IMG/VR virus record: IMGVR_UViG_3300037258_000793 | Coordinates: 1-50,610 of that record | Source of the DNA: a virus | Direction: 5' to 3' (one strand) | DNA length: 50,610 nt | Shown: piece by piece, positions 1 through 50,610 of the stretch | How the letters are laid out: each line of letters starts with the position of its first letter | How positions within the stretch are numbered: the first letter of the stretch is position 1 | Translations under genes and position numbers: made by a program | Notes under the pieces: model-generated | Database searches by the model: none | What the model was told of the DNA's origin: nothing | What the model saw: only the letters and a program-made list of their open reading frames with translations

Positions 1-1334
1 GACGCGCCCTCGGCCGGACCGGACGCCAACTGCGGCTGGCGCCACATCGCCAACGTCCGCAGCGTGCCCAACTCCGGCTCGTCCAGCTCGCCGGTCCGGT
101 CCCCGATCAGGGCGCACACCTGCGCCAGCTCACGCGGCGAGGCGGCCTCGAGGATCGCGCCGTAGAACATGCCGGCCAGCTCGGACGGCTCCGTCGTGAA
201 CTCCGGCTGCGGGCCGGGCGCCTGACCGGGCACCCGCACCGGGGCCGCGACCGGCCGCACCTGCGGCTCGTCGCCCACCTCGGCCTGCCCGCGCACCCGC
301 GCGATCAGGCCGTCACGCCGCCGGCCCAGCTCGTCGATCGCCGTCATGGCGTCCTGCAGCGTCAACTCGTTCGCACTGGCGATCGGCCGGCCGAGGATGG
401 CCGCGAGCACGCCGTGTTTCTCGTCGCCCGACCAGCCTTTCATCATCGCCTGGAGTTTGCGCATCTGCGGCTGCGAGGCGGGAGCGCCGCGGCCGGCGGT
501 GGGCGAGGGGCGGTCCGGGCGCGCGTCGTCCCACGGCTCACGCTGCGCCTGCCGCTCGACCTCGTCGGGCGGCAGCTCCTCGTCCTGCGGCGCGATCTCC
601 TCGGCGTCGGTCGGCTCGGCCGGGCCGACCGCGAACTCGTCATCCGGATCCGCCTGCCGGGAGCGTCGAGCCTTACGCTCCACCGCCTCCGCCACCTGCT
701 GCGGCGAAACGACGACCGGCGCCCGGTCGCGCGCGTCGGCCTGCTCCATCTCCTCCGCGGTGTAGATCCCGCCAAGGTCCTGCGGGAACGCCTTGCGCAG
801 GGCGAGCGCTTCCGCGCACTTGGCGAGCATCGTGGCGGGCATCTTGCGCCACATCGGCGTCGGCTGCCCGCTCTTCGTCATCGCCACGTACTCCGCGAGC
901 GTGGCCACCGCCGGGAAAGTGTGGCCGTCCCGATGAACGGTCACCTTCGCTGCGCGCGGGGGCGCTTCCTCGAGCCAGACGTCACGCCACATGCCGTCCG
1001 GGCCGCACCACAGCGTGTCCGCGTACGAGAGCTGCACGCGGTCCCGGTTCGCCGCGCGGTGCGCCACCACCCGGTAGCCGTCGATGCCGGTCTGCGAGCG
1101 GAAGATCTCCCGCTGCGCCCGGCCGTCCCAGCGGCCGATCAGATAGATCTGCCGGGTGAACGGGTCGAGCTGCGTGCGCTGCGACTCGTGCAGGAACGCG
1201 GTCAGTTCGGCTTGGCTGACCTGCTCGCTGACGCCGACGGAGTGCAGGACGGCGAGCTGCTGCTCGGTCCATGCGGTCTGCTCGGCGCCGACGGCCAGCG
1301 CGCCGCCTGTCCGGACTTCGATCTCAGTGCTCAC
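1..1334 (-). CDS. recT: RecT/Bet-family single-strand annealing recombinase (C-terminus cut by window edge)
   Basis: This is a phage annealing protein that pairs complementary single strands during recombination and replication. The N-terminal 200 residues carry the family pattern: LHESQRTQLDPFTRQIYLIG near residue 45, then FRSQTGIDGYRVVA, TLWCGPDGMW, and PTPMWRKMPATMLAKCAEA followed by LRKAFPQDLGGIYTAEEM. An acidic, proline-rich linker follows. The C-terminal helical part (LAGMFYGAILEA, then QVCALIGDR) still runs at position 1, so the stop lies outside the window. The GTG start at 1334 overlaps the upstream gene by 11 bases. No partner exonuclease or SSB gene is visible in the window. Confidence 0.93.
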   Translation of the reverse strand, partial: MSTEIEVRTGGALAVGAEQTAWTEQQLAVLHSVGVSEQVSQAELTAFLHESQRTQLDPFTRQIYLIGRWDGRAQREIFRSQTGIDGYRVVAHRAANRDRVQLSYADTLWCGPDGMWRDVWLEEAPPRAAKVTVHRDGHTFPAVATLAEYVAMTKSGQPTPMWRKMPATMLAKCAEALALRKAFPQDLGGIYTAEEMEQADARDRAPVVVSPQQVAEAVERKARRSRQADPDDEFAVGPAEPTDAEEIAPQDEELPPDEVERQAQREPWDDARPDRPSPTAGRGAPASQPQMRKLQAMMKGWSGDEKHGVLAAILGRPIASANELTLQDAMTAIDELGRRRDGLIARVRGQAEVGDEPQVRPVAAPVRVPGQAPGPQPEFTTEPSELAGMFYGAILEAASPRELAQVCALIGDRTGELDEPELGTLRTLAMWRQPQLASGPAEGA

Positions 1335-1674
1335 CGTCGACCCCCGGGCCGCTGGTCTCGCCAAGCAGGACCTCGGTCAGCGACGCCGTCTCCAGCGCCC
1401 GCAGCGACGCACGCGTCTGCGCGTCCGCGATCGCCCACACCTGATCCGGCGTACGCAGCCACACCCGGGCCGACCCGGCCGCGGTGAGCAGCACGCCACC
1501 ACTGCACGCCACCGCCCACCGGCCGTCCGCCAGCGCCCACGACAGCTCCACGTCCAGCCAGCGGGACGCGAGGCGCACCTGGCCGCCGCGCCTCGCCTCG
1601 CGCACCGGACGCCACTGGCCGATCGCGGGCGAGAAGCCGTCGTCCAGGACGGGACGGCAATCCAAGGTCGTCAC
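1324..1674 (-). CDS. hypothetical protein upstream of recT
   Basis: A 116-residue protein without a recognised family. The chosen start is the GTG at 1674, which overlaps the stop of the preceding gene as GTGA; an upstream in-frame ATG at 1722 would create a 48-base overlap and a low-complexity N-terminus. The middle has alternating hydrophobic strands (WLDVELSWALADGRWAVACSGGVLL), suggesting a small beta-rich fold, followed by a helical end. It sits in the leftward early operon directly before recT, so a role around recombination or replication is possible but not shown. Confidence 0.7.
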   Translation of the reverse strand: MTTLDCRPVLDDGFSPAIGQWRPVREARRGGQVRLASRWLDVELSWALADGRWAVACSGGVLLTAAGSARVWLRTPDQVWAIADAQTRASLRALETASLTEVLLGETSGPGVDGEH

Positions 1675-2390
1675 GAGGTCGCCTCCGTGCGGCGCCCCAG
1701 CGCCGCGTCGATCGCGATGCACGGCTGGCAGGTGGCCTGCTCGGCGTCGACCACCGCGTCCGGGTGCACGCCGCGCAGGTTGCAGCTGGTGGTGAAGGTG
1801 CCGTCCGGCTCGAGCGACGCGGCGGCGTGCAGGATCGGCATGTCGTATCCGTCGCCACCGCCGTCGTCGCGCTCGCCCCGCGCCTCGGCGGGCACGTCGA
1901 CCGGGGCGGGCGCCGGCTGGATGACGAACTCGCGGTTGACCGCGCCGTCAGCGGTGCCCTCGAACGCATCCACGCAGGAGAAGCCGCTGTTCGGCCGGAT
2001 CTGCGCGCCCGGCATGGACGCGGGCAGCGCCTCGATCAGGAGCTGGCCGTCCGGAACGTCCAGCATCCGCACGGTGATGTTGGTGTACCTGTAGCCGCCG
2101 GACCATGTGCTCTCCAGGTCCTCGGCCATTTCCCGCAGCGCCTGCGCGATCCGGGCGGTGCCCTGCAGGGGCGCCGGGTCGGCGTACTGCTCGGTGTGCT
2201 CCGGGTCGATCTGCCGCAGCAGCTGCCGCAGCTCGGCCGCCCGCGCCTCGCGCACCTCCGCGTGCTCCTGGTACTTGCGCGCGTTGTCCAGCTGGCCGCT
2301 CTCCTCTTCGCGGCTCTCGGCTGCGGCCTGCTCGGCCGCGCGCAGCTCGCCGCGCAGCATGCTCAGGAGGTCGTCGCTGTACTCGCTCAT
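1671..2390 (-). CDS. hypothetical early protein with N-terminal coiled coil
   Basis: A 239-residue acidic protein. Residues about 5-60 are rich in Glu, Ala, Arg and Gln in heptad-like spacing and should form a coiled coil. A mixed alpha/beta part follows (TNITVRMLDVPDGQLLIEALP), then a Pro/Ala linker. The C-terminal segment contains two cysteines four residues apart (TCQPC) and an earlier Cys (SCNLRG), so a metal site is possible. ATG at 2390 overlaps the upstream stop as ATGA, and its own stop overlaps the next GTG. I do not recognise the family. Confidence 0.72.
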   Translation of the reverse strand: MSEYSDDLLSMLRGELRAAEQAAAESREEESGQLDNARKYQEHAEVREARAAELRQLLRQIDPEHTEQYADPAPLQGTARIAQALREMAEDLESTWSGGYRYTNITVRMLDVPDGQLLIEALPASMPGAQIRPNSGFSCVDAFEGTADGAVNREFVIQPAPAPVDVPAEARGERDDGGGDGYDMPILHAAASLEPDGTFTTSCNLRGVHPDAVVDAEQATCQPCIAIDAALGRRTEATS

Positions 2391-3106
2391 CGGGCCACCG
2401 CCGTGGCCTGCTCGGCGTGCTGCGCCAGCTCGGCCGCGTACTGCCACTGCGCGTGCGCCGCGACGGTGTCGGCGTGCGCGGCGGCCAGCGCCGCGACCCG
2501 CTCATCGATGAGCCGGGCACGCTCGTCGTTCTCCCGCGCCGCGTTCGCCGCGTCCTGGTGCAGGATCATCGTGCGGCCGTGCGCGGTGTTCAGGTCCTCC
2601 CACATGCGCGTGTACAGGGCGCGCATCCGGGCCTGCCCGGTCGGCAGGACCTGAGGGGGCACGTGCCGCGGGACCCGCTTGACCAGGGGTGCGGGCGGCC
2701 GGACCACCGGCAGCGCCGCAGGGAGCGCCGGGGGGCGGGGCGGGCCCAGGACGGCGAGGGTGACGGTGTCCTCGGTGCGGTCCACGACGCGCACCCGCGG
2801 CAGGTGCGGGACCGCGGCCGGGGCCAGGCCCTCGTGGACGGCGGGGAGCGGGGCGGCCTGCTGCACGATCCCGTCGAAGGGGCGTGCCGGGGTGCCGAGC
2901 CGCAGCGCGTCCATCGCCTCGGCGACGCGCTCGCGCGACGGGATCGGCAGCGGCATGGTCGTGGCGGCCGCCGACTGCCGCGCGGCCAGGTCGGGGTTCG
3001 GCCGGACCTCGACGTGCGGCTGCTGCGCCCGCAGCGGGCCGGCCCAGGCCGCGAACTCGCTGGGGTCCGGTGCGCGGTGGCGGCCGGGGTTACGATGGAA
3101 TCTCAC
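2387..3106 (-). CDS. hypothetical early protein, proline-rich then helical
   Basis: A 239-residue protein started by GTG at 3106, with a good ribosome site (AGAGGTGAG) about 8 bases upstream. The first 150 residues are rich in Pro, Ala and Arg, with a short beta-like stretch (DRTEDTVTLAVLG). The last 90 residues are strongly helical, with repeated Ala/Glu/Arg patterns (ARENDERARLIDERVAAL). It is the first gene after the hairpin that closes the regulator pair at 3184-3716 and heads the chain leading to recT. No family recognised. Confidence 0.68.
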   Translation of the reverse strand: MRFHRNPGRHRAPDPSEFAAWAGPLRAQQPHVEVRPNPDLAARQSAAATTMPLPIPSRERVAEAMDALRLGTPARPFDGIVQQAAPLPAVHEGLAPAAVPHLPRVRVVDRTEDTVTLAVLGPPRPPALPAALPVVRPPAPLVKRVPRHVPPQVLPTGQARMRALYTRMWEDLNTAHGRTMILHQDAANAARENDERARLIDERVAALAAAHADTVAAHAQWQYAAELAQHAEQATAVAR

Positions 3107-3150
3107 GATCTCTCACCTCTCGTGTGGTGCTCAGGTGGATGGGGTCGGTG

Positions 3151-3176
3151 CGGCCGTCCCGGGCATGGGACGGCCG
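3151..3176 (-). terminator. perfect 10-bp hairpin after the regulator pair
   Basis: CGGCCGTCCC at 3151-3160 and its exact complement at 3167-3176 enclose a 6-base loop. It lies just past the stop of the excisionase-like gene on the minus strand. There is no T-run, as is common in high-GC actinomycetes. It may attenuate rather than fully stop readthrough into the recT chain. Confidence 0.55.
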
Positions 3177-3183
3177 CGGTGTT

Positions 3184-3465
3184 TCACCGGCGCTTGTTGC
3201 GCGCGGGGCTGCGCAGCACCTCGACGATCTCGGCCAGGTCGCGCTCGGAGAACGCGATCGTTTTGCCGAGCCGGGTGCACGGGATGCGCGAGGCGCGCAC
3301 CTGGTCCTTGAGCCAGTTCGCCGACTTGATCGGCCGGCCGTGCTTGTCCACGCCGAGACGCGGCGCAGCCTGCTCCGGCGTGTACGTGTAGACCGGGAGC
3401 TGGGGGGCCTCGTCGTGGGCGCGCGGGGAGCGCTCGGCCGGGGTCGTGTCCTCGAAGGTGCTCAC
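3184..3465 (-). CDS. excisionase-like winged-helix DNA-binding protein
   Basis: A 93-residue protein with a single MerR/excisionase-type helix-turn-helix near residues 35-80: YTPEQAAPRLGV, then SANWLKDQVRASRIPCTRLGKTIAFSE and a closing helix DLAEIVEVL. This is the standard layout of phage Xis and AlpA-like directionality factors. The GTG start at 3465 overlaps the XRE gene stop as GTGA, so both are translated together. It lies 1.5 kb from the integrase, with the XRE switch between them, which fits control of excision. It could instead be a general phage regulator. Confidence 0.72.
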   Translation of the reverse strand: MSTFEDTTPAERSPRAHDEAPQLPVYTYTPEQAAPRLGVDKHGRPIKSANWLKDQVRASRIPCTRLGKTIAFSERDLAEIVEVLRSPARNKRR

Positions 3466-3716
3466 GCCGACTGCTCTTTCACGTCCGCCATGAGCTGGGT
3501 GCGGTCGGTGATGCCGAGCGCGTCGCAGATCCGGGCAAAGGCGGCCGGGCTGATGGTGGGGCGCGCGCCCGACTCGATCAGGCTGACGTAGCCCAAACTC
3601 AGGCCGCAGTGCTTGGCGAACTCCGTCAGGTTTTCGCCGCGGATCTGGCGCCGCCTGCGCAGCTCAGTGGCATTGACCGCCACGTTCGGCGAGGTTCGCT
3701 GCTCTGTGTCTGCCAT
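3462..3716 (-). CDS. XRE-family repressor-like regulator (leftward)
   Basis: An 84-residue one-domain protein. The helix-turn-helix covers about residues 15-70: ELRRRRQIRGENLTEFAKHCGLSLGYVSLIESG, then PAAFARICDALGI, a clear Cro/C1-type five-helix fold. The start is placed at ATG 3716; a TTG at 3752 would add 12 residues but includes a second copy of the operator-like repeat. It is divergent from the XRE gene at 3796, the usual arrangement of a phage lysis-lysogeny switch. Which of the two is the C1-like and which the Cro-like protein cannot be decided from sequence. Confidence 0.85.
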   Translation of the reverse strand: MADTEQRTSPNVAVNATELRRRRQIRGENLTEFAKHCGLSLGYVSLIESGARPTISPAAFARICDALGITDRTQLMADVKEQSA

Positions 3717-3755
3717 GCAACAGACTTTACGACTTTTTACTACTTCATGCAACAG
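3715..3755. promoter_or_regulatory. divergent regulatory region with direct repeats
   Basis: The 9-base word ATGCAACAG occurs at 3715-3723 and again at 3747-3755, 32 bases apart, which is three helical turns. The first copy overlaps the start codon of the leftward XRE gene. Between them lie AT-rich bases with two copies of GACTTT (3723 and 3731). The whole 80-base gap between the divergent XRE genes is far richer in A and T than the rest of the window and is the likely switch operator. Confidence 0.5.
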
Positions 3756-3795
3756 AGGCGCTAAAACTCAATACGACTCGTGACCTGCACTGGAC

Positions 3796-4215
3796 ATGAC
3801 AAAACTTCACAGGAATGATCAAAACATGCCTAATACCGGCCAAGACCTCGCCGGCGCGATGACGGCACGACGCATCGAACTCGGCCTGAGCCAGAGCGCG
3901 GCCGCCCGCAGCGCAGGCGTCAGCCGACCCACCTGGGCCGGCTGGGAGAACACCACCAAGCCGTACGACAGCAACTACGCCGCCATCGAGCGCGTACTGC
4001 AATGGGAGCGCGGCAGCGTCAGCGCCGTGCTCGCCGGCCACGACCCCACCGCGCGCCGAGACGAAGCCTCCCCGTCCGGCTACGGGATCGACCCGGACGA
4101 GTGGGCGCGCTGGGACCCCATCGACCGGGAGATGGTCCTGAACGCCATCAAGGTCGCCCGCGCCCGCGCCGCACAGAATCCCCCGAATGAGCGAACGCGT
4201 AAACACGCGGGGTGA
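3796..4215 (+). CDS. XRE-family regulator (rightward)
   Basis: A 139-residue protein with an N-terminal helix-turn-helix around residues 16-70: MTARRIELGLSQSAAARSAGVSRPTWAGWENTT, then YAAIERVLQWERGSVSAVLAG. The C-terminal half contains an acidic DPDEWARWDPIDREMVLNAIKVARARA helix, probably for self-association. The start could be ATG 3796 or ATG 3826; neither has a strong ribosome site, and the fold is intact with either. Divergent from the XRE gene at 3462 and overlapping the next gene by GTGA. Likely a lysogeny-switch partner that also drives the integrase unit. Confidence 0.82.
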   Translation: MTKLHRNDQNMPNTGQDLAGAMTARRIELGLSQSAAARSAGVSRPTWAGWENTTKPYDSNYAAIERVLQWERGSVSAVLAGHDPTARRDEASPSGYGIDPDEWARWDPIDREMVLNAIKVARARAAQNPPNERTRKHAG

Positions 4216-4904
4216 GTAATGTACAGAGGATGGATGTCCTACTCGCCGTCCTGGGCGCCACTGTCGCCGCCCTCACGGTCGGCGCCGTCCTCGGCGCCCG
4301 CCAGATACGCCAGATACGCCGGCGCCTGGACGCCCACGCCCGCGCCGTCGCGATCCTCGCCGCACACGAGCCGGACGTGGAACTGTCCCCCGACGCGGAG
4401 CCGCCCCCGACGCTGCGCATCCTGCAAGGCGGCCGCGGCGCGATCGCCCTGGCCCCGCTGCTGCTGCTGCGCACCCACCGGGCCGTGCGCGCCGCCGTGG
4501 CCCTGGCCGCCGGCGCCGGGCTGGCCGCGAGCCTGCTCGTGATAACCGCGCACCCCCCGGGCGCACCGGCCACCGTCCACGCCGCGGGCGTCCCGGGCGC
4601 ACCGCCCTCCCGCGTCCACCCCCACCAGTTGCTGCCCACCGCCGCGGTCCCGGCACCGCGGCCGCCGAGCACGCCGGCCGCCCTCACACCCGCGCCGCCG
4701 ACGAGCGTTCCCGCCGTCGTGCCGGCCAGCGCGACCCCGACGATCGCAGCCCCCTCGACCGCGCCCACGTCCACAGCGCCGACCGTCCCCGGCACCACAC
4801 CGGCGCCGGCCGTACCGCCGTACCCCAGCCACTCCGCACGATGCCTGCTCGACGTCCGCCTCGGCAGCGCGCCGCTAGCCCTCGCCGTGACAATCTGCGC
4901 ATAA
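4212..4904 (+). CDS. membrane protein with Pro/Thr/Ala-rich outer segment
   Basis: A 230-residue protein from GTG 4212, overlapping the XRE stop by GTGA. A first hydrophobic segment lies at about residues 8-28 (VLLAVLGATVAALTVGAVLGA) and a second at about 92-112 (AVRAAVALAAGAGLAASLLVI), with a basic, charged stretch between. Residues after 112 are almost entirely Pro, Ala, Thr and Ser, as in an extended wall-spanning region, and the end holds two cysteines. No family recognised. Its place between the switch regulator and the integrase is typical for a lysogenic-conversion gene acting at the envelope, but that is inference. Confidence 0.65.
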   Translation: MSNVQRMDVLLAVLGATVAALTVGAVLGARQIRQIRRRLDAHARAVAILAAHEPDVELSPDAEPPPTLRILQGGRGAIALAPLLLLRTHRAVRAAVALAAGAGLAASLLVITAHPPGAPATVHAAGVPGAPPSRVHPHQLLPTAAVPAPRPPSTPAALTPAPPTSVPAVVPASATPTIAAPSTAPTSTAPTVPGTTPAPAVPPYPSHSARCLLDVRLGSAPLALAVTICA

Positions 4905-4929
4905 GCCACCCCGAAGGAGCCACATCCAC

Positions 4930-6171
4930 ATGGCATTCGCCGAGAAGCGCGGCCGCACGTGGCGCGGCCGGTACCTGAGACCAGACGGCACCTACGGCTC
5001 CCTCCCGGGCTTCGACACCAAGAACGCAGCCCTCGAAGCCGCCAACGACGAGGAGTCCGCCGTACGCAAACGCACCTGGACGGATCCGAAGCGCAGCCAG
5101 ATCACGCTCGACGACTACTGGACCGAGTGGATCGACGCCCAGGACGTCTCGAAGTCAACGGGGGCCCGGTACTCGTCGTACTACCGCAACCACCTCTCAC
5201 CCTGGAAGGGCGCCGAGGAGATCGGCGCCATCACCGCCCTCCAAGTCGACGCCCTCAAGCGCAAGATGCGCGTAGCCGGCCGGGCCACCGCCACAATCGA
5301 CGGCGTGATCCTCCTGCTCGGCCGGATGCTCAGCGACGCCGTCTACGACAACCGGCTGCCCAGCACGCCGGTGCGGCCGAAGGGGCGCCGGGGCCAGCGC
5401 GAGGGCGACAACGCCGCCAAGCGCAAGGGCATTGCGATCAGCCTCAGTGCGCTGCTGGCGATATGCGGGCGCCTGCCGCGGCCCGAGGCGCTGCTGGCGC
5501 TGGCGACCGCGTTCACCGGGATGCGCTGGGGCGAGGCGGCCGGGATGCGCCGCAGCTTCCTGTTCCTCTACCCGGCCGACGGCGAGATGCCCGCGTACGG
5601 CTGGTACGTCGTCGACAAGAAGATCGGGGCCCTGCACGAGGGTGACAAGCCCGAGGGCCCGCAGGACGACGACGATGACGACAGCGGCACGCTGTGGTTC
5701 GGACCGCCGAAGGACCGCGAGGAACGGATCATCGACTTGCCGATCTTCCTGGTCGAGCTGCTGCTCGCCTACATGGCCACCCTCCCGGCCGCGCAGGACC
5801 TGCTGTTCCCCACCACCAGCGGCGAGGGCTACCGACGCTCGAACTTCGCGCGCGCACTGTGGCGCCCGGCGTGCGACGGCTGGCCGGCCCGCTCGCCGCG
5901 GCGCGGGCACCCCGGGCTCGCCGAGGCGCCCCCGATCGTCGCGACGCTGCGGTTCCACGACCTGCGACACACGCACGAGACGTGGATGAGCGAGGACCAC
6001 ATCCCGAGGGTCGCCCGCGATGCCCGGCTCGGCCACGTCACGCCGGGCATCGAGGGCACGTACAACCACGTCACGCCGGAGATGAAGATCCAGGTCATGG
6101 AGGCGTTGGAGAAGCGGTGGGCCGCGGTCAGCGCGTGGCCGCACGCCTGGATGGGGGCGCCTCCTAGTTGA
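4930..6171 (+). CDS. int: tyrosine-recombinase integrase
   Basis: A 413-residue integrase that recombines attP with attB. An N-terminal AP2-like arm-binding part (KRGRTWRGRYLRPDGTYGS) is followed by a SAM-like core-binding domain (about residues 58-140) and the catalytic domain. All catalytic residues are visible: Arg199 (FTGMRWGEAAG), a lysine near 261 (PPKDRE), His343 and Arg346 (FHDLRHTH), His369 (RLGH) and nucleophile Tyr378 (TYNH). An unusual insert near 240-255 contains a run of seven aspartates. Ribosome site GAAGGAG lies upstream of ATG 4930. The gene points at the tRNA-derived attachment site 80 bases downstream. Confidence 0.96.
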   Translation: MAFAEKRGRTWRGRYLRPDGTYGSLPGFDTKNAALEAANDEESAVRKRTWTDPKRSQITLDDYWTEWIDAQDVSKSTGARYSSYYRNHLSPWKGAEEIGAITALQVDALKRKMRVAGRATATIDGVILLLGRMLSDAVYDNRLPSTPVRPKGRRGQREGDNAAKRKGIAISLSALLAICGRLPRPEALLALATAFTGMRWGEAAGMRRSFLFLYPADGEMPAYGWYVVDKKIGALHEGDKPEGPQDDDDDDSGTLWFGPPKDREERIIDLPIFLVELLLAYMATLPAAQDLLFPTTSGEGYRRSNFARALWRPACDGWPARSPRRGHPGLAEAPPIVATLRFHDLRHTHETWMSEDHIPRVARDARLGHVTPGIEGTYNHVTPEMKIQVMEALEKRWAAVSAWPHAWMGAPPS

Positions 6172-6195
6172 TCTCCCGTTTTCCTCCCAGTTGAT

Positions 6196-6237
6196 CATCA
6201 GGGCTCCCTCCGGAAGATCACGGAGGGGGCCCTGATG
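6196..6237 (+). terminator. 17-bp hairpin after int
   Basis: CATCAGGGCTCCCTCCG at 6196-6212 pairs with 6221-6237 around an 8-base loop, with a single G-T wobble. It follows the integrase stop by 24 bases and lies just before the attachment core, so it should end int transcription before the attachment site. Confidence 0.75.
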
Positions 6238-6250
6238 CTGGTTACGGCAG

Positions 6251-6293
6251 TGGAGCCAGGGGGACTCGAACCCCCAACCCCTGCCTTGCAAAA
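6251..6293 (-). other. attP: attachment-site core: 3' half of tRNA-Ala(TGC)
   Basis: Read on the minus strand, this segment is the 3' part of a tRNA. It has an anticodon loop TTTGCAA, anticodon stem GGCAG, T-arm GGGGG-TTCGAGT-CCCCC, acceptor TGGCTCC and discriminator A. U70 in the acceptor fits the G3:U70 identity pair of tRNA-Ala. No matching anticodon 5' stem, D-arm or 5' acceptor exists upstream (6294 onward), so it is not a working gene. Position beside int and truncation at the anticodon loop are the hallmarks of an integrase core site. Confidence 0.82.
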
Positions 6294-6360
6294 TGTGGGT
6301 CACTGGTCTGTGGCCAGGGCGTTTGCGGCACTCCCCCGGTGACCAGGTAATTCATTGCCT

Positions 6361-6390
6361 TACCGTCGAGTTCCGTCGAGTTCCGTCGAG
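6361..6390. repeat. three tandem 10-bp repeats next to the attachment core
   Basis: The decamer TTCCGTCGAG appears three times in a row; the first copy reads TACCGTCGAG. The period equals one helical turn, so all copies face the same side of the DNA. The position, 70 bases from the core on the side away from int, fits arm-type integrase or Xis sites. Confidence 0.6.
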
Positions 6391-6479
6391 AAAAACAGGG
6401 GACCTTCCACAAGATCATCTCCCATTTCTCTCCCATCAGAATCCTGATTAAGTGGGACGTCAGCCTGCGCCTTAGCTGC

Positions 6480-7025
6480 TCAAGGCTGCGAGCCGGCCGC
6501 AGCGGCGCGCGTGTTGAACCACGCCACCCACTTGCGCAGGTGCTCGGCATCCGATCCATCCACGACCGTGACTCCCTCGAACCCAGTACCCGCGATCACG
6601 AGGAAGAGCCGCTTGTCCCGCTTCGGCACGGCGAGCGCGAACACGCCGAGGGCCGCTACCCGAGCAGCCGTCACGCGATCGCGGGCGTCCGCCGGCCGTT
6701 CCAGGGTGGCCCGGGCGCCGGCCAGCGGTCCGCGCGCCTCCCCGCCGAGCTCCGGATCGCCGACGGTCACCGTGCCGTCGTCGTTCAGGGTGATGCCGTA
6801 GTTCTCCTGCGCGGTGTAGCCCACGCGGCTGATGCGCTCCCGCTTGCGGTTCGAGATCCCCTCGCGGATGAGCTGCTCGGCCACTTCCGGCCGTTTCTCG
6901 TAGGCGATCCGGGCCAGCTCGGCGGCGTTGCGCTGGCGGGTGGCCTCGCGCTCCTTGGCGAACATCTCTTCCCGTTCGGCCCTGCGCTGGCCCCGCGCCT
7001 TCCTGCGCTCCTCACGGCTGAGCAT
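6480..7025 (-). CDS. hypothetical protein with PH-like C-terminal domain
   Basis: A 181-residue protein with a strong ribosome site (GGGGAGGA) before ATG 7025. Residues 1-65 form a highly charged Arg/Glu-rich helix. Residues 75-175 look like the small PH-like fold common in actinomycete proteins: YGITLNDDGTVTVGD, GPLAGARATLE, RVTAARVAALGVFALA, KRLFLVIAGTGFEGVTVVD, and a closing amphipathic helix EHLRKWVAWFNT. The family guess comes from this strand-then-helix order, not from a conserved site. Lying beyond the attachment site and read away from it, it is an accessory gene of unknown function. Confidence 0.65.
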   Translation of the reverse strand: MLSREERRKARGQRRAEREEMFAKEREATRQRNAAELARIAYEKRPEVAEQLIREGISNRKRERISRVGYTAQENYGITLNDDGTVTVGDPELGGEARGPLAGARATLERPADARDRVTAARVAALGVFALAVPKRDKRLFLVIAGTGFEGVTVVDGSDAEHLRKWVAWFNTRAAAAGSQP

Positions 7026-7097
7026 GCTTCCTCCCCTGGGTGACGGTGTGCCAGCGCGCAGCGTAACCCCACGGGGATGATCGATGCAGCCGAACCG

Positions 7098-7856
7098 CTA
7101 TGCGCCGGGCCCGCGGGGGATCTGGTAGACCGGGCGCAGCGACGGCGGGATCACGATGTCCGCCGTCTCCAACGGCAGCTCGCCCTCCCAGTAGGTGCGC
7201 TCGATCAGCAGCGCCGGCGTTCCGGCCCGCAGGTGCAGCCGCTCGGCCTCAGGACCGGTCAGGGTCCGCGGGCTGATCTCCTCGGTCGCGTGCGTGTACG
7301 CGTGGCCGATCGCGTCCATCCGCTCCGCGACGCCCCGCCCGGCGTAGGGGCCGTCCTCCGGCAGCATCACCGCCGTACCGCCCGTGATCGCCAGGGGCTC
7401 CCAGCTGGTGGACAGGTACGTCGGGTCGCCGTCCGCGAGGAAGGTGTACTCGGTGCGCATCACCCGCTCGCCGGCCGCGATCCGCAGGCGCTCGGCGAGC
7501 GCCGGACGCGCCGGTACGGGCTCAGAGCGCGACCGCCACGCCCCCGTGCGCCCCTGCGCCGCCATGTCCGCCTGCCACGGCGAGCCGCCGACCGGATCCA
7601 CATACCAGGACCGTGTCATCCGGCGTACTGCGGGCCGGTCGCGCACCACTGTCGCCGTCCCTGGCCGGCTGACGGTGAGGCCTTCGTTGAGCAGGACTTT
7701 CGTGGCCTCATACGCGGTGCGGTCCGACACGCCGTACCGGCCGGAGAGCTCTGCGATGGTGGGCAGGCGCGAGCCGGGCGCGAGCGTGCCGTCCAGGATC
7801 TGCCGGCGTAGCTCGTCGGCGATACGCAGGTACGCGGGCGTCGGGATCGCTCTCAC
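7098..7856 (-). CDS. GntR-family regulator with UTRA ligand domain
   Basis: A 252-residue regulator. The N-terminal winged helix (residues 5-70) is textbook GntR: YLRIADELRRQILDGTLAPGSRLPTIAELSGRYGVSDRTAYEATKVLLNEGL. The remaining part is a UTRA (HutC-type) effector domain: LRIAAGERVMRTEYTFLADGDPTYLSTSWEP, then HAYTHATEEISPRTLTGPEAERLHLRAGTPALLIERTYWE. GTG 7856 is the start. It is divergent from the RsbW-like gene at 7974, with two palindromes in the gap that are likely its operators. GntR regulators such as KorSA control transfer and excision in actinomycete integrative elements; whether this one controls only its neighbours or the phage too is unknown. Confidence 0.9.
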   Translation of the reverse strand: MRAIPTPAYLRIADELRRQILDGTLAPGSRLPTIAELSGRYGVSDRTAYEATKVLLNEGLTVSRPGTATVVRDRPAVRRMTRSWYVDPVGGSPWQADMAAQGRTGAWRSRSEPVPARPALAERLRIAAGERVMRTEYTFLADGDPTYLSTSWEPLAITGGTAVMLPEDGPYAGRGVAERMDAIGHAYTHATEEISPRTLTGPEAERLHLRAGTPALLIERTYWEGELPLETADIVIPPSLRPVYQIPRGPGA

Positions 7857-7901
7857 CCCTACACGTGAATCAGCGGCGACTTTTCCCGAACAGCTTGACC
7901 C

Positions 7902-7934
7902 GCTCTGTACAAAGCCGCAAGCTCTGTACAGAGC
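7902..7934. promoter_or_regulatory. tandem palindromic operators between GntR and RsbW-like genes
   Basis: GCTCTGTACAGAGC at 7921-7934 is a perfect 14-base palindrome. GCTCTGTACAAAGC at 7902-7915 is the same word with one change. Their starts are 19 bases apart, close to two helical turns. Such a pair in a divergent gap next to a GntR gene is the usual operator layout. Confidence 0.72.
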
Positions 7935-7973
7935 AGAGCATTGCCTATCCGGCTCACCCCATGGGGACCCGTC

Positions 7974-8372
7974 ATGCCCGACGCCATCACCCTACCCGCC
8001 CGGCCCCAGCTCGTGGCCGCCGTCCGCCGCCTCGTCGCCGGACTGCTGGACGACTGCCCGCGCGCCGACGACGCGGTCCTGGTCGCCTCCGAATACGCCT
8101 CCAACGCGCTGCGGCACTCCGCCTCGAGGGACGGCGGCGTGATCCGTCTGGTCGTCGAGCAGGGCGACGGGTGGGCGCGCCTGCAACTGACCGACGCCGG
8201 ACAGGCCGCCACCGCGTATCCGGTCGAGCGCGACGACGCCGACGAGTACGGACGCGGCCTGATGATCGTTGACGCCGTCGCGGACAAGTGGGGCCACACC
8301 CGGGAGCTGGACGAGTCGGTGCACTGGGCCGAATTCACCTGGCAGACGGAGGAGTGCGATGGAGATCAGTGA
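7974..8372 (+). CDS. RsbW-like ATP-binding protein (anti-sigma kinase fold)
   Basis: A 132-residue GHKL/HATPase_c_2 domain protein. The N-box is EYASNALRHSA near residue 40, the G1-like motif is TDAGQ near 75, and the G2 motif is DEYGRGLMIVDAVADKW near 97. These are the ATP-pocket signatures of anti-sigma kinases of the RsbW/SpoIIAB type, which are abundant in streptomycetes. The start is ATG 7974; a TTG at 7941 is in frame but unlikely. No sigma factor or anti-anti-sigma partner is nearby, so a host sigma network is the plausible target. Confidence 0.87.
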   Translation: MPDAITLPARPQLVAAVRRLVAGLLDDCPRADDAVLVASEYASNALRHSASRDGGVIRLVVEQGDGWARLQLTDAGQAATAYPVERDDADEYGRGLMIVDAVADKWGHTRELDESVHWAEFTWQTEECDGDQ

Positions 8373-8553
8373 GCTGGACCTGGACCGCGAGTACGAGCGG
8401 TTGCGCCGCATCCTGCTGATGCTCGACATCCAGATCGACAGCGAGGGACTGCGCCTGTGGCACGAGCGCGTCGCAGAAGGGCACCCGCCGTTCCCGGTCA
8501 AGGCGCTCGGCGAGCTGGAGGCGTGGGCCGCCGCGATCCTGGACCGCGACTAA
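8359..8553 (+). CDS. small acidic helical protein
   Basis: A 64-residue protein starting at ATG 8359 inside the end of the RsbW-like gene, with ribosome site GGAGG upstream. It is almost fully helical and acidic (LDLDREYERLRRILLMLDIQI, then GELEAWAAAILD). The overlap suggests translational coupling and perhaps a partner role for the ATPase. No family recognised. Confidence 0.65.
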   Translation: MEISELDLDREYERLRRILLMLDIQIDSEGLRLWHERVAEGHPPFPVKALGELEAWAAAILDRD

Positions 8554-8563
8554 AAGCCGCGGC

Positions 8564-8588
8564 CCCCGGCGATCAGGGCGCGCCGGGG
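8564..8588 (+). terminator. short GC-rich hairpin
   Basis: CCCCGGCG at 8564-8571 pairs exactly with 8581-8588 around a 9-base loop, 11 bases after the stop of the small acidic gene. It could attenuate the accessory operon before the next small gene. Confidence 0.4.
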
Positions 8589-8645
8589 ACCGCGCCGCCG
8601 CGCCGGGCCCACGGCGCCCCCCGACCCGAAGGAGTACACCGCATC

Positions 8646-8801
8646 ATGCCCGAGACTGAAGCGCAGAAAGCCGCCCGGGAACTCGCCGAGGCGCTGGCCG
8701 CCGCCGACACGGTCATCGAACTCACAGCGCGATTCGACGCTGCGATGAAAGCCAAGGACGAGTGGGAGAAAACCCACAACCCGGACGGCACAGCGAAGTA
8801 G
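8646..8801 (+). CDS. small helical protein
   Basis: A 51-residue, mostly helical protein (KAARELAEALAAADTVIEL, then RFDAAMKAKDEWEK). ATG 8646 is preceded by GAAGGAG at a normal distance. It is the last rightward gene before the leftward lysis cassette. No family recognised; short but with a clean ribosome site. Confidence 0.55.
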   Translation: MPETEAQKAARELAEALAAADTVIELTARFDAAMKAKDEWEKTHNPDGTAK

Positions 8802-8825
8802 CGCCCGTACGGCCCCGGGGTCGTG

Positions 8826-9305
8826 TCAGCCGCCCAGTAGCCCGTCGACGGCCGAGATCACACCCGGGAACGGGGGCGCGCTGGCCGCCGGCAGGCTCAC
8901 CGCGGCCGACACGACCAGCGGCCGCGGGACCGGCCCGACCGTCACCACGACCGCGATCACCGGCGGCGACGGCGTGGGCGTGGGCGACGGGCCCGCGCCG
9001 CCGGCGCCGGACCCGGTGGACGGCGAGCCCGGCGACATCGGCGTGCCGGCCGAGCTCGACCCGGTTCCGGTCAGCGCGGCCGCCCCGCCGCCGGTCGACC
9101 GGGCGGTGGCGGACGGCGACGGCCCTGCGGCCCGGCCCGTCGCCGCCGATCGGGGCGCGCCGGCCACCACGTGCGGCGCCCCAGGAGACGCCAGCTGCGC
9201 CAGCTGATGGCCCGGCACGAGCGCCTGATACACCGCCAGGGCCACCGCGCCGGCGGCCAGCGCGCCCCACACCGCCTCCTGCGAGTGGCGCCCGGCCCGA
9301 CTCAC
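8826..9305 (-). CDS. membrane-anchored Ser/Pro/Gly-rich protein of the lysis cassette
   Basis: A 159-residue protein from GTG 9305, overlapping the holin-like gene by GTGA. One hydrophobic segment lies at residues 10-28 (AVWGALAAGAVALAVYQAL). A long region of Ala, Gly, Ser, Thr and Pro follows, and then a second weakly hydrophobic stretch (PPVIAVVVTVGPVPRPLVVSAAVSL). It is translationally coupled to the holin candidate and could be a second holin, an anti-holin or a wall-spanning lysis accessory protein. No family recognised. Confidence 0.6.
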   Translation of the reverse strand: MSRAGRHSQEAVWGALAAGAVALAVYQALVPGHQLAQLASPGAPHVVAGAPRSAATGRAAGPSPSATARSTGGGAAALTGTGSSSAGTPMSPGSPSTGSGAGGAGPSPTPTPSPPVIAVVVTVGPVPRPLVVSAAVSLPAASAPPFPGVISAVDGLLGG

Positions 9306-9538
9306 CGGCTCAGCGCCTGGACCCACAGGCCCGCCAGCGCGCCCGCGGCCGCCACCACGCCGGTTACCTTCTGCCATGTCCACTGCCTCCGCGACTCATC
9401 GCGCTTGGCGAGCTCGTCCATGTCCGTCTCGTGCTGCTCGCGCAGCGCACGGACCTCTTCTTCCAGGCGGCCGAGCCGATAGTCGACGCCCTTCTGGACG
9501 GCCTCGAACAGGTCGCGCCTGATGGGCTCATTCGGCAT
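9302..9538 (-). CDS. holin-like protein (coiled coil plus C-terminal membrane segment)
   Basis: A 78-residue protein resembling the XhlA group of holin-associated proteins. Residues 10-50 form a charged coiled coil (RRDLFEAVQKGVDYRLGRLEEEVRALREQHE), and residues 55-74 are one hydrophobic segment (WQKVTGVVAAAGALAGLWVQAL) at the very end. It sits 32 bases downstream of the lysin. Holins release or activate the lysin at the membrane. The single-span layout also fits a spanin-like or anti-holin role. Confidence 0.72.
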   Translation of the reverse strand: MPNEPIRRDLFEAVQKGVDYRLGRLEEEVRALREQHETDMDELAKRDESRRQWTWQKVTGVVAAAGALAGLWVQALSR

Positions 9539-9570
9539 TCACCCCGCCTAACTGATCGCTCCCGGTTGGG

Positions 9571-10407
9571 TCAGGCCGTGGCAGCGGGCGCCGCGATGTT
9601 CAGCTGCCCGGAGACGGCCAGCGTCCCGGTCAGCGGGTTGGCCGGCGCGCCCTTGAGCGCGGCGAGCAGCTGCGCCAGCAGCGGGGCGGTCGGCGCGAAA
9701 TCGACCAGCATCTGCGCGATGGCGCCCGCATCGACGGTGATGGACGGCAGGTTCAGCTCGCCGTTGAGCGTCGCCGGGTCGTCCACGCCGGAGATCACCC
9801 CGCCGTCGAGCAGGTAGACGGACGCGTTGCCGCTCACGCGCACGATGGTGGCCATCTCGGATACCTCCGGTGTCGGGGCCGCGGGAGCCGCGGCCTGGAT
9901 GTCCCACAGCGGTGCGTCCGCTGCGAAGTCGTTGAGGTCGTAGCCGCCGGTGTCCTGGTACTGCTTGGCGGTCCACGACGGGTCGTCGTCCACGCCGTCC
10001 CAGTTCGCGACGTTGTAGCCGCCGGACGGACGCGGGTTCGCCAGGACGGTGGACTGCGAGCCGTACAGCAGCGTCTTGAACCCCGCGGCGGTGACCACGG
10101 CGTCGAACGCGTCGACGTAGGCGGCGTCGACGGCTGTCTCGAAGTCCAGCTGGATCAGGGTCCCGGCCGGCTGGCTGTGCGCGCGGGCCCAGGCGACCGC
10201 CGCGTTCGCGTCCGACTGCGCCTGGGCGCTGCCCGAGGGGTCCGAGCGCGTGTAGATCGGCAGCCGGTACCGGTAGGGCAGCGCGGCGATCTCGGCGTCC
10301 GACCAGACGTGCGGCGTGTCGCCGCCGATGTAGAAGCCCCAGCCCTGCACCGATGACGGATAGGAGCTCGCGGCCAGCGGATATGCCGAGTCACCGACCT
10401 GAACCAT
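9571..10407 (-). CDS. endolysin candidate (glycoside-hydrolase-like, DUF1906/GH25-type barrel)
   Basis: A 278-residue protein, the likely murein hydrolase. The N-terminal 180 residues resemble a TIM-barrel of the DUF1906/GH25-like kind: VQGWGFYIGGDTPHVWSDAEIAAL, a YTRSDPSGSAQAQSDANAAVAWARAH helix, LIQLDFETAVDAAYVDAF with an acidic pair, KTLLYGSQSTV, YNVANWDG and a final YDLNDF. The C-terminal 90 residues are beta-rich and may bind wall polymers. ATG 10407 has a strong ribosome site (GGAGGAG), and a perfect LexA box lies directly upstream. No signal peptide is seen, so export would need the holin. Confidence 0.74.
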   Translation of the reverse strand: MVQVGDSAYPLAASSYPSSVQGWGFYIGGDTPHVWSDAEIAALPYRYRLPIYTRSDPSGSAQAQSDANAAVAWARAHSQPAGTLIQLDFETAVDAAYVDAFDAVVTAAGFKTLLYGSQSTVLANPRPSGGYNVANWDGVDDDPSWTAKQYQDTGGYDLNDFAADAPLWDIQAAAPAAPTPEVSEMATIVRVSGNASVYLLDGGVISGVDDPATLNGELNLPSITVDAGAIAQMLVDFAPTAPLLAQLLAALKGAPANPLTGTLAVSGQLNIAAPAATA

Positions 10408-10421
10408 CGTTACTCCTCCGA

Positions 10422-10437
10422 TCGAACTACTGTTCGA
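10422..10437 (-). promoter_or_regulatory. perfect actinobacterial LexA (SOS) box before the lysis cassette
   Basis: TCGAACTACTGTTCGA matches TCGAAC-N4-GTTCGA, the established LexA site of mycobacteria and relatives, at all 12 defined positions. It lies 15 bases before the lysin start, beside its ribosome site, in a 69-base gap that otherwise separates the tail-spike gene from the lysin. Host LexA bound here would hold down a promoter for lysin, holin and the third lysis gene. Confidence 0.8.
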
Positions 10438-10476
10438 ATCCCATGGTAGTCACGCCCTCCCCGCGGCAGTAGGCCG

Positions 10477-12468
10477 CTAGCCTCCCACCGCGACCGCATA
10501 GATCATGAAGTTGCTGGCCGTCAGCGACCCGACCGCGACCGAGGCGGGCAGCGTGGACTGCCCGGTCAGCACAGAGGAGAGCGCCGGGGACTGCCCCATC
10601 TCGCTGGCGATCAGCGGCGTGACGCCGAACGTGGTCGGTGCCGTCGCGCCGGTGACCACCAGGGCGCCGATCGCGTACTGCTGCCCGGCCTGGATGGTGA
10701 CCGGCGAGGTGAGGTTGAGGGTGTAGGCCGTGGACAACGTCGCGAACGTCGAGGTGGTGTTCGCCGATACGCCGACCTGGGCGAGGTTCCCCGACCCGTC
10801 GACCGTGTAGAGACCGAACGCCACGTAGGACGGAGTCGCCCCGGCCGCGGTGCCGTCGCCCACCATGCGGATCCCGGTGACGACCGCCGTCCGCTTGGCC
10901 TGGAAATACGCGAAGCGCACGGATCCCGACGACATGGTGATGGTCGTCGCCGCGGCCCGCCGGTCGACCGTCTCCTGCCCCGCGGCGAGCTTCCCCTCGT
11001 TCCACTGGTCCAGGGGCGCGGGCAGGTTCGTCGAGTTGCGCAGCCCGATCATCACGTTGCCGACGGTCAGCACGCCAGCCACCTGCACCGGAGAGACGCC
11101 ATAGTTGCCATACGGCGTCGCACGCTGGTCGATCACGACGTTGCCGCGCACGACGCACGCCGTGGCCGTCGACGGCGAGTTGAAATCACAGCGGATCCCA
11201 ATGTTCTGCGTCAGGTCCGACGACGCGATCGCCGTCACACCGTCCGCCTTGAAATGGGTGCCCGGGTCGATGATCGTGTTCTCGCCGATCACGACGGATG
11301 TTGCCCCGTCGAACGTGATCCCGGCGTCCGCGCTGCCGGTGATCGTGTTGTTGCTGACCTGCAGCCCGTAGGCGATCGACGTGCCCGGGCTACCGGGGCT
11401 CGACGAGCTGCCGCGGATCAGGATGCCGGACACGTCACTGTCGGTCGGCCCGGCGACCTCACCGCGGTAGTAGAGGCGGTTGATGTGGTTGCCGGAGACG
11501 ACGCCGAATTTCGGTGCATCCACAACGTAGATGCCTGATTCGCCGCAGCCGTACACGACGTTGCCGGTGCACACGAAGTTGCTCGGGCCGACCGCGCCGG
11601 AGAATCCGGCCAGCCAGAAACCGTGGTAGCAGCAGTTTTCGGCGGTGTTGCCGACGCAGACCACTTTGTTGTTGCCACGGCTGATGCTGAATCCATTGTC
11701 GGCGCTCATCAGCGAGTGGTTACCCAGGCATTGGACCTCCTGGTTGTAGCCCCACCCGGCATCCATGCAGTTGTAGAACGAGCAGCCCTGCACGAGCACG
11801 CGCCCGGTCACGCCGAAGATCTTGATCGGGAGGCTCGAGCAGTTCTGCACCGTCACGTTCTGGATCACCACATTGGTGATCACCGGCATGCCGGCGTTGG
11901 ACACGTCGAGCGACCCTGAGATGTAGATCCCCGTGTTCGTCCCGGGGCCGGACGTCGTGCGTGCCCTGGTCGGTACGGTCACCGTCTGGTTCACGGTGCC
12001 CTCGATCAGCAGGTCCCGAATCGTGATGTTCGAGGCGGCGACCGTCGTCGACGAGGAGATCGCGAAGTTCACGCCGAGGTTCTTCAGCTTGCTGTAGCCC
12101 GGGATCCCGGCCAGGGTGACGTTGCTCTTCGGCGTCAGGCCGGTGCCGGACACGGCGTGCTGGCCGAGCAGCACGACGCCGCCGCCGGCCGCCGCCGCCG
12201 CGTTGATCGCAGACTGGATGATCGCGGTGTCGTCCGTCGTATAGTCGCCGGCCGCGCCCCACACCGGCGAGAGGACGTCGTACTGCGCCGCGGGGCCGCC
12301 CAAGGGCGCCTGCGGGGTGAAGTTACCGGACCCGTCGCAGGCCAGCACGTCGCCGATGGCCGCGCCCGGGACGTTGATCGGCGGCGAACCGGCGAGGGTC
12401 TGCGTCCCGGTCGAGGTGTCGCCGGTCTTGGAGACCTTGTCGTCCAGACCGAAAACGAACGCTGTCAC
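10477..12468 (-). CDS. tail spike with right-handed beta-helix (pectate-lyase-like)
   Basis: A 663-residue protein. After a 75-residue tail-attachment part comes the pectate-lyase superfamily entry motif (AAGDYTTDDTAIIQSAINAAAAAGGGVVLLG). About 350 residues of short parallel strands with regularly placed Asn and Gly follow (NVTLAGIPG, NITIRDLLIEG, VVIQNVTVQNCSS, VCVGNTAENCCYHGFWL, TGNVVYGCGESGIYV), typical of a three-sided beta-helix. The last 160 residues look like a separate beta-sandwich (GSVRFAYFQAKRTAVVTGIRMVG). It probably binds or cleaves a surface polysaccharide. It is the last tail gene before lysis. Confidence 0.85.
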   Translation of the reverse strand: MTAFVFGLDDKVSKTGDTSTGTQTLAGSPPINVPGAAIGDVLACDGSGNFTPQAPLGGPAAQYDVLSPVWGAAGDYTTDDTAIIQSAINAAAAAGGGVVLLGQHAVSGTGLTPKSNVTLAGIPGYSKLKNLGVNFAISSSTTVAASNITIRDLLIEGTVNQTVTVPTRARTTSGPGTNTGIYISGSLDVSNAGMPVITNVVIQNVTVQNCSSLPIKIFGVTGRVLVQGCSFYNCMDAGWGYNQEVQCLGNHSLMSADNGFSISRGNNKVVCVGNTAENCCYHGFWLAGFSGAVGPSNFVCTGNVVYGCGESGIYVVDAPKFGVVSGNHINRLYYRGEVAGPTDSDVSGILIRGSSSSPGSPGTSIAYGLQVSNNTITGSADAGITFDGATSVVIGENTIIDPGTHFKADGVTAIASSDLTQNIGIRCDFNSPSTATACVVRGNVVIDQRATPYGNYGVSPVQVAGVLTVGNVMIGLRNSTNLPAPLDQWNEGKLAAGQETVDRRAAATTITMSSGSVRFAYFQAKRTAVVTGIRMVGDGTAAGATPSYVAFGLYTVDGSGNLAQVGVSANTTSTFATLSTAYTLNLTSPVTIQAGQQYAIGALVVTGATAPTTFGVTPLIASEMGQSPALSSVLTGQSTLPASVAVGSLTASNFMIYAVAVGG

Positions 12469-12478
12469 ATCAGGCCCC

Positions 12479-12787
12479 TCATGCGAAAGTCCCCATCACG
12501 ATGTATGACCTGCCATAAGGCACACACAGGACCGTGTCCCCGGCGAGCGGCGTGTACCCCGACCACACCGGATACGGCCCGGTCGCCGCGGGCTGGCCGG
12601 TGAACTTGACTGTCGGCTGCCCACTGGTGTACGACCCGGGGATCACCCCGACCCGCGTCGTCACCAGGACTCCCGGGTCCAGCACAAGGATCCTGGCCTC
12701 GACCTTGCGGAGCCTGTCCGAGAGCCCAGCGATCAGCTGCTCGAACAGCCGGCCCGGCGCCTGCGGGAACTGCGGAACGATCGGCAT
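12479..12787 (-). CDS. small tail-tip protein
   Basis: A 102-residue protein from ATG 12787, whose start overlaps the previous stop as TGATG. A helical N-terminus (GRLFEQLIAGLSDRLRKVEARILVLD) is followed by strands rich in Gly, Pro and Tyr (VGVIPGSYTSGQPTVKF, YTPLAGDTVLCVPYGRSYIVMGTF). The end resembles small OB-like domains of phage tail hubs. Its place between the tail hub and the spike suggests an adaptor. Family not recognised with certainty. Confidence 0.7.
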   Translation of the reverse strand: MPIVPQFPQAPGRLFEQLIAGLSDRLRKVEARILVLDPGVLVTTRVGVIPGSYTSGQPTVKFTGQPAATGPYPVWSGYTPLAGDTVLCVPYGRSYIVMGTFA

Positions 12788-13986
12788 CAGGCCACCTGCG
12801 TCGAGACGTAGCCGGACAGATTCCCCAGCGTGTACGTGGTCTTCTCCTCCTGCTGCGGGCCCGGCGGGACGAGATCCCACGCCGTGTACCGGCCTGTCAG
12901 CTGCAGACCCGGTGCACCGGACCGAGGGTCGGCCGGATGGATTTGGCTTGTCGCCGCGAACCGCACCGCGTCCCCCAGCCCGATCTCGCGCACCAGCGGC
13001 GAGTGCCCGGACTCCATGAGCAGCTGCGGGGCGACCGAGTCACCGGACACAGCCGGCAGCAGCGCGTCGACGTAGGCGTTGATCTGGTCCTGGCTCGTGG
13101 CGCCCTGGCCCGGCCACGTCACGGACATCTGCAGCAGCGGGGCGCCCGCGTCGAGGTCGGCCTGGTCGACGCCGTGCGGCAGCTGCGAGGTGAACGTCTC
13201 GGAGCCGCCGTTCGACGTCGACGTCCCGACGATCCAGTTCGAGCTGTTCGAGCCCATCCGCGCGTACGCATAGTCGGCCACGTTCCCCGGGTGCTGCAAC
13301 GTCTTGAACGGCGTCGTGGCGCCCAGATGCGGGAAACCCAACCGCAGCATGAACGCTGCCCCCGTCGGGGTGGGCACCGGAGCGAACGAGTACTCGAACC
13401 CGTCCGACGACGAGAGCAGGGAGAGTGCGTCCCCGGTCGCCTGGTAGTCGCTGTAGGTGCCGGAATACGTATCGACACCCGCCGCGATCATGTTGCTCGT
13501 GCCGAACGTCCACGAGTCCGTGACGCCCGCCTCGGTCGTCGTCGAGAGCTGTAGGCCCGCGACCTGGGTGTTCTGGCCGAGCGCCGGGCTGATGCCGTAC
13601 TGGACGATCTGCGTGGCGATCTGCAGGATGTCCGTGTTGTTGATCACCAGGCCGCCGGTGATCAGCCGCTTCGCGAACAGGCTCTCGAGCGTGGCTGCCG
13701 CGATCGGCATCGTGCCGTCGAGCACCGAGCGGTGCGGCAGGTCCCACAGGACGCCGCCCCAGATCGGGTACCTGTCCTGGGAGCACCACAGGATCGTCTT
13801 GCGGGTGTCCAGGGCGCTGAGCCACCGCAGGTTCTGGGACGGTGCGACGTTGAGCGGCAGGTACCCGGTCAGGCGCCCGATACCGCACAGGGCCATGCCC
13901 ATCTGGTTGGCCACGATGGGAATCTCGTCCGCGGTGATCTGCCCGGTCAGGATGTTGCTCGTCCAGAACCGGTAGGTGCTGGTCAC
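12787..13986 (-). CDS. minor tail protein, ReqiPepy6 Gp37-like (tail hub)
   Basis: A 399-residue protein started by GTG 13986 (GTGA overlap). The N-terminal part has the order seen in Gp37-like and baseplate-hub tail proteins: TYRFWTSNILTGQITADEIPI, then KTILWCSQDRYPIWGGVLWDLPHRSV. The middle (SDWTFGTSN-like region, DALSLLSSSDGFEYSFAP) and the C-terminus (LVREIGLGDAVRFAATSQIHPADPRSGAP) carry the expected beta folds. It should form the hub at the tail tip under the distal tail protein. Confidence 0.78.
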   Translation of the reverse strand: MTSTYRFWTSNILTGQITADEIPIVANQMGMALCGIGRLTGYLPLNVAPSQNLRWLSALDTRKTILWCSQDRYPIWGGVLWDLPHRSVLDGTMPIAAATLESLFAKRLITGGLVINNTDILQIATQIVQYGISPALGQNTQVAGLQLSTTTEAGVTDSWTFGTSNMIAAGVDTYSGTYSDYQATGDALSLLSSSDGFEYSFAPVPTPTGAAFMLRLGFPHLGATTPFKTLQHPGNVADYAYARMGSNSSNWIVGTSTSNGGSETFTSQLPHGVDQADLDAGAPLLQMSVTWPGQGATSQDQINAYVDALLPAVSGDSVAPQLLMESGHSPLVREIGLGDAVRFAATSQIHPADPRSGAPGLQLTGRYTAWDLVPPGPQQEEKTTYTLGNLSGYVSTQVA

Positions 13987-15005
13987 GGGCTGACCGCGCT
14001 GACCAGGATGGTGCAGGACTCGGCCTGGATGGTTCCGGCGCCCTGAGTCGAGACCGCGATGGCGTACGTGTGCGTGCCCGCCGACGGAGTGTCCGCGAAC
14101 CAGACGGCGCGGCCGTCCAGCTGGCCGGAGCTTGTCTGCGCGACGATCAGCGTCCATTCGTCGAGCGGGGAGCCGTCCCTCAGCAACCCCAGGTTGAATC
14201 CATTTCCGACCGAGCCGGTGAAACCGAAAACTCCGATGGACAGATCGGCTTTTACCGGCGTGTCTCCATCGCAAGTCACGCTGACGGTGGCGCCCGAAGA
14301 CCAGCTCGAGCTCGTGGCGATGCCCGTGTTGCCTGAGGCGATTTGCGGTGCGAACGCGGCGGTCCGGGGGGCCTGTCCATTCCCGCGCACGAGCCGCTGC
14401 GTGGCGATGTTGTGCACGTAGTCCGACGAGTTCGACGATGCCGGGTAGGCGGCGGCGTTGGCGACCGGCAGGATCCCGCCGAGCGCCACAGTCCACTGGC
14501 GTTCATCGGTCACCGTCACACCGGTCGCTCCGGCCGCGACGTTCACCTGCGCGAGAGCGAGGGCGCCTGCGGGCGTGGCCGGCGCGGACGGGGAGCTGGC
14601 CGCCGTGCCGGTGATGATGTTGACGTTGTACGTCGACGAACTGGTGCCTACATCGTTGACCTGCGCGACGACCAGGTCGATTCGCGGGAGCGAGGGGTTG
14701 GCCGCTGCGACCGTCAGGCTGCCGCCCGTGTCCAGGCACAGCTCGTACGGGCCGCCGTCGTCACCGGATGCGCTGGGGATCCAGCATTGGCCGATCGCGA
14801 CGTTCACGCTCAGGCCCGAGCCTGCGGTCACCTGGAGGTTCGTACCGACTGGCGTCAGCCGCACGCCGCCACGTGCCTGGAGGCCGGTGCCCCCGGCCGC
14901 GCCGCAGCCGGTCATCTGCGCGGCCTCGGCCAGGCGCAAGTCCTGCCCGGCGACGGCGACACCGTCACCGTATGCCATCGGCCGGGCGGCCAGTGAGGTC
15001 GGCAT
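13983..15005 (-). CDS. tail protein, probable upper baseplate or receptor-binding component
   Basis: A 340-residue beta-rich protein from ATG 15005, with ribosome site TAGGAGTG. The N-terminal 180 residues resemble actinophage tail proteins with repeated short strands (VRLTPVGTNLQVTAGSGLSVNVAIGQCWIPS, then PRIDLVVAQVNDVGTSSSTYNVNIITG). The C-terminal 130 residues form a likely beta-sandwich (TVSVTCDGDTPVKADLSIGVFGF to SCTILVSAVSP) that could contact the host surface. Its neighbours are the distal tail protein and the hub. Confidence 0.75.
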   Translation of the reverse strand: MPTSLAARPMAYGDGVAVAGQDLRLAEAAQMTGCGAAGGTGLQARGGVRLTPVGTNLQVTAGSGLSVNVAIGQCWIPSASGDDGGPYELCLDTGGSLTVAAANPSLPRIDLVVAQVNDVGTSSSTYNVNIITGTAASSPSAPATPAGALALAQVNVAAGATGVTVTDERQWTVALGGILPVANAAAYPASSNSSDYVHNIATQRLVRGNGQAPRTAAFAPQIASGNTGIATSSSWSSGATVSVTCDGDTPVKADLSIGVFGFTGSVGNGFNLGLLRDGSPLDEWTLIVAQTSSGQLDGRAVWFADTPSAGTHTYAIAVSTQGAGTIQAESCTILVSAVSP

Positions 15006-15015
15006 AGTGGCACTC

Positions 15016-16224
15016 CTAGATGTAAGCGTTTTGCCAGGCGGCGGACAGGTTCGAGCCGGCGCCGGGGTTGCCGACCAGCTGCAGTTGGGTCGAGCCGGGC
15101 TGGCACACGAACCAGGCCGACGAGATGTCTGCGGGCGTGTACATGCCGTCGAGCGTCCCGGTGCGGCTGTCGAGGTCCACGACAAGCGAGTCGGAGGCCA
15201 TTAGGGTGATGCCGGACCACGAGACCGTCTGACCGTCGGTGGCGTCGTAGATCGCCGGGGCCGCGATCGGCCCGGTGATCGTGAGGACCGGCCGCGTCTC
15301 GAAATTCCCACCGTTCACGACGACGAGGCGACCCGGGGGCGCCTGCGGCGGCAGCGTGATCGGGGGCGTCCACGGCGGCGCGAGACCGGTCCCGGGTGCC
15401 GGAGTGGTGGCCGATGCGGTCTGCACGGTGACGGCGTATTTGCGCGGGTTCGGCGCGACCAGCACGATCGTGAACGCCACGTCCATCAGCGTCGGGTACT
15501 TCTCGACGATCCGGCCCTGTCTGCGCACCAGAGCCTGCTTCGGGATCGGCTCGTTGTAGACGAACGGCACCAGGTCGTTGACCGGTACGGCCTGCTGGAG
15601 TTTGGTCCGGGCCAGGTCCCGCAGCGCCTGGGTGTTCGCCGTAGCCTGGACGGTCAGGGTGATGGCGCGCGGCGCGTAGTACTGCGGGGACGGCCAGCCG
15701 CCATGATCGCTCCCGCGCTGGACTACCTTGCCGCTCGTGTCGGGGCTGTCCCAGCCCTCGACCTTCAACAGAGCCCAGACGATCCCGTCGCCGTCCACGG
15801 CCCCGAGCGGGATCGTCACGCCCTGGTAGGGGCCGATCGACCCGGTCCAGTACCCGGTGTCGCCCTGCGCGGGCGGCGTCGGCCCGGCCGGCGTGACGAC
15901 GATGTTCTCGATCCCGGGCGACGTGCCACCGACCGGCCCGAGCGTGCACGTCCAACAGGCCTGATAGACGCCGCCGTCCGCGGGCAGCGGCACGAGCCAA
16001 TCGAACGCGTACAGCCCGGCGCCGGTGCGGTAGACCTGGGTGCTCGACGGCAGCGACGCCCCGGAGTAGGTGAACGGACCGGCGAAGTCGGCCGTCTCGC
16101 CGACAACACCGCCGTACACGATGTCGAGCTGCACACTGTCCGGGTCGGTCAGGATCCCGCTGGACTGGTCGAAGAACTCCAGAGTCAGCGTGCTGGTGCA
16201 GCCCGCGGTGGCCTCGACGGTCAT
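15016..16224 (-). CDS. distal tail protein (Dit-like), N-terminally extended
   Basis: A 402-residue tail protein overlapping the tape-measure stop as ATGA. The first 110 residues form a beta-sandwich (STLTLEFFDQSSGILTDPDSVQLDIVYGG). From about residue 125 comes the Dit-like pattern (GSIGPYQGVTIPLGAVDGDGIVWALLKVEGWDSPDT, YYAPRAITLTVQATANTQALRDLARTKL, TLMDVAFTIVLVAPNPRKYA). The end is a galectin-like domain. The order tape measure, Dit, hub is the standard siphovirus gene order. Confidence 0.8.
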   Translation of the reverse strand: MTVEATAGCTSTLTLEFFDQSSGILTDPDSVQLDIVYGGVVGETADFAGPFTYSGASLPSSTQVYRTGAGLYAFDWLVPLPADGGVYQACWTCTLGPVGGTSPGIENIVVTPAGPTPPAQGDTGYWTGSIGPYQGVTIPLGAVDGDGIVWALLKVEGWDSPDTSGKVVQRGSDHGGWPSPQYYAPRAITLTVQATANTQALRDLARTKLQQAVPVNDLVPFVYNEPIPKQALVRRQGRIVEKYPTLMDVAFTIVLVAPNPRKYAVTVQTASATTPAPGTGLAPPWTPPITLPPQAPPGRLVVVNGGNFETRPVLTITGPIAAPAIYDATDGQTVSWSGITLMASDSLVVDLDSRTGTLDGMYTPADISSAWFVCQPGSTQLQLVGNPGAGSNLSAAWQNAYI

Positions 16225-18929
16225 CCGAACGCCCCCACGCTGGCCAGGTCCCGCATCATCTCCGCGCGCTGCACACCGTCAGGCAGGTGCTGCCCGGAGT
16301 AGTAGAAGTTGGCCGTCAGCCCACCGGCGCCCTGAGCGGTCATGCCGCCGCTGGTCGCGATCGCTGCGCCAGCTCCCGGCTTCGCTCCGATCGCGCGCAT
16401 CCCGGCCGACACCGACGGGTAGATGTAGCCGTCCGTCGCCGGCACAAACACTTCTTCTTTGCCGCCGTCGCCGACGATGTAGGCGCGGCCGGCCTGCGCC
16501 GTACCGCCCGTGGCCCGGTGCGGTGCGCCGAGCAGGTTAGTGGCCCCCCCCGCGTTGACCTGCACGGTCACGGTCTGGCCGTTGCCCCAGGTGACGAAAT
16601 TCTCCAAGGTCTGCTGTGCCGGCGCCGTGTTGGCGTTGACGTTCGTGTTCACGTTCGACGGGATCTGGATCAGCGACTGGATGTAGGAGATGATCGCCTG
16701 CTTCGCCGTGCCGGTCGCGCCGGTCGCGTCGACGTACGCCTGGACCTGCTGCTGGATCACCGAGTTGGCCTGATTCATCGACCCGGTCGACTGGTAGGTC
16801 GACACCGCCACCGTCTGGATGGCGGCCGCGGCCTGCTGCGCCGCCTCCGCGTTGTTGATGCCGGCCTGGGTCGACTGGTCGAGGCTGTAGCTGTTCTGGG
16901 CCCACGAGGTCTGTGCGTTGAGTAGGTCCTGGTTCAGCGATGTCTGTGCCTGCGCGGACGACATGGCCGTCCCGTTCAGCGAGTTGAGCACCGCCTGATA
17001 GCCGGTAGCGCCCGCCGTCGCCTCGGTGTACGCCGCCACGCCCTTCTCGAGCTGCTGGGACAGCGTGGTCTGAGAGCTGCCCAGGTTCAAAGCGGCGATC
17101 GAGCTGTCCGCGGACTGCTGCGCCGAGGCGACCAACGTCTGATAGCCGCTCTTCATGGTCGCCTGGAAAATCGCCGTCGTGTTGTTCAGGGTGTTGGTGG
17201 CCGCGTCCAGCTTCTCCTGGTCGTTGATCTGCTGCGTGATCTGTGCCGCCTGGGCCTTCATCGACGAGGTCAGCTGGTTTTGCGCGGCGACCGCCTTGTC
17301 GTACGGGGCCGCGTTCGCCGCGTCGTTTGCGTCCTGCAGATCGCTGGCGTACTTGCCCGTGGCCTGCGAGCCGGCGGTGGCGGCGTCGGCCTGCTTCTGC
17401 TGCGCGGCAGCGGTCTTGTTCGACGCGTCGGTGACCTTCTGCTGCGCGTCGGTGTTGCCGAACACCGCCTGCGTGTAGGTGGCCATCGACACCCCGGCCG
17501 CCTGCGCCGCCGCGGCCAGGCCGTTCGCGGTGTCCTGCTGGAGCACGTACTGCGCGGTAGTCGCGCCGGCCGTATCCAAGTCCTTCGCGATCGCCTGCTG
17601 CAACCCCTCCTGAGACAGGGTCAGCGCATCCGTGGCGTGCTGCGCCTGGATCATCGACCCGACCAGCCCCGAGAGCAGCCCGACGCCGGCGCCGATCGCC
17701 AGACCCCACGGGCCACCCATCACCGAGGCGGCCGAGTCCAGGCCGGAGGCCATCTTCAAGCTCGCGCCGGACACCGCCTCCATCGCCGCCCCGCCGCCCG
17801 CGGCCTTCTCCGACAGCGACAGCATTCCGTCGGCGGCCTTCCCCAGCCCCGAGGAGATGGAGGGGTCCAGCTTCATCGCGCCGAACAGGCCCGCCACGCT
17901 GCCGACCGTCTCCGGGGAGGCAAGGGCCCGGATCGCAGAGGTCGTCGTGTTGATGATCGGGTCGATGCCGAGCAGGTCCGCGGAGATCGCGGTGGACACG
18001 TCGCCGGCCACGTGGCCGGTGGTGTTCAGCAGGTTCGAGACCGTCCCGAGCGCCGAGGCGAACCCGGCTCCGGTGGTGGCGGAGTCCTCGGTCAGTCCCT
18101 GGAAGAAGCCGGAGATCCCGGAGCCGGCGGTGGGCAGCTCGTTGGCGAAGTCGGAGACGATGTCCTGGCTCCCGGACACCGCGGCGGACAGGCCCGGCAT
18201 CACGTTGCCGGCAAGCCCCTCCACCCCGCTGGTCAGGGAGGTGATGTCGGGTTCGGCGTCGACGAACAGGCTCTTGAGCTGCGGGCGCAGGTTGTTGACC
18301 GCGCCTTCGAGGGAGGTGACCGCGGCCAGCAGCGTGCCGGCCGCCGGCGCGGCGGCGTTCGACAGGGCATCTTCGGCGTCCTTGCCCAGCGCCGTGTACG
18401 AGGCGGCGATGGCCGCGTTGCCCTTCAGGGCGTAGGCCGTCACGCCGTCCACCGCGGCGCTCATCCCGGTCAGGATCGCGGCCGGCCCGATCGCCGCGGC
18501 TCCGATCAGCGCGGCGACGATCGCCTTCGACATGCCGTCACCAGCGGACTTCCCCGTGTCCTCCGTGCTGGTCTTCGTCTTCTCGTCGACGTCCTTCAGG
18601 CCCGGCTCGACCCCGTCCGACAGGCCGTCGCCGATGCCCGCACCGACGTCCTCACCAACCTCCCGGCCCGTGTCGGACAGCTTCTCCTTCGAGTCGGTGA
18701 CCTGGTCCTCGACCGCGGTGACGGTGCGATCGGCGAGGGTTTGGCCGGCCTCGTCGCCAGCCTGCTCGGCGGCGTCCTTGAGTTCCTGCCCCAGGGACTG
18801 CCCGGCCGCCGCACCGGCCTCGCTGCCGGCGGCGCCCATCCTGGTCTTGAGCTCGTCCTCGATCCCGTCGTCCTGAAGGGTGACGGCCACATACGCATCA
18901 GCGATCTTGAACGCCACGCGGTACACCAC
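16221..18929 (-). CDS. tail tape-measure protein
   Basis: A 902-residue protein, the longest gene of the tail module. It sets tail length and is ejected with DNA. The N-terminus has a strand pair (VYRVAFKIADAYVAVTLQDDG), then helical and Ala/Asp-rich repeats. A hydrophobic membrane-like stretch lies near residues 135-165 (AIVAALIGAAAIGPAAILTGMSAAVDGV) and another near 400 (GPWGLAIGAGVGLLSGLVGSMI). Long coiled regions follow (AQQKQADAAT, LNNTTAIFQATMKSG). The start is one of two adjacent GTG codons (18929 or 18926), overlapping the end of the frameshifted chaperone frame. Confidence 0.93.
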   Translation of the reverse strand: MVYRVAFKIADAYVAVTLQDDGIEDELKTRMGAAGSEAGAAAGQSLGQELKDAAEQAGDEAGQTLADRTVTAVEDQVTDSKEKLSDTGREVGEDVGAGIGDGLSDGVEPGLKDVDEKTKTSTEDTGKSAGDGMSKAIVAALIGAAAIGPAAILTGMSAAVDGVTAYALKGNAAIAASYTALGKDAEDALSNAAAPAAGTLLAAVTSLEGAVNNLRPQLKSLFVDAEPDITSLTSGVEGLAGNVMPGLSAAVSGSQDIVSDFANELPTAGSGISGFFQGLTEDSATTGAGFASALGTVSNLLNTTGHVAGDVSTAISADLLGIDPIINTTTSAIRALASPETVGSVAGLFGAMKLDPSISSGLGKAADGMLSLSEKAAGGGAAMEAVSGASLKMASGLDSAASVMGGPWGLAIGAGVGLLSGLVGSMIQAQHATDALTLSQEGLQQAIAKDLDTAGATTAQYVLQQDTANGLAAAAQAAGVSMATYTQAVFGNTDAQQKVTDASNKTAAAQQKQADAATAGSQATGKYASDLQDANDAANAAPYDKAVAAQNQLTSSMKAQAAQITQQINDQEKLDAATNTLNNTTAIFQATMKSGYQTLVASAQQSADSSIAALNLGSSQTTLSQQLEKGVAAYTEATAGATGYQAVLNSLNGTAMSSAQAQTSLNQDLLNAQTSWAQNSYSLDQSTQAGINNAEAAQQAAAAIQTVAVSTYQSTGSMNQANSVIQQQVQAYVDATGATGTAKQAIISYIQSLIQIPSNVNTNVNANTAPAQQTLENFVTWGNGQTVTVQVNAGGATNLLGAPHRATGGTAQAGRAYIVGDGGKEEVFVPATDGYIYPSVSAGMRAIGAKPGAGAAIATSGGMTAQGAGGLTANFYYSGQHLPDGVQRAEMMRDLASVGAFG

Positions 18930-19230
18930 CCTTCGGTCTCTGGTTGAAGGTCTCGGCCGCCCGGGCCATCGCCTCGGGATGCCGCGCGACCCAGTCGGAC
19001 AGGCTCATCGCCGGCGCGGACTCGATCGCTACCCGGCGCTGCGCGTGGTGGGCGCGGACCGCGGCCAGCGCCCCGCCGTACACGCCGATGCGGCGGGCCA
19101 GCGAGAAGAAGCGCGGGCCGCTCAGCTCGTCGAGGTCGTCGACCCGGTGGTACACCGAGAAGTCCGAGCGGAGCTCCTCGATGACGCCGAGCGTCCAAGC
19201 GATCTGCCCGACCCGCGCGGTCAGTTTCCC
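18898..19230 (-). CDS. tail assembly chaperone, frameshifted C-terminal part (gpT-like)
   Basis: This open frame continues from the slippery heptamer at 19224-19230 for about 110 residues (KLTARVGQIAWTLGVIEEL, then YHRVDDLDELSGPRFFSLARRIGVYGG, VARHPEAMARAAETFNQRP). It lacks a sensible start of its own. Its position, minus-one frame relation to the chaperone gene and overlap with the tape-measure start match the lambda G-T arrangement. The long product joins both frames and is thought to recruit the tape measure and tail tube. Confidence 0.85.
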   Translation of the reverse strand, partial: GKLTARVGQIAWTLGVIEELRSDFSVYHRVDDLDELSGPRFFSLARRIGVYGGALAAVRAHHAQRRVAIESAPAMSLSDWVARHPEAMARAAETFNQRPKGGVPRGVQDR

Positions 19231-19610
19231 GGCATCGCCTCCAGCTGGCCGAGCGCGTGATCGGAGAGGAACCGCTTGAGGTCGGTCAGCTGCTCGACGG
19301 TCACCGAGGCGTCCTCGAGCAGTGCTTTGAGGGCCGCGTTGCCGCACAGTTCGCGGACCAGGACCAGGAGCTTGCCGCCCTCCGTGGGCACCGTGTTGAG
19401 GGCGCCGGTCAGCGCGAGCGCGTCGGTCGCCTCGACGCGCTCCGGCATCGTGAAGATCTCGCCGTCGATCTCGAATGCCGGCACCTGGGCCGGTTCGGCC
19501 GGCCGCTTGGTGAACCGCAGGTACTGCGGGACTGGCGATGTGCCGTTCGCCGCGGTGGTGCGCCTGGCCTGCGTGCGTGCGCGGCCGGTCGTGGTGGCGC
19601 GGGCAGTCAT
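19221..19610 (-). CDS. tail assembly chaperone, short form (gpG-like)
   Basis: A 129-residue protein from ATG 19610. The N-terminal 30 residues are basic and flexible. The rest is a compact helical domain (PAFEIDGEIFTMPERVEATDALALTGAL, LLVLVRELCGNAALKALLEDASVTVEQLTDLKRFL). It ends in the slippery sequence GGGAAAC followed directly by TGA. It overlaps the tail-tube gene as ATGA. It chaperones the tape measure before tail tube polymerisation. Confidence 0.88.
   Translation of the reverse strand: MTARATTTGRARTQARRTTAANGTSPVPQYLRFTKRPAEPAQVPAFEIDGEIFTMPERVEATDALALTGALNTVPTEGGKLLVLVRELCGNAALKALLEDASVTVEQLTDLKRFLSDHALGQLEAMPGN
19224..19230 (-). promoter_or_regulatory. programmed minus-one ribosomal frameshift site
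   Basis: On the minus strand the chaperone gene reads CCG GGA AAC TGA, so the heptamer G GGA AAC is a canonical X-XXY-YYZ slippery site placed directly at the stop codon. Slipping back one base gives GGG AAA CTG and enters the 110-codon downstream frame. A short inverted repeat, GACC-GCGCG-GGTC, follows within 4 bases and may stimulate slippage. Confidence 0.88.
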
Positions 19611-20191
19611 GCGGTCTGGTCCATCTTCACCCAGGGCCGGATCGTCGAGCTGACGAAGTAGCAGCCCGCGGCGATGTCGATCAAGTCGTCCTTCGTCGGG
19701 TCGTACTTCTCGGTGACTTTGACCTTGTTCAGGACCTTGCGGAAGATGGCCCGGCGCCGGGCCGCGCCGCCGCCGGAGAGCTGCGGTGCCCAGCCGTCGA
19801 CCAAGAACGCGGAATACTGTGGGATCGACCCGGCGGTCTGCTGGCCCGGCTCGTAGATCGTGATCCCGTCGCCGACGGTCACCACGCCGAAGTTGTTCAG
19901 CGCCAGGGCGAAGTTGGCGACGGTCGCCTCGAGGCAGGCGAAGGTGATCGTCGTCTTACGGCCGACGACGCGGCCGCCGATCGGGTCGATGACCTGGTCG
20001 GCCACCGTGTCGGAGACGTCCTCGTCGTCCTCCCAGGACACGCCGCCCTGGGTCGCGCCGATGAACGTCCAGCCGGCGCCCGGGTCCTGAATCAGGGCGG
20101 CGTTGGTCTGGGCGGGTTCCGTGGTGCCGGTCGTCGCGGCCCAGACGTAGGCCTCGCCCTTGATGTAGTTCAGCGGGTTGATGTCGGGCAT
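19607..20191 (-). CDS. major tail tube protein
   Basis: A 194-residue protein directly before the chaperone pair, the standard place of the tail tube subunit. It shows the expected strands: INPLNYIKGEAYVWAAT, GWTFIGATQGGVSWEDDEDVSDTVADQV, GRKTTITFACLEATVANFALALNN, SAFLVDGWAPQL and a final WVKMDQ. The phrase GATQGGVSWE near residue 45 is typical of actinophage tail tubes. ATG 20191 starts one base after the preceding stop. Confidence 0.87.
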   Translation of the reverse strand: MPDINPLNYIKGEAYVWAATTGTTEPAQTNAALIQDPGAGWTFIGATQGGVSWEDDEDVSDTVADQVIDPIGGRVVGRKTTITFACLEATVANFALALNNFGVVTVGDGITIYEPGQQTAGSIPQYSAFLVDGWAPQLSGGGAARRRAIFRKVLNKVKVTEKYDPTKDDLIDIAAGCYFVSSTIRPWVKMDQTA

Positions 20192-20192
20192 G

Positions 20193-20540
20193 TCAGACCG
20201 TCCCGGGGATTTCGAGGCAGGCGACCGTCACGCCGACGATCGACGAGAGATCGACATAGGCGTTGCCGTCCGCCTGTGTGAAGTTGCGGCTCAGCGGCTT
20301 GCTGAACTGCGGTGTCGTGTTGCTCGTCGGGAGCGCCTGGGTCGGCGCTGTGACCTCCAGGCCCTCGATCTCCGTGGCCACGTTGAACGTGGCGGTCGAG
20401 GCGGTCGACCCGCAGATCCAGGCCAGGAACCGGTTCGGCGCGTTCTGATACTCGACGCCGGTCACGGCGGACAGCGCCGTGTAGGTCGGGTTGACCAGGA
20501 ACTCGTCGATGGACTGTGGGGTGAGCTGCTGGCGGGACAT
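20193..20540 (-). CDS. small structural protein of the head-tail module
   Basis: A 115-residue protein, beta-rich with short helices (QSIDEFLVNPTYTALSAVTGVEYQNAP, then FNVATEIEGLEVTAP and AYVDLSSIVGVTVACLEIPG). It is wedged between the tail tube gene and a small linker-rich gene, so it is probably a virion component. I cannot assign a family. Start and stop overlap neighbours within one or two bases. Confidence 0.65.
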   Translation of the reverse strand: MSRQQLTPQSIDEFLVNPTYTALSAVTGVEYQNAPNRFLAWICGSTASTATFNVATEIEGLEVTAPTQALPTSNTTPQFSKPLSRNFTQADGNAYVDLSSIVGVTVACLEIPGTV

Positions 20541-20806
20541 CAGGCCTCCGTCGCGGGGCTCGTCGTCACCGGCGCGGCCGCGGCCGGCTTGGACGTGGGC
20601 TTCGGCGTGCTGGCCGGCGCCGGGGCCTCGGTGACCTTCGGCGCCGGCGCGGCGTCCTCGGGCTCGGCCGGGTCGGCGGCGAGCAGCGCGGCCAGCTCCT
20701 CGTCGCTGCCCTCGTAGAGCAGCCCGTTGTGCAGGTGCACCAAGGCCTGCTGCTCGGTCAGCTCGTGCACATCGCGCGGCTGATGCCTGAATCGAACCTT
20801 GACCAT
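20540..20806 (-). CDS. small protein with Ala/Pro/Thr tail
   Basis: An 88-residue protein from ATG 20806. The first 45 residues form a compact part (VKVRFRHQPRDVHELTEQQALVHLHNGLLYEGSDEELAALL), resembling the small actinophage proteins located near neck genes that read VRF-then-helix. The rest is a disordered Pro/Ala/Thr tail. Function unknown; location in the neck-tail module suggests an assembly role. Confidence 0.66.
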   Translation of the reverse strand: MVKVRFRHQPRDVHELTEQQALVHLHNGLLYEGSDEELAALLAADPAEPEDAAPAPKVTEAPAPASTPKPTSKPAAAAPVTTSPATEA

Positions 20807-20807
20807 C

Positions 20808-21203
20808 TCAGTACCTTTCCGTCCACAAAGCAGGGCGTAGATATGGCTGTTCAGGGCTGTTGCCGCGCCGGATGTGGGCGCGCACGACGTACGCAATGCC
20901 GTCGCGGTGCGCGACGAACTCCCGCACCGACTCCTCGCCGTGGAACCCCAGCTCCACCGCGGCCGCGTACTCGACCGGACCGTCCTCGTCCGCGAACGAG
21001 CCGACCTGCAACTCCCACCCGCTGGCGTAGGCGGCGACCTTGAAGTCGAGGGACGCCCACAAGCGGCCGGTGTCGATCGGCACGAGGCGTTTCGCGTCGC
21101 CGAGGATGTCCGGGCCGAGATGGTCGTTCAGGAAGTCGTACTCGGCCGCGTCGAGCTCCTGCCGCCAGCCGGGCGCCATCACCACCGTGACCGTCCCGCT
21201 CAC
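20808..21203 (-). CDS. HK97 gp10-like neck/tail completion protein
   Basis: A 131-residue protein with the gp10-like pattern: an N-terminal helix with ILGDAKRLVPIDTGRLWASLDFKV, then WELQVGSFADEDGPVEYAAAVELGFHG and a C-terminal QPYLRPAL. The DTGRL and YAxxVExG motifs with a final PYLRPA are the marks of this neck family. The gene overlaps the terminator-like gene upstream by ATGA-type coupling. Confidence 0.82.
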   Translation of the reverse strand: MSGTVTVVMAPGWRQELDAAEYDFLNDHLGPDILGDAKRLVPIDTGRLWASLDFKVAAYASGWELQVGSFADEDGPVEYAAAVELGFHGEESVREFVAHRDGIAYVVRAHIRRGNSPEQPYLRPALWTERY

Positions 21204-21667
21204 AGGCCCTCACCGACCCACGTGAACTGCAGGTCGAACCGGTACTGCGCGTACGACGAGTCGTCGCCGTACACAGGGATCGGATCCGAGAGCGGATACG
21301 CGGTCTGCACCAGGCACGGCGGGTACGGGTCCGGCAGCCGCAGCAGCGGCGGGGCCTGACGCACGCGGAAGCAGCCGACCCGGATCCGCTCCGCGAGCTG
21401 GTTCGCCGCGGCCCACGGGGACTGCTTGGACGCCGGAGCGCAGGCCCAGCACTTCGCGGTGATGATCGGCGTGTGCCGCAGCACGTACGGACTGCCGGAG
21501 CCGGGCAGCGGGACGATCTGTACGAAGCCGGTCTTGGCCCACGACTCGGGCTGGCCATCAGTCTTGCCGGGCAGGCGCGTGCCGACGCCGCCGTTCTGGT
21601 CGAGCAGCTGCTGGATGAAAGCCACCGCGACCTGTGAGTCGGTTGGCCGCGCCGCGGTCAGGCTCAC
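21200..21667 (-). CDS. tail terminator-like neck protein
   Basis: A 155-residue protein with an alpha/beta layout of tail terminators: helix SQVAVAFIQQLLDQ, strands GFVQIVPLPG and PIITAKCWAC, helix PWAAANQLAERIRVG, then final strands CLVQTAYPL and YRFDLQFTWVG. Its place between the gp10-like gene and the head connectors (with the DUF1003 insert between) is the standard one. Assignment rests on this order and fold pattern. Confidence 0.72.
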   Translation of the reverse strand: MSLTAARPTDSQVAVAFIQQLLDQNGGVGTRLPGKTDGQPESWAKTGFVQIVPLPGSGSPYVLRHTPIITAKCWACAPASKQSPWAAANQLAERIRVGCFRVRQAPPLLRLPDPYPPCLVQTAYPLSDPIPVYGDDSSYAQYRFDLQFTWVGEGL

Positions 21668-22092
21668 CGGCCATCACCGCCACCGGCCACGGTCTCCAGC
21701 CGCTCGAGGATCTGCAGCTGCCGCTGGTTCAGGTCGAGCAGCAGCGCGGTGTTCTCGTGCGTGTGGCTGGCCAGCTCGGCCGAGATCTGGTCCGACCGTT
21801 TGGCCGCGATCAGCAGCACCGCGCCCTGCAACGCCGCTACGCAGGACAGGATCAGGTTGAGCAGGATGAACGGGTACGGGTCGAACGCGCCGTCATGCCG
21901 AGCCACCAGCAGTCCGTTGAGCACCATCCAGGCCGCGAGGAACGTCACCGCGGCGAAGACGAACGCCCAGGAGCCCATACCGAGCCGCATCCGGTCCGCG
22001 GCCCGCTCGCCGAGCGTCAGTTCATCGTGCGAGCGCACGCCGGGGTGCGGTTCCCACCAGCGGGCGGTCAGGCGTCGCCAGGCGCGGTCCAT
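21664..22092 (-). CDS. DUF1003 membrane protein inserted in the neck gene cluster
   Basis: A 142-residue member of DUF1003, a bacterial membrane family of unknown function. It shows the complete signature: ADRMRLGMGSWAFVFAAVTFLAAWMVLN (first span), FDPYPFILLNLILSCVAALQGAVLLIAAKRSDQ (second span), then a coiled C-terminal helix QRQLQILERLE. It overlaps the tail terminator-like gene by ATGA, so it is co-expressed with virion genes. It is not a known structural component and is best read as an accessory gene; an envelope or superinfection role is inference. Confidence 0.88.
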   Translation of the reverse strand: MDRAWRRLTARWWEPHPGVRSHDELTLGERAADRMRLGMGSWAFVFAAVTFLAAWMVLNGLLVARHDGAFDPYPFILLNLILSCVAALQGAVLLIAAKRSDQISAELASHTHENTALLLDLNQRQLQILERLETVAGGGDGR

Positions 22093-22177
22093 CGGTCGTC
22101 CCTCCCTTCGCTCTGCGGTCCGGGGTGGTGCTGGGTGCGGCGGCCGGTCTGCCCGGCCGTGGTGCCGCGGGGTGGTG

Positions 22178-22486
22178 CTACTTGCTCATCGGCTTGCGGC
22201 TCGAAGAGCCCTTCGAGCCGCTGCTGTTCTTGCTGTCGGAGCCGCCGGCGCCGATCGACGGGTACTTGGCCTTCACGCGGGCCCGAACCTGCGCCTGCTG
22301 CGCCGGGGTGCCGTCCTGCGCGACCCGGGACAACGCGTCGCGGGCGTGCGCCGCGTCGTCGATGCGGTACTGCTTCGTGGCCGGCAGACCGAAGTCGGAC
22401 GCGGGCATCTGCGCCCTGCCGCCCTTGGTGTTGCGCTTGGCGTTGGTCTTGGCCGACAGCGGCGAACGGTTCGAGTTGCTGGCCAC
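22178..22486 (-). CDS. small phage protein, DUF6582-like
   Basis: A 102-residue protein from GTG 22486. The core (FGLPATKQYRIDDAAHARDALSRVAQDGTPAQQAQVRARVKAKYPSIG) is a small helical module often seen in actinophage genomes near head or neck genes. Both ends are Ser/Lys/Gly-rich and look disordered. The family name is from memory of that motif and is tentative. Function unknown. Confidence 0.68.
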   Translation of the reverse strand: MASNSNRSPLSAKTNAKRNTKGGRAQMPASDFGLPATKQYRIDDAAHARDALSRVAQDGTPAQQAQVRARVKAKYPSIGAGGSDSKNSSGSKGSSSRKPMSK

Positions 22487-22498
22487 GGGGCTCCTTCC

Positions 22499-22828
22499 TC
22501 AGCCGGTCAGGGACAGGTCGGCGGACTCGTCCTGCGGCCAGAACGGGTTAGCCTGCTGATACACGTTGTCGACGATGTAGATCCGGCCGGTGCGCCGGTC
22601 GCGGAACCGGTCGTCCTTCTCCAGTCCGGTGCCGTGCGGCAGCCGCAGCTTGAAGATCCGCACGATGCGGTCGTCCTGCTCGCGCGGGCCGTGCACGCGC
22701 TGCGACCGCTCGATGATCGACGCCGGCACGCCGGTTTTCCACAGCGTCGGCAGGTCGACGACGTCGCCGAGGTCGGACTCGGTCTGGCCGCGCAGGATGT
22801 CGCCGGTCGTGGTCGGGGTGGCGATCAC
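22499..22828 (-). CDS. head-closure (stopper)-like neck protein
   Basis: A 109-residue protein started by GTG 22828, overlapping the upstream stop (ATGTGA). It shows the strand order of small head-completion proteins: TESDLGDVVDLPTLWKTGVPASIIE, then DDRIVRIFKLRLPHGTGLEKDDRFRDRRTGRIYIVDNVYQQ. The phrase DRFRDRRTGRIYIV parallels the conserved 'D-R-x-G-x-Y-x-V' turn of stoppers. Position directly after the connector gene supports this. Confidence 0.75.
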   Translation of the reverse strand: MIATPTTTGDILRGQTESDLGDVVDLPTLWKTGVPASIIERSQRVHGPREQDDRIVRIFKLRLPHGTGLEKDDRFRDRRTGRIYIVDNVYQQANPFWPQDESADLSLTG

Positions 22829-23628
22829 ATCGGCGTCCAGGGCTGCGATCCGCCGGAGCCGACACCGGCGCCGACCATGCGGTTCTTTTGGAACGCGCTG
22901 TTCATGCGGATCGAGGTGTTCGAGGCGCGGAACATCGCGTCGAGGATCCTGCGGGCCATCGGCGCGATGACCGGCAGCGCCTGCGTGCCCTGCCGGAAGC
23001 TGATCGACAGGCCGTCCTGGCTGATGGACTGCGGGTCCATCATGGTCAGGATCTCCGGGTGCGCATGCACGTACAGCGCCTGGAACGCGGTGGCCCGGCT
23101 GAGCCAGTAGATATCGCGCTTCTGCACGTCGGTGGCGCGCCAGATCCGGTGGATGTGCGCCTCGAGCAGGACCTGCGCGATGTTCAGGTGGGACTGCGTG
23201 ACCTGCGCGTTCCCGGTGTACGTGACCACGTCGGTCAGCGAGCACCAGGTGCCCGGCAGCTGCGCCGGCTCGCCCGGGGCGACCTGCGCGGTACGCAGCG
23301 TGCCCACCCACACCGGATCGGCCGACGCGGTCACGACGATCCAGTACAGCGACGAGGCGCCCGCGCTGGACTCGACGACGCGGTACGCCGACGCGCTCTC
23401 GCCGTCGAACAGGGTGATCGCGCTGTTGGGAGTCAGGCCGATCGACCACTCACCGGACTGCGCGTCCGGGGTGGCGAGCGCGGTGTCGATGGTCTCGAGC
23501 ATGTCGGCGGCGTCGAAGCCGGTGACAGGCTGGTCGTTGAGGTCGACGAGGGTGATCGCCACCGTGGCGCTGTCGAGTGCGTCGACGGCCGGGTTGACCA
23601 GGGTGCCGGTCACGGTCGTGGCGGGCAT
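22825..23628 (-). CDS. head-tail connector with added N-terminal beta domain
   Basis: A 267-residue protein that joins two parts. Residues 1-125 form an immunoglobulin-like or baseplate-type beta domain (TTVTGTLVNPAVDALDSATVAITLVDLNDQPVTG, SGEWSIGLTPNSAITLFDGESASAYRVVE). Residues 130-255 are helical and resemble gp6-type adaptor proteins (CSLTDVVTYTGNAQVTQSHLNIAQVLLEAHIHR, DIYWLSRATAFQALYVHAHPEIL). It follows the capsid gene, where the adaptor belongs. The fusion is longer than the usual 100-150-residue adaptor. Confidence 0.72.
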   Translation of the reverse strand: MPATTVTGTLVNPAVDALDSATVAITLVDLNDQPVTGFDAADMLETIDTALATPDAQSGEWSIGLTPNSAITLFDGESASAYRVVESSAGASSLYWIVVTASADPVWVGTLRTAQVAPGEPAQLPGTWCSLTDVVTYTGNAQVTQSHLNIAQVLLEAHIHRIWRATDVQKRDIYWLSRATAFQALYVHAHPEILTMMDPQSISQDGLSISFRQGTQALPVIAPMARRILDAMFRASNTSIRMNSAFQKNRMVGAGVGSGGSQPWTPM

Positions 23629-23698
23629 GGGCGTTCATCTCCCGTCGAGCTCGGTGGGCGGCGGCAGCCCTCGATGCCGCCGTCCACGGTCGGGTGCG

Positions 23699-24649
23699 TT
23701 ACGAGTTCTGGACCTCGATGACGCTGAAGGACTGCGGCACCGTGGCCGCGAAGCCGAGCCGGGCGCGGCACTGGAGGGTGTGCTCCAGGGCGTTGACGTT
23801 GATGTTCGCGTTGATGAACTGCGACTGCGGCTCGATGCGGGAGCCGCGCACCATGTTCTTCGGGTTCGCGAAGATGATCAGCGGGTTGCCGACCGCGGCG
23901 CCGGCCTTGCCGCGCGCCCCTTGGAAGTTGCTGGTCACGATCGCGCCGCGCGAGTAGACGGCCCGGTAGCCCATGAAGTCGTCCACGAGCTTCGCGCCAC
24001 CGCCGGGGAACCCGCCGGTGGACTCGGTCAGGATCGGGCGGCCGTTGAGGTCCTTGATCCCGCGCAGGGACTTCTTCAGCTTCGGGTGGATGATCGCGAT
24101 GCCGGTCGACTCGTTCCAGAACGTGGTGTTCTCCGCGAGGCCTAGGCCGTCGTTGAGCACGTCGTAGGACAGGCCGGAGGTCGGGGTGAGCGTGTAGTTG
24201 GTGTTCGCGGTGTAGTCGACGTCGTCGTCGTCGTGGGTGACCGCGTAGTAGACCGAGTTGTATGGCAGGAACGACGCGGCGTTGGTGGAGCGGGCGGCCG
24301 ACACGCCGAAGCAGGCGTTGTCGTAGGAGATGCGCAGGGAGTTCATCCACTCGAACGAGGTCGAGTCGATCACGTCGGCCGCGGAGTCCTCGACTTCGGC
24401 CTCGTCCAGGGTGAACTTGCCGTTGAACTGGTACGAGTACAGCGTCGTGGTGTCCGAGCTGTTGGTGTCGTCGGTCAGCGTCGAGCCGCCGTTGACGTCC
24501 GCGTCGGTGAACCGCGGGATCTCGTAGCTGTTCGAGGTCATGTTCATCAGCCGACCGGCCGTGTACATGGCCGAGGGCTGGAGTTCCTCGTTGACGGCCT
24601 GGTCGTCCCAGATGATGGGTGTCCAGGCACTGAAATCGGATACCGCCAC
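23699..24649 (-). CDS. major capsid protein (HK97 fold)
   Basis: A 316-residue capsid subunit. It follows the scaffold gene and has the phage capsid pattern: an N-terminal arm (WTPIIWDDQAVNEELQPSAMYTAGRLMNM), an E-loop-like segment (YEIPRFTDADVNGG), a spine helix region (VEDSAADVIDSTSFEWMNSLRISYDNACFG), FGVSAARSTN, the domain-P helix PKLKKSLRGIKDLNGRPIL, and a closing LGFAATVPQSFSVIEVQ. GTG 24649 has a very strong ribosome site (GGAGGTGAG), as expected for the most abundant virion protein. Confidence 0.9.
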   Translation of the reverse strand: MAVSDFSAWTPIIWDDQAVNEELQPSAMYTAGRLMNMTSNSYEIPRFTDADVNGGSTLTDDTNSSDTTTLYSYQFNGKFTLDEAEVEDSAADVIDSTSFEWMNSLRISYDNACFGVSAARSTNAASFLPYNSVYYAVTHDDDDVDYTANTNYTLTPTSGLSYDVLNDGLGLAENTTFWNESTGIAIIHPKLKKSLRGIKDLNGRPILTESTGGFPGGGAKLVDDFMGYRAVYSRGAIVTSNFQGARGKAGAAVGNPLIIFANPKNMVRGSRIEPQSQFINANINVNALEHTLQCRARLGFAATVPQSFSVIEVQNS

Positions 24650-24835
24650 TGCTCACCTCCGGAGCGTCAACCCGGAAGGTGAAGGCGGCTCGCCGTCCAG
24701 GTGTGGTCACTGGTGGCGAGCGAGGCTCTGCTAACGGACGCCGGATGGGGCTATCGAATTGGGGCGGCGCGCTCTGGCGCCTGCGAGGCTCGGGGTGCGC
24801 TCTGGCACTCCAGCCGATTCGGATGCTACAGCGAA

Positions 24836-24851
24836 TCGAACATTTGTGCGA
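24836..24851 (-). promoter_or_regulatory. near-perfect LexA-type box upstream of the capsid gene
   Basis: TCGAACATTTGTGCGA matches TCGAAC-N4-GTTCGA at 11 of 12 positions. It lies in the 252-base gap between the scaffold and capsid genes, about 190 bases before the capsid start. On the minus strand TAGCAT, a plausible -10, follows 7 bases later. It may mark a separate capsid promoter. Confidence 0.5.
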
Positions 24852-24865
24852 CTAGCCTCGCCGGT

Positions 24866-24897
24866 GCGCGCCGTCCGGTGTCGGCCGGGCGGCGCGT
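24866..24897 (-). terminator. strong hairpin between scaffold and capsid genes
   Basis: A 13-base arm (24866-24878) pairs with 24885-24897 around a 6-base loop, with one wobble and one end mismatch. It lies just past the scaffold stop on the minus strand. The rest of the 24650-24901 gap holds no gene; besides the SOS-like box it contains only ordinary GC-rich sequence. The hairpin may stop or trim the upstream message so that capsid is made from its own promoter. Confidence 0.55.
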
Positions 24898-24901
24898 CAC
24901 A

Positions 24902-25582
24902 TCAGGACGAGCGTCGGCGCCCCGCGCTGCGCGCGGCCGCCTCAGAATTCGCGATCACCCGCTCGCCGTATGTCATCTGCCGCTGGACGGGGCGCCCCTT
25001 CGCGCTGCCCTGGTCCACCGCACCCATCGGCCGGCGCGCGCCCTGCTGCGCAGCAGCTTCGGGCTTGGCGAACAGCTTCGGATACCGGTCCTGAACGTCA
25101 TCGAGCCACGCATCCAGGTCCGGCTCGTCGTCCTCGGTGAAGTCGATCTCGTCGGGCTTGAGCCTGCCGAGCGCCAAGTCGACCATCTCCGGGTCAGCCC
25201 CGCGGTCAAGCAGCCCCGCCTTCGCCGAGGCGCGCACCGCGCGGGCCTGCCACACCGCCAGCTGCGGATCCGGGCCGGCCGCCGCGCCGCCCTCCTGCCC
25301 GTCACCGGCCGGCTGCGCGGGCGCCTCCGGCCTCTTGGCCTCTCGCAGCTTCTGCGCCTGAGTACGGGCGCGCTTGAGCTTCGCCCGCTCGGCCTCCAAC
25401 GCGGCCTGCGCCGCCGCCCACTCCTCACGGGTCGGCGGTGTCCACTCCTCGGCCGGCTGGCCACCGTCGCCGTCGGCCGGGTCGTCGCCGAGCGCCGCTT
25501 CGAGCTCGTCGAGCGGCTCGCCCTCGGCCGGCTGCTGGCCCTGACCTTCCGGCGGGGCAGCGGGTGCTGGTGTCGGTGGCAT
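24902..25582 (-). CDS. capsid scaffold protein
   Basis: A 226-residue, highly charged protein. An acidic, Pro-rich N-terminus is followed by a long coiled coil (TREEWAAAQAALEAERAKLKRARTQAQKLREAKR), a middle helix (RASAKAGLLDRGADPEMVDLALGRLKPDEIDF) and a basic C-terminus (RSAGRRRSS) that can bind capsid subunits. This is the usual composition of scaffold proteins, and it lies directly before the capsid gene. No protease domain is present. Confidence 0.85.
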   Translation of the reverse strand: MPPTPAPAAPPEGQGQQPAEGEPLDELEAALGDDPADGDGGQPAEEWTPPTREEWAAAQAALEAERAKLKRARTQAQKLREAKRPEAPAQPAGDGQEGGAAAGPDPQLAVWQARAVRASAKAGLLDRGADPEMVDLALGRLKPDEIDFTEDDEPDLDAWLDDVQDRYPKLFAKPEAAAQQGARRPMGAVDQGSAKGRPVQRQMTYGERVIANSEAAARSAGRRRSS

Positions 25583-25603
25583 CTGACTCTCCTTCTTCGA
25601 GGG

Positions 25604-26746
25604 CTATCCGACGCGCAGGTTCGTGCGCGGCCGGTGGCGGGTGGAGAACGAGCCGCGCGCCACGTCCCGGGCGCCGCGCTCGTTCACGGTTCGGGGCAGC
25701 CGGTTCGCCTGGCGCACGAGCCGATCGGTCGCGCCGAGCCGGGCACGGCGCGAGTCGTAGTCCGACCAGCCGCGCGCCACACTGCGCTCGGCCTCCCGGC
25801 GCAGCGCCGCGGGCACCATGACGTTGCCGGCAGCCAAGATCCGCAGACGGCACCGGCAGTTCGGATGCCGGGGCGGTCCCATCAGCGGCATCCCGGGCGG
25901 CCAGACCAGCGGCGCCGAGCCCGGCTTGCCGAACGTCGCGTCCTCGTCGAACCCGTCACCGCTGTTCGGATCGATCACACGGCCGGACAGGGCCAGACAG
26001 GTCAGGCAGGCGCCACGCTCGGCGACCCACACGACCCGCAACCCGTTGTCGACCAGCGGCGTGCGGCCGTTGGACGACAGGGGCGGCTGCGCGGCCATGA
26101 CGCTACGGTTCGGTAGGTTCTCGGCGAGCGGCGCGCGCTCGACGGTGGCGGGCGGCGCCGGCCGCGGTGGGGGCGTGAGGGTGACGATCTGCACTGCCGT
26201 CTGGTTGACCGCCCGGTTCGTGACGGCGCGCACCTGCCGCTCGACCCGCGAGGTCACTCCTGCGGCCCGGCCGGCGACCGCTTCGAGATCCTTGGCGGAC
26301 GCGAGTGGTCCGCCCGCGGCCCGCCGGACGGTCTCGACGGCGGCGGCCAGGACCTGCTGCGCGGCGGCGCCGGCGCCGGACAGGACCGGGTCACGCTCCA
26401 GCTGCCGGCGCACGTCCTGCGCAGTGACGCCGAGGGTGGGCAGCAGCCGCTTCTCCTGGTCGAGCGCGAGCGAGATCCCCGCGGCCACGGCCGCCGCCGT
26501 GTGGCCCGCGAGGCTGACGGCCAAGGCGGCGATGGCCGCGTTCAGCCTGTCCCGCGCCGCTTCCTGCTGGGCTGCGGTCAGCTGACCGTCGGCGGCGAGC
26601 TTCGCCTTGGCCGCCTCGGCGAGCGCGAGCGCGATCAGGCGCCCCACCGCCTTGCGCAGCACGCGGGTGACCTTGCGGGCGCTGGCCAGCTCCAGGGCGA
26701 GCGCCTCGGCGTCGACCTGGTCGCGGTCGTCCAGGAGCGTGGCCAC
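25604..26746 (-). CDS. MuF-like minor head protein
   Basis: A 380-residue head morphogenesis protein. A helical N-terminal two-thirds leads into the MuF zinc-binding core: VVWVAERGACLTCLALSGRVIDPNSG, then GMPLMGPPRHPNCRCRL. The two Cys of ACLTC and the HPNCRC motif are the conserved ligands. The C-terminus is basic. GTG 26746 starts 4 bases after the portal stop, in the standard order portal, MuF, scaffold, capsid. Confidence 0.9.
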   Translation of the reverse strand: MATLLDDRDQVDAEALALELASARKVTRVLRKAVGRLIALALAEAAKAKLAADGQLTAAQQEAARDRLNAAIAALAVSLAGHTAAAVAAGISLALDQEKRLLPTLGVTAQDVRRQLERDPVLSGAGAAAQQVLAAAVETVRRAAGGPLASAKDLEAVAGRAAGVTSRVERQVRAVTNRAVNQTAVQIVTLTPPPRPAPPATVERAPLAENLPNRSVMAAQPPLSSNGRTPLVDNGLRVVWVAERGACLTCLALSGRVIDPNSGDGFDEDATFGKPGSAPLVWPPGMPLMGPPRHPNCRCRLRILAAGNVMVPAALRREAERSVARGWSDYDSRRARLGATDRLVRQANRLPRTVNERGARDVARGSFSTRHRPRTNLRVG

Positions 26747-26749
26747 CGG

Positions 26750-28852
26750 CTACCGGTCCTGTGGCGGGATCGGGTCCATCGGCGGGGTGCCGGGCGGCAG
26801 CTGCTGCGCGAACCCGGGCGGCAGGCCCGGGCCGGCGTCCTCCGGACGCAGCGGACCGCCCGCGGGCAGCGCCGGGAATCCGCTGGGGCCCGGCTCGGGT
26901 TCGTCGTCCTCGTCGTCGGCTTCGAGCATGGCCCGTGGGATCTCCGGCAGCAGGTCGCCGAACAGCTCGACGACGATCGCGTTCGCGCCCTCCTCGCTGA
27001 TGATGTTCATGCCGGCGGCCAGGCCTAGCTGCTGGAGCCCGGCGGTGATCTGCCCGAACATGCCGATCTTGCGCGACAGGCTGTTCTCCTGCTGCTTGTC
27101 GGCGAACCAGGCGCTCACTTCCGCCTCGTCGAAGCCGGCTTGGACCCAGGCGACGATCTCCGGCATCCCGTTGGCGATCTTCGCGGCGATGGCCTGCTGG
27201 GTGAGAAGATCCGCTTGCGCCGCGTACATCTTGGCGCGGCCCTGCTGGTATTCGGCCTCGGCGAACACTGTCGAGTAGGTCGCGGCCCACTCCTGCGCCT
27301 GGGCCTCGGGGACGCCGGCCTCCATGAACGCCACGTCCCGCGGCACGCCGAGGCTGATTTTTTTCTCGACGAGGTTCCAGACCTCCATGAGGTCGTTGGT
27401 CACCGGGTTCGCCCACGACACCGTGACGCGCGCAGTGATGTTGAGGACCGCCAGGGCGAACTCGTACGCGGCCTGCCACGCGCCGGCGAACAGCGCCATC
27501 CGGTCCAGGACCTTGCGCACAAGCGGCTCTTCGGCGATCTTCAGCGCCTCGCCGGACGGCATTGTCGTGCCCAGGCCGGCGAATTTCCACAACGGCGTGT
27601 TCGTGGCGGTGGAGATCAGGTTCGCGAACTTATTGATCGGCTCAATCAGCGTGCTGACATCGGCGGTGGCGAACTGGCCGACCGACCGGAAATTCTTGAA
27701 AAGCTGGATCGAGCCAGGGTTGGCCTCCCACTCCGACCCCGTCTCGTTGCTGATCGCGCCCGCGTTGACCGTCGTGGTCGACAGGGCCTCTTCGGCGTAG
27801 TCGTGATCCCAGTCCGCCGGCGAGTGTTCAGCGAACGGGTCTTCCCGCACGCTCTGATTGCCGAGCGAATCGGCTTCCTGCAATGCCCAGCGCTGCGGAT
27901 AGGCGGAGAAGGACATCGTGGTCATCAAGATCTCGACGGACTGCGACAGGCCGGCCTGCTCGGCCCACGCGTTGCGGTGCTCCGGCTTGCCGAAGTCGAC
28001 GTCGGTGCGCAGGTGGAAGACCGGGACCCGTCCGTATGGGTTCGGCATCGGCCACGATGCGGCCGGCGCGGTGTCGCCGTCCGGGTCGTCGCCCGAGCCC
28101 GGGTAGTCGTTGTCGCCGTCCTGGTCCGGATCGATGTACCGGCGGAAGTCAGCGGCCTTCTTCTGCTTCGTGCCCTCGTTGCTGATCCACTTTTCGATGC
28201 GGTCCGGGTAGAACAAGTTCATGCGGATGCGCTCTTTGCGGTCCTTGTCGGACTGCATCCACATCTGCGCGAAGAACAGCTTCCGCCTGGGGTTCTCCGG
28301 GTCGTAGAACATCCTGCAAAACCTCGGGTCGCCGTAGGTAATGTTCACCCCGAGCGGCGTGGCCACGTCCTGCACGTCGATGTCGCCGGACAGCTCCGGC
28401 GCCGCGTCCGGCGGCACGTTCTGGTCAGGCCAGACGATGATGTAGGCGTCCCCGTCCCGCAACGCCTTGCGGTTCCACGTGCGGTACCGCACATCGAGCT
28501 CGTTCTCCTTGATGACCCGGCCAAGCAGGTTCGTCGCCGAGTCGGACGCCGCGGAGTCGGACGCCTGCCCGGCCGACGCGGTCACCGAGGTGATCAGGAG
28601 TCGGTCGTTCACCGCGTCGATCACCGGCGAGCACAGGTTCGGGTCGAACTCGATGTCCGCCTGCCGCAGCGTGCGGCCCTCGCGGGAGAGGGTGAACCGC
28701 TCCCAGATGTTGATCGAGTCGTACTCCTCGGCGTGCTCGTACCCTTCGAGCGCCTCGCTGATCTCGTCGAGCACGAGCTCGATGTCCGTGTTCGGCGCGT
28801 CGTCGATCCACGGCCCGTAGCTCGGGACGGTGTAGTCGCCGGTCAGCGGCAC
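26750..28852 (-). CDS. portal protein (SPP1 gp6-like)
   Basis: A 700-residue portal subunit forming the DNA channel at one capsid vertex. The N-terminus has SPVIDAVNDRLLITSVTA and RYRTWNRKALRDGDAYIIVWPD, the middle has VPVFHLRTDVDFGKPEHRNAWAEQAGLSQSVEILMTT, and the crown and clip region has STLIEPINKFANLISTATNTPLWKFAG. The C-terminal 150 residues are helical, then Pro-rich and acidic. GTG 28852 has ribosome site GGGGGAA. Long for the family (about 450-520 is common) because of the C-terminal extension. Confidence 0.92.
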   Translation of the reverse strand: MPLTGDYTVPSYGPWIDDAPNTDIELVLDEISEALEGYEHAEEYDSINIWERFTLSREGRTLRQADIEFDPNLCSPVIDAVNDRLLITSVTASAGQASDSAASDSATNLLGRVIKENELDVRYRTWNRKALRDGDAYIIVWPDQNVPPDAAPELSGDIDVQDVATPLGVNITYGDPRFCRMFYDPENPRRKLFFAQMWMQSDKDRKERIRMNLFYPDRIEKWISNEGTKQKKAADFRRYIDPDQDGDNDYPGSGDDPDGDTAPAASWPMPNPYGRVPVFHLRTDVDFGKPEHRNAWAEQAGLSQSVEILMTTMSFSAYPQRWALQEADSLGNQSVREDPFAEHSPADWDHDYAEEALSTTTVNAGAISNETGSEWEANPGSIQLFKNFRSVGQFATADVSTLIEPINKFANLISTATNTPLWKFAGLGTTMPSGEALKIAEEPLVRKVLDRMALFAGAWQAAYEFALAVLNITARVTVSWANPVTNDLMEVWNLVEKKISLGVPRDVAFMEAGVPEAQAQEWAATYSTVFAEAEYQQGRAKMYAAQADLLTQQAIAAKIANGMPEIVAWVQAGFDEAEVSAWFADKQQENSLSRKIGMFGQITAGLQQLGLAAGMNIISEEGANAIVVELFGDLLPEIPRAMLEADDEDDEPEPGPSGFPALPAGGPLRPEDAGPGLPPGFAQQLPPGTPPMDPIPPQDR

Positions 28853-28865
28853 GTCGGTTCCCCCT

Positions 28866-30428
28866 TCATCGGTACGAGAATTGATGGACGAGGGCTTTGT
28901 CGCGCCGGGCGTCGGCGGACTTCAGGATGATCGCGGCGAGGTGCTCGACCCCGGCGGAGGCGGCGTCGAGGATGTCCTCGTGCAGCACGTTCGGGTAGGC
29001 GCGCTGCTGCTTCTCCAGCGCGGGCAGCGGCTTGGCGTGGGCGACGCGGCCGCCGCGGCGCTGGTACGCGGCAAGGCAGCGCTTGATCCGGACCGGTTTC
29101 GGCTCCTTCTGCGTGAAGGTGCGCATCCGGACCGGCAGATTGTTCAGCTCCATGTACCAGAGGTCGCCGCCCTGGTTGGCCTCGACGAGCACATAGTCGA
29201 CGTCGTATTCGAGGATGAGCTCGATGATGCGGGCGCGCCGCGGCTCGCCGGTCAGCCGCAGCCCGATCGCTTCGAGGACGAACAGCTTGCGGTCGTTCAG
29301 GTCGAGGCCGACGATCGCGACACCGGTCTCGTCCGAGGTGGGCTTGGCGGTTACCGCACCGTCGATGACCATGACGACGCGGGCGTAGGCCGGCCGCGAG
29401 TCGTAGCGGATGTCGCCGGGCTGCCACCAGCCGCCGTTGCCGGTGGGCTGGTTGGCCATGTTCAGCTGGAAGCTGTCGGTGCCCTCGATCGAGATCAGGT
29501 AGGCGATCGTCCAGCGCTGCGGCCACAGCGACACCCGCGTGCCGTCCGGCTGGTCGATGATCGCGTGGTAGTAGTGGACGCGCACCTTCTCCTCGCGCGG
29601 CCACTGCGGTGAGTCCGGGTCGGTGGCCTGCCGTACCAGGTCGTGGATGATCGAGCCGTCCATGGTGGTGGTGCCGACGAACCACAGGACGGCGTTGAGG
29701 TTCATCGGCATCAGGGCATTGCGGACGGTGGCGAGGCGCTTTTCCTTCTCGTGCTCCGAGTAGTTCGAGGCGTCCGGCTCGATGTCGTCCAGGATGATCT
29801 CGTCCGGGCGCTGCTCGCCGATCTTCGCGCCGAGCGTCGAGGAGTCGATGCCGCGGGCGGTGAACGCGACGCCGGAGGCGGCGATGTAGACGTCCTGCCG
29901 GTCGGCGACGGGCATGCCGTTCGGGCGCCGCTTGGCGGCGCACAGCTTCGGAAAGTCCCGGCGCAGCCGCGAGTTCTCGTCGAGCTCTCTCTTCAGGGAC
30001 GCGAGGTGTCCCTCGGCCTGGGTCGCCGTGTTGGCGAACGCGGCGATGTACTTGCGGTGCCGGTAGGCCAGCGCCCACAGCGGCAGGATCAGGAACGCCC
30101 ACGTCGACTTGCCGGAGCCGCGCGGGGCGACCCAGGCGTCGCGGCACTCGGCCGGCCCGATGTCGCGCCGGATCCATTGGCGGGCCGAGCGGCACAGGTC
30201 GATGTGGAACTGCGAGATGGAGATCTGGCCGCCGGTCTCGTCGCAGGACAGGTGGTGGCGCAGGTAGATGATCGCGAACAGCAGCGGGTCGACGCGGCAC
30301 AGCGACCTGCGCGCCCGGTCCGTGGTCAGCTGCGCGGTGCTGTAGCGCAGCAGGTACGCGGCCCAGGTCCAGCTGGCGGGGTCGATGTCGGCGAGGTAGT
30401 CGTCGACGGCCTCAGTCGCTGTCGCCAC
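28866..30428 (-). CDS. terL: terminase large subunit
   Basis: A 520-residue DNA-packaging ATPase and nuclease. The Walker A motif is APRGSGKST at about residues 101-109, and the Walker B-like segment is DEIILDDIE. The coupling motif VLWFVGTTT follows, and the nuclease domain starts at ARVVMVIDGAVTAK with GVAIVGLDLNDRKLFVLE and DYVLVEANQGGD as acidic positions. The start is placed at GTG 30428, overlapping the small subunit end by 17 bases. The next upstream in-frame stretch reads as shadow sequence. Confidence 0.94.
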   Translation of the reverse strand: MATATEAVDDYLADIDPASWTWAAYLLRYSTAQLTTDRARRSLCRVDPLLFAIIYLRHHLSCDETGGQISISQFHIDLCRSARQWIRRDIGPAECRDAWVAPRGSGKSTWAFLILPLWALAYRHRKYIAAFANTATQAEGHLASLKRELDENSRLRRDFPKLCAAKRRPNGMPVADRQDVYIAASGVAFTARGIDSSTLGAKIGEQRPDEIILDDIEPDASNYSEHEKEKRLATVRNALMPMNLNAVLWFVGTTTMDGSIIHDLVRQATDPDSPQWPREEKVRVHYYHAIIDQPDGTRVSLWPQRWTIAYLISIEGTDSFQLNMANQPTGNGGWWQPGDIRYDSRPAYARVVMVIDGAVTAKPTSDETGVAIVGLDLNDRKLFVLEAIGLRLTGEPRRARIIELILEYDVDYVLVEANQGGDLWYMELNNLPVRMRTFTQKEPKPVRIKRCLAAYQRRGGRVAHAKPLPALEKQQRAYPNVLHEDILDAASAGVEHLAAIILKSADARRDKALVHQFSYR

Positions 30429-30879
30429 CGTAGATCTTCCGCATCTCGCCAGCGACGATCTGCTCGGCCTCGCGCACGAGCTGCTCCATCTCGCTGTCCC
30501 CGGCGCCGGTGGGCTCGATTTCGAGCGGCTGCCCGTCGAGGTCGAAGAGCCTGCGCATGGACTCGCAGACCTTCCGGCCCGCGTTGATCGAGGGGACGTC
30601 GCCGGTCTCAATGCCCGGCATCAGGGACTCCCACATCAGTTCCAGGCGTGCGAACTCGCGGGCCCGCAGCTGGCTGACGGCCTTGACCGGGACGTCGCGT
30701 AGGACGCGCTGCACGGCCCGGTAGGCGTTGCCGCGGGAAGCGAACCCGAGCTCCTCGGCGATCTCGTCGTAGGAGAGGCCTTGCTCAAGTAGGCGGGCCG
30801 CTTCGGTGTCGCGTTCGACGGTGGTGATGCTGCGCTGGAAGCGCGCATTGCGGTCGCGGGAGTGCGCCTGTTCAGCCAC
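30412..30879 (-). CDS. terS: terminase small subunit
   Basis: A 155-residue DNA-recognition subunit. A helix-turn-helix lies near residues 20-60 (ERDTEAARLLEQGLSYDEIAEELGFASRGNAYRAVQRVLRDV). The rest is helical for oligomer formation (REFARLELMWESLMPGIE, then MEQLVREAEQIVAGEMRKIYG). GTG 30879 is the start. It is the first gene of the leftward structural operon, divergent from the glycosyltransferase cassette. The pac or cos site is expected nearby but cannot be identified by eye. Confidence 0.88.
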   Translation of the reverse strand: MAEQAHSRDRNARFQRSITTVERDTEAARLLEQGLSYDEIAEELGFASRGNAYRAVQRVLRDVPVKAVSQLRAREFARLELMWESLMPGIETGDVPSINAGRKVCESMRRLFDLDGQPLEIEPTGAGDSEMEQLVREAEQIVAGEMRKIYGGDSD

Positions 30880-30917
30880 GGTGCCCCTCCCTGACCACTG
30901 CGTCTGTAACCGTCGTC

Positions 30918-32006
30918 ATGGTCACGAAGGTACAGCAGTTTTTCGAACGTATGTACTACCGTTACGGCATGGATCGAACAGCCGCCGACGGGAAGCCTCC
31001 GCTGGTGGTCGGCGGATGGCTCGCCGACAACGAAGGCGTCGGCTACTACCGCATCCGCGTCCCGCTCGACGCGCTGGAGCAGCGCGGCCACCACGTCGAG
31101 TACCGCGGAGACATGCCCTGGCGGCACGGCAAGCGGCCGCCGACGCATGTCCTGGTCGGGCAGCGCGTCTCGAACCCGGGGCCGTCGCGCCGGTGGCTGT
31201 ACTCGCGCGGTGAGGTGCGCCGGGTGTTCGAGCTGGACGACGATCTGCTCAACGTCGACCCGACCAGCGCGGCAGCCCGCCACTACTACGCCGATGCGCG
31301 GCGGCGCGCCCGCGTGCTGGCCAACATCCGGTCGGCGGACGCGGTGACCGTCTCGACCGAGTACCTCGCGCGCGTGGTCCAGGCCGAGTACGGCGTCCAG
31401 GCGCCGGTGTACGTGCTGCCGAACTGCCTCGAGGCCCGCGCGCTAGAACTGGCGCCGGTCGACCAGGCCGGGACGGTGTCGGTCGGCTGGTGGGGCAGCT
31501 CGACGCACCGCGGGGACTTCGAGCAGATGCGCGGCCCGCTGCGCGCCTGGTTCACCGCGCATCCCGAGGTGGCGCTGGTGATGGGTGGCGCGGACTACGG
31601 GCCGCTGCTCGGCGTCGACGCCGCGGTGCGGCCGTGGCGGCCGATCTGGCGCGACCCGGGCGCGTACATGGCGGGGATCGACGTGCAGATCGGGCTCGCA
31701 CCCCTGCGGAACACGCAGTTCAACCGGTGCAAGAGCCCGCTCAAGGCACTGGAGTACGGGGCGCGCGGCATCCCGGTGATCGCCTCCGACGTCGAGCCCT
31801 ACCGCGGGTTCGTGCGGCACGGCGAGACCGGGTTCCTCATCGAGCACGACCGCGAATGGCCGGACGCGCTCGACGCCCTGGTGAAAGACACGGACCTGCG
31901 CGCGCGAATGGGCGCCGCGGCCCGGAAGCAGGCGGCCGACTGGCTGATCGACGACCACATCCACCTCTGGGAGGCCGCATACCGCGGCGAAGGAGAAGAG
32001 AACTGA
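30918..32006 (+). CDS. GT-B glycosyltransferase (GT4-like)
   Basis: A roughly 350-residue retaining-type glycosyltransferase. The N-terminal Rossmann half begins LVVGGWLADNEGVGYYRIRVPLDALEQRGHHVEYRGD and contains SADAVTVSTEYLARVVQ and VYVLPNCLEA. The C-terminal half has SVGWWGSSTHRGDFEQM, IGLAPLRNTQFNRCKSPLKALEYGARGIPVIASDVEPY (the sugar-nucleotide site with the ExG pattern) and GFLIEHDREWPDALDAL. Start uncertain: ATG 30918 or 30969, neither with a clear ribosome site; 30969 fits the fold better. First gene of a rightward cassette against the structural operon. Confidence 0.88.
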   Translation: MVTKVQQFFERMYYRYGMDRTAADGKPPLVVGGWLADNEGVGYYRIRVPLDALEQRGHHVEYRGDMPWRHGKRPPTHVLVGQRVSNPGPSRRWLYSRGEVRRVFELDDDLLNVDPTSAAARHYYADARRRARVLANIRSADAVTVSTEYLARVVQAEYGVQAPVYVLPNCLEARALELAPVDQAGTVSVGWWGSSTHRGDFEQMRGPLRAWFTAHPEVALVMGGADYGPLLGVDAAVRPWRPIWRDPGAYMAGIDVQIGLAPLRNTQFNRCKSPLKALEYGARGIPVIASDVEPYRGFVRHGETGFLIEHDREWPDALDALVKDTDLRARMGAAARKQAADWLIDDHIHLWEAAYRGEGEEN

Positions 32007-32007
32007 G

Positions 32008-32535
32008 ATGCCGTACTCGTCAGGCCAGGGCAAGATGTGGCTGCTCACCCGGATCCGCGATCTGCAACCGCGCAGCATCCTGGACATCGGGGCCGGCTCC
32101 GGCACCTACTGGGACCTTCTAGGGTCCTACCTGCCGGACTGCCAGTTCACCGCGGTCGAGGTGCACGAGCCGTACGTCGACCAGTTCCGGCTGGGCAGCA
32201 AGTACAACCACGTGATCGTCGGCGACGCCCGGACCACCGAGCTGCCGGAGGCGGACGTGGTGATCCTCGGCGACGTGCTCGAGCACATGCGGTTCGGCGA
32301 CGCGAAGGCGCTGTGGACCCGGTGCCGGCAGGCGGCGCGGACGGCGGTGTTCCTGTCGCTGCCGATCGTCGAGTGGCCGCAGGGCCCCGTCGACGGGAAC
32401 GAGCACGAGGCCCACGTCCACCACTGGTCGTACGGGGCGGTGACGGCGCATCTGGAGGGGATCCGGGACTCGCACGCCTATCAGGCGATCGGCGTGTTCC
32501 AGGCCGGTCCGCTGGCGCAGGACGACGCGCTGTGA
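32008..32535 (+). CDS. SAM-dependent methyltransferase
   Basis: A 175-residue class I methyltransferase. Motif I is SILDIGAGSGTYWDLLG, motif II region FTAVEVHEPYVDQF, motif III VIVGDARTTELPEADVVILGDVLEHMRFGDA (the DVLEHM form common in sugar and small-molecule methyltransferases), and a later VFLSLPIVEWPQG strand. It begins one base after the glycosyltransferase stop, with ribosome site GGAGAAG, and overlaps the next gene as GTGA. It likely methylates a sugar or carrier made by the cassette. Confidence 0.88.
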   Translation: MPYSSGQGKMWLLTRIRDLQPRSILDIGAGSGTYWDLLGSYLPDCQFTAVEVHEPYVDQFRLGSKYNHVIVGDARTTELPEADVVILGDVLEHMRFGDAKALWTRCRQAARTAVFLSLPIVEWPQGPVDGNEHEAHVHHWSYGAVTAHLEGIRDSHAYQAIGVFQAGPLAQDDAL

Positions 32536-33152
32536 GGCCGGGGGTCACGGTCGTCATCCCGACGCATGCGGGCCGGGAGGACGTGTACGACCTGGCGGTG
32601 CGCAGCGTCGGGGCGCAGGAGCTGCTGCCGCTCGGCGGGATCGAGGCGGTGGCCGACTTGGAGCACGCTGGCGCGGCGGCGACGCGCGACCGCGGTCTGC
32701 AGGCGGTCCGCACCGAGTGGACGGCGTTCCTCGACAGCGACGACGTGCTCTATCCACAGCACCTGGCCGTGCTGATGAACGGCGCGCGCGAGCACCGCGC
32801 GGACTACGTGTTCACTTATTTCGACGTGATCGACCGGCTCGGCCGGGTCCAGCGCGGCGCCGACCCGCTGCGCCTGTTCGGCACGCCGTTCGATCCGGAG
32901 CGGCCGACGCAGACGACGATCACGGTGCTGGTGCGGACCGACCTCGCGCAGGAGGTCGGGTTTCAGGCGCCGGAGGCGGGCGCGATGATCGACGGGCAGG
33001 TCGCCGGCGAGGACTGGCGGTTCACCTTGGGCTGTCTCGCCGCGGGCGCCAAGATCGTGCATGTGCCGGAGCGGACGTGGGGCTGGCGGCACTGGGGTCG
33101 CAGCGCGCCGGGGCGGCCGGGCAACACGAGCGGTCGGGCGGACCGCTGGTAA
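32532..33152 (+). CDS. GT-A glycosyltransferase (GT2-like)
   Basis: A 206-residue family-2-like transferase started by GTG 32532. It has the nucleotide-binding start VTVVIPTHAGREDVYDLAVRSV, then RTEWTAFLDSDDVLYPQHLAVLM with a DSDD motif matching the metal-binding DxD, and a catalytic-type EDWRFTLGCLAAGAKIVHVPERTWGWRHWG. Shorter than typical GT2 proteins (about 250-300), so perhaps a minimal catalytic domain. It closes the cassette of transferase, methyltransferase and transferase and is followed by a tRNA gene. Confidence 0.86.
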   Translation: MRPGVTVVIPTHAGREDVYDLAVRSVGAQELLPLGGIEAVADLEHAGAAATRDRGLQAVRTEWTAFLDSDDVLYPQHLAVLMNGAREHRADYVFTYFDVIDRLGRVQRGADPLRLFGTPFDPERPTQTTITVLVRTDLAQEVGFQAPEAGAMIDGQVAGEDWRFTLGCLAAGAKIVHVPERTWGWRHWGRSAPGRPGNTSGRADRW

Positions 33153-33195
33153 CCGGGCTTTCGCTCATGCGTTCGATCCGAGTACCCTCGACGGC

Positions 33196-33270
33196 AGCAG
33201 AGTGGAGCAGTTCGGTCAGCTCGCTGGGCCCATAACCCAGAGGTCGCCGGTTCGAATCCGGCCTCTGCCA
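33196..33270 (+). tRNA. initiator-like tRNA-Met (CAT)
   Basis: All arms fold: acceptor AGCAGAG with CTCTGCC, D-stem GAGC/GCTC, anticodon stem CTGGG/CCCAG, loop CCCATAA with anticodon CAT at 33231-33233, a 5-base variable loop, T-arm GCCGG-TTCGAAT-CCGGC, discriminator A, no encoded CCA. It has initiator marks: a mismatched first pair (A1 with C72), A11:T24 in the D-stem, and three G:C pairs closing the anticodon stem. Position 33 is C instead of the nearly universal T. Confidence 0.9.
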
Positions 33271-33307
33271 CGAGTCCGGGGCCGCTTACTGTCCGGCGGC
33301 GGCCTAC

Positions 33308-33721
33308 TCAGCGCCTGACAGACGGCGTCAGCGGGCCCCAGTGCTGCCACGCCCACTCGAAAGTGCAGGTCTCGCCGTCCTCGCCGTCCTCGACGAGCAT
33401 CGGCATGCCGCCAGAGCGGCCGGTCACGCGGTAGTAGCGGCCATCGCGGTCGATCAGCCACGACCCCTGCTGGAGCACCTGCCCGACACGGCGCTTCTCG
33501 GCGCGCGCCTCGGTGCCGGGCGCGTCGAAGGCGTGGATTCTTTCCCAGCGGTTCGTGCCACCGGCCGGGTTGTAGCGGCTCACGTGCAGCACTCCGGGCA
33601 GCCCGAGGCGCGTGCTGCGCGTGAAGCGGTACAGGGTTCCGCGGATCGTGCGCTCCCAGACGAGGTTCGGCCGGTCGCCGCTGATGATCGTGCGGTCGGT
33701 GGTTTCGCGGCTATCGGTCAT
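33308..33721 (-). CDS. hypothetical protein, Tudor/SH3-like strands
   Basis: A 137-residue protein overlapping the upstream small regulator as ATGA. It is beta-rich with aromatic residues: ERTIRGTLYRFTRST, GVLHVSRYNPAGGTNRWERIHAF, GSWLIDRDGRYYRVTGRSGGMPMLVE, CTFEWAWQHWG. No family recognised. Co-translation with the helix-rich regulator at 33718 suggests a two-gene unit. Confidence 0.66.
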   Translation of the reverse strand: MTDSRETTDRTIISGDRPNLVWERTIRGTLYRFTRSTRLGLPGVLHVSRYNPAGGTNRWERIHAFDAPGTEARAEKRRVGQVLQQGSWLIDRDGRYYRVTGRSGGMPMLVEDGEDGETCTFEWAWQHWGPLTPSVRR

Positions 33722-33927
33722 CGCACTGCCTCGGTCGTCTGGTTGGTGAGGTGCTGGATGAGGGTGTCGCGGTGCTGCTCGGCGAGGGCCAGGAGCGCGA
33801 GTTCGAGCTCGGAGGTGGTGACGCGTTTGCCGCGGGCGATGGTCATCTCGGCGCAGAGGTTGCGCAGCTGCTTGGCGGCGTCCTGGGTGAGGTTGACGGA
33901 GATGTAGCGGTCGGTGTCTCTCGGCAT
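33718..33927 (-). CDS. small ribbon-helix-helix-like regulator
   Basis: A 69-residue protein from ATG 33927. The N-terminal RYISVNLTQDAAKQLRNLCAEM followed by a second helix KRVTTSELELALLALAEQHRDTL matches a ribbon-helix-helix fold (one strand, two helices). The promoter next to it holds repeated GCGGTAC words, as expected for autoregulation by such proteins. A longer version from 34017 would run through those repeats and is rejected. Confidence 0.68.
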   Translation of the reverse strand: MPRDTDRYISVNLTQDAAKQLRNLCAEMTIARGKRVTTSELELALLALAEQHRDTLIQHLTNQTTEAVR

Positions 33928-33936
33928 GTCACAAGA

Positions 33937-33991
33937 GTACCGCAAATTCGGTACGGGACAAGTCTTGTGTAGTTGCGGTACATGCGGTACA
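33937..33991. promoter_or_regulatory. operator cluster with GGTAC repeats
   Basis: A palindrome GTACCG-N6-CGGTAC spans 33937-33954. Two directly adjacent copies of TGCGGTACA follow at 33974-33991. All share CGGTAC half-sites. The cluster fills the gap between the divergent genes at 33927 and 34032, fitting binding by the small regulator. Confidence 0.68.
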
Positions 33992-34031
33992 TTGAAGTTG
34001 TCGGCAGGGAACGGCAACGAAGGAGACCAGG

Positions 34032-34424
34032 ATGATGACCGAGACCCACAACACCGAGATCCGCGCCATCGAGCTCGAGCGCAGCCCGGAGCGCGCCGAG
34101 TACGCCGCCGGCGACCTGCACCTGATCGTCGAGCAGACCGCCGACAGCCTCGGCGCGCGACTGCGCCGCGACGCCCACATGTACGACATCTACATCCCGA
34201 TGGCGGACGTGCTCGACCTCGCGAACCGCCCCGTGCACCTGGTGCAGGCCGCGCTGATCGCCCTGGAGGCGCGCGGAGAGATCGGACTCGAGATCAGCCT
34301 CGACGAGGAGGAGGAGCCGAACAACGGCCCGTTCTGGGCCAGCGTCCCGGACCGCGACATGGAGACCGGCACGGCAACGGTCGGTATCGAGCCGGTCCTG
34401 ATCAGCCACGTCTATGTGATCTGA
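34032..34424 (+). CDS. hypothetical acidic protein
   Basis: A 130-residue protein with ribosome site AAGGAG ahead of ATG 34032. It is acidic and mixed alpha/beta (TEIRAIELERSPERAEYAAGDLHLIVEQTADS, IYIPMADVLDLANRPVHLVQAALIALEARGEIGLEISLDEEEE). A strong terminator follows, so it is a one-gene unit divergent from the ribbon-helix-helix gene and probably under the same operators. No family recognised. Confidence 0.75.
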   Translation: MMTETHNTEIRAIELERSPERAEYAAGDLHLIVEQTADSLGARLRRDAHMYDIYIPMADVLDLANRPVHLVQAALIALEARGEIGLEISLDEEEEPNNGPFWASVPDRDMETGTATVGIEPVLISHVYVI

Positions 34425-34437
34425 GCGCGGCAGCAGA

Positions 34438-34464
34438 AGGCCCCCAGGACCATCCTGGGGGCCT
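34438..34464 (+). terminator. strong intrinsic terminator
   Basis: AGGCCCCCAGG at 34438-34448 pairs exactly with 34454-34464 around a 5-base loop, followed by TCTT. It closes the rightward unit at 34032 and faces the end of the leftward translocase gene. The 34465-34580 stretch beyond it holds no gene, only several CTAACT words. Confidence 0.85.
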
Positions 34465-34580
34465 CTTCGCTGCGCGCACGTAACCCGGCCTCACTCGGCT
34501 AACTACCTAACTCTCCCTGCTCAGCGGCGTCTACTGGATGATCTACCGGCGGGTTACGGATCTAACTCGGATCGGCCGAC

Positions 34581-36692
34581 CTAACTCACGTCGGCCGGCT
34601 CGCGCGCTGCCATCGCGATCCGGATCGCGGCCGGGTCGACCGGGTACCGGTTGTTCGTCGACGGAACTTTCAGCCCGTACTCGTCGTCCAGCCGCGCCCT
34701 CAGGTCGGTGCCGGTCAGCCCGCGGTACGGCGGGTAGTTCGGCGCGAACACCTGCAGCCGCTTGGCCGCCTCGGCGACCGGTACCGGCTCGTCGCCGAGC
34801 ACCTCGGCCAGGTCGACGAGCAGATCCCGCCGCTCGGGCGCAGCAGCAGGCCGGGCGGTCGCCTTCGTGCGCGTGCCGTCCGCGACGACGTCCATGGCCC
34901 GCGCGATGACGTCGGTGGCGGCGTCGAACCCGGTGTCGTCGTTGACCTCGATGAAGAACCACTTCAGGATCTCGAACAGCTGATCCGACACGCCTGTGAT
35001 CAGCGACGTGCCGCGGTCGGTGCCCGGCCGCAGCTCGGTCGCCCGGATGCCGGCCGCAAACGACCCGTCACCGAGGAAGCCGTCGTTCGACCGCCAAGAC
35101 TTCACGTAGAAGCAGGCGTTGACGCTGACCAGCTCGACGATCTTGGGCGGGATCGCTTCCTTCCGGGCCGACTGGGTGTCGAACATCAGCGTGATGCCGG
35201 TCTTGCGGGCGCGCCGGATGGTGTTCGCGCCCATCTCCACGGCCTGCTCGCCGAACTCCGGGTGGCCGAACAGCTCGTGGCACTCGGAGAACAGCGCGAC
35301 GATCGGCCGCAGATCACTGCGCTCGGCGGCGATCTTGCGGGTCAACTTCTTCGCGCCGAGCTTGCGCAGCTCGTCCTCGCGCTTTTCGACCTCGGCGTAC
35401 AGGTCGACCATGGATTGCAGGCCTGCCGCGGTGACGTCGTCGGTCGCGCCGCGGTGGTAGCGGGCGAGGCGCGGTTCGAACGCGTCGAAGTCGCCGTTGT
35501 TGGCGAACACGTGCACCCACAGCTCGGCCAGCGGGTCCAGGGCGCAGCCGAGCATATAGACCCGGCACGCGTTGCTCTTGCCCTGGCCCATCTGTCCGCC
35601 GGCGACGGCGTTGGCGGCGTAGACGGGGGCGAGCAGCACGTCGCCGCGCGGGGTGATGCCGACCGGGACGCCGGCGAACACATCGGCGGTCCCGGTGTGC
35701 AGCAGCGGGTATTCGGGGGCGAGTCCGTCCAGGCTGCCGCGGTCGGCAACCCACACGTCGACGGCGCCCACCGGGCCGGTCTTGGCTTTGGCCGCGTCGG
35801 CCGGCCAGACCTCGACCTGCGATCGCATCAGGTTGCGGGCGAAGGTCTCGTTCACGTCGGCGATCATGGATGGGTTGACGCCGAGTGGCAGCTCGGCGAT
35901 GAAGCGGTAGCCTCTCCCCTCGCGCACGGGCGGCAGCGTGAACGCTGGCACCCAGCCGCTCTTGAATGCGGCGTTGAGCTTGGCGATGCCGAGGTGCTGG
36001 AGGGCCCGAACGACGCCGTCCGCGGTGACGATCAGCCCGGCGTTCTGCTGCTCGGGCTGGAGCTTGGCGACCCACTCTGTGCTGCTGATGGCGGCGTGGC
36101 GTCGGCCGAGGTTCCACAGCCACGCCAGCAGCCCGGCCGGGGCCGCCCACACGGCGAGCGCCATGGCGACGTCGACGGCGTCGGCGCACCAGCGGATGAC
36201 GTCGATAAGCGCCTTGAGCGGGCCGAGGACTTCGCGCGGCTGGTGGCTGGCCAGGGCGAGCAGGATGCCGAGGGCGAACAGGCCGGCCACGGTCAGCCCG
36301 GCGCCGACCAGGGCCGCTTTGGCGGCGTGGGGGGCGTGTCGGATCAGGTCCATGCGGCGCCGGTGGCGTTCCTGCCGCTGTTTGCGGGCGCGATCCTCCC
36401 ACTCCAGAACGCGCTCGTGGTCACCGGCCGCCTCGGCTGCGCGCATCATCCGCTCGTGGCGGGTGGTCGACCGGGAGTCGCGTGACCTGCGGGCTGCGAC
36501 GGACACGCCGAGGGCGACGTGGACGGCGTGCCGGGCCACGGTCTTGCTCGCCGGGTGGGTGACGACCCGGCGCACGAGCTGGCGGCGCGCGGGCGCGTCG
36601 GGAGTCAGTTCCGGGGCTGCTTCGGACGTAGCGGCTGGTGGTGCTGGGGGTGCGTCCGTCGGCGCGTCCGCGTCCGGGACGGTCTTCACCAT
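34581..36692 (-). CDS. FtsK/TraB-like DNA translocase
   Basis: A 703-residue membrane-anchored ATPase. Two membrane spans lie near residues 127-148 and 170-193 after a basic N-terminus. The motor domain has Walker A GQMGQGKS at about 366-373, a Walker B-like IVALFSECHELF near 465 (Ser-Glu in place of Asp-Glu), and FtsK-type ITLMFDTQSARKEAIPPKIVELV. The end (FAPNYPPYRGLTGTDLRARLDDEYGLKVPS) is a winged helix like FtsK-gamma. Similar proteins move double-stranded DNA between mycelial compartments in actinomycete plasmids and integrative elements. Ribosome site GGAAGGAG. Last gene of a leftward unit with DUF2637. Confidence 0.9.
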   Translation of the reverse strand: MVKTVPDADAPTDAPPAPPAATSEAAPELTPDAPARRQLVRRVVTHPASKTVARHAVHVALGVSVAARRSRDSRSTTRHERMMRAAEAAGDHERVLEWEDRARKQRQERHRRRMDLIRHAPHAAKAALVGAGLTVAGLFALGILLALASHQPREVLGPLKALIDVIRWCADAVDVAMALAVWAAPAGLLAWLWNLGRRHAAISSTEWVAKLQPEQQNAGLIVTADGVVRALQHLGIAKLNAAFKSGWVPAFTLPPVREGRGYRFIAELPLGVNPSMIADVNETFARNLMRSQVEVWPADAAKAKTGPVGAVDVWVADRGSLDGLAPEYPLLHTGTADVFAGVPVGITPRGDVLLAPVYAANAVAGGQMGQGKSNACRVYMLGCALDPLAELWVHVFANNGDFDAFEPRLARYHRGATDDVTAAGLQSMVDLYAEVEKREDELRKLGAKKLTRKIAAERSDLRPIVALFSECHELFGHPEFGEQAVEMGANTIRRARKTGITLMFDTQSARKEAIPPKIVELVSVNACFYVKSWRSNDGFLGDGSFAAGIRATELRPGTDRGTSLITGVSDQLFEILKWFFIEVNDDTGFDAATDVIARAMDVVADGTRTKATARPAAAPERRDLLVDLAEVLGDEPVPVAEAAKRLQVFAPNYPPYRGLTGTDLRARLDDEYGLKVPSTNNRYPVDPAAIRIAMAAREPADVS

Positions 36693-36709
36693 GCTCTCCT
36701 TCCGATTGG

Positions 36710-36955
36710 CTACGGCCGGCGGCGCAGTCGTCCGCCGCTGGCGGCGTGCTCGGCCTCGATACGTTGGGCGGCCTCGTAGCGGTCGCCTTCGCGTGCCTCC
36801 CGGCTGACCACATTGCCGCGCCTGTCGGTGACCGTGACCGTGTAGCGGCCCCGGCTGTCCGGCGCGCCGAATTCGACCTGGCCGTGTCCGCTGTCCAGCA
36901 CGATCGGCCGTTCGGCCTTGCGGTCGCCGCTGGCACTGTTGCCGAAGAGTCCCAT
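36710..36955 (-). CDS. small protein upstream of the translocase
   Basis: An 81-residue protein. The middle forms strands (PIVLDSGHGQVEFGAPDSRGRYTVTVTDRRGNVVS) and the end a helix (DRYEAAQRIEAEHAA), a small beta-hairpin-then-helix domain. ATG 36955 overlaps the preceding stop as TGATG. It lies in the unit of transfer-like genes. No family recognised. Confidence 0.68.
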   Translation of the reverse strand: MGLFGNSASGDRKAERPIVLDSGHGQVEFGAPDSRGRYTVTVTDRRGNVVSREAREGDRYEAAQRIEAEHAASGGRLRRRP

Positions 36956-37146
36956 CAGTGCCCTCCGTCGCTCTCGCGCTGGTCGACCGTGATCCATTCG
37001 ATGGCCGGGGAGCTGCCGAACGTGTCCTCGAGCTCGGCGGCGCGCTTCGCGGAGACGTCCGGGTGCTGCTGCGTCTGGCCGTTGGAGCGGATGGTCACGT
37101 CGAAGCGCGCACCGCTGTTGCTGTCGCCGACGGTGTCGTTGGGCAT
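36955..37146 (-). CDS. small protein in the transfer-like unit
   Basis: A 63-residue protein from ATG 37146: a strand RFDVTIRSNGQTQQH, a helix SAKRAAELEDTFG and a final strand AIEWITVDQ. The composition parallels the neighbouring 81-residue protein, and both may bind DNA or each other. No family recognised. Confidence 0.6.
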   Translation of the reverse strand: MPNDTVGDSNSGARFDVTIRSNGQTQQHPDVSAKRAAELEDTFGSSPAIEWITVDQRESDGGH

Positions 37147-37148
37147 GG

Positions 37149-37598
37149 TCAGTACCTCGTGTTCGTGGGGGTCGGGTTGCGGTGGCCGCGGATCTCGACC
37201 GCGACGACGAGTGCACACAGGACTGTGGCGAGGGCGGCCAGCGCGGTGATGGCCAGGGCGATGCGGGATCCGGTGGCCGCGGTGTCGAGCAGGCTGAGGG
37301 CCGAGCCGAAGAGGCCGGCCAACATCGCCGTCTGCGCCTCGGTGAACCGGCCGCAACGATGCGGCGGCCCGCCGCGGGTCGGCGCGGCCGGCGACGTGCC
37401 GGGCATCGTGACGTCGATGCCGGGATGCGCCGGCGCCGCGGTCGACCCGTGCAGGACGATCGGGCGCTCAGCGCGCGCGAAGTCGGCAGCCGCCCGGAAC
37501 AGTCCGGCGAGCTCGCCGACGTTGACCGTCTGGCTGGGCGTCGGTTCGGCCAGTTCGGCGGCCGTGACGACGCGCGCTGGCACTCTCGGCTCATTCAT
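37149..37598 (-). CDS. single-span membrane protein in the transfer-like unit
   Basis: A 149-residue protein. The N-terminal 100 residues are soluble, with a helix NVGELAGLFRAAADFARAERPIVL. One membrane span is at about residues 113-135 (RIALAITALAALATVLCALVVAV), followed by a short basic tail. It overlaps the DUF2637 gene by 8 bases. The setting resembles the small membrane spread (spd) genes of actinomycete plasmids, but no direct match is claimed. Confidence 0.66.
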   Translation of the reverse strand: MNEPRVPARVVTAAELAEPTPSQTVNVGELAGLFRAAADFARAERPIVLHGSTAAPAHPGIDVTMPGTSPAAPTRGGPPHRCGRFTEAQTAMLAGLFGSALSLLDTAATGSRIALAITALAALATVLCALVVAVEIRGHRNPTPTNTRY

Positions 37599-38676
37599 CG
37601 GCGTTGTCCTTCGCGAGGTACCGGCCGATGGTCCGTTCGCTCACGCCGATGCGCTCGGCGATCTGGCGCTTGGTCCAGTCGGGATGGCGCGCCCGCAGGT
37701 CCCTCGCCCGGTCGGCCGGATTGCGGGGGCGACGTGCGGCGGGACGCTGGACGCTGTCCGGCTCGATGTCCTGGACGCTGTCCGGCGCGACGGTGGGCTC
37801 AGGGCGGCTTGATCGCGGGCGGCGGCGACCGGCCGGCTGCCAGCCGCGGTGTCGCGGTCGCTGTCTCGGCCGGTACCGCACACGGGGCAGGTCGCTCGGA
37901 GGAGCGGATCCGACGAGTGCGAGGGCCTGCTCGATGTCGTGCTCGGTGTCGTCGTCCGTGTCCGGCTCGCCGTCCGGTCCGGCCGCCGCCGTGGCGGTCG
38001 CGTAGACGTCGGCCGGGCCGACCTCGGCCAGGGCGATCTGCAGGCGCAGCAGCGGGCCGACACGCCACCGCCAGCCGCGGCCGTGCAGCGTCCGGGCCGC
38101 GGCGATCGCGCCGAGCCTCTGGCGCTCCATGTCCAGGGCCCGCGGGTAGGAGTTGATGCGCCACAGGACCATGCGGCGCCACAGCTTGAGCGTCGGCCAG
38201 GGCGAGACGAGCCAGCGGGAGGTGGGGATCGGTTCGCGGCGCGACCCGGTGGCCAGGTTCGTCTGGCGGCGCACGACGTGCCGCATCAGCTCGATGAACA
38301 CGACCCAGATGGACGGCATGAGCACGTGGGCGACGCGGCCGGGCAGGTTGCCGGTGGCGTTGAAGTTCAGGTAGACGGTGCCGGCGGTCGCGCCGTACAC
38401 GGTGAGGCGGGCGAGCGGGTGGGACATGTCGAGTCGGGCCAGGACGAGGTCGACGCCGGAGAAGACGAAGACGGTCAGGTCGACGACGATCGGCACGAGC
38501 CAGGACCAGCGGTATCCGAATGCGGGGATCATCTCGGTGGACACGGCGCGGAACGAGAGCACCATGCCGCCGACCGCGATCAGCGCGGCCATGACGCCGA
38601 TGGTGGCGGCGACGGTGGTCCAGCCGCCGCCGAGCGGTTCGACACGCCGGTGGTCCGTCTCGGCCGGGCCGCTCAC
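37591..38676 (-). CDS. DUF2637 (SpdB-like) membrane protein with C-terminal helix-turn-helix
   Basis: A 361-residue protein from GTG 38676, overlapping the small gene upstream as GTGA. Four membrane segments lie within residues 15-140: TVAATIGVMAALIAVGGMVLSF, WLVPIVVDLTVFVFSGVDLVLA, RLTVYGATAGTVYLNF and VLMPSIWVVFIELMRHVV. This is the DUF2637 fold found with TraB-type translocases. An acidic and basic linker leads to a C-terminal helix-turn-helix (DWTKRQIAERIGVSERTIGRYLA). SpdB-like proteins help plasmid spread between hyphal compartments; here the gene is carried by a phage. Confidence 0.85.
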   Translation of the reverse strand: MSGPAETDHRRVEPLGGGWTTVAATIGVMAALIAVGGMVLSFRAVSTEMIPAFGYRWSWLVPIVVDLTVFVFSGVDLVLARLDMSHPLARLTVYGATAGTVYLNFNATGNLPGRVAHVLMPSIWVVFIELMRHVVRRQTNLATGSRREPIPTSRWLVSPWPTLKLWRRMVLWRINSYPRALDMERQRLGAIAAARTLHGRGWRWRVGPLLRLQIALAEVGPADVYATATAAAGPDGEPDTDDDTEHDIEQALALVGSAPPSDLPRVRYRPRQRPRHRGWQPAGRRRPRSSRPEPTVAPDSVQDIEPDSVQRPAARRPRNPADRARDLRARHPDWTKRQIAERIGVSERTIGRYLAKDNADE

Positions 38677-38816
38677 CGTGCGGCCGTCCGGGCGTTGCGC
38701 AGCACGCAGACGGTGAGAGTGGCCACGAGGGCGCCGAGCACGGCGTTCGTGGCGGTCGGGTGGGTCAGGTAGCTCGCAGCGATCGCGACAGTCGCGAGGA
38801 GGCGTCGGGTAGCCAT
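38673..38816 (-). CDS. 47-residue membrane peptide heading the transfer-like unit
   Basis: A short frame from ATG 38816: TRRLLATVAIAASYL, then TNAVLGALVATLTVCVLRNART, giving one or two membrane segments. Its stop overlaps the DUF2637 start as GTGA, which supports real translation. The start codon lies inside the left arm of a 39-base inverted repeat, suggesting tight control, perhaps from a leaderless message. Confidence 0.62.
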   Translation of the reverse strand: MATRRLLATVAIAASYLTHPTATNAVLGALVATLTVCVLRNARTAAR

Positions 38817-38853
38817 GGCCCAAGTGTAATGAAATCCTTTACACTTGGGCCAT
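38815..38853. promoter_or_regulatory. perfect 15-bp inverted repeat in a divergent promoter
   Basis: ATGGCCCAAGTGTAA at 38815-38829 and its exact complement at 38839-38853 flank a 9-base spacer TGAAATCCT. The repeat sits between the leftward transfer-like unit and the rightward helix-turn-helix gene at 38870 and covers the start codon of the former. It is most likely the operator of that regulator. Confidence 0.75.
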
Positions 38854-38869
38854 CCTTAGACTCTGGTCT

Positions 38870-39151
38870 GTGACTGATGAGGGAATTGAGGGCGCGGTGG
38901 AGGAGCTTCGGGCGATCACTGACCCGGTCGAACGCGCGCTGGCCGCCCACCGGTTGCAGGGGCGCATTTCGACGGCGCGCAGGGACGTGTCCGTGATCCG
39001 GACCGAGACGGTGCGGCAACTGCGCACGCGGGGCTGGTCGCATCAGCAGGTCGCGGATCTGCTGGGGATCTCGCGGGGGAACGCGCAGGGCATCGCTGAG
39101 GGCCGCGGCCTGAATGCGGACGCGCGCGACGCCGGACAGCCGGAGGACTAG
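38870..39151 (+). CDS. helix-turn-helix regulator of the divergent promoter
   Basis: A 93-residue protein from GTG 38870. A helical N-terminal half (EGAVEELRAITDPVERALAAHRLQGRI) is followed by a sigma-region-4-like helix-turn-helix: VRQLRTRGWSHQQVADLLGISRGNAQGIAEG. The pattern is common in small actinomycete plasmid and phage regulators. It lies 17 bases from a perfect inverted repeat and ends overlapping the convergent gene by 4 bases. It probably controls the DUF2637-FtsK unit and itself. Confidence 0.78.
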   Translation: MTDEGIEGAVEELRAITDPVERALAAHRLQGRISTARRDVSVIRTETVRQLRTRGWSHQQVADLLGISRGNAQGIAEGRGLNADARDAGQPED

Positions 39152-39618
39152 ACCGTCCAGGCCGGGTCGTAGTCCGGATGCTCGACGAACGGGGCGGCGA
39201 GGGCCAGGACGGCCACGGTGAGGGCTTCCTCGGCGCCCTGAACCCTCTGCGCGTCGAAGGCGTGGTAGCCGTCGCGGCGCACCTCCGCGATTCGTGTGCG
39301 GGCCCCTGCGTAGGCCTTGACGATGGCACGCTTGGCGGCGATGTCGGCTAGGACGCGGGCCGGATCCCAGTACGCCACGTGCCGCGTCGTCGATGCCGTC
39401 ATGCACAGCGTCGAGCTGCCTTCGCAGTCCCACAGTCCGATGCCGTCAGCGGCGATGACGAGGCCGAAGCCGTGCTCCCAGGCTCGTTCTGAGGCGCCGC
39501 GCTCGTTGCTGGCGTTGGCTGTCCATGGCGCCGGGTCAGCGGCCGCGGCTGCCTCGGCGAGCTGCTGCTCCTCGTCGTAGCGGGCGGTCAGGAACTCGAC
39601 GATGTCCACGTCAGCCAT
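39148..39618 (-). CDS. DUF6221-like protein
   Basis: A 156-residue protein matching a family seen in actinophages and streptomycetes: an N-terminal helix VDIVEFLTARYDEEQQLAEAA, then WEHGFGLVIAADG, HVAYWDPARVLADIAAKRAIVKAY and a closing APFVEHPDYDPAW. The phrases PARVLADIAAKRAI and HPDYDPAW are the recurring ends of this family. Function unknown. Last gene of the leftward early region. Confidence 0.75.
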   Translation of the reverse strand: MADVDIVEFLTARYDEEQQLAEAAAAADPAPWTANASNERGASERAWEHGFGLVIAADGIGLWDCEGSSTLCMTASTTRHVAYWDPARVLADIAAKRAIVKAYAGARTRIAEVRRDGYHAFDAQRVQGAEEALTVAVLALAAPFVEHPDYDPAWTV

Positions 39619-40036
39619 TATCGCCGTTCCGCGGAGGCGCGGGGCGTAGCTCGGTGGCGCGCAGCGCGAAGTAGGCGGCGACCGGATCGGCCGGAAGCGG
39701 CTGGTCGGGCACCGGCATGACGGCGCCGGGGCGTGTCGGGTGCGGCTCGTTGTGGAAGGTGAGCGGCAGCTGGAACGAGGGTGCGAGGGGCGCCCCGTTG
39801 TCGGCGCTGGCGTCCCGCTTCGTGAGCCGGAAGCGCATGGCGTACGAGGCAGCGTCCAGGCCGGTCGTCAGTGTCCAGTCGCCTTCCTGGGCCTGGTTGA
39901 GTTCTTCGATGGTGATCTCGATCTGGCCTCCGAGGCGGTCGACGAGAACGGCGATGACGGCGTAGGCCTGCTTGATCTCGTCGCGCCGGTTGGCTTCGCG
40001 GTATGCGGCGGTCGCTGTTTCCTGGAGGAAGTCCAC
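39611..40036 (-). CDS. hypothetical early protein
   Basis: A 141-residue protein from GTG 40036. Helix REANRRDEIKQAYAVIAVLVDRLGG leads to a strand EITIEELNQA and a beta region TTGLDAASYAMRFRLTKRD, then a Pro-rich stretch. It overlaps its downstream neighbour by 8 bases. No family recognised. Confidence 0.65.
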   Translation of the reverse strand: MDFLQETATAAYREANRRDEIKQAYAVIAVLVDRLGGQIEITIEELNQAQEGDWTLTTGLDAASYAMRFRLTKRDASADNGAPLAPSFQLPLTFHNEPHPTRPGAVMPVPDQPLPADPVAAYFALRATELRPAPPRNGDNG

Positions 40037-40037
40037 G

Positions 40038-40496
40038 TCAGCCGCCGTGTCCGTTGGCGCGTGGCTGGAAGATCGTGCCGTCCGGAAGCGCCAGTCCGCC
40101 GGTGCGTTGCGTGGCGAGCTCGGCCGGAGTGCCGATCTTGTGACGGCTCTCGCACAGGGCGTTGCCGCCGACGACGGTGCGCGCGGGCAGAACCGGCTGA
40201 GGCTCGGCGCCCGCCGTGTTGGCCTTGCGGGCTTCCTGGATGCAGCCGGCGCAGTAGAGCACGCCGAGCTGCGGCTGGCCGAGGCCGGTGCGGACGGTGG
40301 CGAGGTCGGTTTCGTGGCGGGCGTCGGCGAGTGCTTGGGCCCATTCGCTGGCGGGGTGTTCGTTGTAGTGCTCGCGGATGGCGGACTCGCTGGTGGGGTC
40401 GACGGTGCCGGTGTTGAGGTCGACGTCGATGGTGGTGGTCCAGTCGCAGTTGTCGAGCGCGCAGCCGACGGCGGTTGTGGTAGTGGGCTCCGGCAT
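40038..40496 (-). CDS. hypothetical protein with cysteine pairs
   Basis: A 152-residue protein from ATG 40496, with a ribosome site (GAAGGA). The N-terminal GCALDNCDWTTTID has two Cys five residues apart and a later YCAGCIQEARKA with a CxxC pair, so a split zinc site is likely. A further Cys lies in ALCESRHKIG. The first part resembles small Zn-ribbon proteins of actinophages. Function unknown. Confidence 0.65.
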   Translation of the reverse strand: MPEPTTTTAVGCALDNCDWTTTIDVDLNTGTVDPTSESAIREHYNEHPASEWAQALADARHETDLATVRTGLGQPQLGVLYCAGCIQEARKANTAGAEPQPVLPARTVVGGNALCESRHKIGTPAELATQRTGGLALPDGTIFQPRANGHGG

Positions 40497-40535
40497 CAGG
40501 GTCCTTCGAGGGCTTGAGGGGTGCTGGGGCGGTGG

Positions 40536-40571
40536 TTCCCCGCGCGTCGGGGGAAGACAACGCGCGGGGAA
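40536..40571 (-). terminator. perfect 12-bp hairpin closing the SOS/tad2 operon
   Basis: TTCCCCGCGCGT at 40536-40547 and its exact complement at 40560-40571 enclose a 12-base loop. It lies 29 bases beyond the stop of the tad2-like gene on the minus strand, separating that operon from the gene at 40496. Confidence 0.68.
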
Positions 40572-40599
40572 GCCGGGTGTTCATTGCGGCGCCCGGCCG

Positions 40600-40872
40600 T
40601 CAGGTGACGATTTCCCAGTCGTCGGCGAGCACGTCGCTAACCGTCGGCGCCCACGGCACGAAGTCGTGCTGCGCCGTGCACAGCATCAGGTACGGCCAGA
40701 ACCGGCAGACGGTGCCCTGCGGGAGTCCGGTGGCCTGTGCCGTGTTGGCGTTGATCCCGATGCCGCCCGGGTAGCCCGGCTGGAGCGCGACGTACTGGCC
40801 GGCTGCGTTCCAGCCGGCGCGTTCGACGCGGTCGCCGCTCTTGAGTGCGGCGAGCGCCGCGCCGAAGTCCAT
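40600..40872 (-). CDS. tad2: Tad2-like anti-Thoeris protein (DUF2829)
   Basis: A 90-residue DUF2829 protein. All family marks are visible: start MDFGAALAALKSGDRVERAGWN, GQYVALQPG, a central segment CRFWPYLMLCTAQHDFVPWAP, and the end SDVLADDWEIV. Proteins of this family (Tad2) bind and sequester the cyclic ADP-ribose-type signal made by Thoeris defence and so prevent NAD depletion in the infected cell. The start overlaps the upstream stop as TGATG. It is the last gene of a three-gene operon with a LexA-box promoter. Activity of this copy is inferred from family. Confidence 0.87.
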   Translation of the reverse strand: MDFGAALAALKSGDRVERAGWNAAGQYVALQPGYPGGIGINANTAQATGLPQGTVCRFWPYLMLCTAQHDFVPWAPTVSDVLADDWEIVT

Positions 40873-41504
40873 CAGGCGTTCGCGGGGGTGCTGCTCGTCG
40901 CGGCCGGGGCCACCGCGGCGGCCGACAGCGTGATGCTCGCCGGCGTCGAGTCGACGATGTCCAGCTCCAGCGTGCCGGTGACGCCGGTCGGGTCGGTCAC
41001 GGTGACGGTGACCGTGCCGACCGGCGCGTTGGCGAGCGTCGCGGTGAGCGTGGAGGGGTCGTCCGGATTGGCGGTGACGGTGCCGGCGGTCGCGGTCCAG
41101 GACAGCGTGTCCGGGACCGGCTGGCCCTCGGCGTTGTCGACGACGGCGGTCAGGGCGATGGTCTGTCCGGCGGGGATCTGCTGGTCGGCCACGATGGGTC
41201 GTCCTTCCAGGGTTGCGGTGATGGTGATGGTGGCGGCTTCGCAGGTGACGATGCCGCAGGTGCAGCCGTGGCCGAGGCCATGGGCTGTCGTCAGGAGCTC
41301 GGCCAGGTCGTGTTCGAGCTGGTCGACCTCGCGATGAATCTCTTCGAAATCCGCGTGGACGCGGCGCTTGAGGAGGCCGCGGATCCGGCCCATACGGGCT
41401 TTGACCTGCCAGTGCGGGTACTGGCCGTTGCCGGTGGCGATGGCGTCGACGACGCGGCGCGTGACTTCGTCGGCGATGGCAGCGACGGGCAGCTCGACGA
41501 TCAG
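40872..41504 (-). CDS. hypothetical protein with Ig-like C-terminal domain, unusual start
   Basis: The frame begins after the upstream stop and has no ATG or GTG for about 40 codons. A CTG at 41504 would give the common 4-base overlap (CTGA) and a 210-residue protein. The N-terminal half is helical (VAAIADEVTRRVVDAI, ADFEEIHREVDQLEHDLAELL) with a Cys pair (CTCGIVTC). The second half is a bacterial Ig-like beta-sandwich (TIALTAVVDNAEGQPVPDTLSWTATAGTVTANPDDP, GTVTVTVTDPTGVTGTLELDIV). An internal GTG at about 41194, with GGAAGGA before it, could produce the Ig domain alone. Coupled to the tad2-like gene. Confidence 0.68.
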   Translation of the reverse strand: MIVELPVAAIADEVTRRVVDAIATGNGQYPHWQVKARMGRIRGLLKRRVHADFEEIHREVDQLEHDLAELLTTAHGLGHGCTCGIVTCEAATITITATLEGRPIVADQQIPAGQTIALTAVVDNAEGQPVPDTLSWTATAGTVTANPDDPSTLTATLANAPVGTVTVTVTDPTGVTGTLELDIVDSTPASITLSAAAVAPAATSSTPANA

Positions 41505-41764
41505 GGGTGGGTGTGCGCTTCCGGCGCCGGCGTAGGGTCCGCGGCCACCGCGGTGCCGGACAGCTCGTCCTCCAGCCAGCCGAGCAGCCCGGTGTGGTGG
41601 TCGGCCAGCAGCTGCTCGACCTTCGCCTTCAGCGCCGCGGCCTCCGACTCGGCGTAGGCCTTGAAGCGGGCGAGCAGGTCGGCCGCCTCGGGCTCGAGGG
41701 CCTTGACGACGGGTCCGGCCGCGGCCTCGACCGCGCCGACGATCGCCTGTTCGGTCATGATCAT
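41501..41764 (-). CDS. small helical protein, first gene of the SOS/tad2 operon
   Basis: An 87-residue protein starting at ATG 41764 (or ATG 41758), with ribosome site AAGGGAG. It is a helical, acidic coiled-coil-type protein (VGAVEAAAGPVVKALEPEAADLLARF, KAYAESEAAALKAKVEQLLADHHTGLLGWLEDEL) with a flexible Pro/His end. No family recognised. It is the gene directly under the LexA-box promoter at 41803, so it is expected to be damage-induced. Confidence 0.72.
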   Translation of the reverse strand: MIMTEQAIVGAVEAAAGPVVKALEPEAADLLARFKAYAESEAAALKAKVEQLLADHHTGLLGWLEDELSGTAVAADPTPAPEAHTHP

Positions 41765-41802
41765 GACTCCCTTGGTGGGTGATGGATCCACAGGCCAGCG
41801 TA

Positions 41803-41818
41803 TCGAACACCCGTTCGA
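41803..41818 (-). promoter_or_regulatory. perfect LexA (SOS) box inside a promoter spacer
   Basis: TCGAACACCCGTTCGA matches TCGAAC-N4-GTTCGA fully. On the minus strand it lies between a -35-like CTGACT and a -10-like TACGCT that are 18 bases apart, so bound LexA would block the polymerase. The gene start at 41764 is 39 bases further on. The same promoter bases overlap the end of the small gene at 41823. Confidence 0.83.
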
Positions 41819-41822
41819 CAAG

Positions 41823-41987
41823 TCAGCAGGTCGGGTTGTCACCGGCATGCGGTTGCCACCCGCGCGCACGCGGCTGCGGCTCCGGGTGGGAGGCGTTGCT
41901 GGCCAGGGCGCGCCAGCCGTCCGGCGTGAGATAGACGGGCCGGCCGCAGCAGCAGCGGCGCCCGTTCGACGCGTCCGGGATGACCAT
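41823..41987 (-). CDS. 54-residue zinc-ribbon-like protein
   Basis: A short frame from ATG 41987, coupled to the preceding stop as TGATG. It reads VIPDASNGRRCCCGRPVYLTPDGWRALASN, with a CCC cluster and a later final Cys (NPTC). The segment RPVYLTPDGWRAL is typical of small actinophage zinc-ribbon proteins. It ends 5 bases before the SOS box of the next operon. Confidence 0.62.
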   Translation of the reverse strand: MVIPDASNGRRCCCGRPVYLTPDGWRALASNASHPEPQPRARGWQPHAGDNPTC

Positions 41988-42550
41988 CACGGCGCGCCGC
42001 CCGCAGCGGGCTCGTGCGGGCCGGGCGAACTGGAGTGCGACTCAGCGGGCGTGAGGGGGTGTGTGGGGCTGTCAGCGTGGCTGTGCGCGTCTCCTGGCGG
42101 CTGCTGTGGGCCGATCGTCTGGAGTTGCGCGAGGAAGATCTCGCGGGGACGCCCGTGGGGGGCGTAGCAGCTGATCCACTTGACGGCGTCGGTCGCCCAT
42201 GCGCGTAGCTGGTCGCGTTGGTCGACTGCGTCCTCGGCGAGCCCGGCGGTCTCGTCGATCAGTTGGAGCCGGGCGGCGCTCTGGCGGCGTAGCTGCTCGT
42301 TCTGGTCGAGCATGCGGTCACATTCGGCGCCCTTCTCTGCGAGCTCGGCCGCAAGCCGGTGTCGGTCGTCGTGGAGATCAGCGATCTCTCGTTCGCCCTG
42401 TTCCACGTCGGCACGCAGCTCGTCGCGCTCGGCGCGCAGCTCGTCGCGTTCCTGCTCGGCCTTCTCGGCGCGGTGGCGTAGTTGTGTGCGGCGCCGTTCG
42501 AGTTCGTTGATGCGGGCGCGGAACGCGCGGGCTTCGGCGGCGCTAGTCAC
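41987..42550 (-). CDS. coiled-coil early protein
   Basis: A 187-residue protein from GTG 42550. Residues 5-125 form one long coiled coil with heptads (ARINELERRRTQLRHRAEKAEQERDELRAERDELRADV, then DLHDDRHRLAAELAEKGAECDRMLDQ). A short conserved-looking module follows (AVKWISCYAPHGRPREIFLAQLQTIG) and a Ser/Pro/His-rich end. Function unknown; a scaffold for other early proteins is possible. Confidence 0.7.
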   Translation of the reverse strand: MTSAAEARAFRARINELERRRTQLRHRAEKAEQERDELRAERDELRADVEQGEREIADLHDDRHRLAAELAEKGAECDRMLDQNEQLRRQSAARLQLIDETAGLAEDAVDQRDQLRAWATDAVKWISCYAPHGRPREIFLAQLQTIGPQQPPGDAHSHADSPTHPLTPAESHSSSPGPHEPAAGGAP

Positions 42551-43052
42551 GGTCGGCTCCGGGCGCCTCTTCCCACGGTCCGACCCGGCGGCGTACGACG
42601 GTGCCGTGGTAGAAGTCCTGGTCGTCGCCGGGCTTCTCGTCGCGGATGTCGATCTCGTCGTCGCCGTCCCAGCGGACGCCGTACTCGTGGTTGCTGATCG
42701 CGGCGAGTTCGGCGCGCTCGTCGTCGTCCGGGAGCGTGTCGGTGTCGTCGGCGGTGTGGTCGAAGACGGTGGCGAGGGCGCGGGCGTCGTCGGGGCGTAG
42801 TTCGACGTTGTGGCCGCCGGTGTCGGCCTGGTCGGCTTGGTCGCGCAGGTGGGTGGCGAGGGCGTGGACGGTGTCGGTCGGGGTGGGCAGGAGGGGTGCG
42901 AGGCGTGCGGCGAGGGCGTTGACCAGGATGGCGGGGTCGCTGTAGGTGGGTTTGTCGTCGCTGGTGATGAAGCGGGCGATCTGGCCGCGGTTGTGGATGC
43001 GGGCGTCGCGCATGGCGTGGCGGATGGCGTCGTGGAGCTGGTCGCCGGTCAT
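42543..43052 (-). CDS. hypothetical early protein
   Basis: A 169-residue acidic protein. The N-terminal half (GDQLHDAIRHAMRDARIHNRGQIARFITSDDKPTYSDPAILVNALAARLAPLL) is helical. The second half is acidic, with a strand-rich end (DEIDIRDEKPGDDQDFYHGTVVRRRVGPWEE). It overlaps the coiled-coil gene by 8 bases. No family recognised. Confidence 0.66.
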   Translation of the reverse strand: MTGDQLHDAIRHAMRDARIHNRGQIARFITSDDKPTYSDPAILVNALAARLAPLLPTPTDTVHALATHLRDQADQADTGGHNVELRPDDARALATVFDHTADDTDTLPDDDERAELAAISNHEYGVRWDGDDEIDIRDEKPGDDQDFYHGTVVRRRVGPWEEAPGADRD

Positions 43053-43053
43053 G

Positions 43054-43341
43054 TCAGTGTCCTGTCGTGTAGATCTCTTCGCCGATAGCGGCGAGGGTGG
43101 TGATCATGAACTGTGGGTCGGCGAGGTCCGGCCGCTCTTCGAGCATCAGTTGCAGGACGAGTGCGGCGTGCATGACGGCGGTTCCGGCGCTGTGCGTGTC
43201 CAGGTCCGGGAACTGGCCGGTGATCTGGGTGGCGCCCGCGTGGGCGAGCATGCGGATGCCGGGGTGGCTGGCGTTGGCGCGGGTGTGGATGTCGGCGGCG
43301 AGCTGGTCGAGCAGCGCGGTACTCGCGTAGTAGTCGGTCAT
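43054..43341 (-). CDS. small helical early protein
   Basis: A 95-residue, mostly helical protein (TALLDQLAADIHTRANAS, AVMHAALVLQLMLEERPDLADPQFMITTLAAIGEEIYT). ATG 43341 begins one base after the upstream stop. No family recognised. Confidence 0.64.
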   Translation of the reverse strand: MTDYYASTALLDQLAADIHTRANASHPGIRMLAHAGATQITGQFPDLDTHSAGTAVMHAALVLQLMLEERPDLADPQFMITTLAAIGEEIYTTGH

Positions 43342-43342
43342 G

Positions 43343-43702
43343 TCAGGCTCCGTCGTTGGCGCAGTAGACGCACAGGTCGCCGGCTTCGGCGCGGATGACG
43401 TGGCAGCGGGCGCACTTGGGCAGCGCGGCGACCGTGCCGCGGCGCGGCTTGGCCGGTCGGACCGGGCTGGTGGCTCGGCCGGCGGTGGGCACCGGCCACA
43501 GCCCTTCGAGGAGCGTGCGGGCTTCGTCGGCGGTGTATGCGGGCTGCCCGGAGCGGTGGAGGGGCTGATAGGCGTGATCGACGAGGTGGACCAGGTCGTC
43601 GATTGTTTGGGCTCGGGAGATGGGTGCGCCGCACGATAGTTGGCCGGTGAGGTGGCGCATGACGCTTTGGACGGCGTTGGCTTCGGTGAGGTTGAGGGCC
43701 AT
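43343..43702 (-). CDS. hypothetical protein with C-terminal zinc ribbon
   Basis: A 119-residue protein. A helical N-terminal domain (LTEANAVQSVMRHLTGQL, QTIDDLVHLVDHAYQPL, TADEARTLLEGLW) is followed by a basic linker and a zinc ribbon LPKCARCHVIRAEAGDLCVYCAND with two CxxC pairs. Possibly nucleic-acid binding. Part of the chain downstream of the replication genes. Confidence 0.68.
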   Translation of the reverse strand: MALNLTEANAVQSVMRHLTGQLSCGAPISRAQTIDDLVHLVDHAYQPLHRSGQPAYTADEARTLLEGLWPVPTAGRATSPVRPAKPRRGTVAALPKCARCHVIRAEAGDLCVYCANDGA

Positions 43703-43703
43703 G

Positions 43704-43967
43704 TCAGTGGGCTGTTTCTGTGAGGATGTCGCGGGCTCGGTCGAGGCAGGCGAGGGTGGCGGCGCGCTGGCCGGCCTGGGTGGCGTGGCGGGCGCCTTCG
43801 AGGTTGGCGGCGAGGCGTGCGAGTTCGGCGCGGGTGAGGGTGCGGGCCGGTTTGGCCGGCAGGGGTGTTTCGGCGAGGGCGGCTGTGAGGGTGTTGCGGT
43901 GGGCTGTGGCGTCGGGGTCGGCGGGGAGTCGGGCGAGGATGAGCGTGGCGAGCTCGATGGTGGTCAT
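43704..43967 (-). CDS. small helical protein after the helicase loader
   Basis: An 87-residue helical protein from ATG 43967, overlapping the loader-like gene as ATGA (TIELATLILARLPADPDATAHRNTLTAAL, LTRAELARLAANLEGARHATQAGQRAATLACLDRARDIL). No family recognised; coupling suggests a replication-related role. Confidence 0.64.
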   Translation of the reverse strand: MTTIELATLILARLPADPDATAHRNTLTAALAETPLPAKPARTLTRAELARLAANLEGARHATQAGQRAATLACLDRARDILTETAH

Positions 43968-44497
43968 CGGTGCCCTGCGCGCTGGTCGTCGGCGGCCGCG
44001 GCCTGGTCGAGGATGGCGAGCAGCTGCGCGCGGATCGGGGAGTCGTTGGGCCGCGGGGCGCCCGGTGTCTCGGTGTCGGCGGCGGGGATGTAGCCGGTCC
44101 ACTGCTCGGGCGTTTTGAGCGAGTACGGCGGATCGCAGAGTTTGCGGGCGATCTGCGGGTGGGCGAGTACGAGGTCGCGGCGTTGCTGGTTGAGGATCGG
44201 GGCGTGGATGGCGCGGTGGCTGACGCGTTTGCGCCATTCGCCGGGGTTCTGCGCGATGTTCTCGGGTGGCACGGGGATGGGCTTGTTGTGGGGTGCCGGG
44301 CCCAGCAGGTAGCGGATGTCGGCCGGGCGTATGCGGTCGGGGTTGCGGCTGTAGTGCCGGGTGACCATGTCGCGGCAGGCGGTGAAGTCGAGGTCGTGGA
44401 GGGCTCCGGCCCAGGCGATGACGTCGGCGTCGCCGACGGTGCGCTGGTCGTAGCAGGCTATGAAGGCGAGTAGCTGCGCCGCCTCGGACATGATCAT
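43964..44497 (-). CDS. helicase-loader-like protein (lambda P / G39P role)
   Basis: A 177-residue protein directly coupled to the replication initiator (ATGA). The N-terminal 60 residues match the pattern of replicative-helicase loader/inhibitor proteins such as SPP1 G39P: SEAAQLLAFIACYDQRTVGDADVIAWAGALHDLDFTACRDMVTRHYSRNPDRIRPADIRYLL. The rest is basic and flexible, with a short helical end. In lambda and SPP1 such proteins bring the host DnaB-type helicase to the initiator-bound origin. No helicase gene is seen here, so host helicase would be used. Confidence 0.72.
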   Translation of the reverse strand: MIMSEAAQLLAFIACYDQRTVGDADVIAWAGALHDLDFTACRDMVTRHYSRNPDRIRPADIRYLLGPAPHNKPIPVPPENIAQNPGEWRKRVSHRAIHAPILNQQRRDLVLAHPQIARKLCDPPYSLKTPEQWTGYIPAADTETPGAPRPNDSPIRAQLLAILDQAAAADDQRAGHR

Positions 44498-45363
44498 GTG
44501 GTGATCTCCGGGCGGTTCGTGCCGAACAGGTCCGGGAGTTGGCCGGTCTGCTCCATGGCGCGGTATTTGGCGGCGAGGTCGAGGGCGGCGCCGACGCGCT
44601 GGTCGGTGGTGGAGGGCCTCGGCGGATACGGGCCGTTGGCTGTCGGCGCGAAGGCGCCGGAGGTTGTGGGGGGCGGCTGGAACCGGTCGGCGGCGCTGAG
44701 GATCCAGTTGTGCCAGGTGCGTTCCCAATTGAGCTTTACGCCTTTAGAGCCGGGCACCGACGAGAAGTGGTTGATGAATTTCTGCGTTTCACGTTCGCCG
44801 TCGACGTGCGGGGCGTTTTCCCGGCCCCATTCCCGCATGGCGTCGGTGAGGGCGAAGTCTTCCGGGATGCGGGTGCCCCGCTTGGCGGCTGTCGTCGAGC
44901 CGCGCTTGCGCGGCGCCGAAGACGAACGTAGTGAGTCTTCTTGTTCTTCTGTTCCTTGGTGGTTCTGTGTGTCAGCAGTGACACCCCTGGGTGGTCGATC
45001 TGACACCCCTGGGGTGTCATTTTGGAACCCCTGGGGTGTCAGATTGAGACTCGTAGTGGTGTCATCCTGCGACCCCTGGGGTGTCAGTCTGGTACCACTA
45101 GGGCCGTCCATGAGGATCCGGTAGCGACTCGTCGAGCGCCCGGTGCCGTGCTGCGATATCTCAAGCCAGCGCTTTCCGATGCAATTCTTCTGCGTGCGGA
45201 AAACGGTGCTGCGGCTCATTCTTGTCTTGCGTGCGAGTGTTTCCACGCTGGGGAATGCCTCGCCCTCGTCGTCGGCGAAATCCGCGATGGCGAGCAGCAG
45301 CAGCAGGTCGTTTCCGGCCGCGGGGGAGGTGTCCCACACCCATGACATGACCCTGACGCTCAC
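44494..45363 (-). CDS. replication initiator (lambda O-like) carrying the origin
   Basis: A 289-residue protein. The start is GTG 45363 with ribosome site GGGAG; ATG 45348 is an alternative. The N-terminal winged helix (residues 15-95) reads DLLLLLAIADFADDEGEAFPSVETLARKTRMSRSTVFRTQKNCI and RYRILMDG, like phage O-type and DnaD-like initiators. Residues 95-150 are low-complexity and are encoded by 22-base DNA iterons. The C-terminal domain (PEDFALTDAMREWGRENAP, ETQKFINHFSSVPGSKGVKLNWERTWHNWIL) resembles the partner-binding end of such initiators. It is followed by the loader-like gene. Confidence 0.82.
   Translation of the reverse strand: MSVRVMSWVWDTSPAAGNDLLLLLAIADFADDEGEAFPSVETLARKTRMSRSTVFRTQKNCIGKRWLEISQHGTGRSTSRYRILMDGPSGTRLTPQGSQDDTTTSLNLTPQGFQNDTPGVSDRPPRGVTADTQNHQGTEEQEDSLRSSSAPRKRGSTTAAKRGTRIPEDFALTDAMREWGRENAPHVDGERETQKFINHFSSVPGSKGVKLNWERTWHNWILSAADRFQPPPTTSGAFAPTANGPYPPRPSTTDQRVGAALDLAAKYRAMEQTGQLPDLFGTNRPEITT
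44979..45110. other. ori: iteron-type replication origin inside the initiator gene
   Basis: Six copies of a near-palindrome are spaced 22-23 bases apart, with centres at 44988, 45010, 45032, 45055, 45077 and 45099. The copy at 45001-45019, TGACACCCCTGGGGTGTCA, is a perfect palindrome. Those centred at 45032 and 45077 keep ACCCCTGGGGTGTCA; the others are degraded. The spacing is not a multiple of three, so protein repetition cannot explain it. On the downstream side of the gene (44926-44975) lies a T-rich, lower-GC tract, a candidate unwinding element. The layout mirrors lambda ori in gene O. Confidence 0.78.
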
Positions 45364-45445
45364 CAGGCCACTCCCGTCCGTTCGCACTGCTCACTGGATA
45401 GATCTTACAACACTTGGTAGTCTTGGCGACACTAGACAAATCTCA

Positions 45446-45470
45446 CCATGGCCTATCATGTTGGCCATGG
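45446..45470. promoter_or_regulatory. inverted repeat over the start of the antitoxin-like gene
   Basis: CCATGGCC at 45446-45453 and GGCCATGG at 45463-45470 flank a 9-base spacer. The right arm contains the likely start codon at 45467, and TATCAT in the spacer could be a -10. The 80-base divergent gap to the replication gene is AT-richer than its surroundings. Phd/YefM proteins usually bind such repeats at their own promoter. Confidence 0.55.
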
Positions 45471-45751
45471 TCGTGAAGATTGGTAGGACTGGCGTGAAAC
45501 CCGTCCCCATGACTGAGGTGCGCCCTCGGCTGACGGAGATCGTCGATGCCGCACGCGACCGCAACGAGGCCACCGCGATGACCGAGTACGGCCGGCCGCG
45601 TGCCTTCGTCGTCTCGGTGCCGTTCTTCGAGCGCGCCGAGCGCGACTCCCGGCTCGCCGGCCTGCTGTGGGAGCGCGACCCGCAACTGTTCGACGACCTG
45701 CTCAAAGGACTGCCGGACATCTCGGTGCCGTCGCGGATGGTCGCCGAGTAG
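45467..45751 (+). CDS. Phd/YefM-like antitoxin without a toxin partner
   Basis: A 94-residue protein (ATG 45467; 45458 also possible). The N-terminal TEVRPRLTEIVDAARDRNEATAMTEYGRPRAFVVSVPFFERAE is the Phd/YefM DNA-binding domain. The C-terminal ERDSRLAGLLWERDPQLFDDLLKGLPDI is an acidic helix that would bind a toxin. No Doc, YoeB or PIN gene follows; a terminator comes 13 bases after the stop. It may serve only as a regulator next to the replication promoter or counter a host toxin. Confidence 0.82.
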   Translation: MVVKIGRTGVKPVPMTEVRPRLTEIVDAARDRNEATAMTEYGRPRAFVVSVPFFERAERDSRLAGLLWERDPQLFDDLLKGLPDISVPSRMVAE

Positions 45752-45763
45752 GGATGCGCCGAA

Positions 45764-45789
45764 GGGAGCGGCCCGCGAGGGCCGCTCCC
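45764..45789 (+). terminator. 10-bp hairpin after the antitoxin-like gene
   Basis: GGGAGCGGCC at 45764-45773 pairs exactly with 45780-45789 around a 6-base loop. It lies between the convergent ends of the antitoxin-like gene and the leftward small gene at 45875 and may serve both. Confidence 0.7.
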
Positions 45790-45874
45790 CACCGCCGAAC
45801 CGCACTGACCTCACCGCGCGGCGCCGTCCCGCCGCTGCGGCACGAGCAGCTGCGTCTCGCGGCGGGAACGGCGG

Positions 45875-46075
45875 CTACGCATCGGCGATCCGTTCCACTG
45901 CCGCGCGCAGCTGCCGAACCTCGGCCTCAGCGTCCAGCATGCGGCGCCGGGCCGCGAAGAGATCGCGTTCGGTCTCGTGCAGCCGCAGCTCGAACGCTTC
46001 GGCCATCTCGCGGTGATACTGCCAGCGCCACCAGCGGGCCTTGGGCGTGACGGCGAACCGGCGCGGCCTACGCAT
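45875..46075 (-). CDS. small basic coiled-coil protein
   Basis: A 66-residue protein from ATG 46075: a basic, aromatic start (RRPRRFAVTPKARWWRWQYHREMAEAF) and a heptad helix (ELRLHETERDLFAARRRMLDAEAEVRQLRAAVERI). It overlaps the preceding gene by 8 bases. Possibly nucleic-acid binding; family unknown. The last gene of the rightmost early chain. Confidence 0.64.
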   Translation of the reverse strand: MRRPRRFAVTPKARWWRWQYHREMAEAFELRLHETERDLFAARRRMLDAEAEVRQLRAAVERIADA

Positions 46076-46676
46076 CGGCCGCCGCCTGACGCCGGGCCTG
46101 TCTGCGCGCCACCACGACCGCGGAGCGCCCCTTGCGGCACGCCTCGTCGATCGGCTCACCGCGCCGCCGGTGGCGCTCGTACGCGGCCTCGGTACCGCAC
46201 CGGATCGGCTCCGTGCTGTGGTGGCGTCCGCGGCGCCAGTCGGCGTACTGCCGGCACGCCGCGTCGAGCTCTTCGCCCGCGTCGAGGTGGGCGCGCCACG
46301 CCGCATGGCTGCCGCACTGCGGGGGGCGCCGTTCGGACTCGACGTGGCCGGGGAGCTGTTTGCGGTCCTGCACGTCCTGCCAGCGTCGGCACGGGTCGCA
46401 CAGCGGCGTACCTGCCGCCTGGTGGGCCTGGACGCCGGAGCGGGTGCCGTGCCCGAGCGTGACAGTGCCCAGGGTCCCCTGGGAGCGCCGGTTCGACCGC
46501 ATCGGGCGTCCGGTCAGGCCGAGGGCGTCGAGCAGCAGCGCCTCGTCGTCGGGGCCGGTCGCGTGGGCGTGGACGACGGCGGCCGCGGCGTGTTCCTGCG
46601 CCGCGGTGGCCTGGGGCCGCCCGAGCGCGTCCACCTGGCCCTGCAGGTCCTCGACGGGCACGGGACGGCCGCTCAT
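46068..46676 (-). CDS. protein with three tandem Cys/His repeat modules
   Basis: A 202-residue protein from ATG 46676 (TGATG overlap). After a helical N-terminal 80 residues come three related modules. They are HGTRSGVQAHQAAGTPLCDPCRRWQ, then QCGSHAAWRAHLDAGEELDAACRQY, then RCGTEAAYERHRRRGEPIDEACRKG. The shared pattern, (C)G(T/S)xAAxxxHxxxGExxDxAC, recurs in small actinophage proteins and probably holds a metal or iron site. Modules 2 and 3 have two Cys each; module 1 has a CxxC instead. Function unknown. Confidence 0.72.
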   Translation of the reverse strand: MSGRPVPVEDLQGQVDALGRPQATAAQEHAAAAVVHAHATGPDDEALLLDALGLTGRPMRSNRRSQGTLGTVTLGHGTRSGVQAHQAAGTPLCDPCRRWQDVQDRKQLPGHVESERRPPQCGSHAAWRAHLDAGEELDAACRQYADWRRGRHHSTEPIRCGTEAAYERHRRRGEPIDEACRKGRSAVVVARRQARRQAAADA

Positions 46677-47206
46677 CAGGCACCGTCCGGGCGCCACAGC
46701 ACCGTGAACGGCGCCCACTGGGCCAGGGCGGCGACGTCGCTGTCCACATCGGCGCTCAGGTCGACGTCCTCGGGCGTCTCGATCGCGAGCGGGACGTCGT
46801 CGCCTGCGCGCAGCAGCGCCGGAAACTCGCTCTTCACCTCGCAGCCGTCGCCCAGGTAGTAGGTCACCTCGCCGTGGCCGACCTGCCAGGCGCAGTGGTG
46901 CCGGTCGATCAGGATGCTGCGGGAGGGCAGGGCGCGCAGCCACGCGCCGATCTCGGCCGGGTCGGTCGGCGAGACGACGGCCGCGGCCGTTAGGCGCCTG
47001 TTTTCGGCGACCAGCGCGCGGATCGGCTCGGCGAACAGGGCCCGGATCAGCCCATCGCGCTGCGCGAGCAGGCTGTAGAGGCCGTCCAGTGAGATCTTCC
47101 TCGTGCCCAGGTCCGGCACGACGTGCGGGAAGCCGCTGCCGTCGGGGTTGAGCAGTTCGGTGAGGCGCCCGATGGGGCTCATCGGCGGCGGGGTGTCAGG
47201 CGCCAT
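46676..47206 (-). CDS. hypothetical early protein
   Basis: A 176-residue protein from ATG 47206. It has a helical middle (RKISLDGLYSLLAQRDGLIRALFAEPIRALVAENRRLTA) and a strand-rich second half (RSILIDRHHCAWQVGHGEVTYYLGDGCEVKSEFPALL, PFTVLWRPDG). It overlaps its upstream neighbour by 11 bases. No family recognised. Confidence 0.67.
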   Translation of the reverse strand: MAPDTPPPMSPIGRLTELLNPDGSGFPHVVPDLGTRKISLDGLYSLLAQRDGLIRALFAEPIRALVAENRRLTAAAVVSPTDPAEIGAWLRALPSRSILIDRHHCAWQVGHGEVTYYLGDGCEVKSEFPALLRAGDDVPLAIETPEDVDLSADVDSDVAALAQWAPFTVLWRPDGA

Positions 47207-47900
47207 CGGACACCGCCTCGGCCTGCTCGTCGTTCTCCGGCTCGACTGCGAGGTACGTCTCGTAGTCCGGCTCCTCGTCGCCGCCGGTGCACACGGTCTC
47301 GGGCCGGATCCGGTAGCGGCCGTTCTCCTGCGGCCACGAGGGCGCCATGGCGTCGTGCGATGCCCAGCACACGGCGCCCGGCGGCAGGTACCGGCACTCG
47401 TCCGGGTGCAGCAGTTGGTAGGACGGCGCGGGCTCGCCGGTGAACAGGTCCGGCTCGATCTTGCGGATCAGGGTGTGCCAGGGCAGATCGAGTTCGGTCT
47501 GATCGCTCGACCAGCGCCGGGCATGCAGCCGCCGCGCGTAGTGCCGGATGCGCTCGTACTTCTGCTCGGTGGTGTGGCCGTCCCAGCCCGTGTCGCCCGG
47601 CTCGCTCGGCCGCACGTACGTGAACAGGTCCCGGTCGTCCGGGGCGATGTGCCAGGCCAGCTGCCCGCCGGGCGTGTCGATGATGACGACGGCCCAGCCG
47701 GGCTCTTCCGGGTCGGTGTAGCCGATGTGCGAGGGGTGGAGCGCGGCGAGCAGCGCGACGAGGTGGGCGCGCTCGCGGTAGGCGCCGTTGAGCGCGTTGC
47801 GGGCGTCGTCGCGCTCGCGCCAGGCGGTCTCACAGCGATCGGACCACTGCTCGGCGACGGCAGCCCAGTCGGGGTCGCGGTCGACGGGGGTATCAGGCAT
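47196..47900 (-). CDS. hypothetical early protein
   Basis: A 234-residue protein with ribosome site TAGGAG before ATG 47900. A helical start (WAAVAEQWSDRCETAWRERDDARNAL, YRERAHLVALLAALHPSHIGY) is followed by a strand pair (GWAVVIIDTPGGQLAWHIAPDDRDLF) and the phrase GDTGWDGHTTEQKYERIRHYARRL. That phrase also occurs in other actinophage proteins of unknown function. The C-terminal third is mixed, with four Cys. No function can be given. Confidence 0.7.
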   Translation of the reverse strand: MPDTPVDRDPDWAAVAEQWSDRCETAWRERDDARNALNGAYRERAHLVALLAALHPSHIGYTDPEEPGWAVVIIDTPGGQLAWHIAPDDRDLFTYVRPSEPGDTGWDGHTTEQKYERIRHYARRLHARRWSSDQTELDLPWHTLIRKIEPDLFTGEPAPSYQLLHPDECRYLPPGAVCWASHDAMAPSWPQENGRYRIRPETVCTGGDEEPDYETYLAVEPENDEQAEAVSDGA

Positions 47901-47926
47901 GTCATGCTCCTAAGGTGAGACGAGGG

Positions 47927-47961
47927 GCCTGCCGGGCGCCAGTGCGGGACGCCCGGCAGGC
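47927..47961 (-). terminator. perfect 12-bp hairpin
   Basis: GCCTGCCGGGCG at 47927-47938 and its exact complement at 47950-47961 enclose an 11-base loop. It lies downstream of the decapeptide-repeat gene on the minus strand and before the gene at 47900. Confidence 0.65.
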
Positions 47962-48015
47962 GCAGGGAACGCGGCCGCGCCACGGGGAGAGCAGCACGGA
48001 CGCGGAAGAAGACGG

Positions 48016-49365
48016 CTAGTCGGCGTCGGCCACCGGGGGCACCGTCGCGCAGATCAGCCTCACCTGCTCCTGCAGGTCCTCCAGCGTGTTCTGACCCGCG
48101 AACAGCCGGTTCGCCGTGCGCTCGTCCAGCCCCAGGGCCGTGCGCGCGGCGTGCGAGATCTGCACGTGCTCGCGCCCGAATCGCGGCCGCAGCTGCTCCG
48201 GCAGGGACGCCACCTCCACGGCGAAGTCCTCCCGGCGCATGCGGCCGCCGAGCTCGGCGACGACGTGCCCGGCCATGCAGTACGCGGTCCCGCAGTCCGT
48301 CTCGGTGATCCACGAGTTCTGCTCCCAGGTCTCCGGGTGCTCCTCGATCCGCTGCAGGGCCCGCTGCAGGAGCGCCGGGTCGCTCGTCAGCGGGACGCGC
48401 TGAACGAGCGCGCCCCCGGTGACCTCCACCTCGCCGTAGACGCGGACAGTGACGTGCTCGTCGGCGGTCACAGTGCCGGCGCCGGTGTGCAGAACACTGG
48501 AGTAGTCGTGGGCCTCGGTGCGCGGCGACGACGAGCCGTAGGCCTCGGTGCGCGGCGACGACGAGCCGTAGGCCTCGGTGCGCGGCGACGACGAGTCGTA
48601 GGCCTCGGTGATCGGCGACGACGAGTCGTAGGCCTCGGTGATCGGCGACGACGAGTCGTGGGCCTCGGTGCGCGGCGACGACGAGTCGTGGGCCTCGGTG
48701 CGCGGCGACGACGAGTCGTGGGCCTCGGTGATCGGCGACGACGAGTCGTAGGCCTCGGTGATCGGCGACGACGAGCCGTGGGCCACGGTGATCGGCGACG
48801 ACGAGTCGTAGGCCTCGGTGCGCGGCGACGACGAGCCGTAGGCCTCGGTGCGCGGCGACGACGAGCCGTAGGCCTCGGTGCGCGGCGACGACGAGCCGTA
48901 GGCCTCGGTGATCGGCGACGACGAGCCGTAGGCCTCGGTGATCGGCGACGACGAGCCGTAGGCCACGGTGCGCGGCGACGACGAGCCGTAGGCCACGGTG
49001 CGCGGCGACGACGAGTCGTAGGCCTCGGTGATCGGCGACGACGAGTCGTGGGCCACGGTGCGCGGCGACGACGAGTCGTGGGCCACGGTGCGCGGCGACG
49101 ACGAGCCGTAGGCCTCGGTGATCGGCGACGACGAGCCGTAGGCCACGGTGATCGGCGACGACGAGCCGTAGGCCACGGTGATCGGCGACGACGAGCCGTG
49201 GGCCACGAGGGTGGGCGTCGCGGCCCCCTCGACCTTGATCGTGTGGCCGCGCGGGATGTCGGCCGGGATCTCGTAGCGGCCGTCGTTGCTGATGAGCGGG
49301 TAGTCGCTCGCGGCGATGGCGGCCGCGAATGTGATCTGGTCGGTGACGGGCACGTACTGGTACAC
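48016..49365 (-). CDS. decapeptide-repeat protein with DUF6197-like C-terminal domain
   Basis: A 449-residue protein from GTG 49365 (ribosome site AGAGGA). Residues 1-50 (DQITFAAAIAASDYPLISNDGRYEIPADIP) form a short cap. Then come 23 copies of a 10-residue repeat of the form A-(Y/H)-(G/D)-S-S-S-P-(I/R)-T-(E/V), which should build a regular beta-solenoid. After VRVYGEVEVTGG comes a globular domain with LLQRALQRIEEHPETWEQ, DCGTAYCMAGHVVAELGG and HAARTALGLDERTANRLFAGQNTLEDL, resembling DUF6197. A hairpin follows. Function unknown; the solenoid could mimic a surface or DNA, or hold the C-terminal domain at a distance. Confidence 0.8.
   Translation of the reverse strand: MYQYVPVTDQITFAAAIAASDYPLISNDGRYEIPADIPRGHTIKVEGAATPTLVAHGSSSPITVAYGSSSPITVAYGSSSPITEAYGSSSPRTVAHDSSSPRTVAHDSSSPITEAYDSSSPRTVAYGSSSPRTVAYGSSSPITEAYGSSSPITEAYGSSSPRTEAYGSSSPRTEAYGSSSPRTEAYDSSSPITVAHGSSSPITEAYDSSSPITEAHDSSSPRTEAHDSSSPRTEAHDSSSPITEAYDSSSPITEAYDSSSPRTEAYGSSSPRTEAYGSSSPRTEAHDYSSVLHTGAGTVTADEHVTVRVYGEVEVTGGALVQRVPLTSDPALLQRALQRIEEHPETWEQNSWITETDCGTAYCMAGHVVAELGGRMRREDFAVEVASLPEQLRPRFGREHVQISHAARTALGLDERTANRLFAGQNTLEDLQEQVRLICATVPPVADAD
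48511..49200 (-). repeat. 23 tandem 30-bp coding repeats
   Basis: The 30-base unit is repeated 23 times without interruption. All differences fall in four codons, each with just two forms: TAC/CAC, GGC/GAC, ATC/CGC and GAG/GTG (coding strand). All other bases, including silent positions, are identical in every unit. Confidence 0.95.
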
Positions 49366-49402
49366 GGAGATGCGTCCTCTCGGATCGGGTAGGGGATGGT
49401 CA

Positions 49403-49431
49403 GGCCCCGGCCGATTGCGCCGGCCGGGGCC
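49403..49431 (-). terminator. 10-bp hairpin after the Lsr2-like gene
   Basis: GGCCCCGGCC at 49403-49412 pairs exactly with 49422-49431 around a 9-base loop, 12 bases past the stop of the Lsr2-like gene. Confidence 0.65.
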
Positions 49432-49442
49432 GTGTGCGTCGG

Positions 49443-50102
49443 CTATGCCGGGTGCGCGTCGGCGTACGCCGCCAGGACCGGGGCCGGGATCGTGCCGCGC
49501 TCGCCGATCTCGAGGCCGTTCTCCCGGGCCCATGCCCGGATCTCGAGGTTGCGCGTGCGCTCCACGATGGGCGCCGGGGCGGCCGCTTTGGCCTTCTGGC
49601 CGCCGGCGAGCCGCAGGGCCTCGCGGGCCGCGGACAGCTGTGCGGTCAGCCGCTCGACCTGCTCCTGCGCGTCCGCGACCTGCTCGGCGCGCCGGGAGAT
49701 CCCGCGCAGCTCCTCGACCTGGAGCCGGATCTTCGCGGCGAGCGACTGCGCGCGCGCAGGGCCGTCCTTCTCGGCCCACTCCAGCAGCTCGTCGACGGTG
49801 TCGAGGTCCGCGCCGTTGACGACGGCCGTCGGCGTCACCTCGATCACCGGCGACCTGTACCGGCTGGCCGGGGCCATCGGCTTCGGCGTGGGCTTCGGCG
49901 CCTGCACGTTCGCCGGCGTCGGCCGAGCTGCGCGGTTCGCGTCCGCCCGACCGACCGCCGCGGCGATCTGCGCCCGGGTCAGTCCCGTCTCGTCTTCGAC
50001 CAGTTTCAGGTCCTTGCCGTTGCGCACCATCAGGACCGCCTGCGCCTGGTTGGCGGCAAGCGCGGGGCCGCGGTCGGCCCTCGTCGTGTCGGTGGTGGTC
50101 AT
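49443..50102 (-). CDS. Lsr2-like DNA-binding protein with N-terminal helix-turn-helix and coiled coil
   Basis: A 219-residue protein from ATG 50102 (ATGA overlap). Residues 15-55 contain a helix-turn-helix-like stretch (LKLVEDETGLTRAQIAAAVGRADANRAAR). A Pro-rich linker and a coiled coil (LAAKIRLQVEELRGISRRAEQVADAQEQVERLTAQL) follow. The end, EIRAWARENGLEIGERGTIPAPVLAAYADAHPA, matches the DNA-binding domain of Lsr2, the actinobacterial silencer of AT-rich foreign DNA. The AT-hook-like RGR is RGT here. The normal Lsr2 N-terminal dimer domain is absent. It may compete with or modify host silencing. Confidence 0.8.
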   Translation of the reverse strand: MTTTDTTRADRGPALAANQAQAVLMVRNGKDLKLVEDETGLTRAQIAAAVGRADANRAARPTPANVQAPKPTPKPMAPASRYRSPVIEVTPTAVVNGADLDTVDELLEWAEKDGPARAQSLAAKIRLQVEELRGISRRAEQVADAQEQVERLTAQLSAAREALRLAGGQKAKAAAPAPIVERTRNLEIRAWARENGLEIGERGTIPAPVLAAYADAHPA

Positions 50103-50386
50103 CGTCTTCCGTCCTCTGCGTCGTCGGCCTCGGCCTCGTGCTCGTCGATCGCCCGGTCGAACTCGGCCACGAGGTCGATCAGGTCCGGCTGCACCTCCAT
50201 GGCGAGGGCCTGCCGGTTGATCAGGTACTGCGGGCGGCGCAGGACGCGGCGGACCGGCTCGGGCCGACTGACCGGCCGCGGCTGGGCCGGGGGCTGCTTG
50301 TCGCGTTGGCGGCGCTCGTAGGCCAGGTGGCCCGTAGCGCCGAGCACGAGCAGCACGCAGATGATCAGGTAGATCACCGCTCCCAC
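50099..50386 (-). CDS. single-span membrane protein
   Basis: A 95-residue protein from GTG 50386. Residues 2-20 (GAVIYLIICVLLVLGATGHLAY) form a membrane span or signal anchor. A basic Pro/Arg region follows and then an acidic helix (LIDLVAEFDRAIDEHEAEADDAEDG) in the cytoplasm. It overlaps both neighbours by 4-13 bases. Function unknown. Confidence 0.67.
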   Translation of the reverse strand: MGAVIYLIICVLLVLGATGHLAYERRQRDKQPPAQPRPVSRPEPVRRVLRRPQYLINRQALAMEVQPDLIDLVAEFDRAIDEHEAEADDAEDGRR

Positions 50387-50592
50387 CTCGCTGTGGCGCA
50401 GATCGGGCAGCGGTGCGCCCCGTCACCCTCGTGGCAGCGGTCGATGCAGTAGCGGCACCATGGGGTGGCGCGGTGGCGGGCGCGCCCGTCGAACCGCGAG
50501 TCGTCCGGGTCGAACGGCATCGCGCAGCCGGCGCACGTCTCGTCGTCGGCCTCGAGTTCGGGCTCTTCGACGTCGGCGGCCGGGTCGTCCAT
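50374..50592 (-). CDS. small zinc-finger protein
   Basis: A 72-residue protein from ATG 50592. It has three CxxC pairs: ETCAGCAMPFDPDDSRF, WCRYCIDRCHEGDGAHRC and CPICATARW, enough for one or two zinc sites. The acidic N-terminus (DDPAADVEEPELEADD) is flexible. The frame is open upstream to the window edge, so a longer start outside cannot be excluded. The last 18 bases of the window hold nothing else. Confidence 0.72.
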   Translation of the reverse strand: MDDPAADVEEPELEADDETCAGCAMPFDPDDSRFDGRARHRATPWCRYCIDRCHEGDGAHRCPICATARWER

Positions 50593-50610
50593 CCACGGCC
50601 GGGCCGTCGA

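Follow-up and report, generated by a model that had tools for sequence, protein, structure and literature searches.

A predicted three-gene unit ending in tad2

The DNA analysed here (the window) is the whole of IMG/VR record IMGVR_UViG_3300037258_000793, 50,610 bases with about 70% G+C, which gene calls and profile searches identify as a temperate tailed actinophage or prophage. The unit of interest comprises the following features, all on the minus strand:

41797-41826, minus strand, predicted promoter: CTGACT (41826-41821), 18-nt spacer, TACGCT (41802-41797), with the LexA box within the spacer
41803-41818, minus strand, perfect predicted LexA (SOS) box TCGAACGGGTGTTCGA, putative operator of the tad2 operon (consensus from PMC9380542)
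41501-41764, minus strand, ORF1, 87 aa from the first ATG or 85 aa from the second ATG at 41758
40872-41504, minus strand, ORF2, 210 aa from a CTG at 41504 or 173 aa from the ATG at 41393
40600-40872, minus strand, ORF3, Tad2 (DUF2829, PF11195), 90 aa, last gene of the operon
40536-40571, minus strand, perfect 12-bp hairpin (arms 40571-40560 and 40547-40536), putative transcript end

The remainder of the genome was mapped by the following calls:

3462-3716 and 3826-4215, small HTH genes (region 3462-4215), by profile search
4930-6171, integrase, by profile search
9571-10407, minus strand, lysin-like gene (Rv2525c glycoside-hydrolase-like, just under the Pfam cut-off; PHROG endolysin)
23699-24649, minus strand, major capsid protein gene (phrog_10)
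26750-28852, portal, by profile search
28866-30428, terminase, by profile search
33196-33271, plus strand, tRNA-Met (CAT)
44494-45339, replication initiation gene, by profile search

By tblastn, the terminase matched those of Streptomyces phages at ~40%, and it had no close relative in the genome and viral collections searched. Prophages with a related terminase (44-48% identical) that were found in a genome search share almost only structural genes with this phage. Beside the terminase lie three rightward genes (30918-33152), by eye of glycosyltransferase and methyltransferase type, and a homologue of the first adjoins the terminase of a related prophage in L125. Other features caught our attention. 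An FtsK/SpoIIIE-like protein and a DUF2637 protein are encoded at 34581-38676, inside the phage genome, a pair otherwise seen in actinomycete conjugative elements. A perfect 15-bp inverted repeat with a 9-nt loop (38815-38853), operator- or hairpin-like, spans the start of a 47-aa ORF and lies 5' of a rightward gene at 38897. A Phd/YefM-type antitoxin-like gene (45494-45751) scored just under the Pfam cut-off, and an adjoining toxin was not obvious.

Predicted LexA boxes in the phage genome

LexA of S. venezuelae binds tCGAAC-N4-GNNCGa (PMC9380542). We used this consensus, which may not be that of the present host, to define a strict box. Three strict sites were found in addition to the one of the tad2 operon:

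10422-10437, minus strand, second perfect predicted LexA box, 15 nt upstream of the lysin-like gene
24836-24851, minus strand, predicted LexA box (tCGAACN4GNNCGa), followed by a TAGCAT -10-like hexamer; the major capsid gene starts 187 nt downstream
33161-33176, plus strand, predicted LexA box (tCGAACN4GNNCGa), upstream of tRNA-Met, with a TACCCT -10-like hexamer

Read on the minus strand from 41818 to 41803, the box of the tad2 operon is TCGAAC-GGGT-GTTCGA. It has no mismatch to the 16-base palindrome TCGAACN4GTTCGA, as a preliminary description of this DNA had stated, and it stands 39 nt upstream of three close-packed leftward genes. Counts over the whole 50.6-kb record were compared with a null in which codons were shuffled within genes (1000 shuffles). 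Two perfect sites were seen against 0.004 expected, and four strict sites against 0.44 (P about 0.003). All four strict sites were intergenic, with an intergenic share of 16-mers of 7.2%, which gives a probability of ~3e-5 under random placement; sites fitting only the looser CGAACN4GNNCG all fell within genes. The E. coli-type SOS box CTGTN8ACAG showed no excess in the record, and no strict site was found near the phage HTH genes (3462-4215). Judged by sequence, position and statistics, the site at 41803-41818 is an actinobacterial LexA box.

At the outset, the promoter had been proposed to place anti-defence specifically under SOS control. That proposal found no support, since predicted boxes are also present in front of the capsid gene, the lysin gene and tRNA-Met; tad2 seems to be one of several outputs of a LexA set that spans the phage.

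The same motif in actinomycete genomes and in other phages

Perfect boxes were rare in four actinomycete genomes of 5-7.5 Mb that hold related integrases or terminases: each contained 4-9, and the reversed-pattern control gave 0. Some of these boxes precede dnaE2 (error-prone polymerase), imuB and imuA', the downstream frames being read by eye. Only one strict site occurred in the 220 kb around the related integrase and terminase genes of these same genomes. Neither the operon nor the box pattern was present in three prophages with related terminases, so the tad2-operon/box arrangement is not conserved. Prophage genes rank with the most strongly induced LexA targets of S. venezuelae (PMC9380542). 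Induction of the Streptomyces prophage Samy is apparently SOS-independent (PMC11302927), which indicates that not all actinophages are under SOS control.

A scan of viral contigs for an SOS box plus an RBS-like motif served as a source of examples. Among the matches listed, perfect SOS boxes lay directly 5' of terminase small subunit genes in L184 (6232-6823), L169 (2154-2626) and L136 (3917-4318), and most of the matches listed had no clear gene behind the box. Going by the terminase cases, many actinophages may have late genes under direct LexA control. Tandem SOS boxes were also noticed in L171 and L191, a tandem pair preceding a gene that matches a minor-tail PHROG.

ORF3 is a predicted Tad2 protein

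Tad2 proteins form homotetramers with two signal pockets, and they have so far been characterised mainly as a means for infecting phages to beat Thoeris. ORF3 matched PF11195 over its full length (E 4.2e-23; 82.1 bits against a curated cut-off of 25). Its AlphaFold2 model, predicted as a monomer, was confident (pLDDT 95.9) and showed a helix-bearing insertion at about residues 34-58. The structure of ModTad2 with His-ADPR was the best Foldseek match (E 3e-9), and 24 of the 24 matches with E<=0.001 were Tad2/AcrIIA7. A PDB sequence search also returned the Tad2 family, with ModTad2 as the closest solved relative. ORF3 resembles SPO1 Tad2, ModTad2, SptTad2 and HgmTad2/AcrIIA7 in domain, length, fold and the R-x-G-W-N and D-x-L-A-x-D-W motifs, but differs from them in sitting behind a predicted LexA box in an actinophage. 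Taken together, HMM, PDB sequence search and predicted fold make a clear case for a Tad2-family protein, and the initial assignment of the last gene as DUF2829/Tad2 was thereby confirmed.

Proposed upstream partners of tad2

ORF1 encodes an acidic protein that is probably helical and has a Pro/Ala-rich tail, and its second ATG (41758) has the better spacing from GGGAG. The start of ORF2 is less straightforward. Its first ATG, GTG or TTG is the ATG at 41393, 108 nt past the ORF1 stop, but the frame has strong coding statistics already from 41501, that is, from the stop codon of ORF1. Since the coding signal begins 108 nt ahead of any such start, translation of ORF2 would have to begin at a CTG or to enter the frame by a -1 slip on C-CCC ahead of UGA. 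This bears on the 1-4-base overlaps by which the three genes had been said to be joined: the single-base overlap between ORF2 and tad2 (TGATG) stood, whereas the 4-base overlap between ORF1 and ORF2 presupposes initiation at CTG 41504 (within CTGA) or else a -1 frameshift at C-CCC-UGA.

ORF2 matched PKD/Big_9 below the Pfam cut-off and had no PHROG or PDB match; a Gln_amidase match, also below the Pfam cut-off, was judged spurious. An AlphaFold2 model built without relatives, of low confidence (pLDDT 57), consisted of three helices followed by a beta sandwich, and its weak Foldseek matches included head, neck-whisker and Ig structural proteins. ORF2 is likely a virion-type or surface Ig protein. 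Searches of phages, IMG/VR, the PDB and samples of actinomycete genomes (299 and 395) found no relatives of ORF1 or ORF2; in such samples, a negative result that lacks a positive control says little.

Fetched Tad2 relatives came from viral contigs (52-71% identity) and, in one case, from an Actinoplanes genome (59%); the closest (60-71% identity) lie in unrelated gene contexts. None of the fetched loci had a perfect SOS box near tad2, and the ORF1-ORF2-tad2 order was absent from every other one. The neighbours of tad2 vary: in L098, and likewise in L094, they are genes for a lysin and a small membrane protein, in L093 tail-end genes and in L016 the terminase; in L097, tad2 stands directly after the capsid gene, and other loci show yet other neighbours. 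In a set of 88 proteins, of which all but the first come from genes immediately 5' of tad2 elsewhere, the recurring families were portal, minor head, head morphogenesis and holin. Often tad2 adjoins head genes, and portal, minor head or lysis genes are frequent neighbours. Apart from a weak Ig-type match in L026 (E 0.008), the fetched loci encoded nothing related to ORF1 or ORF2. In this Lelliottia locus, the capsid gene is followed by a gene for an Ig structural protein (phrog_215) and then by tad2, with a 4-base overlap between the latter two. By analogy, the Ig gene-tad2 pair of this unrelated phage is the nearest counterpart of ORF2-tad2, an arrangement that argues for ORF2 being a structural-type Ig protein and not a new anti-defence protein. 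As for ORF1, a small helical protein beside tad2 in L095 was considered as a counterpart and rejected, as it gave no alignment despite a similar look.

The preliminary description had put forward ORF1 and ORF2 as anti-defence candidates by virtue of their association with tad2. With no detectable relatives, a gene order shared with no other fetched tad2 locus and a resemblance of ORF2 to virion Ig proteins, this claim has so far found no support, and the lack of the gene order in relatives weakens it by the criterion set in that description. One may go further and view the operon as a virion or morphogenesis module, whose main product would be the Ig-type surface protein and in which tad2 would be a passenger. 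The Ig-like C-terminal part of ORF2 with its weak structural matches, the Ig structural gene between capsid gene and tad2 in L026, and the portal, minor head or lysis genes next to tad2 elsewhere would all fit. However, the operon is distant from the structural genes of this phage, and ORF2 lacks PHROG and PDB matches, has sub-threshold Pfam matches and a fold of low confidence. We consider such a module unlikely, albeit the least unlikely of the alternatives weighed here.

Promoter, transcript end and possible read-through

The LexA box had been described as lying within the 18-base spacer of a promoter. Hexamers do flank the box at this spacing, and they are a loose fit to the actinobacterial TTGACN/TANNNT; a stricter E. 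coli-type scan of 38000-45000 found no promoter. At the other end of the unit, the hairpin that had been noted was recovered as such, its arms pairing at 12 of 12 positions. The region has a folding energy of -42.4 kcal/mol (z -2.66; 1 of 200 shuffles equally stable). No U tract follows it, and Rfam gave no match across the operon region. The hairpin is probably the transcript end. Other perfect hairpins occur between genes of the record at 34438-34464, 47927-47961 and 49403-49431.

All called genes from 45339 down to 39148 point leftward, and the gene before ORF1 ends at 41823, leaving a gap of 58 nt. Because the operon sits within this long leftward cluster, read-through could also express tad2. 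A possibility is then that the predicted LexA promoter is real but minor, and that tad2 is mainly expressed as an ordinary early gene by read-through from the cluster (45339 to 41823). The weakness of the promoter hexamers, the shared gene direction and the short gap would agree with this. Against it, a perfect box lies between the promoter-like hexamers, the hairpin closes the unit, and the four boxes of the genome are all intergenic. On balance, we find predominant read-through rather improbable.

Signal bound by ORF3 and identity of the repressor

ModTad2 binds His-ADPR and SPO1 Tad2 binds gcADPR (PMC13299392). ORF3 might target another signal than that of Thoeris, namely CBASS cyclic dinucleotides, or might have an AcrIIA7-type activity, since AcrIIA7, HgmTad2 and SptTad2 have the same fold and since Tad2 proteins with a long insertion, which ORF3 may echo with its helix at ~34-58, bind cyclic dinucleotides (PMC12043709). 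That the closest solved relative, ModTad2, binds His-ADPR speaks for a Thoeris-type signal, and we hold another target to be doubtful, about on a par with predominant read-through. Finally, the palindrome could be the operator of a phage-encoded regulator, as the phage encodes several small HTH proteins (3462-3716, 3826-4215) and as four operators across one phage genome would also suit a phage repressor, but this is very unlikely given that the sequence is the actinobacterial LexA consensus, which marks SOS genes in actinomycete genomes, and that the HTH genes have no strict site in their vicinity.

DISCUSSION

The reading that we favour, with a probability of about 0.6, is that host LexA gates part of the lytic programme of this phage, with Tad2 as one output, made from co-derepressed promoters and sequestering a Thoeris-type signal. 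In the lysogen, host LexA would occupy 41803-41818, inside the promoter of ORF1-ORF2-tad2, as well as the similar sites in front of capsid gene, lysin gene and tRNA. Upon DNA damage, activated RecA would lead to LexA cleavage, and these phage promoters would be freed together. The tad2 operon would be transcribed up to the hairpin at 40536-40571, and Tad2 would bind and sequester the nucleotide signal of the Thoeris (or a related) system of the host, so that the induced lysogen would survive until lysis. Tad2 made alongside capsid would be a counter-defence matched to its trigger. The analysis itself established the box, the excess of such boxes and their intergenic placement, the presence of the motif at actinomycete SOS genes, the Tad2 identity of ORF3, and the layout of the operon with its hairpin; from sequence and literature we infer LexA binding, promoter activity, co-induction, and signal sequestration with its purpose.

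Thoeris senses, and can be triggered by, the major capsid protein, and has also been studied with an induced prophage (PMC12578639). Once its prophage is induced, a lysogen would make capsid and could therefore activate the Thoeris system of its own host, and co-derepressing capsid and Tad2 would then make sense. A broader version, in which LexA acts as a distributed direct switch over capsid, lysin, tRNA and counter-defence, such that the Thoeris trigger and the Tad2 sponge are released by one damage signal, is more tentative, and we would place it below an even chance.

Tad2 is already known, and so is direct LexA control of phage genes (PMC9380542; PMC4551915). The same box consensus occurs at prophage genes of S. 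venezuelae, where damage induction is strong (PMC9380542); here, four predicted boxes, known from sequence, are spread over early, capsid, tRNA and lysis regions, and one of them fronts a counter-defence gene. In phage GIL01, host LexA is the direct repressor of lysogeny through SOS boxes in a phage promoter (PMC4551915), as we likewise propose. However, GIL01 has a set of boxes in a single lysogenic promoter and relies on its own co-factor gp7, whereas this tailed actinophage would have single boxes at separate promoters. Salmonella prophage antirepressors (PMC3121763) are alike in that LexA controls one small phage gene acting at induction, but their product switches induction itself, whereas the product here would be a signal sponge. 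In the literature searched, which covered few subscription papers and is weak evidence in this respect, no paper linked LexA with Tad2 or another anti-defence gene.

If the favoured reading is true, tad2 under host SOS control would be a counter-defence timed to coincide with prophage exit, a stage at which the Thoeris system of the lysogen itself could cut virion production short. Capsid, the trigger of Thoeris, and Tad2, its silencer, appear under one host switch. And if the late-gene LexA boxes are functional, some actinophages would give the timing of their late genes directly to the damage response of the host.

Follow-up and report, generated by a model that had tools for sequence, protein, structure and literature searches.

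What does a palindrome repeated at near-regular intervals do in the middle of a phage gene? The locus that raises this question lies in a window of 50,610 bases, the entire IMG/VR virus record IMGVR_UViG_3300037258_000793, with a GC content of about 71%. Our results suggest that the array is the replication origin of the phage, contained within the gene of its initiator. This is a function that we infer and to which we give a probability of roughly 0.88.

Portal and tail protein genes are among the other genes of the window, and the relatives of the portal protein, found chiefly in Streptomyces and Microbacterium phages, support a probable actinobacterial host. On the minus strand, an FtsK/SpoIIIE-like protein is encoded at 34581-36692 (PHROG 1358, E 6e-7), and a 587-residue ORF at 48016-49779 has short peptide repeats, of the form [YH][GD]SSSP[IR]T[EV]A, arranged in a long tandem series. 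A PhdYefM-like antitoxin ORF (45443-45751, plus strand; Pfam E 3e-5, under the curated cut-off) is divergent from the initiator gene; no toxin partner was identified for it. A sigma-70 promoter was sought near the initiator gene and not found. Across window positions 43501-46500, the GC skew of the plus strand, +0.29 over 43.5-45 kb, drops at the initiator gene to -0.02 over 45-46.5 kb. This break at about 45 kb coincides with the gene layout, which it may reflect, and is not decisive.

Table 1. Coordinates of the initiator gene, its array and its neighbour in the window.
Feature	Position	Strand	Basis
O-like initiator gene	44494..45387	-	Pfam HTH_36, PHROG profiles
Codons of the winged-helix DNA-binding domain (ORF residues 16-91)	45115..45342	-	HTH_36, AlphaFold pLDDT >90, profile match
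Codons of the recognition helix SRSTVFR	45196..45216	-	Within the winged-helix domain codons
Iteron A, palindrome, 17/19	45068..45086	.	Motif match
Half-site TGACACC, surviving arm of the decayed copy 45046-45064	45058..45064	-	Motif match
Iteron B, palindrome, 17/19	45023..45041	.	Motif match
Iteron C, perfect palindrome TGACACCCC-W-GGGGTGTCA	45001..45019	.	Exact match
Iteron D, 16/19	44979..44997	.	Motif match
Extra half-site TGACACA	44968..44974	-	Motif match
Candidate unwinding element, A-rich on the coding strand (A 50%, T 5%)	44928..44967	-	Base composition
Codons of the C-terminal helical region, presumed replisome-recruiting	44680..44844	-	AlphaFold; role inferred
Gene after the initiator, distant relative of Gingerbug gp43 "helicase loader"	43964..44497	-	ORF; local profile

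The gene that carries the repeats encodes a winged-helix O-like initiator (Table 1). Its ORF is matched by Pfam HTH_36 (E 2e-10) and by PHROGs 1032 (E 3e-21), 391, described as "replication initiation O-like" (E 3e-15), and 678, and neither Pfam Phage_rep_O nor Pfam RepA_N matched it at E up to 1. The GTG at 45363 is likely to be the true start, as judged from relatives, which begin with MS[IV][KR]VMSxVW. In the AlphaFold model, built with 44 sequences, residues 7-87 form a confident winged helix, 97-167 a disordered linker and 178-232 a helical region, and the linker predicted to be disordered is the segment that the iterons encode. The structure matches of this model are mostly generic winged helices (MarR/Fur/CRP regulators), with plasmid initiator domains among them.

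The iterons sit between the codons of the DNA-binding domain and those of the C-terminal domain. An earlier note on this DNA had described six palindromic iterons, including a perfect copy of TGACACCCCTGGGGTGTCA. The perfect copy is exact at 45001-45019, and three further good palindromes stand beside it (16-19 of 19 bases), with two mismatches to TGACACCCCTGGGGTGTCA at 45023 and at 45068 and three at 44979; two further positions, the copy at 45046 and an extra one at 44968, are half-sites only. The outermost iteron that had been placed at 45091 matches at about 9 of 19 bases and is indistinguishable from background. Copy starts at 44979, 45001, 45023, 45046 and 45068 give a spacing of 22, 22, 23 and 22 bases, in agreement with the periodicity of 22-23 bases first noticed. 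Searching both strands for TGACACCCCTGGGGTGTCA at up to three mismatches retrieved seven matches, when 0.01 are expected from dinucleotide shuffles.

The array also exceeds what the encoded peptide imposes. When synonymous codons were permuted within the initiator gene, keeping the peptide, none of 3000 shuffles reached the observed site score (89 for six sites; null mean 70.5, maximum 81), and none of 3000 reached the five copies of GGGTGTCA found in the gene (null maximum 3). The half-sites occupy two reading frames and never the third, in which TGACACC would give a TGA stop. Therefore, selection acts on the DNA, as had been proposed, and it is this selection that keeps the iterons and half-sites; the co-variation between iterons and recognition helix across relatives, described below, points in the same direction.

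On their C-terminal side, the iterons adjoin an A-rich, strand-asymmetric tract, which on the plus strand is the T-rich tract that had been reported downstream and is real. The coding strand at 44928-44967 is 55% A+T, versus 25-28% immediately downstream, a content that is modest for an unwinding element even though the genome is so GC-rich. Across the 75 genes of the family comparison, an element AACC[AG]TCA is found 3' of the iterons in 33, against a mean of 6.3 and a maximum of 14 in codon shuffles, and 20 have at least two copies (mean 0.4, maximum 3). The copies are mostly 10-12 bp apart, never occur on the opposite strand, and are found upstream of the iterons in two genes. At stricter clustering the numbers are small, with 11 of 44 genes (maximum 5 in shuffles) and 3 of 30 (maximum 3). 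The A-rich tract of the window is a degenerate form of this array. The coding-strand AACC[AG]TCA, phased at 10-12 bp, may act as a strand-specific unwinding or loading site and provides a concrete candidate for DNA opening by O-like initiators.

The stop codon of the initiator overlaps the next ORF (43964..44497) as a four-base ATGA. A local profile ties the product of this ORF to gp43 of the Microbacterium phage Gingerbug, annotated as a helicase loader, by a weak and distant homology, and through it to DUF6475 proteins, which follow initiators in other phages. A Pfam search of the product gave no match at all, and hence no link to lambda P was found; likewise, a search for a relative of solved structure found none, and its AlphaFold model has a pLDDT of 35. 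The resemblance to a helicase loader seen earlier thus comes down to this homology to one annotated phage protein, from which the gene can be considered a putative loader; a G39P-like protein is one conceivable reading.

Prophages of both Actinomycetota and Pseudomonadota contain the half-site of the window, GGGGTGTCA, and sites embedded in initiators of the genome collection include those of Streptomyces, Actinomyces, Bifidobacterium, Variovorax and Aquamicrobium. Among viral contigs, GGGGTGTCA-N(2-6)-TGACACCCC was found at 39 loci, versus five for the reversed control pattern, and 20 of these 39 lie inside winged-helix initiator ORFs according to the local DNA-binding-domain profile. The GGGGTGTCA-N-TGACACCCC motif alone was rejected as an initiator marker, as 106 of 142 loci are without an initiator, many exact matches in genomes and viral contigs being plain hairpins or intergenic. 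Four viral contigs (L035, L039, L045 and L047) share an identical intergenic GGGGTGTCA-TTTAAT-TGACACCCC hairpin unrelated to initiators. Since the profile was seeded largely from loci found by the site, the set collected in this way favours that site and was kept out of the co-variation tests.

A protein-only set was composed of loci gathered by similarity of the DNA-binding domain, plus named phages; the local profile was seeded by few sequences, and betaproteobacterial prophages make up much of the sample. An array was called when no more than 2 of 100 codon shuffles equalled the 7-mer repetition observed after the domain. By this measure, 90 of the 147 testable non-redundant wHTH ORFs carry an array after the domain that goes beyond codon shuffles, and many of those without one look like ordinary regulators. 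Indeed, initiators gathered by protein similarity usually have their in-gene array at the same place. The half-sites of these relatives read GGGTG followed by TCA, ACA, CAA, CAG or AAG, with quite different cores in more distant genes. Very long in-gene arrays after the winged helix were observed in L431 (GTGAAAA, 14 copies), L442 (AATGTTC, 8) and L183 (CTGAAGC, 10). No close relative of the full-length initiator was found among the viral contigs. The "RepA-like" matches in mycobacteriophages were discarded as relatives: they concern mainly the C-terminal region, and those of Nazo, Marvin and Xeno are without the wHTH profile.

The relation between protein and site was analysed in 75 initiators, no two sharing more than 75% identity in the DNA-binding domain, by comparing the similarity of iteron 6-mers with the identity of each five-column stretch of the domain while controlling for the rest of it. 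The correlation is highest (r 0.18-0.35) over the recognition helix, in stretches whose first column is 39-49, and elsewhere reaches up to 0.14. For the helix, the partial Mantel r is 0.357, which none of 999 permutations reached (permuted maximum 0.153). Because free permutation ignores relatedness, arrays were also permuted within clades only, giving an r of 0.50 that was not reached in 2000 permutations (maximum 0.343). Among pairs less than 45% identical outside the helix, similar arrays become more frequent with increasing helix identity, from 0.1% up to 53% of the pairs. Single-column correlations on distant pairs are noisy, and some columns outside the helix are also high. Taken across 74 related genes, this comparison shows, at the level of sequence, that the DNA-reading part of the protein and the DNA sites change together, and the view that, within the domain, the recognition helix alone predicts iteron sequence seems well supported.

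A residue-by-residue code must be interpreted more cautiously. Among GGGTG-type sites, all 60 of 60 cases show agreement between residue 7 of the helix and the middle base, yet the tree needs only about four changes. Hypothetically, Arg at position 7 would go with N-C-N (TCA, ACA), Tyr with CAA, Asn, Glu, Gly or Lys with CAG, and Phe or Asp with AAG, and Ser or Arg at position 3 would shift the site from TCA towards ACA. The simpler rule that Arg at position 7 implies a GTCA-containing site was abandoned, with Fisher p values of 0.09-0.31 when strictly one member per cluster and all site types are considered. Only the whole-helix association survives the stricter tests; therefore, the association is well supported and the residue-by-residue code is a hypothesis. 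Overall, we somewhat favour the idea that in this wHTH O-like family the helix and its target array, about 100 bp apart, co-vary by a readable code, with AACC[AG]TCA as a shared second element. In open-access papers, nothing was found on the iteron motif or on a helix-iteron code.

The co-variation indirectly supports binding of the initiator to the sites, from which a mechanism can be proposed. The initiator would bind each palindrome as a pair of winged helices, one recognition helix per half-site GGGGTGTCA, and would pack the sites, phased at 22 bp, into a nucleoprotein complex. This complex would melt the adjacent A-rich tract, on which the initiator and the small protein encoded downstream would load the host replicative helicase. 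The linker peptide would be a by-product of the iterons. With about 110 bp between them in a single gene, site and reader would be inherited and change together.

Other readings of the array have to be considered. If the wHTH protein were mainly a repressor or autoregulator, the array would be an operator, bound within its own gene to block transcription. The fold is indeed that of the MarR/Fur/CRP regulators that dominate the structure matches, and the helix-site co-variation shows binding, not replication. However, the sites are 300 bp inside the gene and not at a promoter, the matching profiles are those of replication-initiator families, some of them shared by lambda O with its known origin at the same place, and the phased AACC[AG]TCA after the array exceeds codon constraint, which makes this reading improbable. 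A parS-like partition or incompatibility locus for prophage maintenance appears more doubtful still: some actinobacteriophages are extrachromosomal prophages, and parS repeats are located beside repA in some mycobacteriophages (PMC7157519), but no partition gene was seen among the neighbours read, and the helix that co-varies with the sites belongs to the initiator.

The repeats could also be a coding accident of a proline/glycine-rich, low-complexity linker (TPQG, TPGV), given that this linker is predicted to be disordered and its peptide is repetitive. This is hardly credible and already contradicted, because peptide-preserving codon shuffles never yield the array (0/3000), its copies, spaced by 22-23 bp, fall in more than one reading frame, and relatives whose linkers cannot be aligned still keep the DNA motif. 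An origin embedded in the initiator gene is thus the reading that we retain.

Phage replication modules with intragenic origins have been surveyed, and the locus of the window is one more case of a known architecture, expected in a high-GC phage. The initiator family around it looks like a natural recognition-code library: as many of these initiators carry their binding sites in their own gene, protein and target come paired without experiment, providing a natural data set on the choice of DNA by winged-helix recognition helices. If the code is true, the origin specificity of uncharacterised phages would be readable, and perhaps predictable, from sequence. Such knowledge could be used for predicting phage and prophage origins and for designating candidate minimal replicons for poorly tractable hosts.

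The closest comparison is with lambda O-ori-P, whose origin lies in the middle of O and consists of iterons and an AT-rich tract (PMC7466680). In lambda (annotated iteron starts 39034, 39054, 39078 and 39101), as in the window, the iterons follow one another every 20-24 bp within the initiator gene, flanked by the codons of its DNA-binding and C-terminal parts, and are followed on the same strand and side by an A-rich coding strand (A 54%, T 20% in lambda). P overlaps O by four bases, as the next gene overlaps the window's initiator, and the two initiators have the same domain order (wHTH, linker, C-terminal region) and PHROGs 391, 678 and 345 in common. In-gene iterons, an O-like winged-helix initiator, an A-rich tract of lambda polarity and the ATGA overlap together make the lambda O-ori-P architecture recognised by the earlier note well supported. 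The iteron sequence is unrelated to that of lambda (ATCCCTC...), as also claimed, although phages of other phyla carry the window's half-site too. Lambda O gave no match to the profile built from the window's initiator family. PHROG 391 is matched by the N-terminal half of the window's initiator and by the C-terminal half of lambda O (L421), which suggests modular exchange of DNA-binding and recruiting domains.

Other replicons share part of this organisation. In RepA_N plasmids, the N-terminal domain of the pSK41 Rep binds boxes located centrally in rep, and the linker that these boxes encode is dispensable (PMC5703833). Plasmid initiator domains 4pql_B (Z 8.9) and 4pt7_B (Z 8.4) are among the structure matches of the window's initiator, tied with generic winged helices; in contrast to RepA_N replicons, this initiator has no Pfam RepA_N match. 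In the RepA/ori of PLEs, satellites of Vibrio, the DNA-binding domain of the initiator co-varies with the origin across variants (PMC8263062); the origin there is intergenic, and co-variation was described at the level of the whole domain. For mycobacteriophages, an origin possibly within repA has been suggested (PMC7157519). Finally, the same wHTH profile and an in-gene array are found in the O-like initiators of Arthrobacter phage Decurro (gp23), Microbacterium phage Gingerbug (gp44), Burkholderia phage Bcep176 (gp11) and Escherichia phage mEp013 (O), where inverted repeats directly follow the wHTH domain, each with its own half-site (GGTGTCG, AGGTCAG, GTCCCAA and GTGACAC, respectively).

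Follow-up and report, generated by a model that had tools for sequence, protein, structure and literature searches.

A single gene of this virus encodes a modular protein that consists of an N-terminal cap, an array of 23 decapeptides and a C-terminal domain, and its array has probably been shaped by concerted evolution together with protein-level selection that keeps mixed pairs of neutral and charged residues at the surface. The window, i.e. the whole stretch of DNA analysed, comprises 50,610 bases of an IMG/VR virus record (GC 71%) and also carries genes for an integrase, a GntR-type regulator, a terminase-like protein and RecT. In the protein, the cap precedes the array, which is followed by the C-terminal domain (Table 1). 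The position of the gene may point to early expression. Downstream of it lies a WDGH-domain gene (47199-47900) whose match barely exceeds the Pfam cut-off.

Table 1. Positions of the array gene, its parts and other genes of the window.
Feature	Position	Strand	Remarks
Whole array gene	48016-49365	-	GTG start at 49365, stop at 48016-48018; 449 residues; orthologue in G001
N-terminal cap	49207-49365	-	53 residues; beta-alpha-beta (predicted)
Decapeptide array	48517-49206	-	23 units [VE]A[YH][GD]SSSP[IR]T; predicted beta-solenoid
Degenerate coils past the array (EAHDYSSVLHTGAGTVTADEHVTVRVYGEVEVTGGALVQR)	48397-48516	-	
C-terminal helical domain	48019-48396	-	motif HPETW..CGT..C.AG; phrog_889, E = 1.6e-15
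Gene with Lsr2 DNA-binding domain	49446-50102	-	adjoins the array gene, upstream
RecT annealing protein domain	726-1268	-	E = 1.4e-27

Elsewhere in the window, four imperfect copies of a 19-nt palindrome, TGACACCCCTGGGGTGTCA, were observed at 44979-45086, within a replication gene of DnaD/HTH type on the minus strand (44497-45387). Seven matches with at most 3 mismatches were found on both strands where 0.01 would be expected, and these copies are candidate origin iterons. A glycosyltransferase gene followed by a methyltransferase-like gene (30918-32535, plus strand) is oriented opposite to the surrounding genes and is possibly a late-acquired cassette.

The 23 units, each of 30 nt, run in frame without interruption (TRF score 1067, period 30). 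Four codons per unit vary between two states, GTG/GAG, TAC/CAC, GGC/GAC and ATC/CGC, and neither a third state nor an intermediate codon was found at these sites among the 23 units. The remaining six codons are invariant in 23 of 23 units, so that silent variation in the array is nil. Our codon tally thereby bears out the preliminary description, which had reported 23 units, four two-state codons (ATC versus CGC without intermediate among them) and identical silent sites; the array that it placed at 48511-49200 is real, but the in-frame span is shifted by six bases. Eleven of the 16 possible combinations are used as unit types, all four combinations are present for each of the six pairs of sites, and neighbouring units are more alike than chance at lag 1 only (p = 0.003). 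As the sequence comes from a virus contig in IMG/VR, the number and order of units are provisional.

The frozen silent sites had been presented as strong evidence against point mutation. For this one array that was an overstatement: silent sites make up about 9 of 30 per unit (about 30%), all variation rests on four variable codons, i.e. five bases, and the chance that every change is a replacement without selection is about 0.2. Selection is therefore not proved by the window array alone, and relatives are needed to decide.

An orthologue was found in IMGVR_UViG_3300043787_000124 (G001) with a pattern of four consecutive units. Such patterns succeeded where direct back-translation searches did not, as neither the full-length protein nor its C-terminus gave a match in viral or genome collections. 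The sole match of a one-unit pattern (L014) was rejected as a chance match, and none of the pattern matches in genome_contigs had a matching two-state array. The orthologue shares the cap type, the decapeptide, the four codon pairs and the exit sequence EAHDYSSVLHTG with the window protein, while its unit order differs. Protein identity is 61-65% outside the arrays, and 65% between the two caps. The silent codons are identical throughout the units of the orthologue but differ from those of the window (GCG and TCC AGC TCG versus GCC and TCG TCG TCG). Polymorphisms within arrays are replacement to silent 4:0, compared with 0:3 for fixed differences between arrays (Fisher p = 0.029), showing that silent bases have been made uniform array by array and the residue pairs have been retained. 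The orthologue contig breaks inside the array at both sides, with a 64-nt overlap, hence the count of about 24 units is uncertain. Two further IMG/VR phages (L024 and L025) encode decapeptide arrays of the form [VE]A[YN][GD]SS[QA]P[TR]V with a DUF7666-type C-terminus.

Octapeptide arrays were found in mycobacteriophages (Che8 gp59, Squirty gp51, Frankie, SkinnyPete and ThetaBob), in a Porphyromonas phage and in others. Scanning viral contigs yielded 84 array stretches. In 61 non-redundant phage arrays of at least six units, counting variants present at least twice, we observed 198 replacement and 8 silent variants where 27% silent would be expected (p about 8e-19). Because the octapeptide scan prescribed the first bases of certain codons, its V/E and G/D counts are biased; where the codon was unconstrained, the ratio was 85:3 (p = 1.8e-7). 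Decapeptide arrays alone gave 14:0 (p = 0.006), and a small set not found through the scan alone gave 22:4, which is not significant by itself (p = 0.07). The argument from silent sites is thus strong for the pooled arrays. Common residue pairs are E/V, R/W, G/D, G/E and R/S, and in 164 of 188 columns with two alleles a charged residue alternates with an uncharged one, compared with 89 expected. The kept residue pairs and the homogenised silent bases indicate selection on surface diversity within one molecule, and together these results suggest that selection favours a protein surface that is mixed and changes rapidly.

In 56 octapeptide arrays, the sites of one unit are weakly linked (|r| at most 0.13), and neighbouring units are no more alike than chance. 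Allele frequencies, which depend on the reach of the pattern scan and on what assemblers resolve, have means close to 0.5 at three sites; the R/W pair behaves as a fair coin would (X2/df 1.11), and the spread of E/V and G/[DE] across arrays exceeds binomial. Net charge per unit spans -1.7 to +0.45 across arrays and acids and bases are unbalanced, indicating that there is no strict charge homeostasis. Charge alternation along the stack was rejected, as no clear autocorrelation was seen.

Several irregular arrays were noted during these comparisons. The octapeptide array of L096 includes the stretch SPSSVQHRTPSSVQHRTPSSVQHRT, which resembles frameshifted repeat units. In several IMG/VR contigs (L082/L111, L085/L102, L134/L145 and L023/L026) both stored ends carry array stretches, as if assembly had broken in the array. 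The array gene is frameshifted or broken in the mycobacteriophages Nitzel (L015:801-1417), EleanorGeorge (L020:1089-1720) and Soul22 (L021:1031-1510), suggesting that it is dispensable.

Close relatives among the octapeptide phages, rather than near-identical copies of the window gene, provided the evidence on turnover. L083 and L089 have 8 and 15 units and differ by an exact indel of one seven-unit block, while their flanks are 100% identical over 1,500 nt on the downstream side and over all 152 nt that could be compared upstream. L084 and L126 differ by one unit, with 1,500 identical upstream bases. In L150 and L156 the unit order is almost wholly unlike, although the flanks are 98% and 94% identical. 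Among cultured mycobacteriophage isolates of Charlievirus, six of eight, from different US states, share the same four-unit array; BabeRuth and Rebel show no difference in 2859 flank positions but two replacement bases each inside the 96-nt array, and the changed tracts have exact donors of 34 and 41 nt elsewhere in the array. Because these genomes are isolated and complete, assembly error is unlikely there.

These whole-unit indels and internal-donor conversions demonstrate recombination within arrays of the wider family, as the proposed reshuffling had implied, and the window array may well recombine in the same way. Fast change, also proposed, holds relative to the flanks but does not amount to hypervariability, as the one array common to most Charlievirus isolates indicates. 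Comparison of diverse relatives did not reveal an invariant array.

Candidate engines and other causes were considered and rejected. RecT is encoded in the window, yet was seen in just 1 of 18 phages with an array, and so is not a general engine. A diversity-generating retroelement was set aside because no reverse transcriptase (RVT_1) was detected in the window or in 10 relatives, whose records may be fragments, and because the base changes underlying the toggles are of many kinds. Had perfect DNA repeats been selected against, silent variation should have been favoured, yet it is absent here.

The beta-solenoid expected from the repeat was predicted by AlphaFold. Without an alignment, the model already had one strand per unit, and this first single-sequence model gave weak beta-helix matches only. 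With an alignment of 15 sequences (window and IMG/VR), pLDDT reached 83-93 for the cap and for the greater part of both the array and the C-terminal helices; values in the array were mostly 83-89, with an alignment-gap break at about residues 90-116. In the model, [IR]T[VE]A[YH] forms the strand and [GD]SSSP the turn, which begins with the fourth toggle. The other three toggles alternate with T and A and would therefore lie on one common face, presumably outward, with the small T and A inward. The repeating coil of stacked strands that defines a beta-solenoid was found in prediction only. Solved beta-helices aligned well to the model, the antifreeze beta-helix 3p4g over 245 residues (Z 18.0, rmsd 4.3), which is a generic fold match and says nothing on function. 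A structural match to the "RDF protein" of mycobacteriophage Henry was also obtained (E = 0.016). When solved structures were searched by sequence, no convincing match emerged; the hit to NSP1 (E = 0.0044) was of low complexity.

The phrog_889 profile matches residues 333-443 of the protein. Gordonia Cafasso gp64 matches it too, and in Gordonia phages the domain occurs without an array. In the window protein DUF6197 (PF19698) scored 17.2 bits, below its gathering cut-off of 24.6, and DUF7666, present in Che8 gp59, gave no match. Pentapeptide arrays fused to a phrog_889-like domain, with unequal repeat number, were seen in two closely related proteins (L034:1-606 and L035:2416-3192). Occurrence of phrog_889 without an array in Gordonia phages, and of its relative fused to pentapeptides in L034 and L035, suggests that solenoids are exchangeable partners of this domain.

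We propose that the protein is built of modules, a cap, a 23-unit beta-solenoid and a small helical phrog_889 domain, the last of which may be the working module. Recombination between units, by gain or loss of whole units and by conversion of short tracts, would keep silent bases uniform and reshuffle the units. Protein-level selection would then retain both members of V/E, I/R, Y/H and G/D at outward positions, holding the neutral/charged pairs in a mixed, near-random order. Inside the infected cell, the mixed face could serve for binding or as an adaptor, and its specificity or charge might be quickly retuned.

The main alternative, tenable although we lean against it, is that the solenoid is a spacer or solubility rod in which a charge mixture is selected while no sequence is recognised, length and order drifting by recombination. 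Near-random order and weak linkage in the 56 octapeptide arrays, allele frequencies near one half with R/W behaving as a fair coin, and the gain or loss of seven units on identical flanks all agree with it. The overdispersion of E/V and G/[DE] and the lack of strict charge homeostasis across arrays do not. Random order and length tolerance fit such a spacer as well as they fit a contact surface.

Somewhat less probable, in our estimate, is an arms-race recognition surface, the contact surface suggested by the preliminary description, that would evolve by analogy like the Podospora HNWD WD40 repeats. Homogenised repeats, four diversified surface codons and recombination are common to both systems (PMC2873952), and three toggles are predicted to lie on one face; conserved surface toggles and the Podospora parallel fit recognition. 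The single array common to six of eight Charlievirus isolates argues against it. A broader form, which we regard as doubtful, is a widespread phage system of fast diversification without reverse transcriptase, in which two-state solenoid switches are recombined within the array into new surfaces for recognising or blocking host factors as these change. If true, many unrelated phages carry outward neutral/charged two-state switches.

A collapsed or scrambled assembly is improbable. The window is a virus contig, the orthologue contig ends in its array and Ns stand at the array in Porphyromonas phage005a, but the window array lies inside its contig between unique flanks, its longest exact repeat (85 nt) is spanned by ordinary 150-base reads, and cultured phage genomes show the same pattern. 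Recent tandem duplication with point mutation, without within-unit recombination or selection, is more improbable still: it would account for the likeness of neighbouring units in the window and for few silent changes in a young array, but not for four combinations at all site pairs, the same alleles on different silent backgrounds in the orthologue, the pooled replacement excess or the internal donors that explain the isolate differences. That the 30-bp repeats act as DNA (iterons or a partition site), the protein being incidental, is scarcely credible, for although direct repeats of about three helical turns with invariant bases would suit such a role, the silent bases of the orthologue differ while residues are kept, its antisense frame carries stops and the variants are replacements.

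Concerted evolution with selection for mixed surface pairs turns a one-array curiosity into a rule across dozens of phages, with the same kinds of neutral/charged pairs and homogenised silent bases. With these arrays, recombination and selection on repeats can be measured in a small natural system, and the proteins are testable candidates for phage-host contact.

No description of the octapeptide or decapeptide family was found in the open-licence literature. The nearest precedent is Tweety gp54, in which invariant third codon positions and two-state residues led Pham et al. (2007) to propose selection for variation (PMC2884959). Tweety gp54, Che8 gp57 and PMC gp51 (48, 26 and 15 units, with conserved ends) resemble the window array in having two or three residues per variable position. 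Tweety gp54 differs in its 12-bp tetrapeptide unit starting with AA and is another protein, likened to disordered proteins; that study had neither a cross-phage test nor a solenoid model (PMC2884959). Bordetella phage BMP-1 bbp36 VR2, with 9-20 copies of 24-bp repeats in a non-essential gene, was cited there as similar (PMC2884959). Also akin to the window protein are the phrog_15773/DUF7666 proteins (Che8 gp59, Squirty gp51 and SkinnyPete gp38), whose caps its cap motif resembles: both have a TQ-type N-cap followed by a short-period array with matching V/E and G/D toggles, frozen silent sites and unit turnover, but the phrog_15773/DUF7666 proteins have an 8-residue unit and a DUF7666 C-terminus, the window protein a 10-residue unit and phrog_889. 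L024 and L025 toggle at the same positions as the window array and differ in the C-terminal domain. L034 and L035 likewise join a variable-number solenoid repeat to a relative of the phrog_889-type domain, but their A[DNY]LAG-type pentapeptide belongs to another solenoid class. The Podospora anserina HNWD WD40 repeats share concerted evolution and four diversified surface codons per repeat (PMC2873952), a pattern of homogenised silent sites and replacement diversity at few surface codons that we also found here, on a modelled surface; they are eukaryotic propellers whose repeats are much longer and whose role in recognition is known (PMC2873952), and no homology is claimed. New in relation to these systems are the decapeptide form with phrog_889, the orthologue whose silent codons have been replaced while its alleles are shared, the test on pooled arrays, the conversions from donors inside the array and the assignment of the toggles to one face of the predicted strand.
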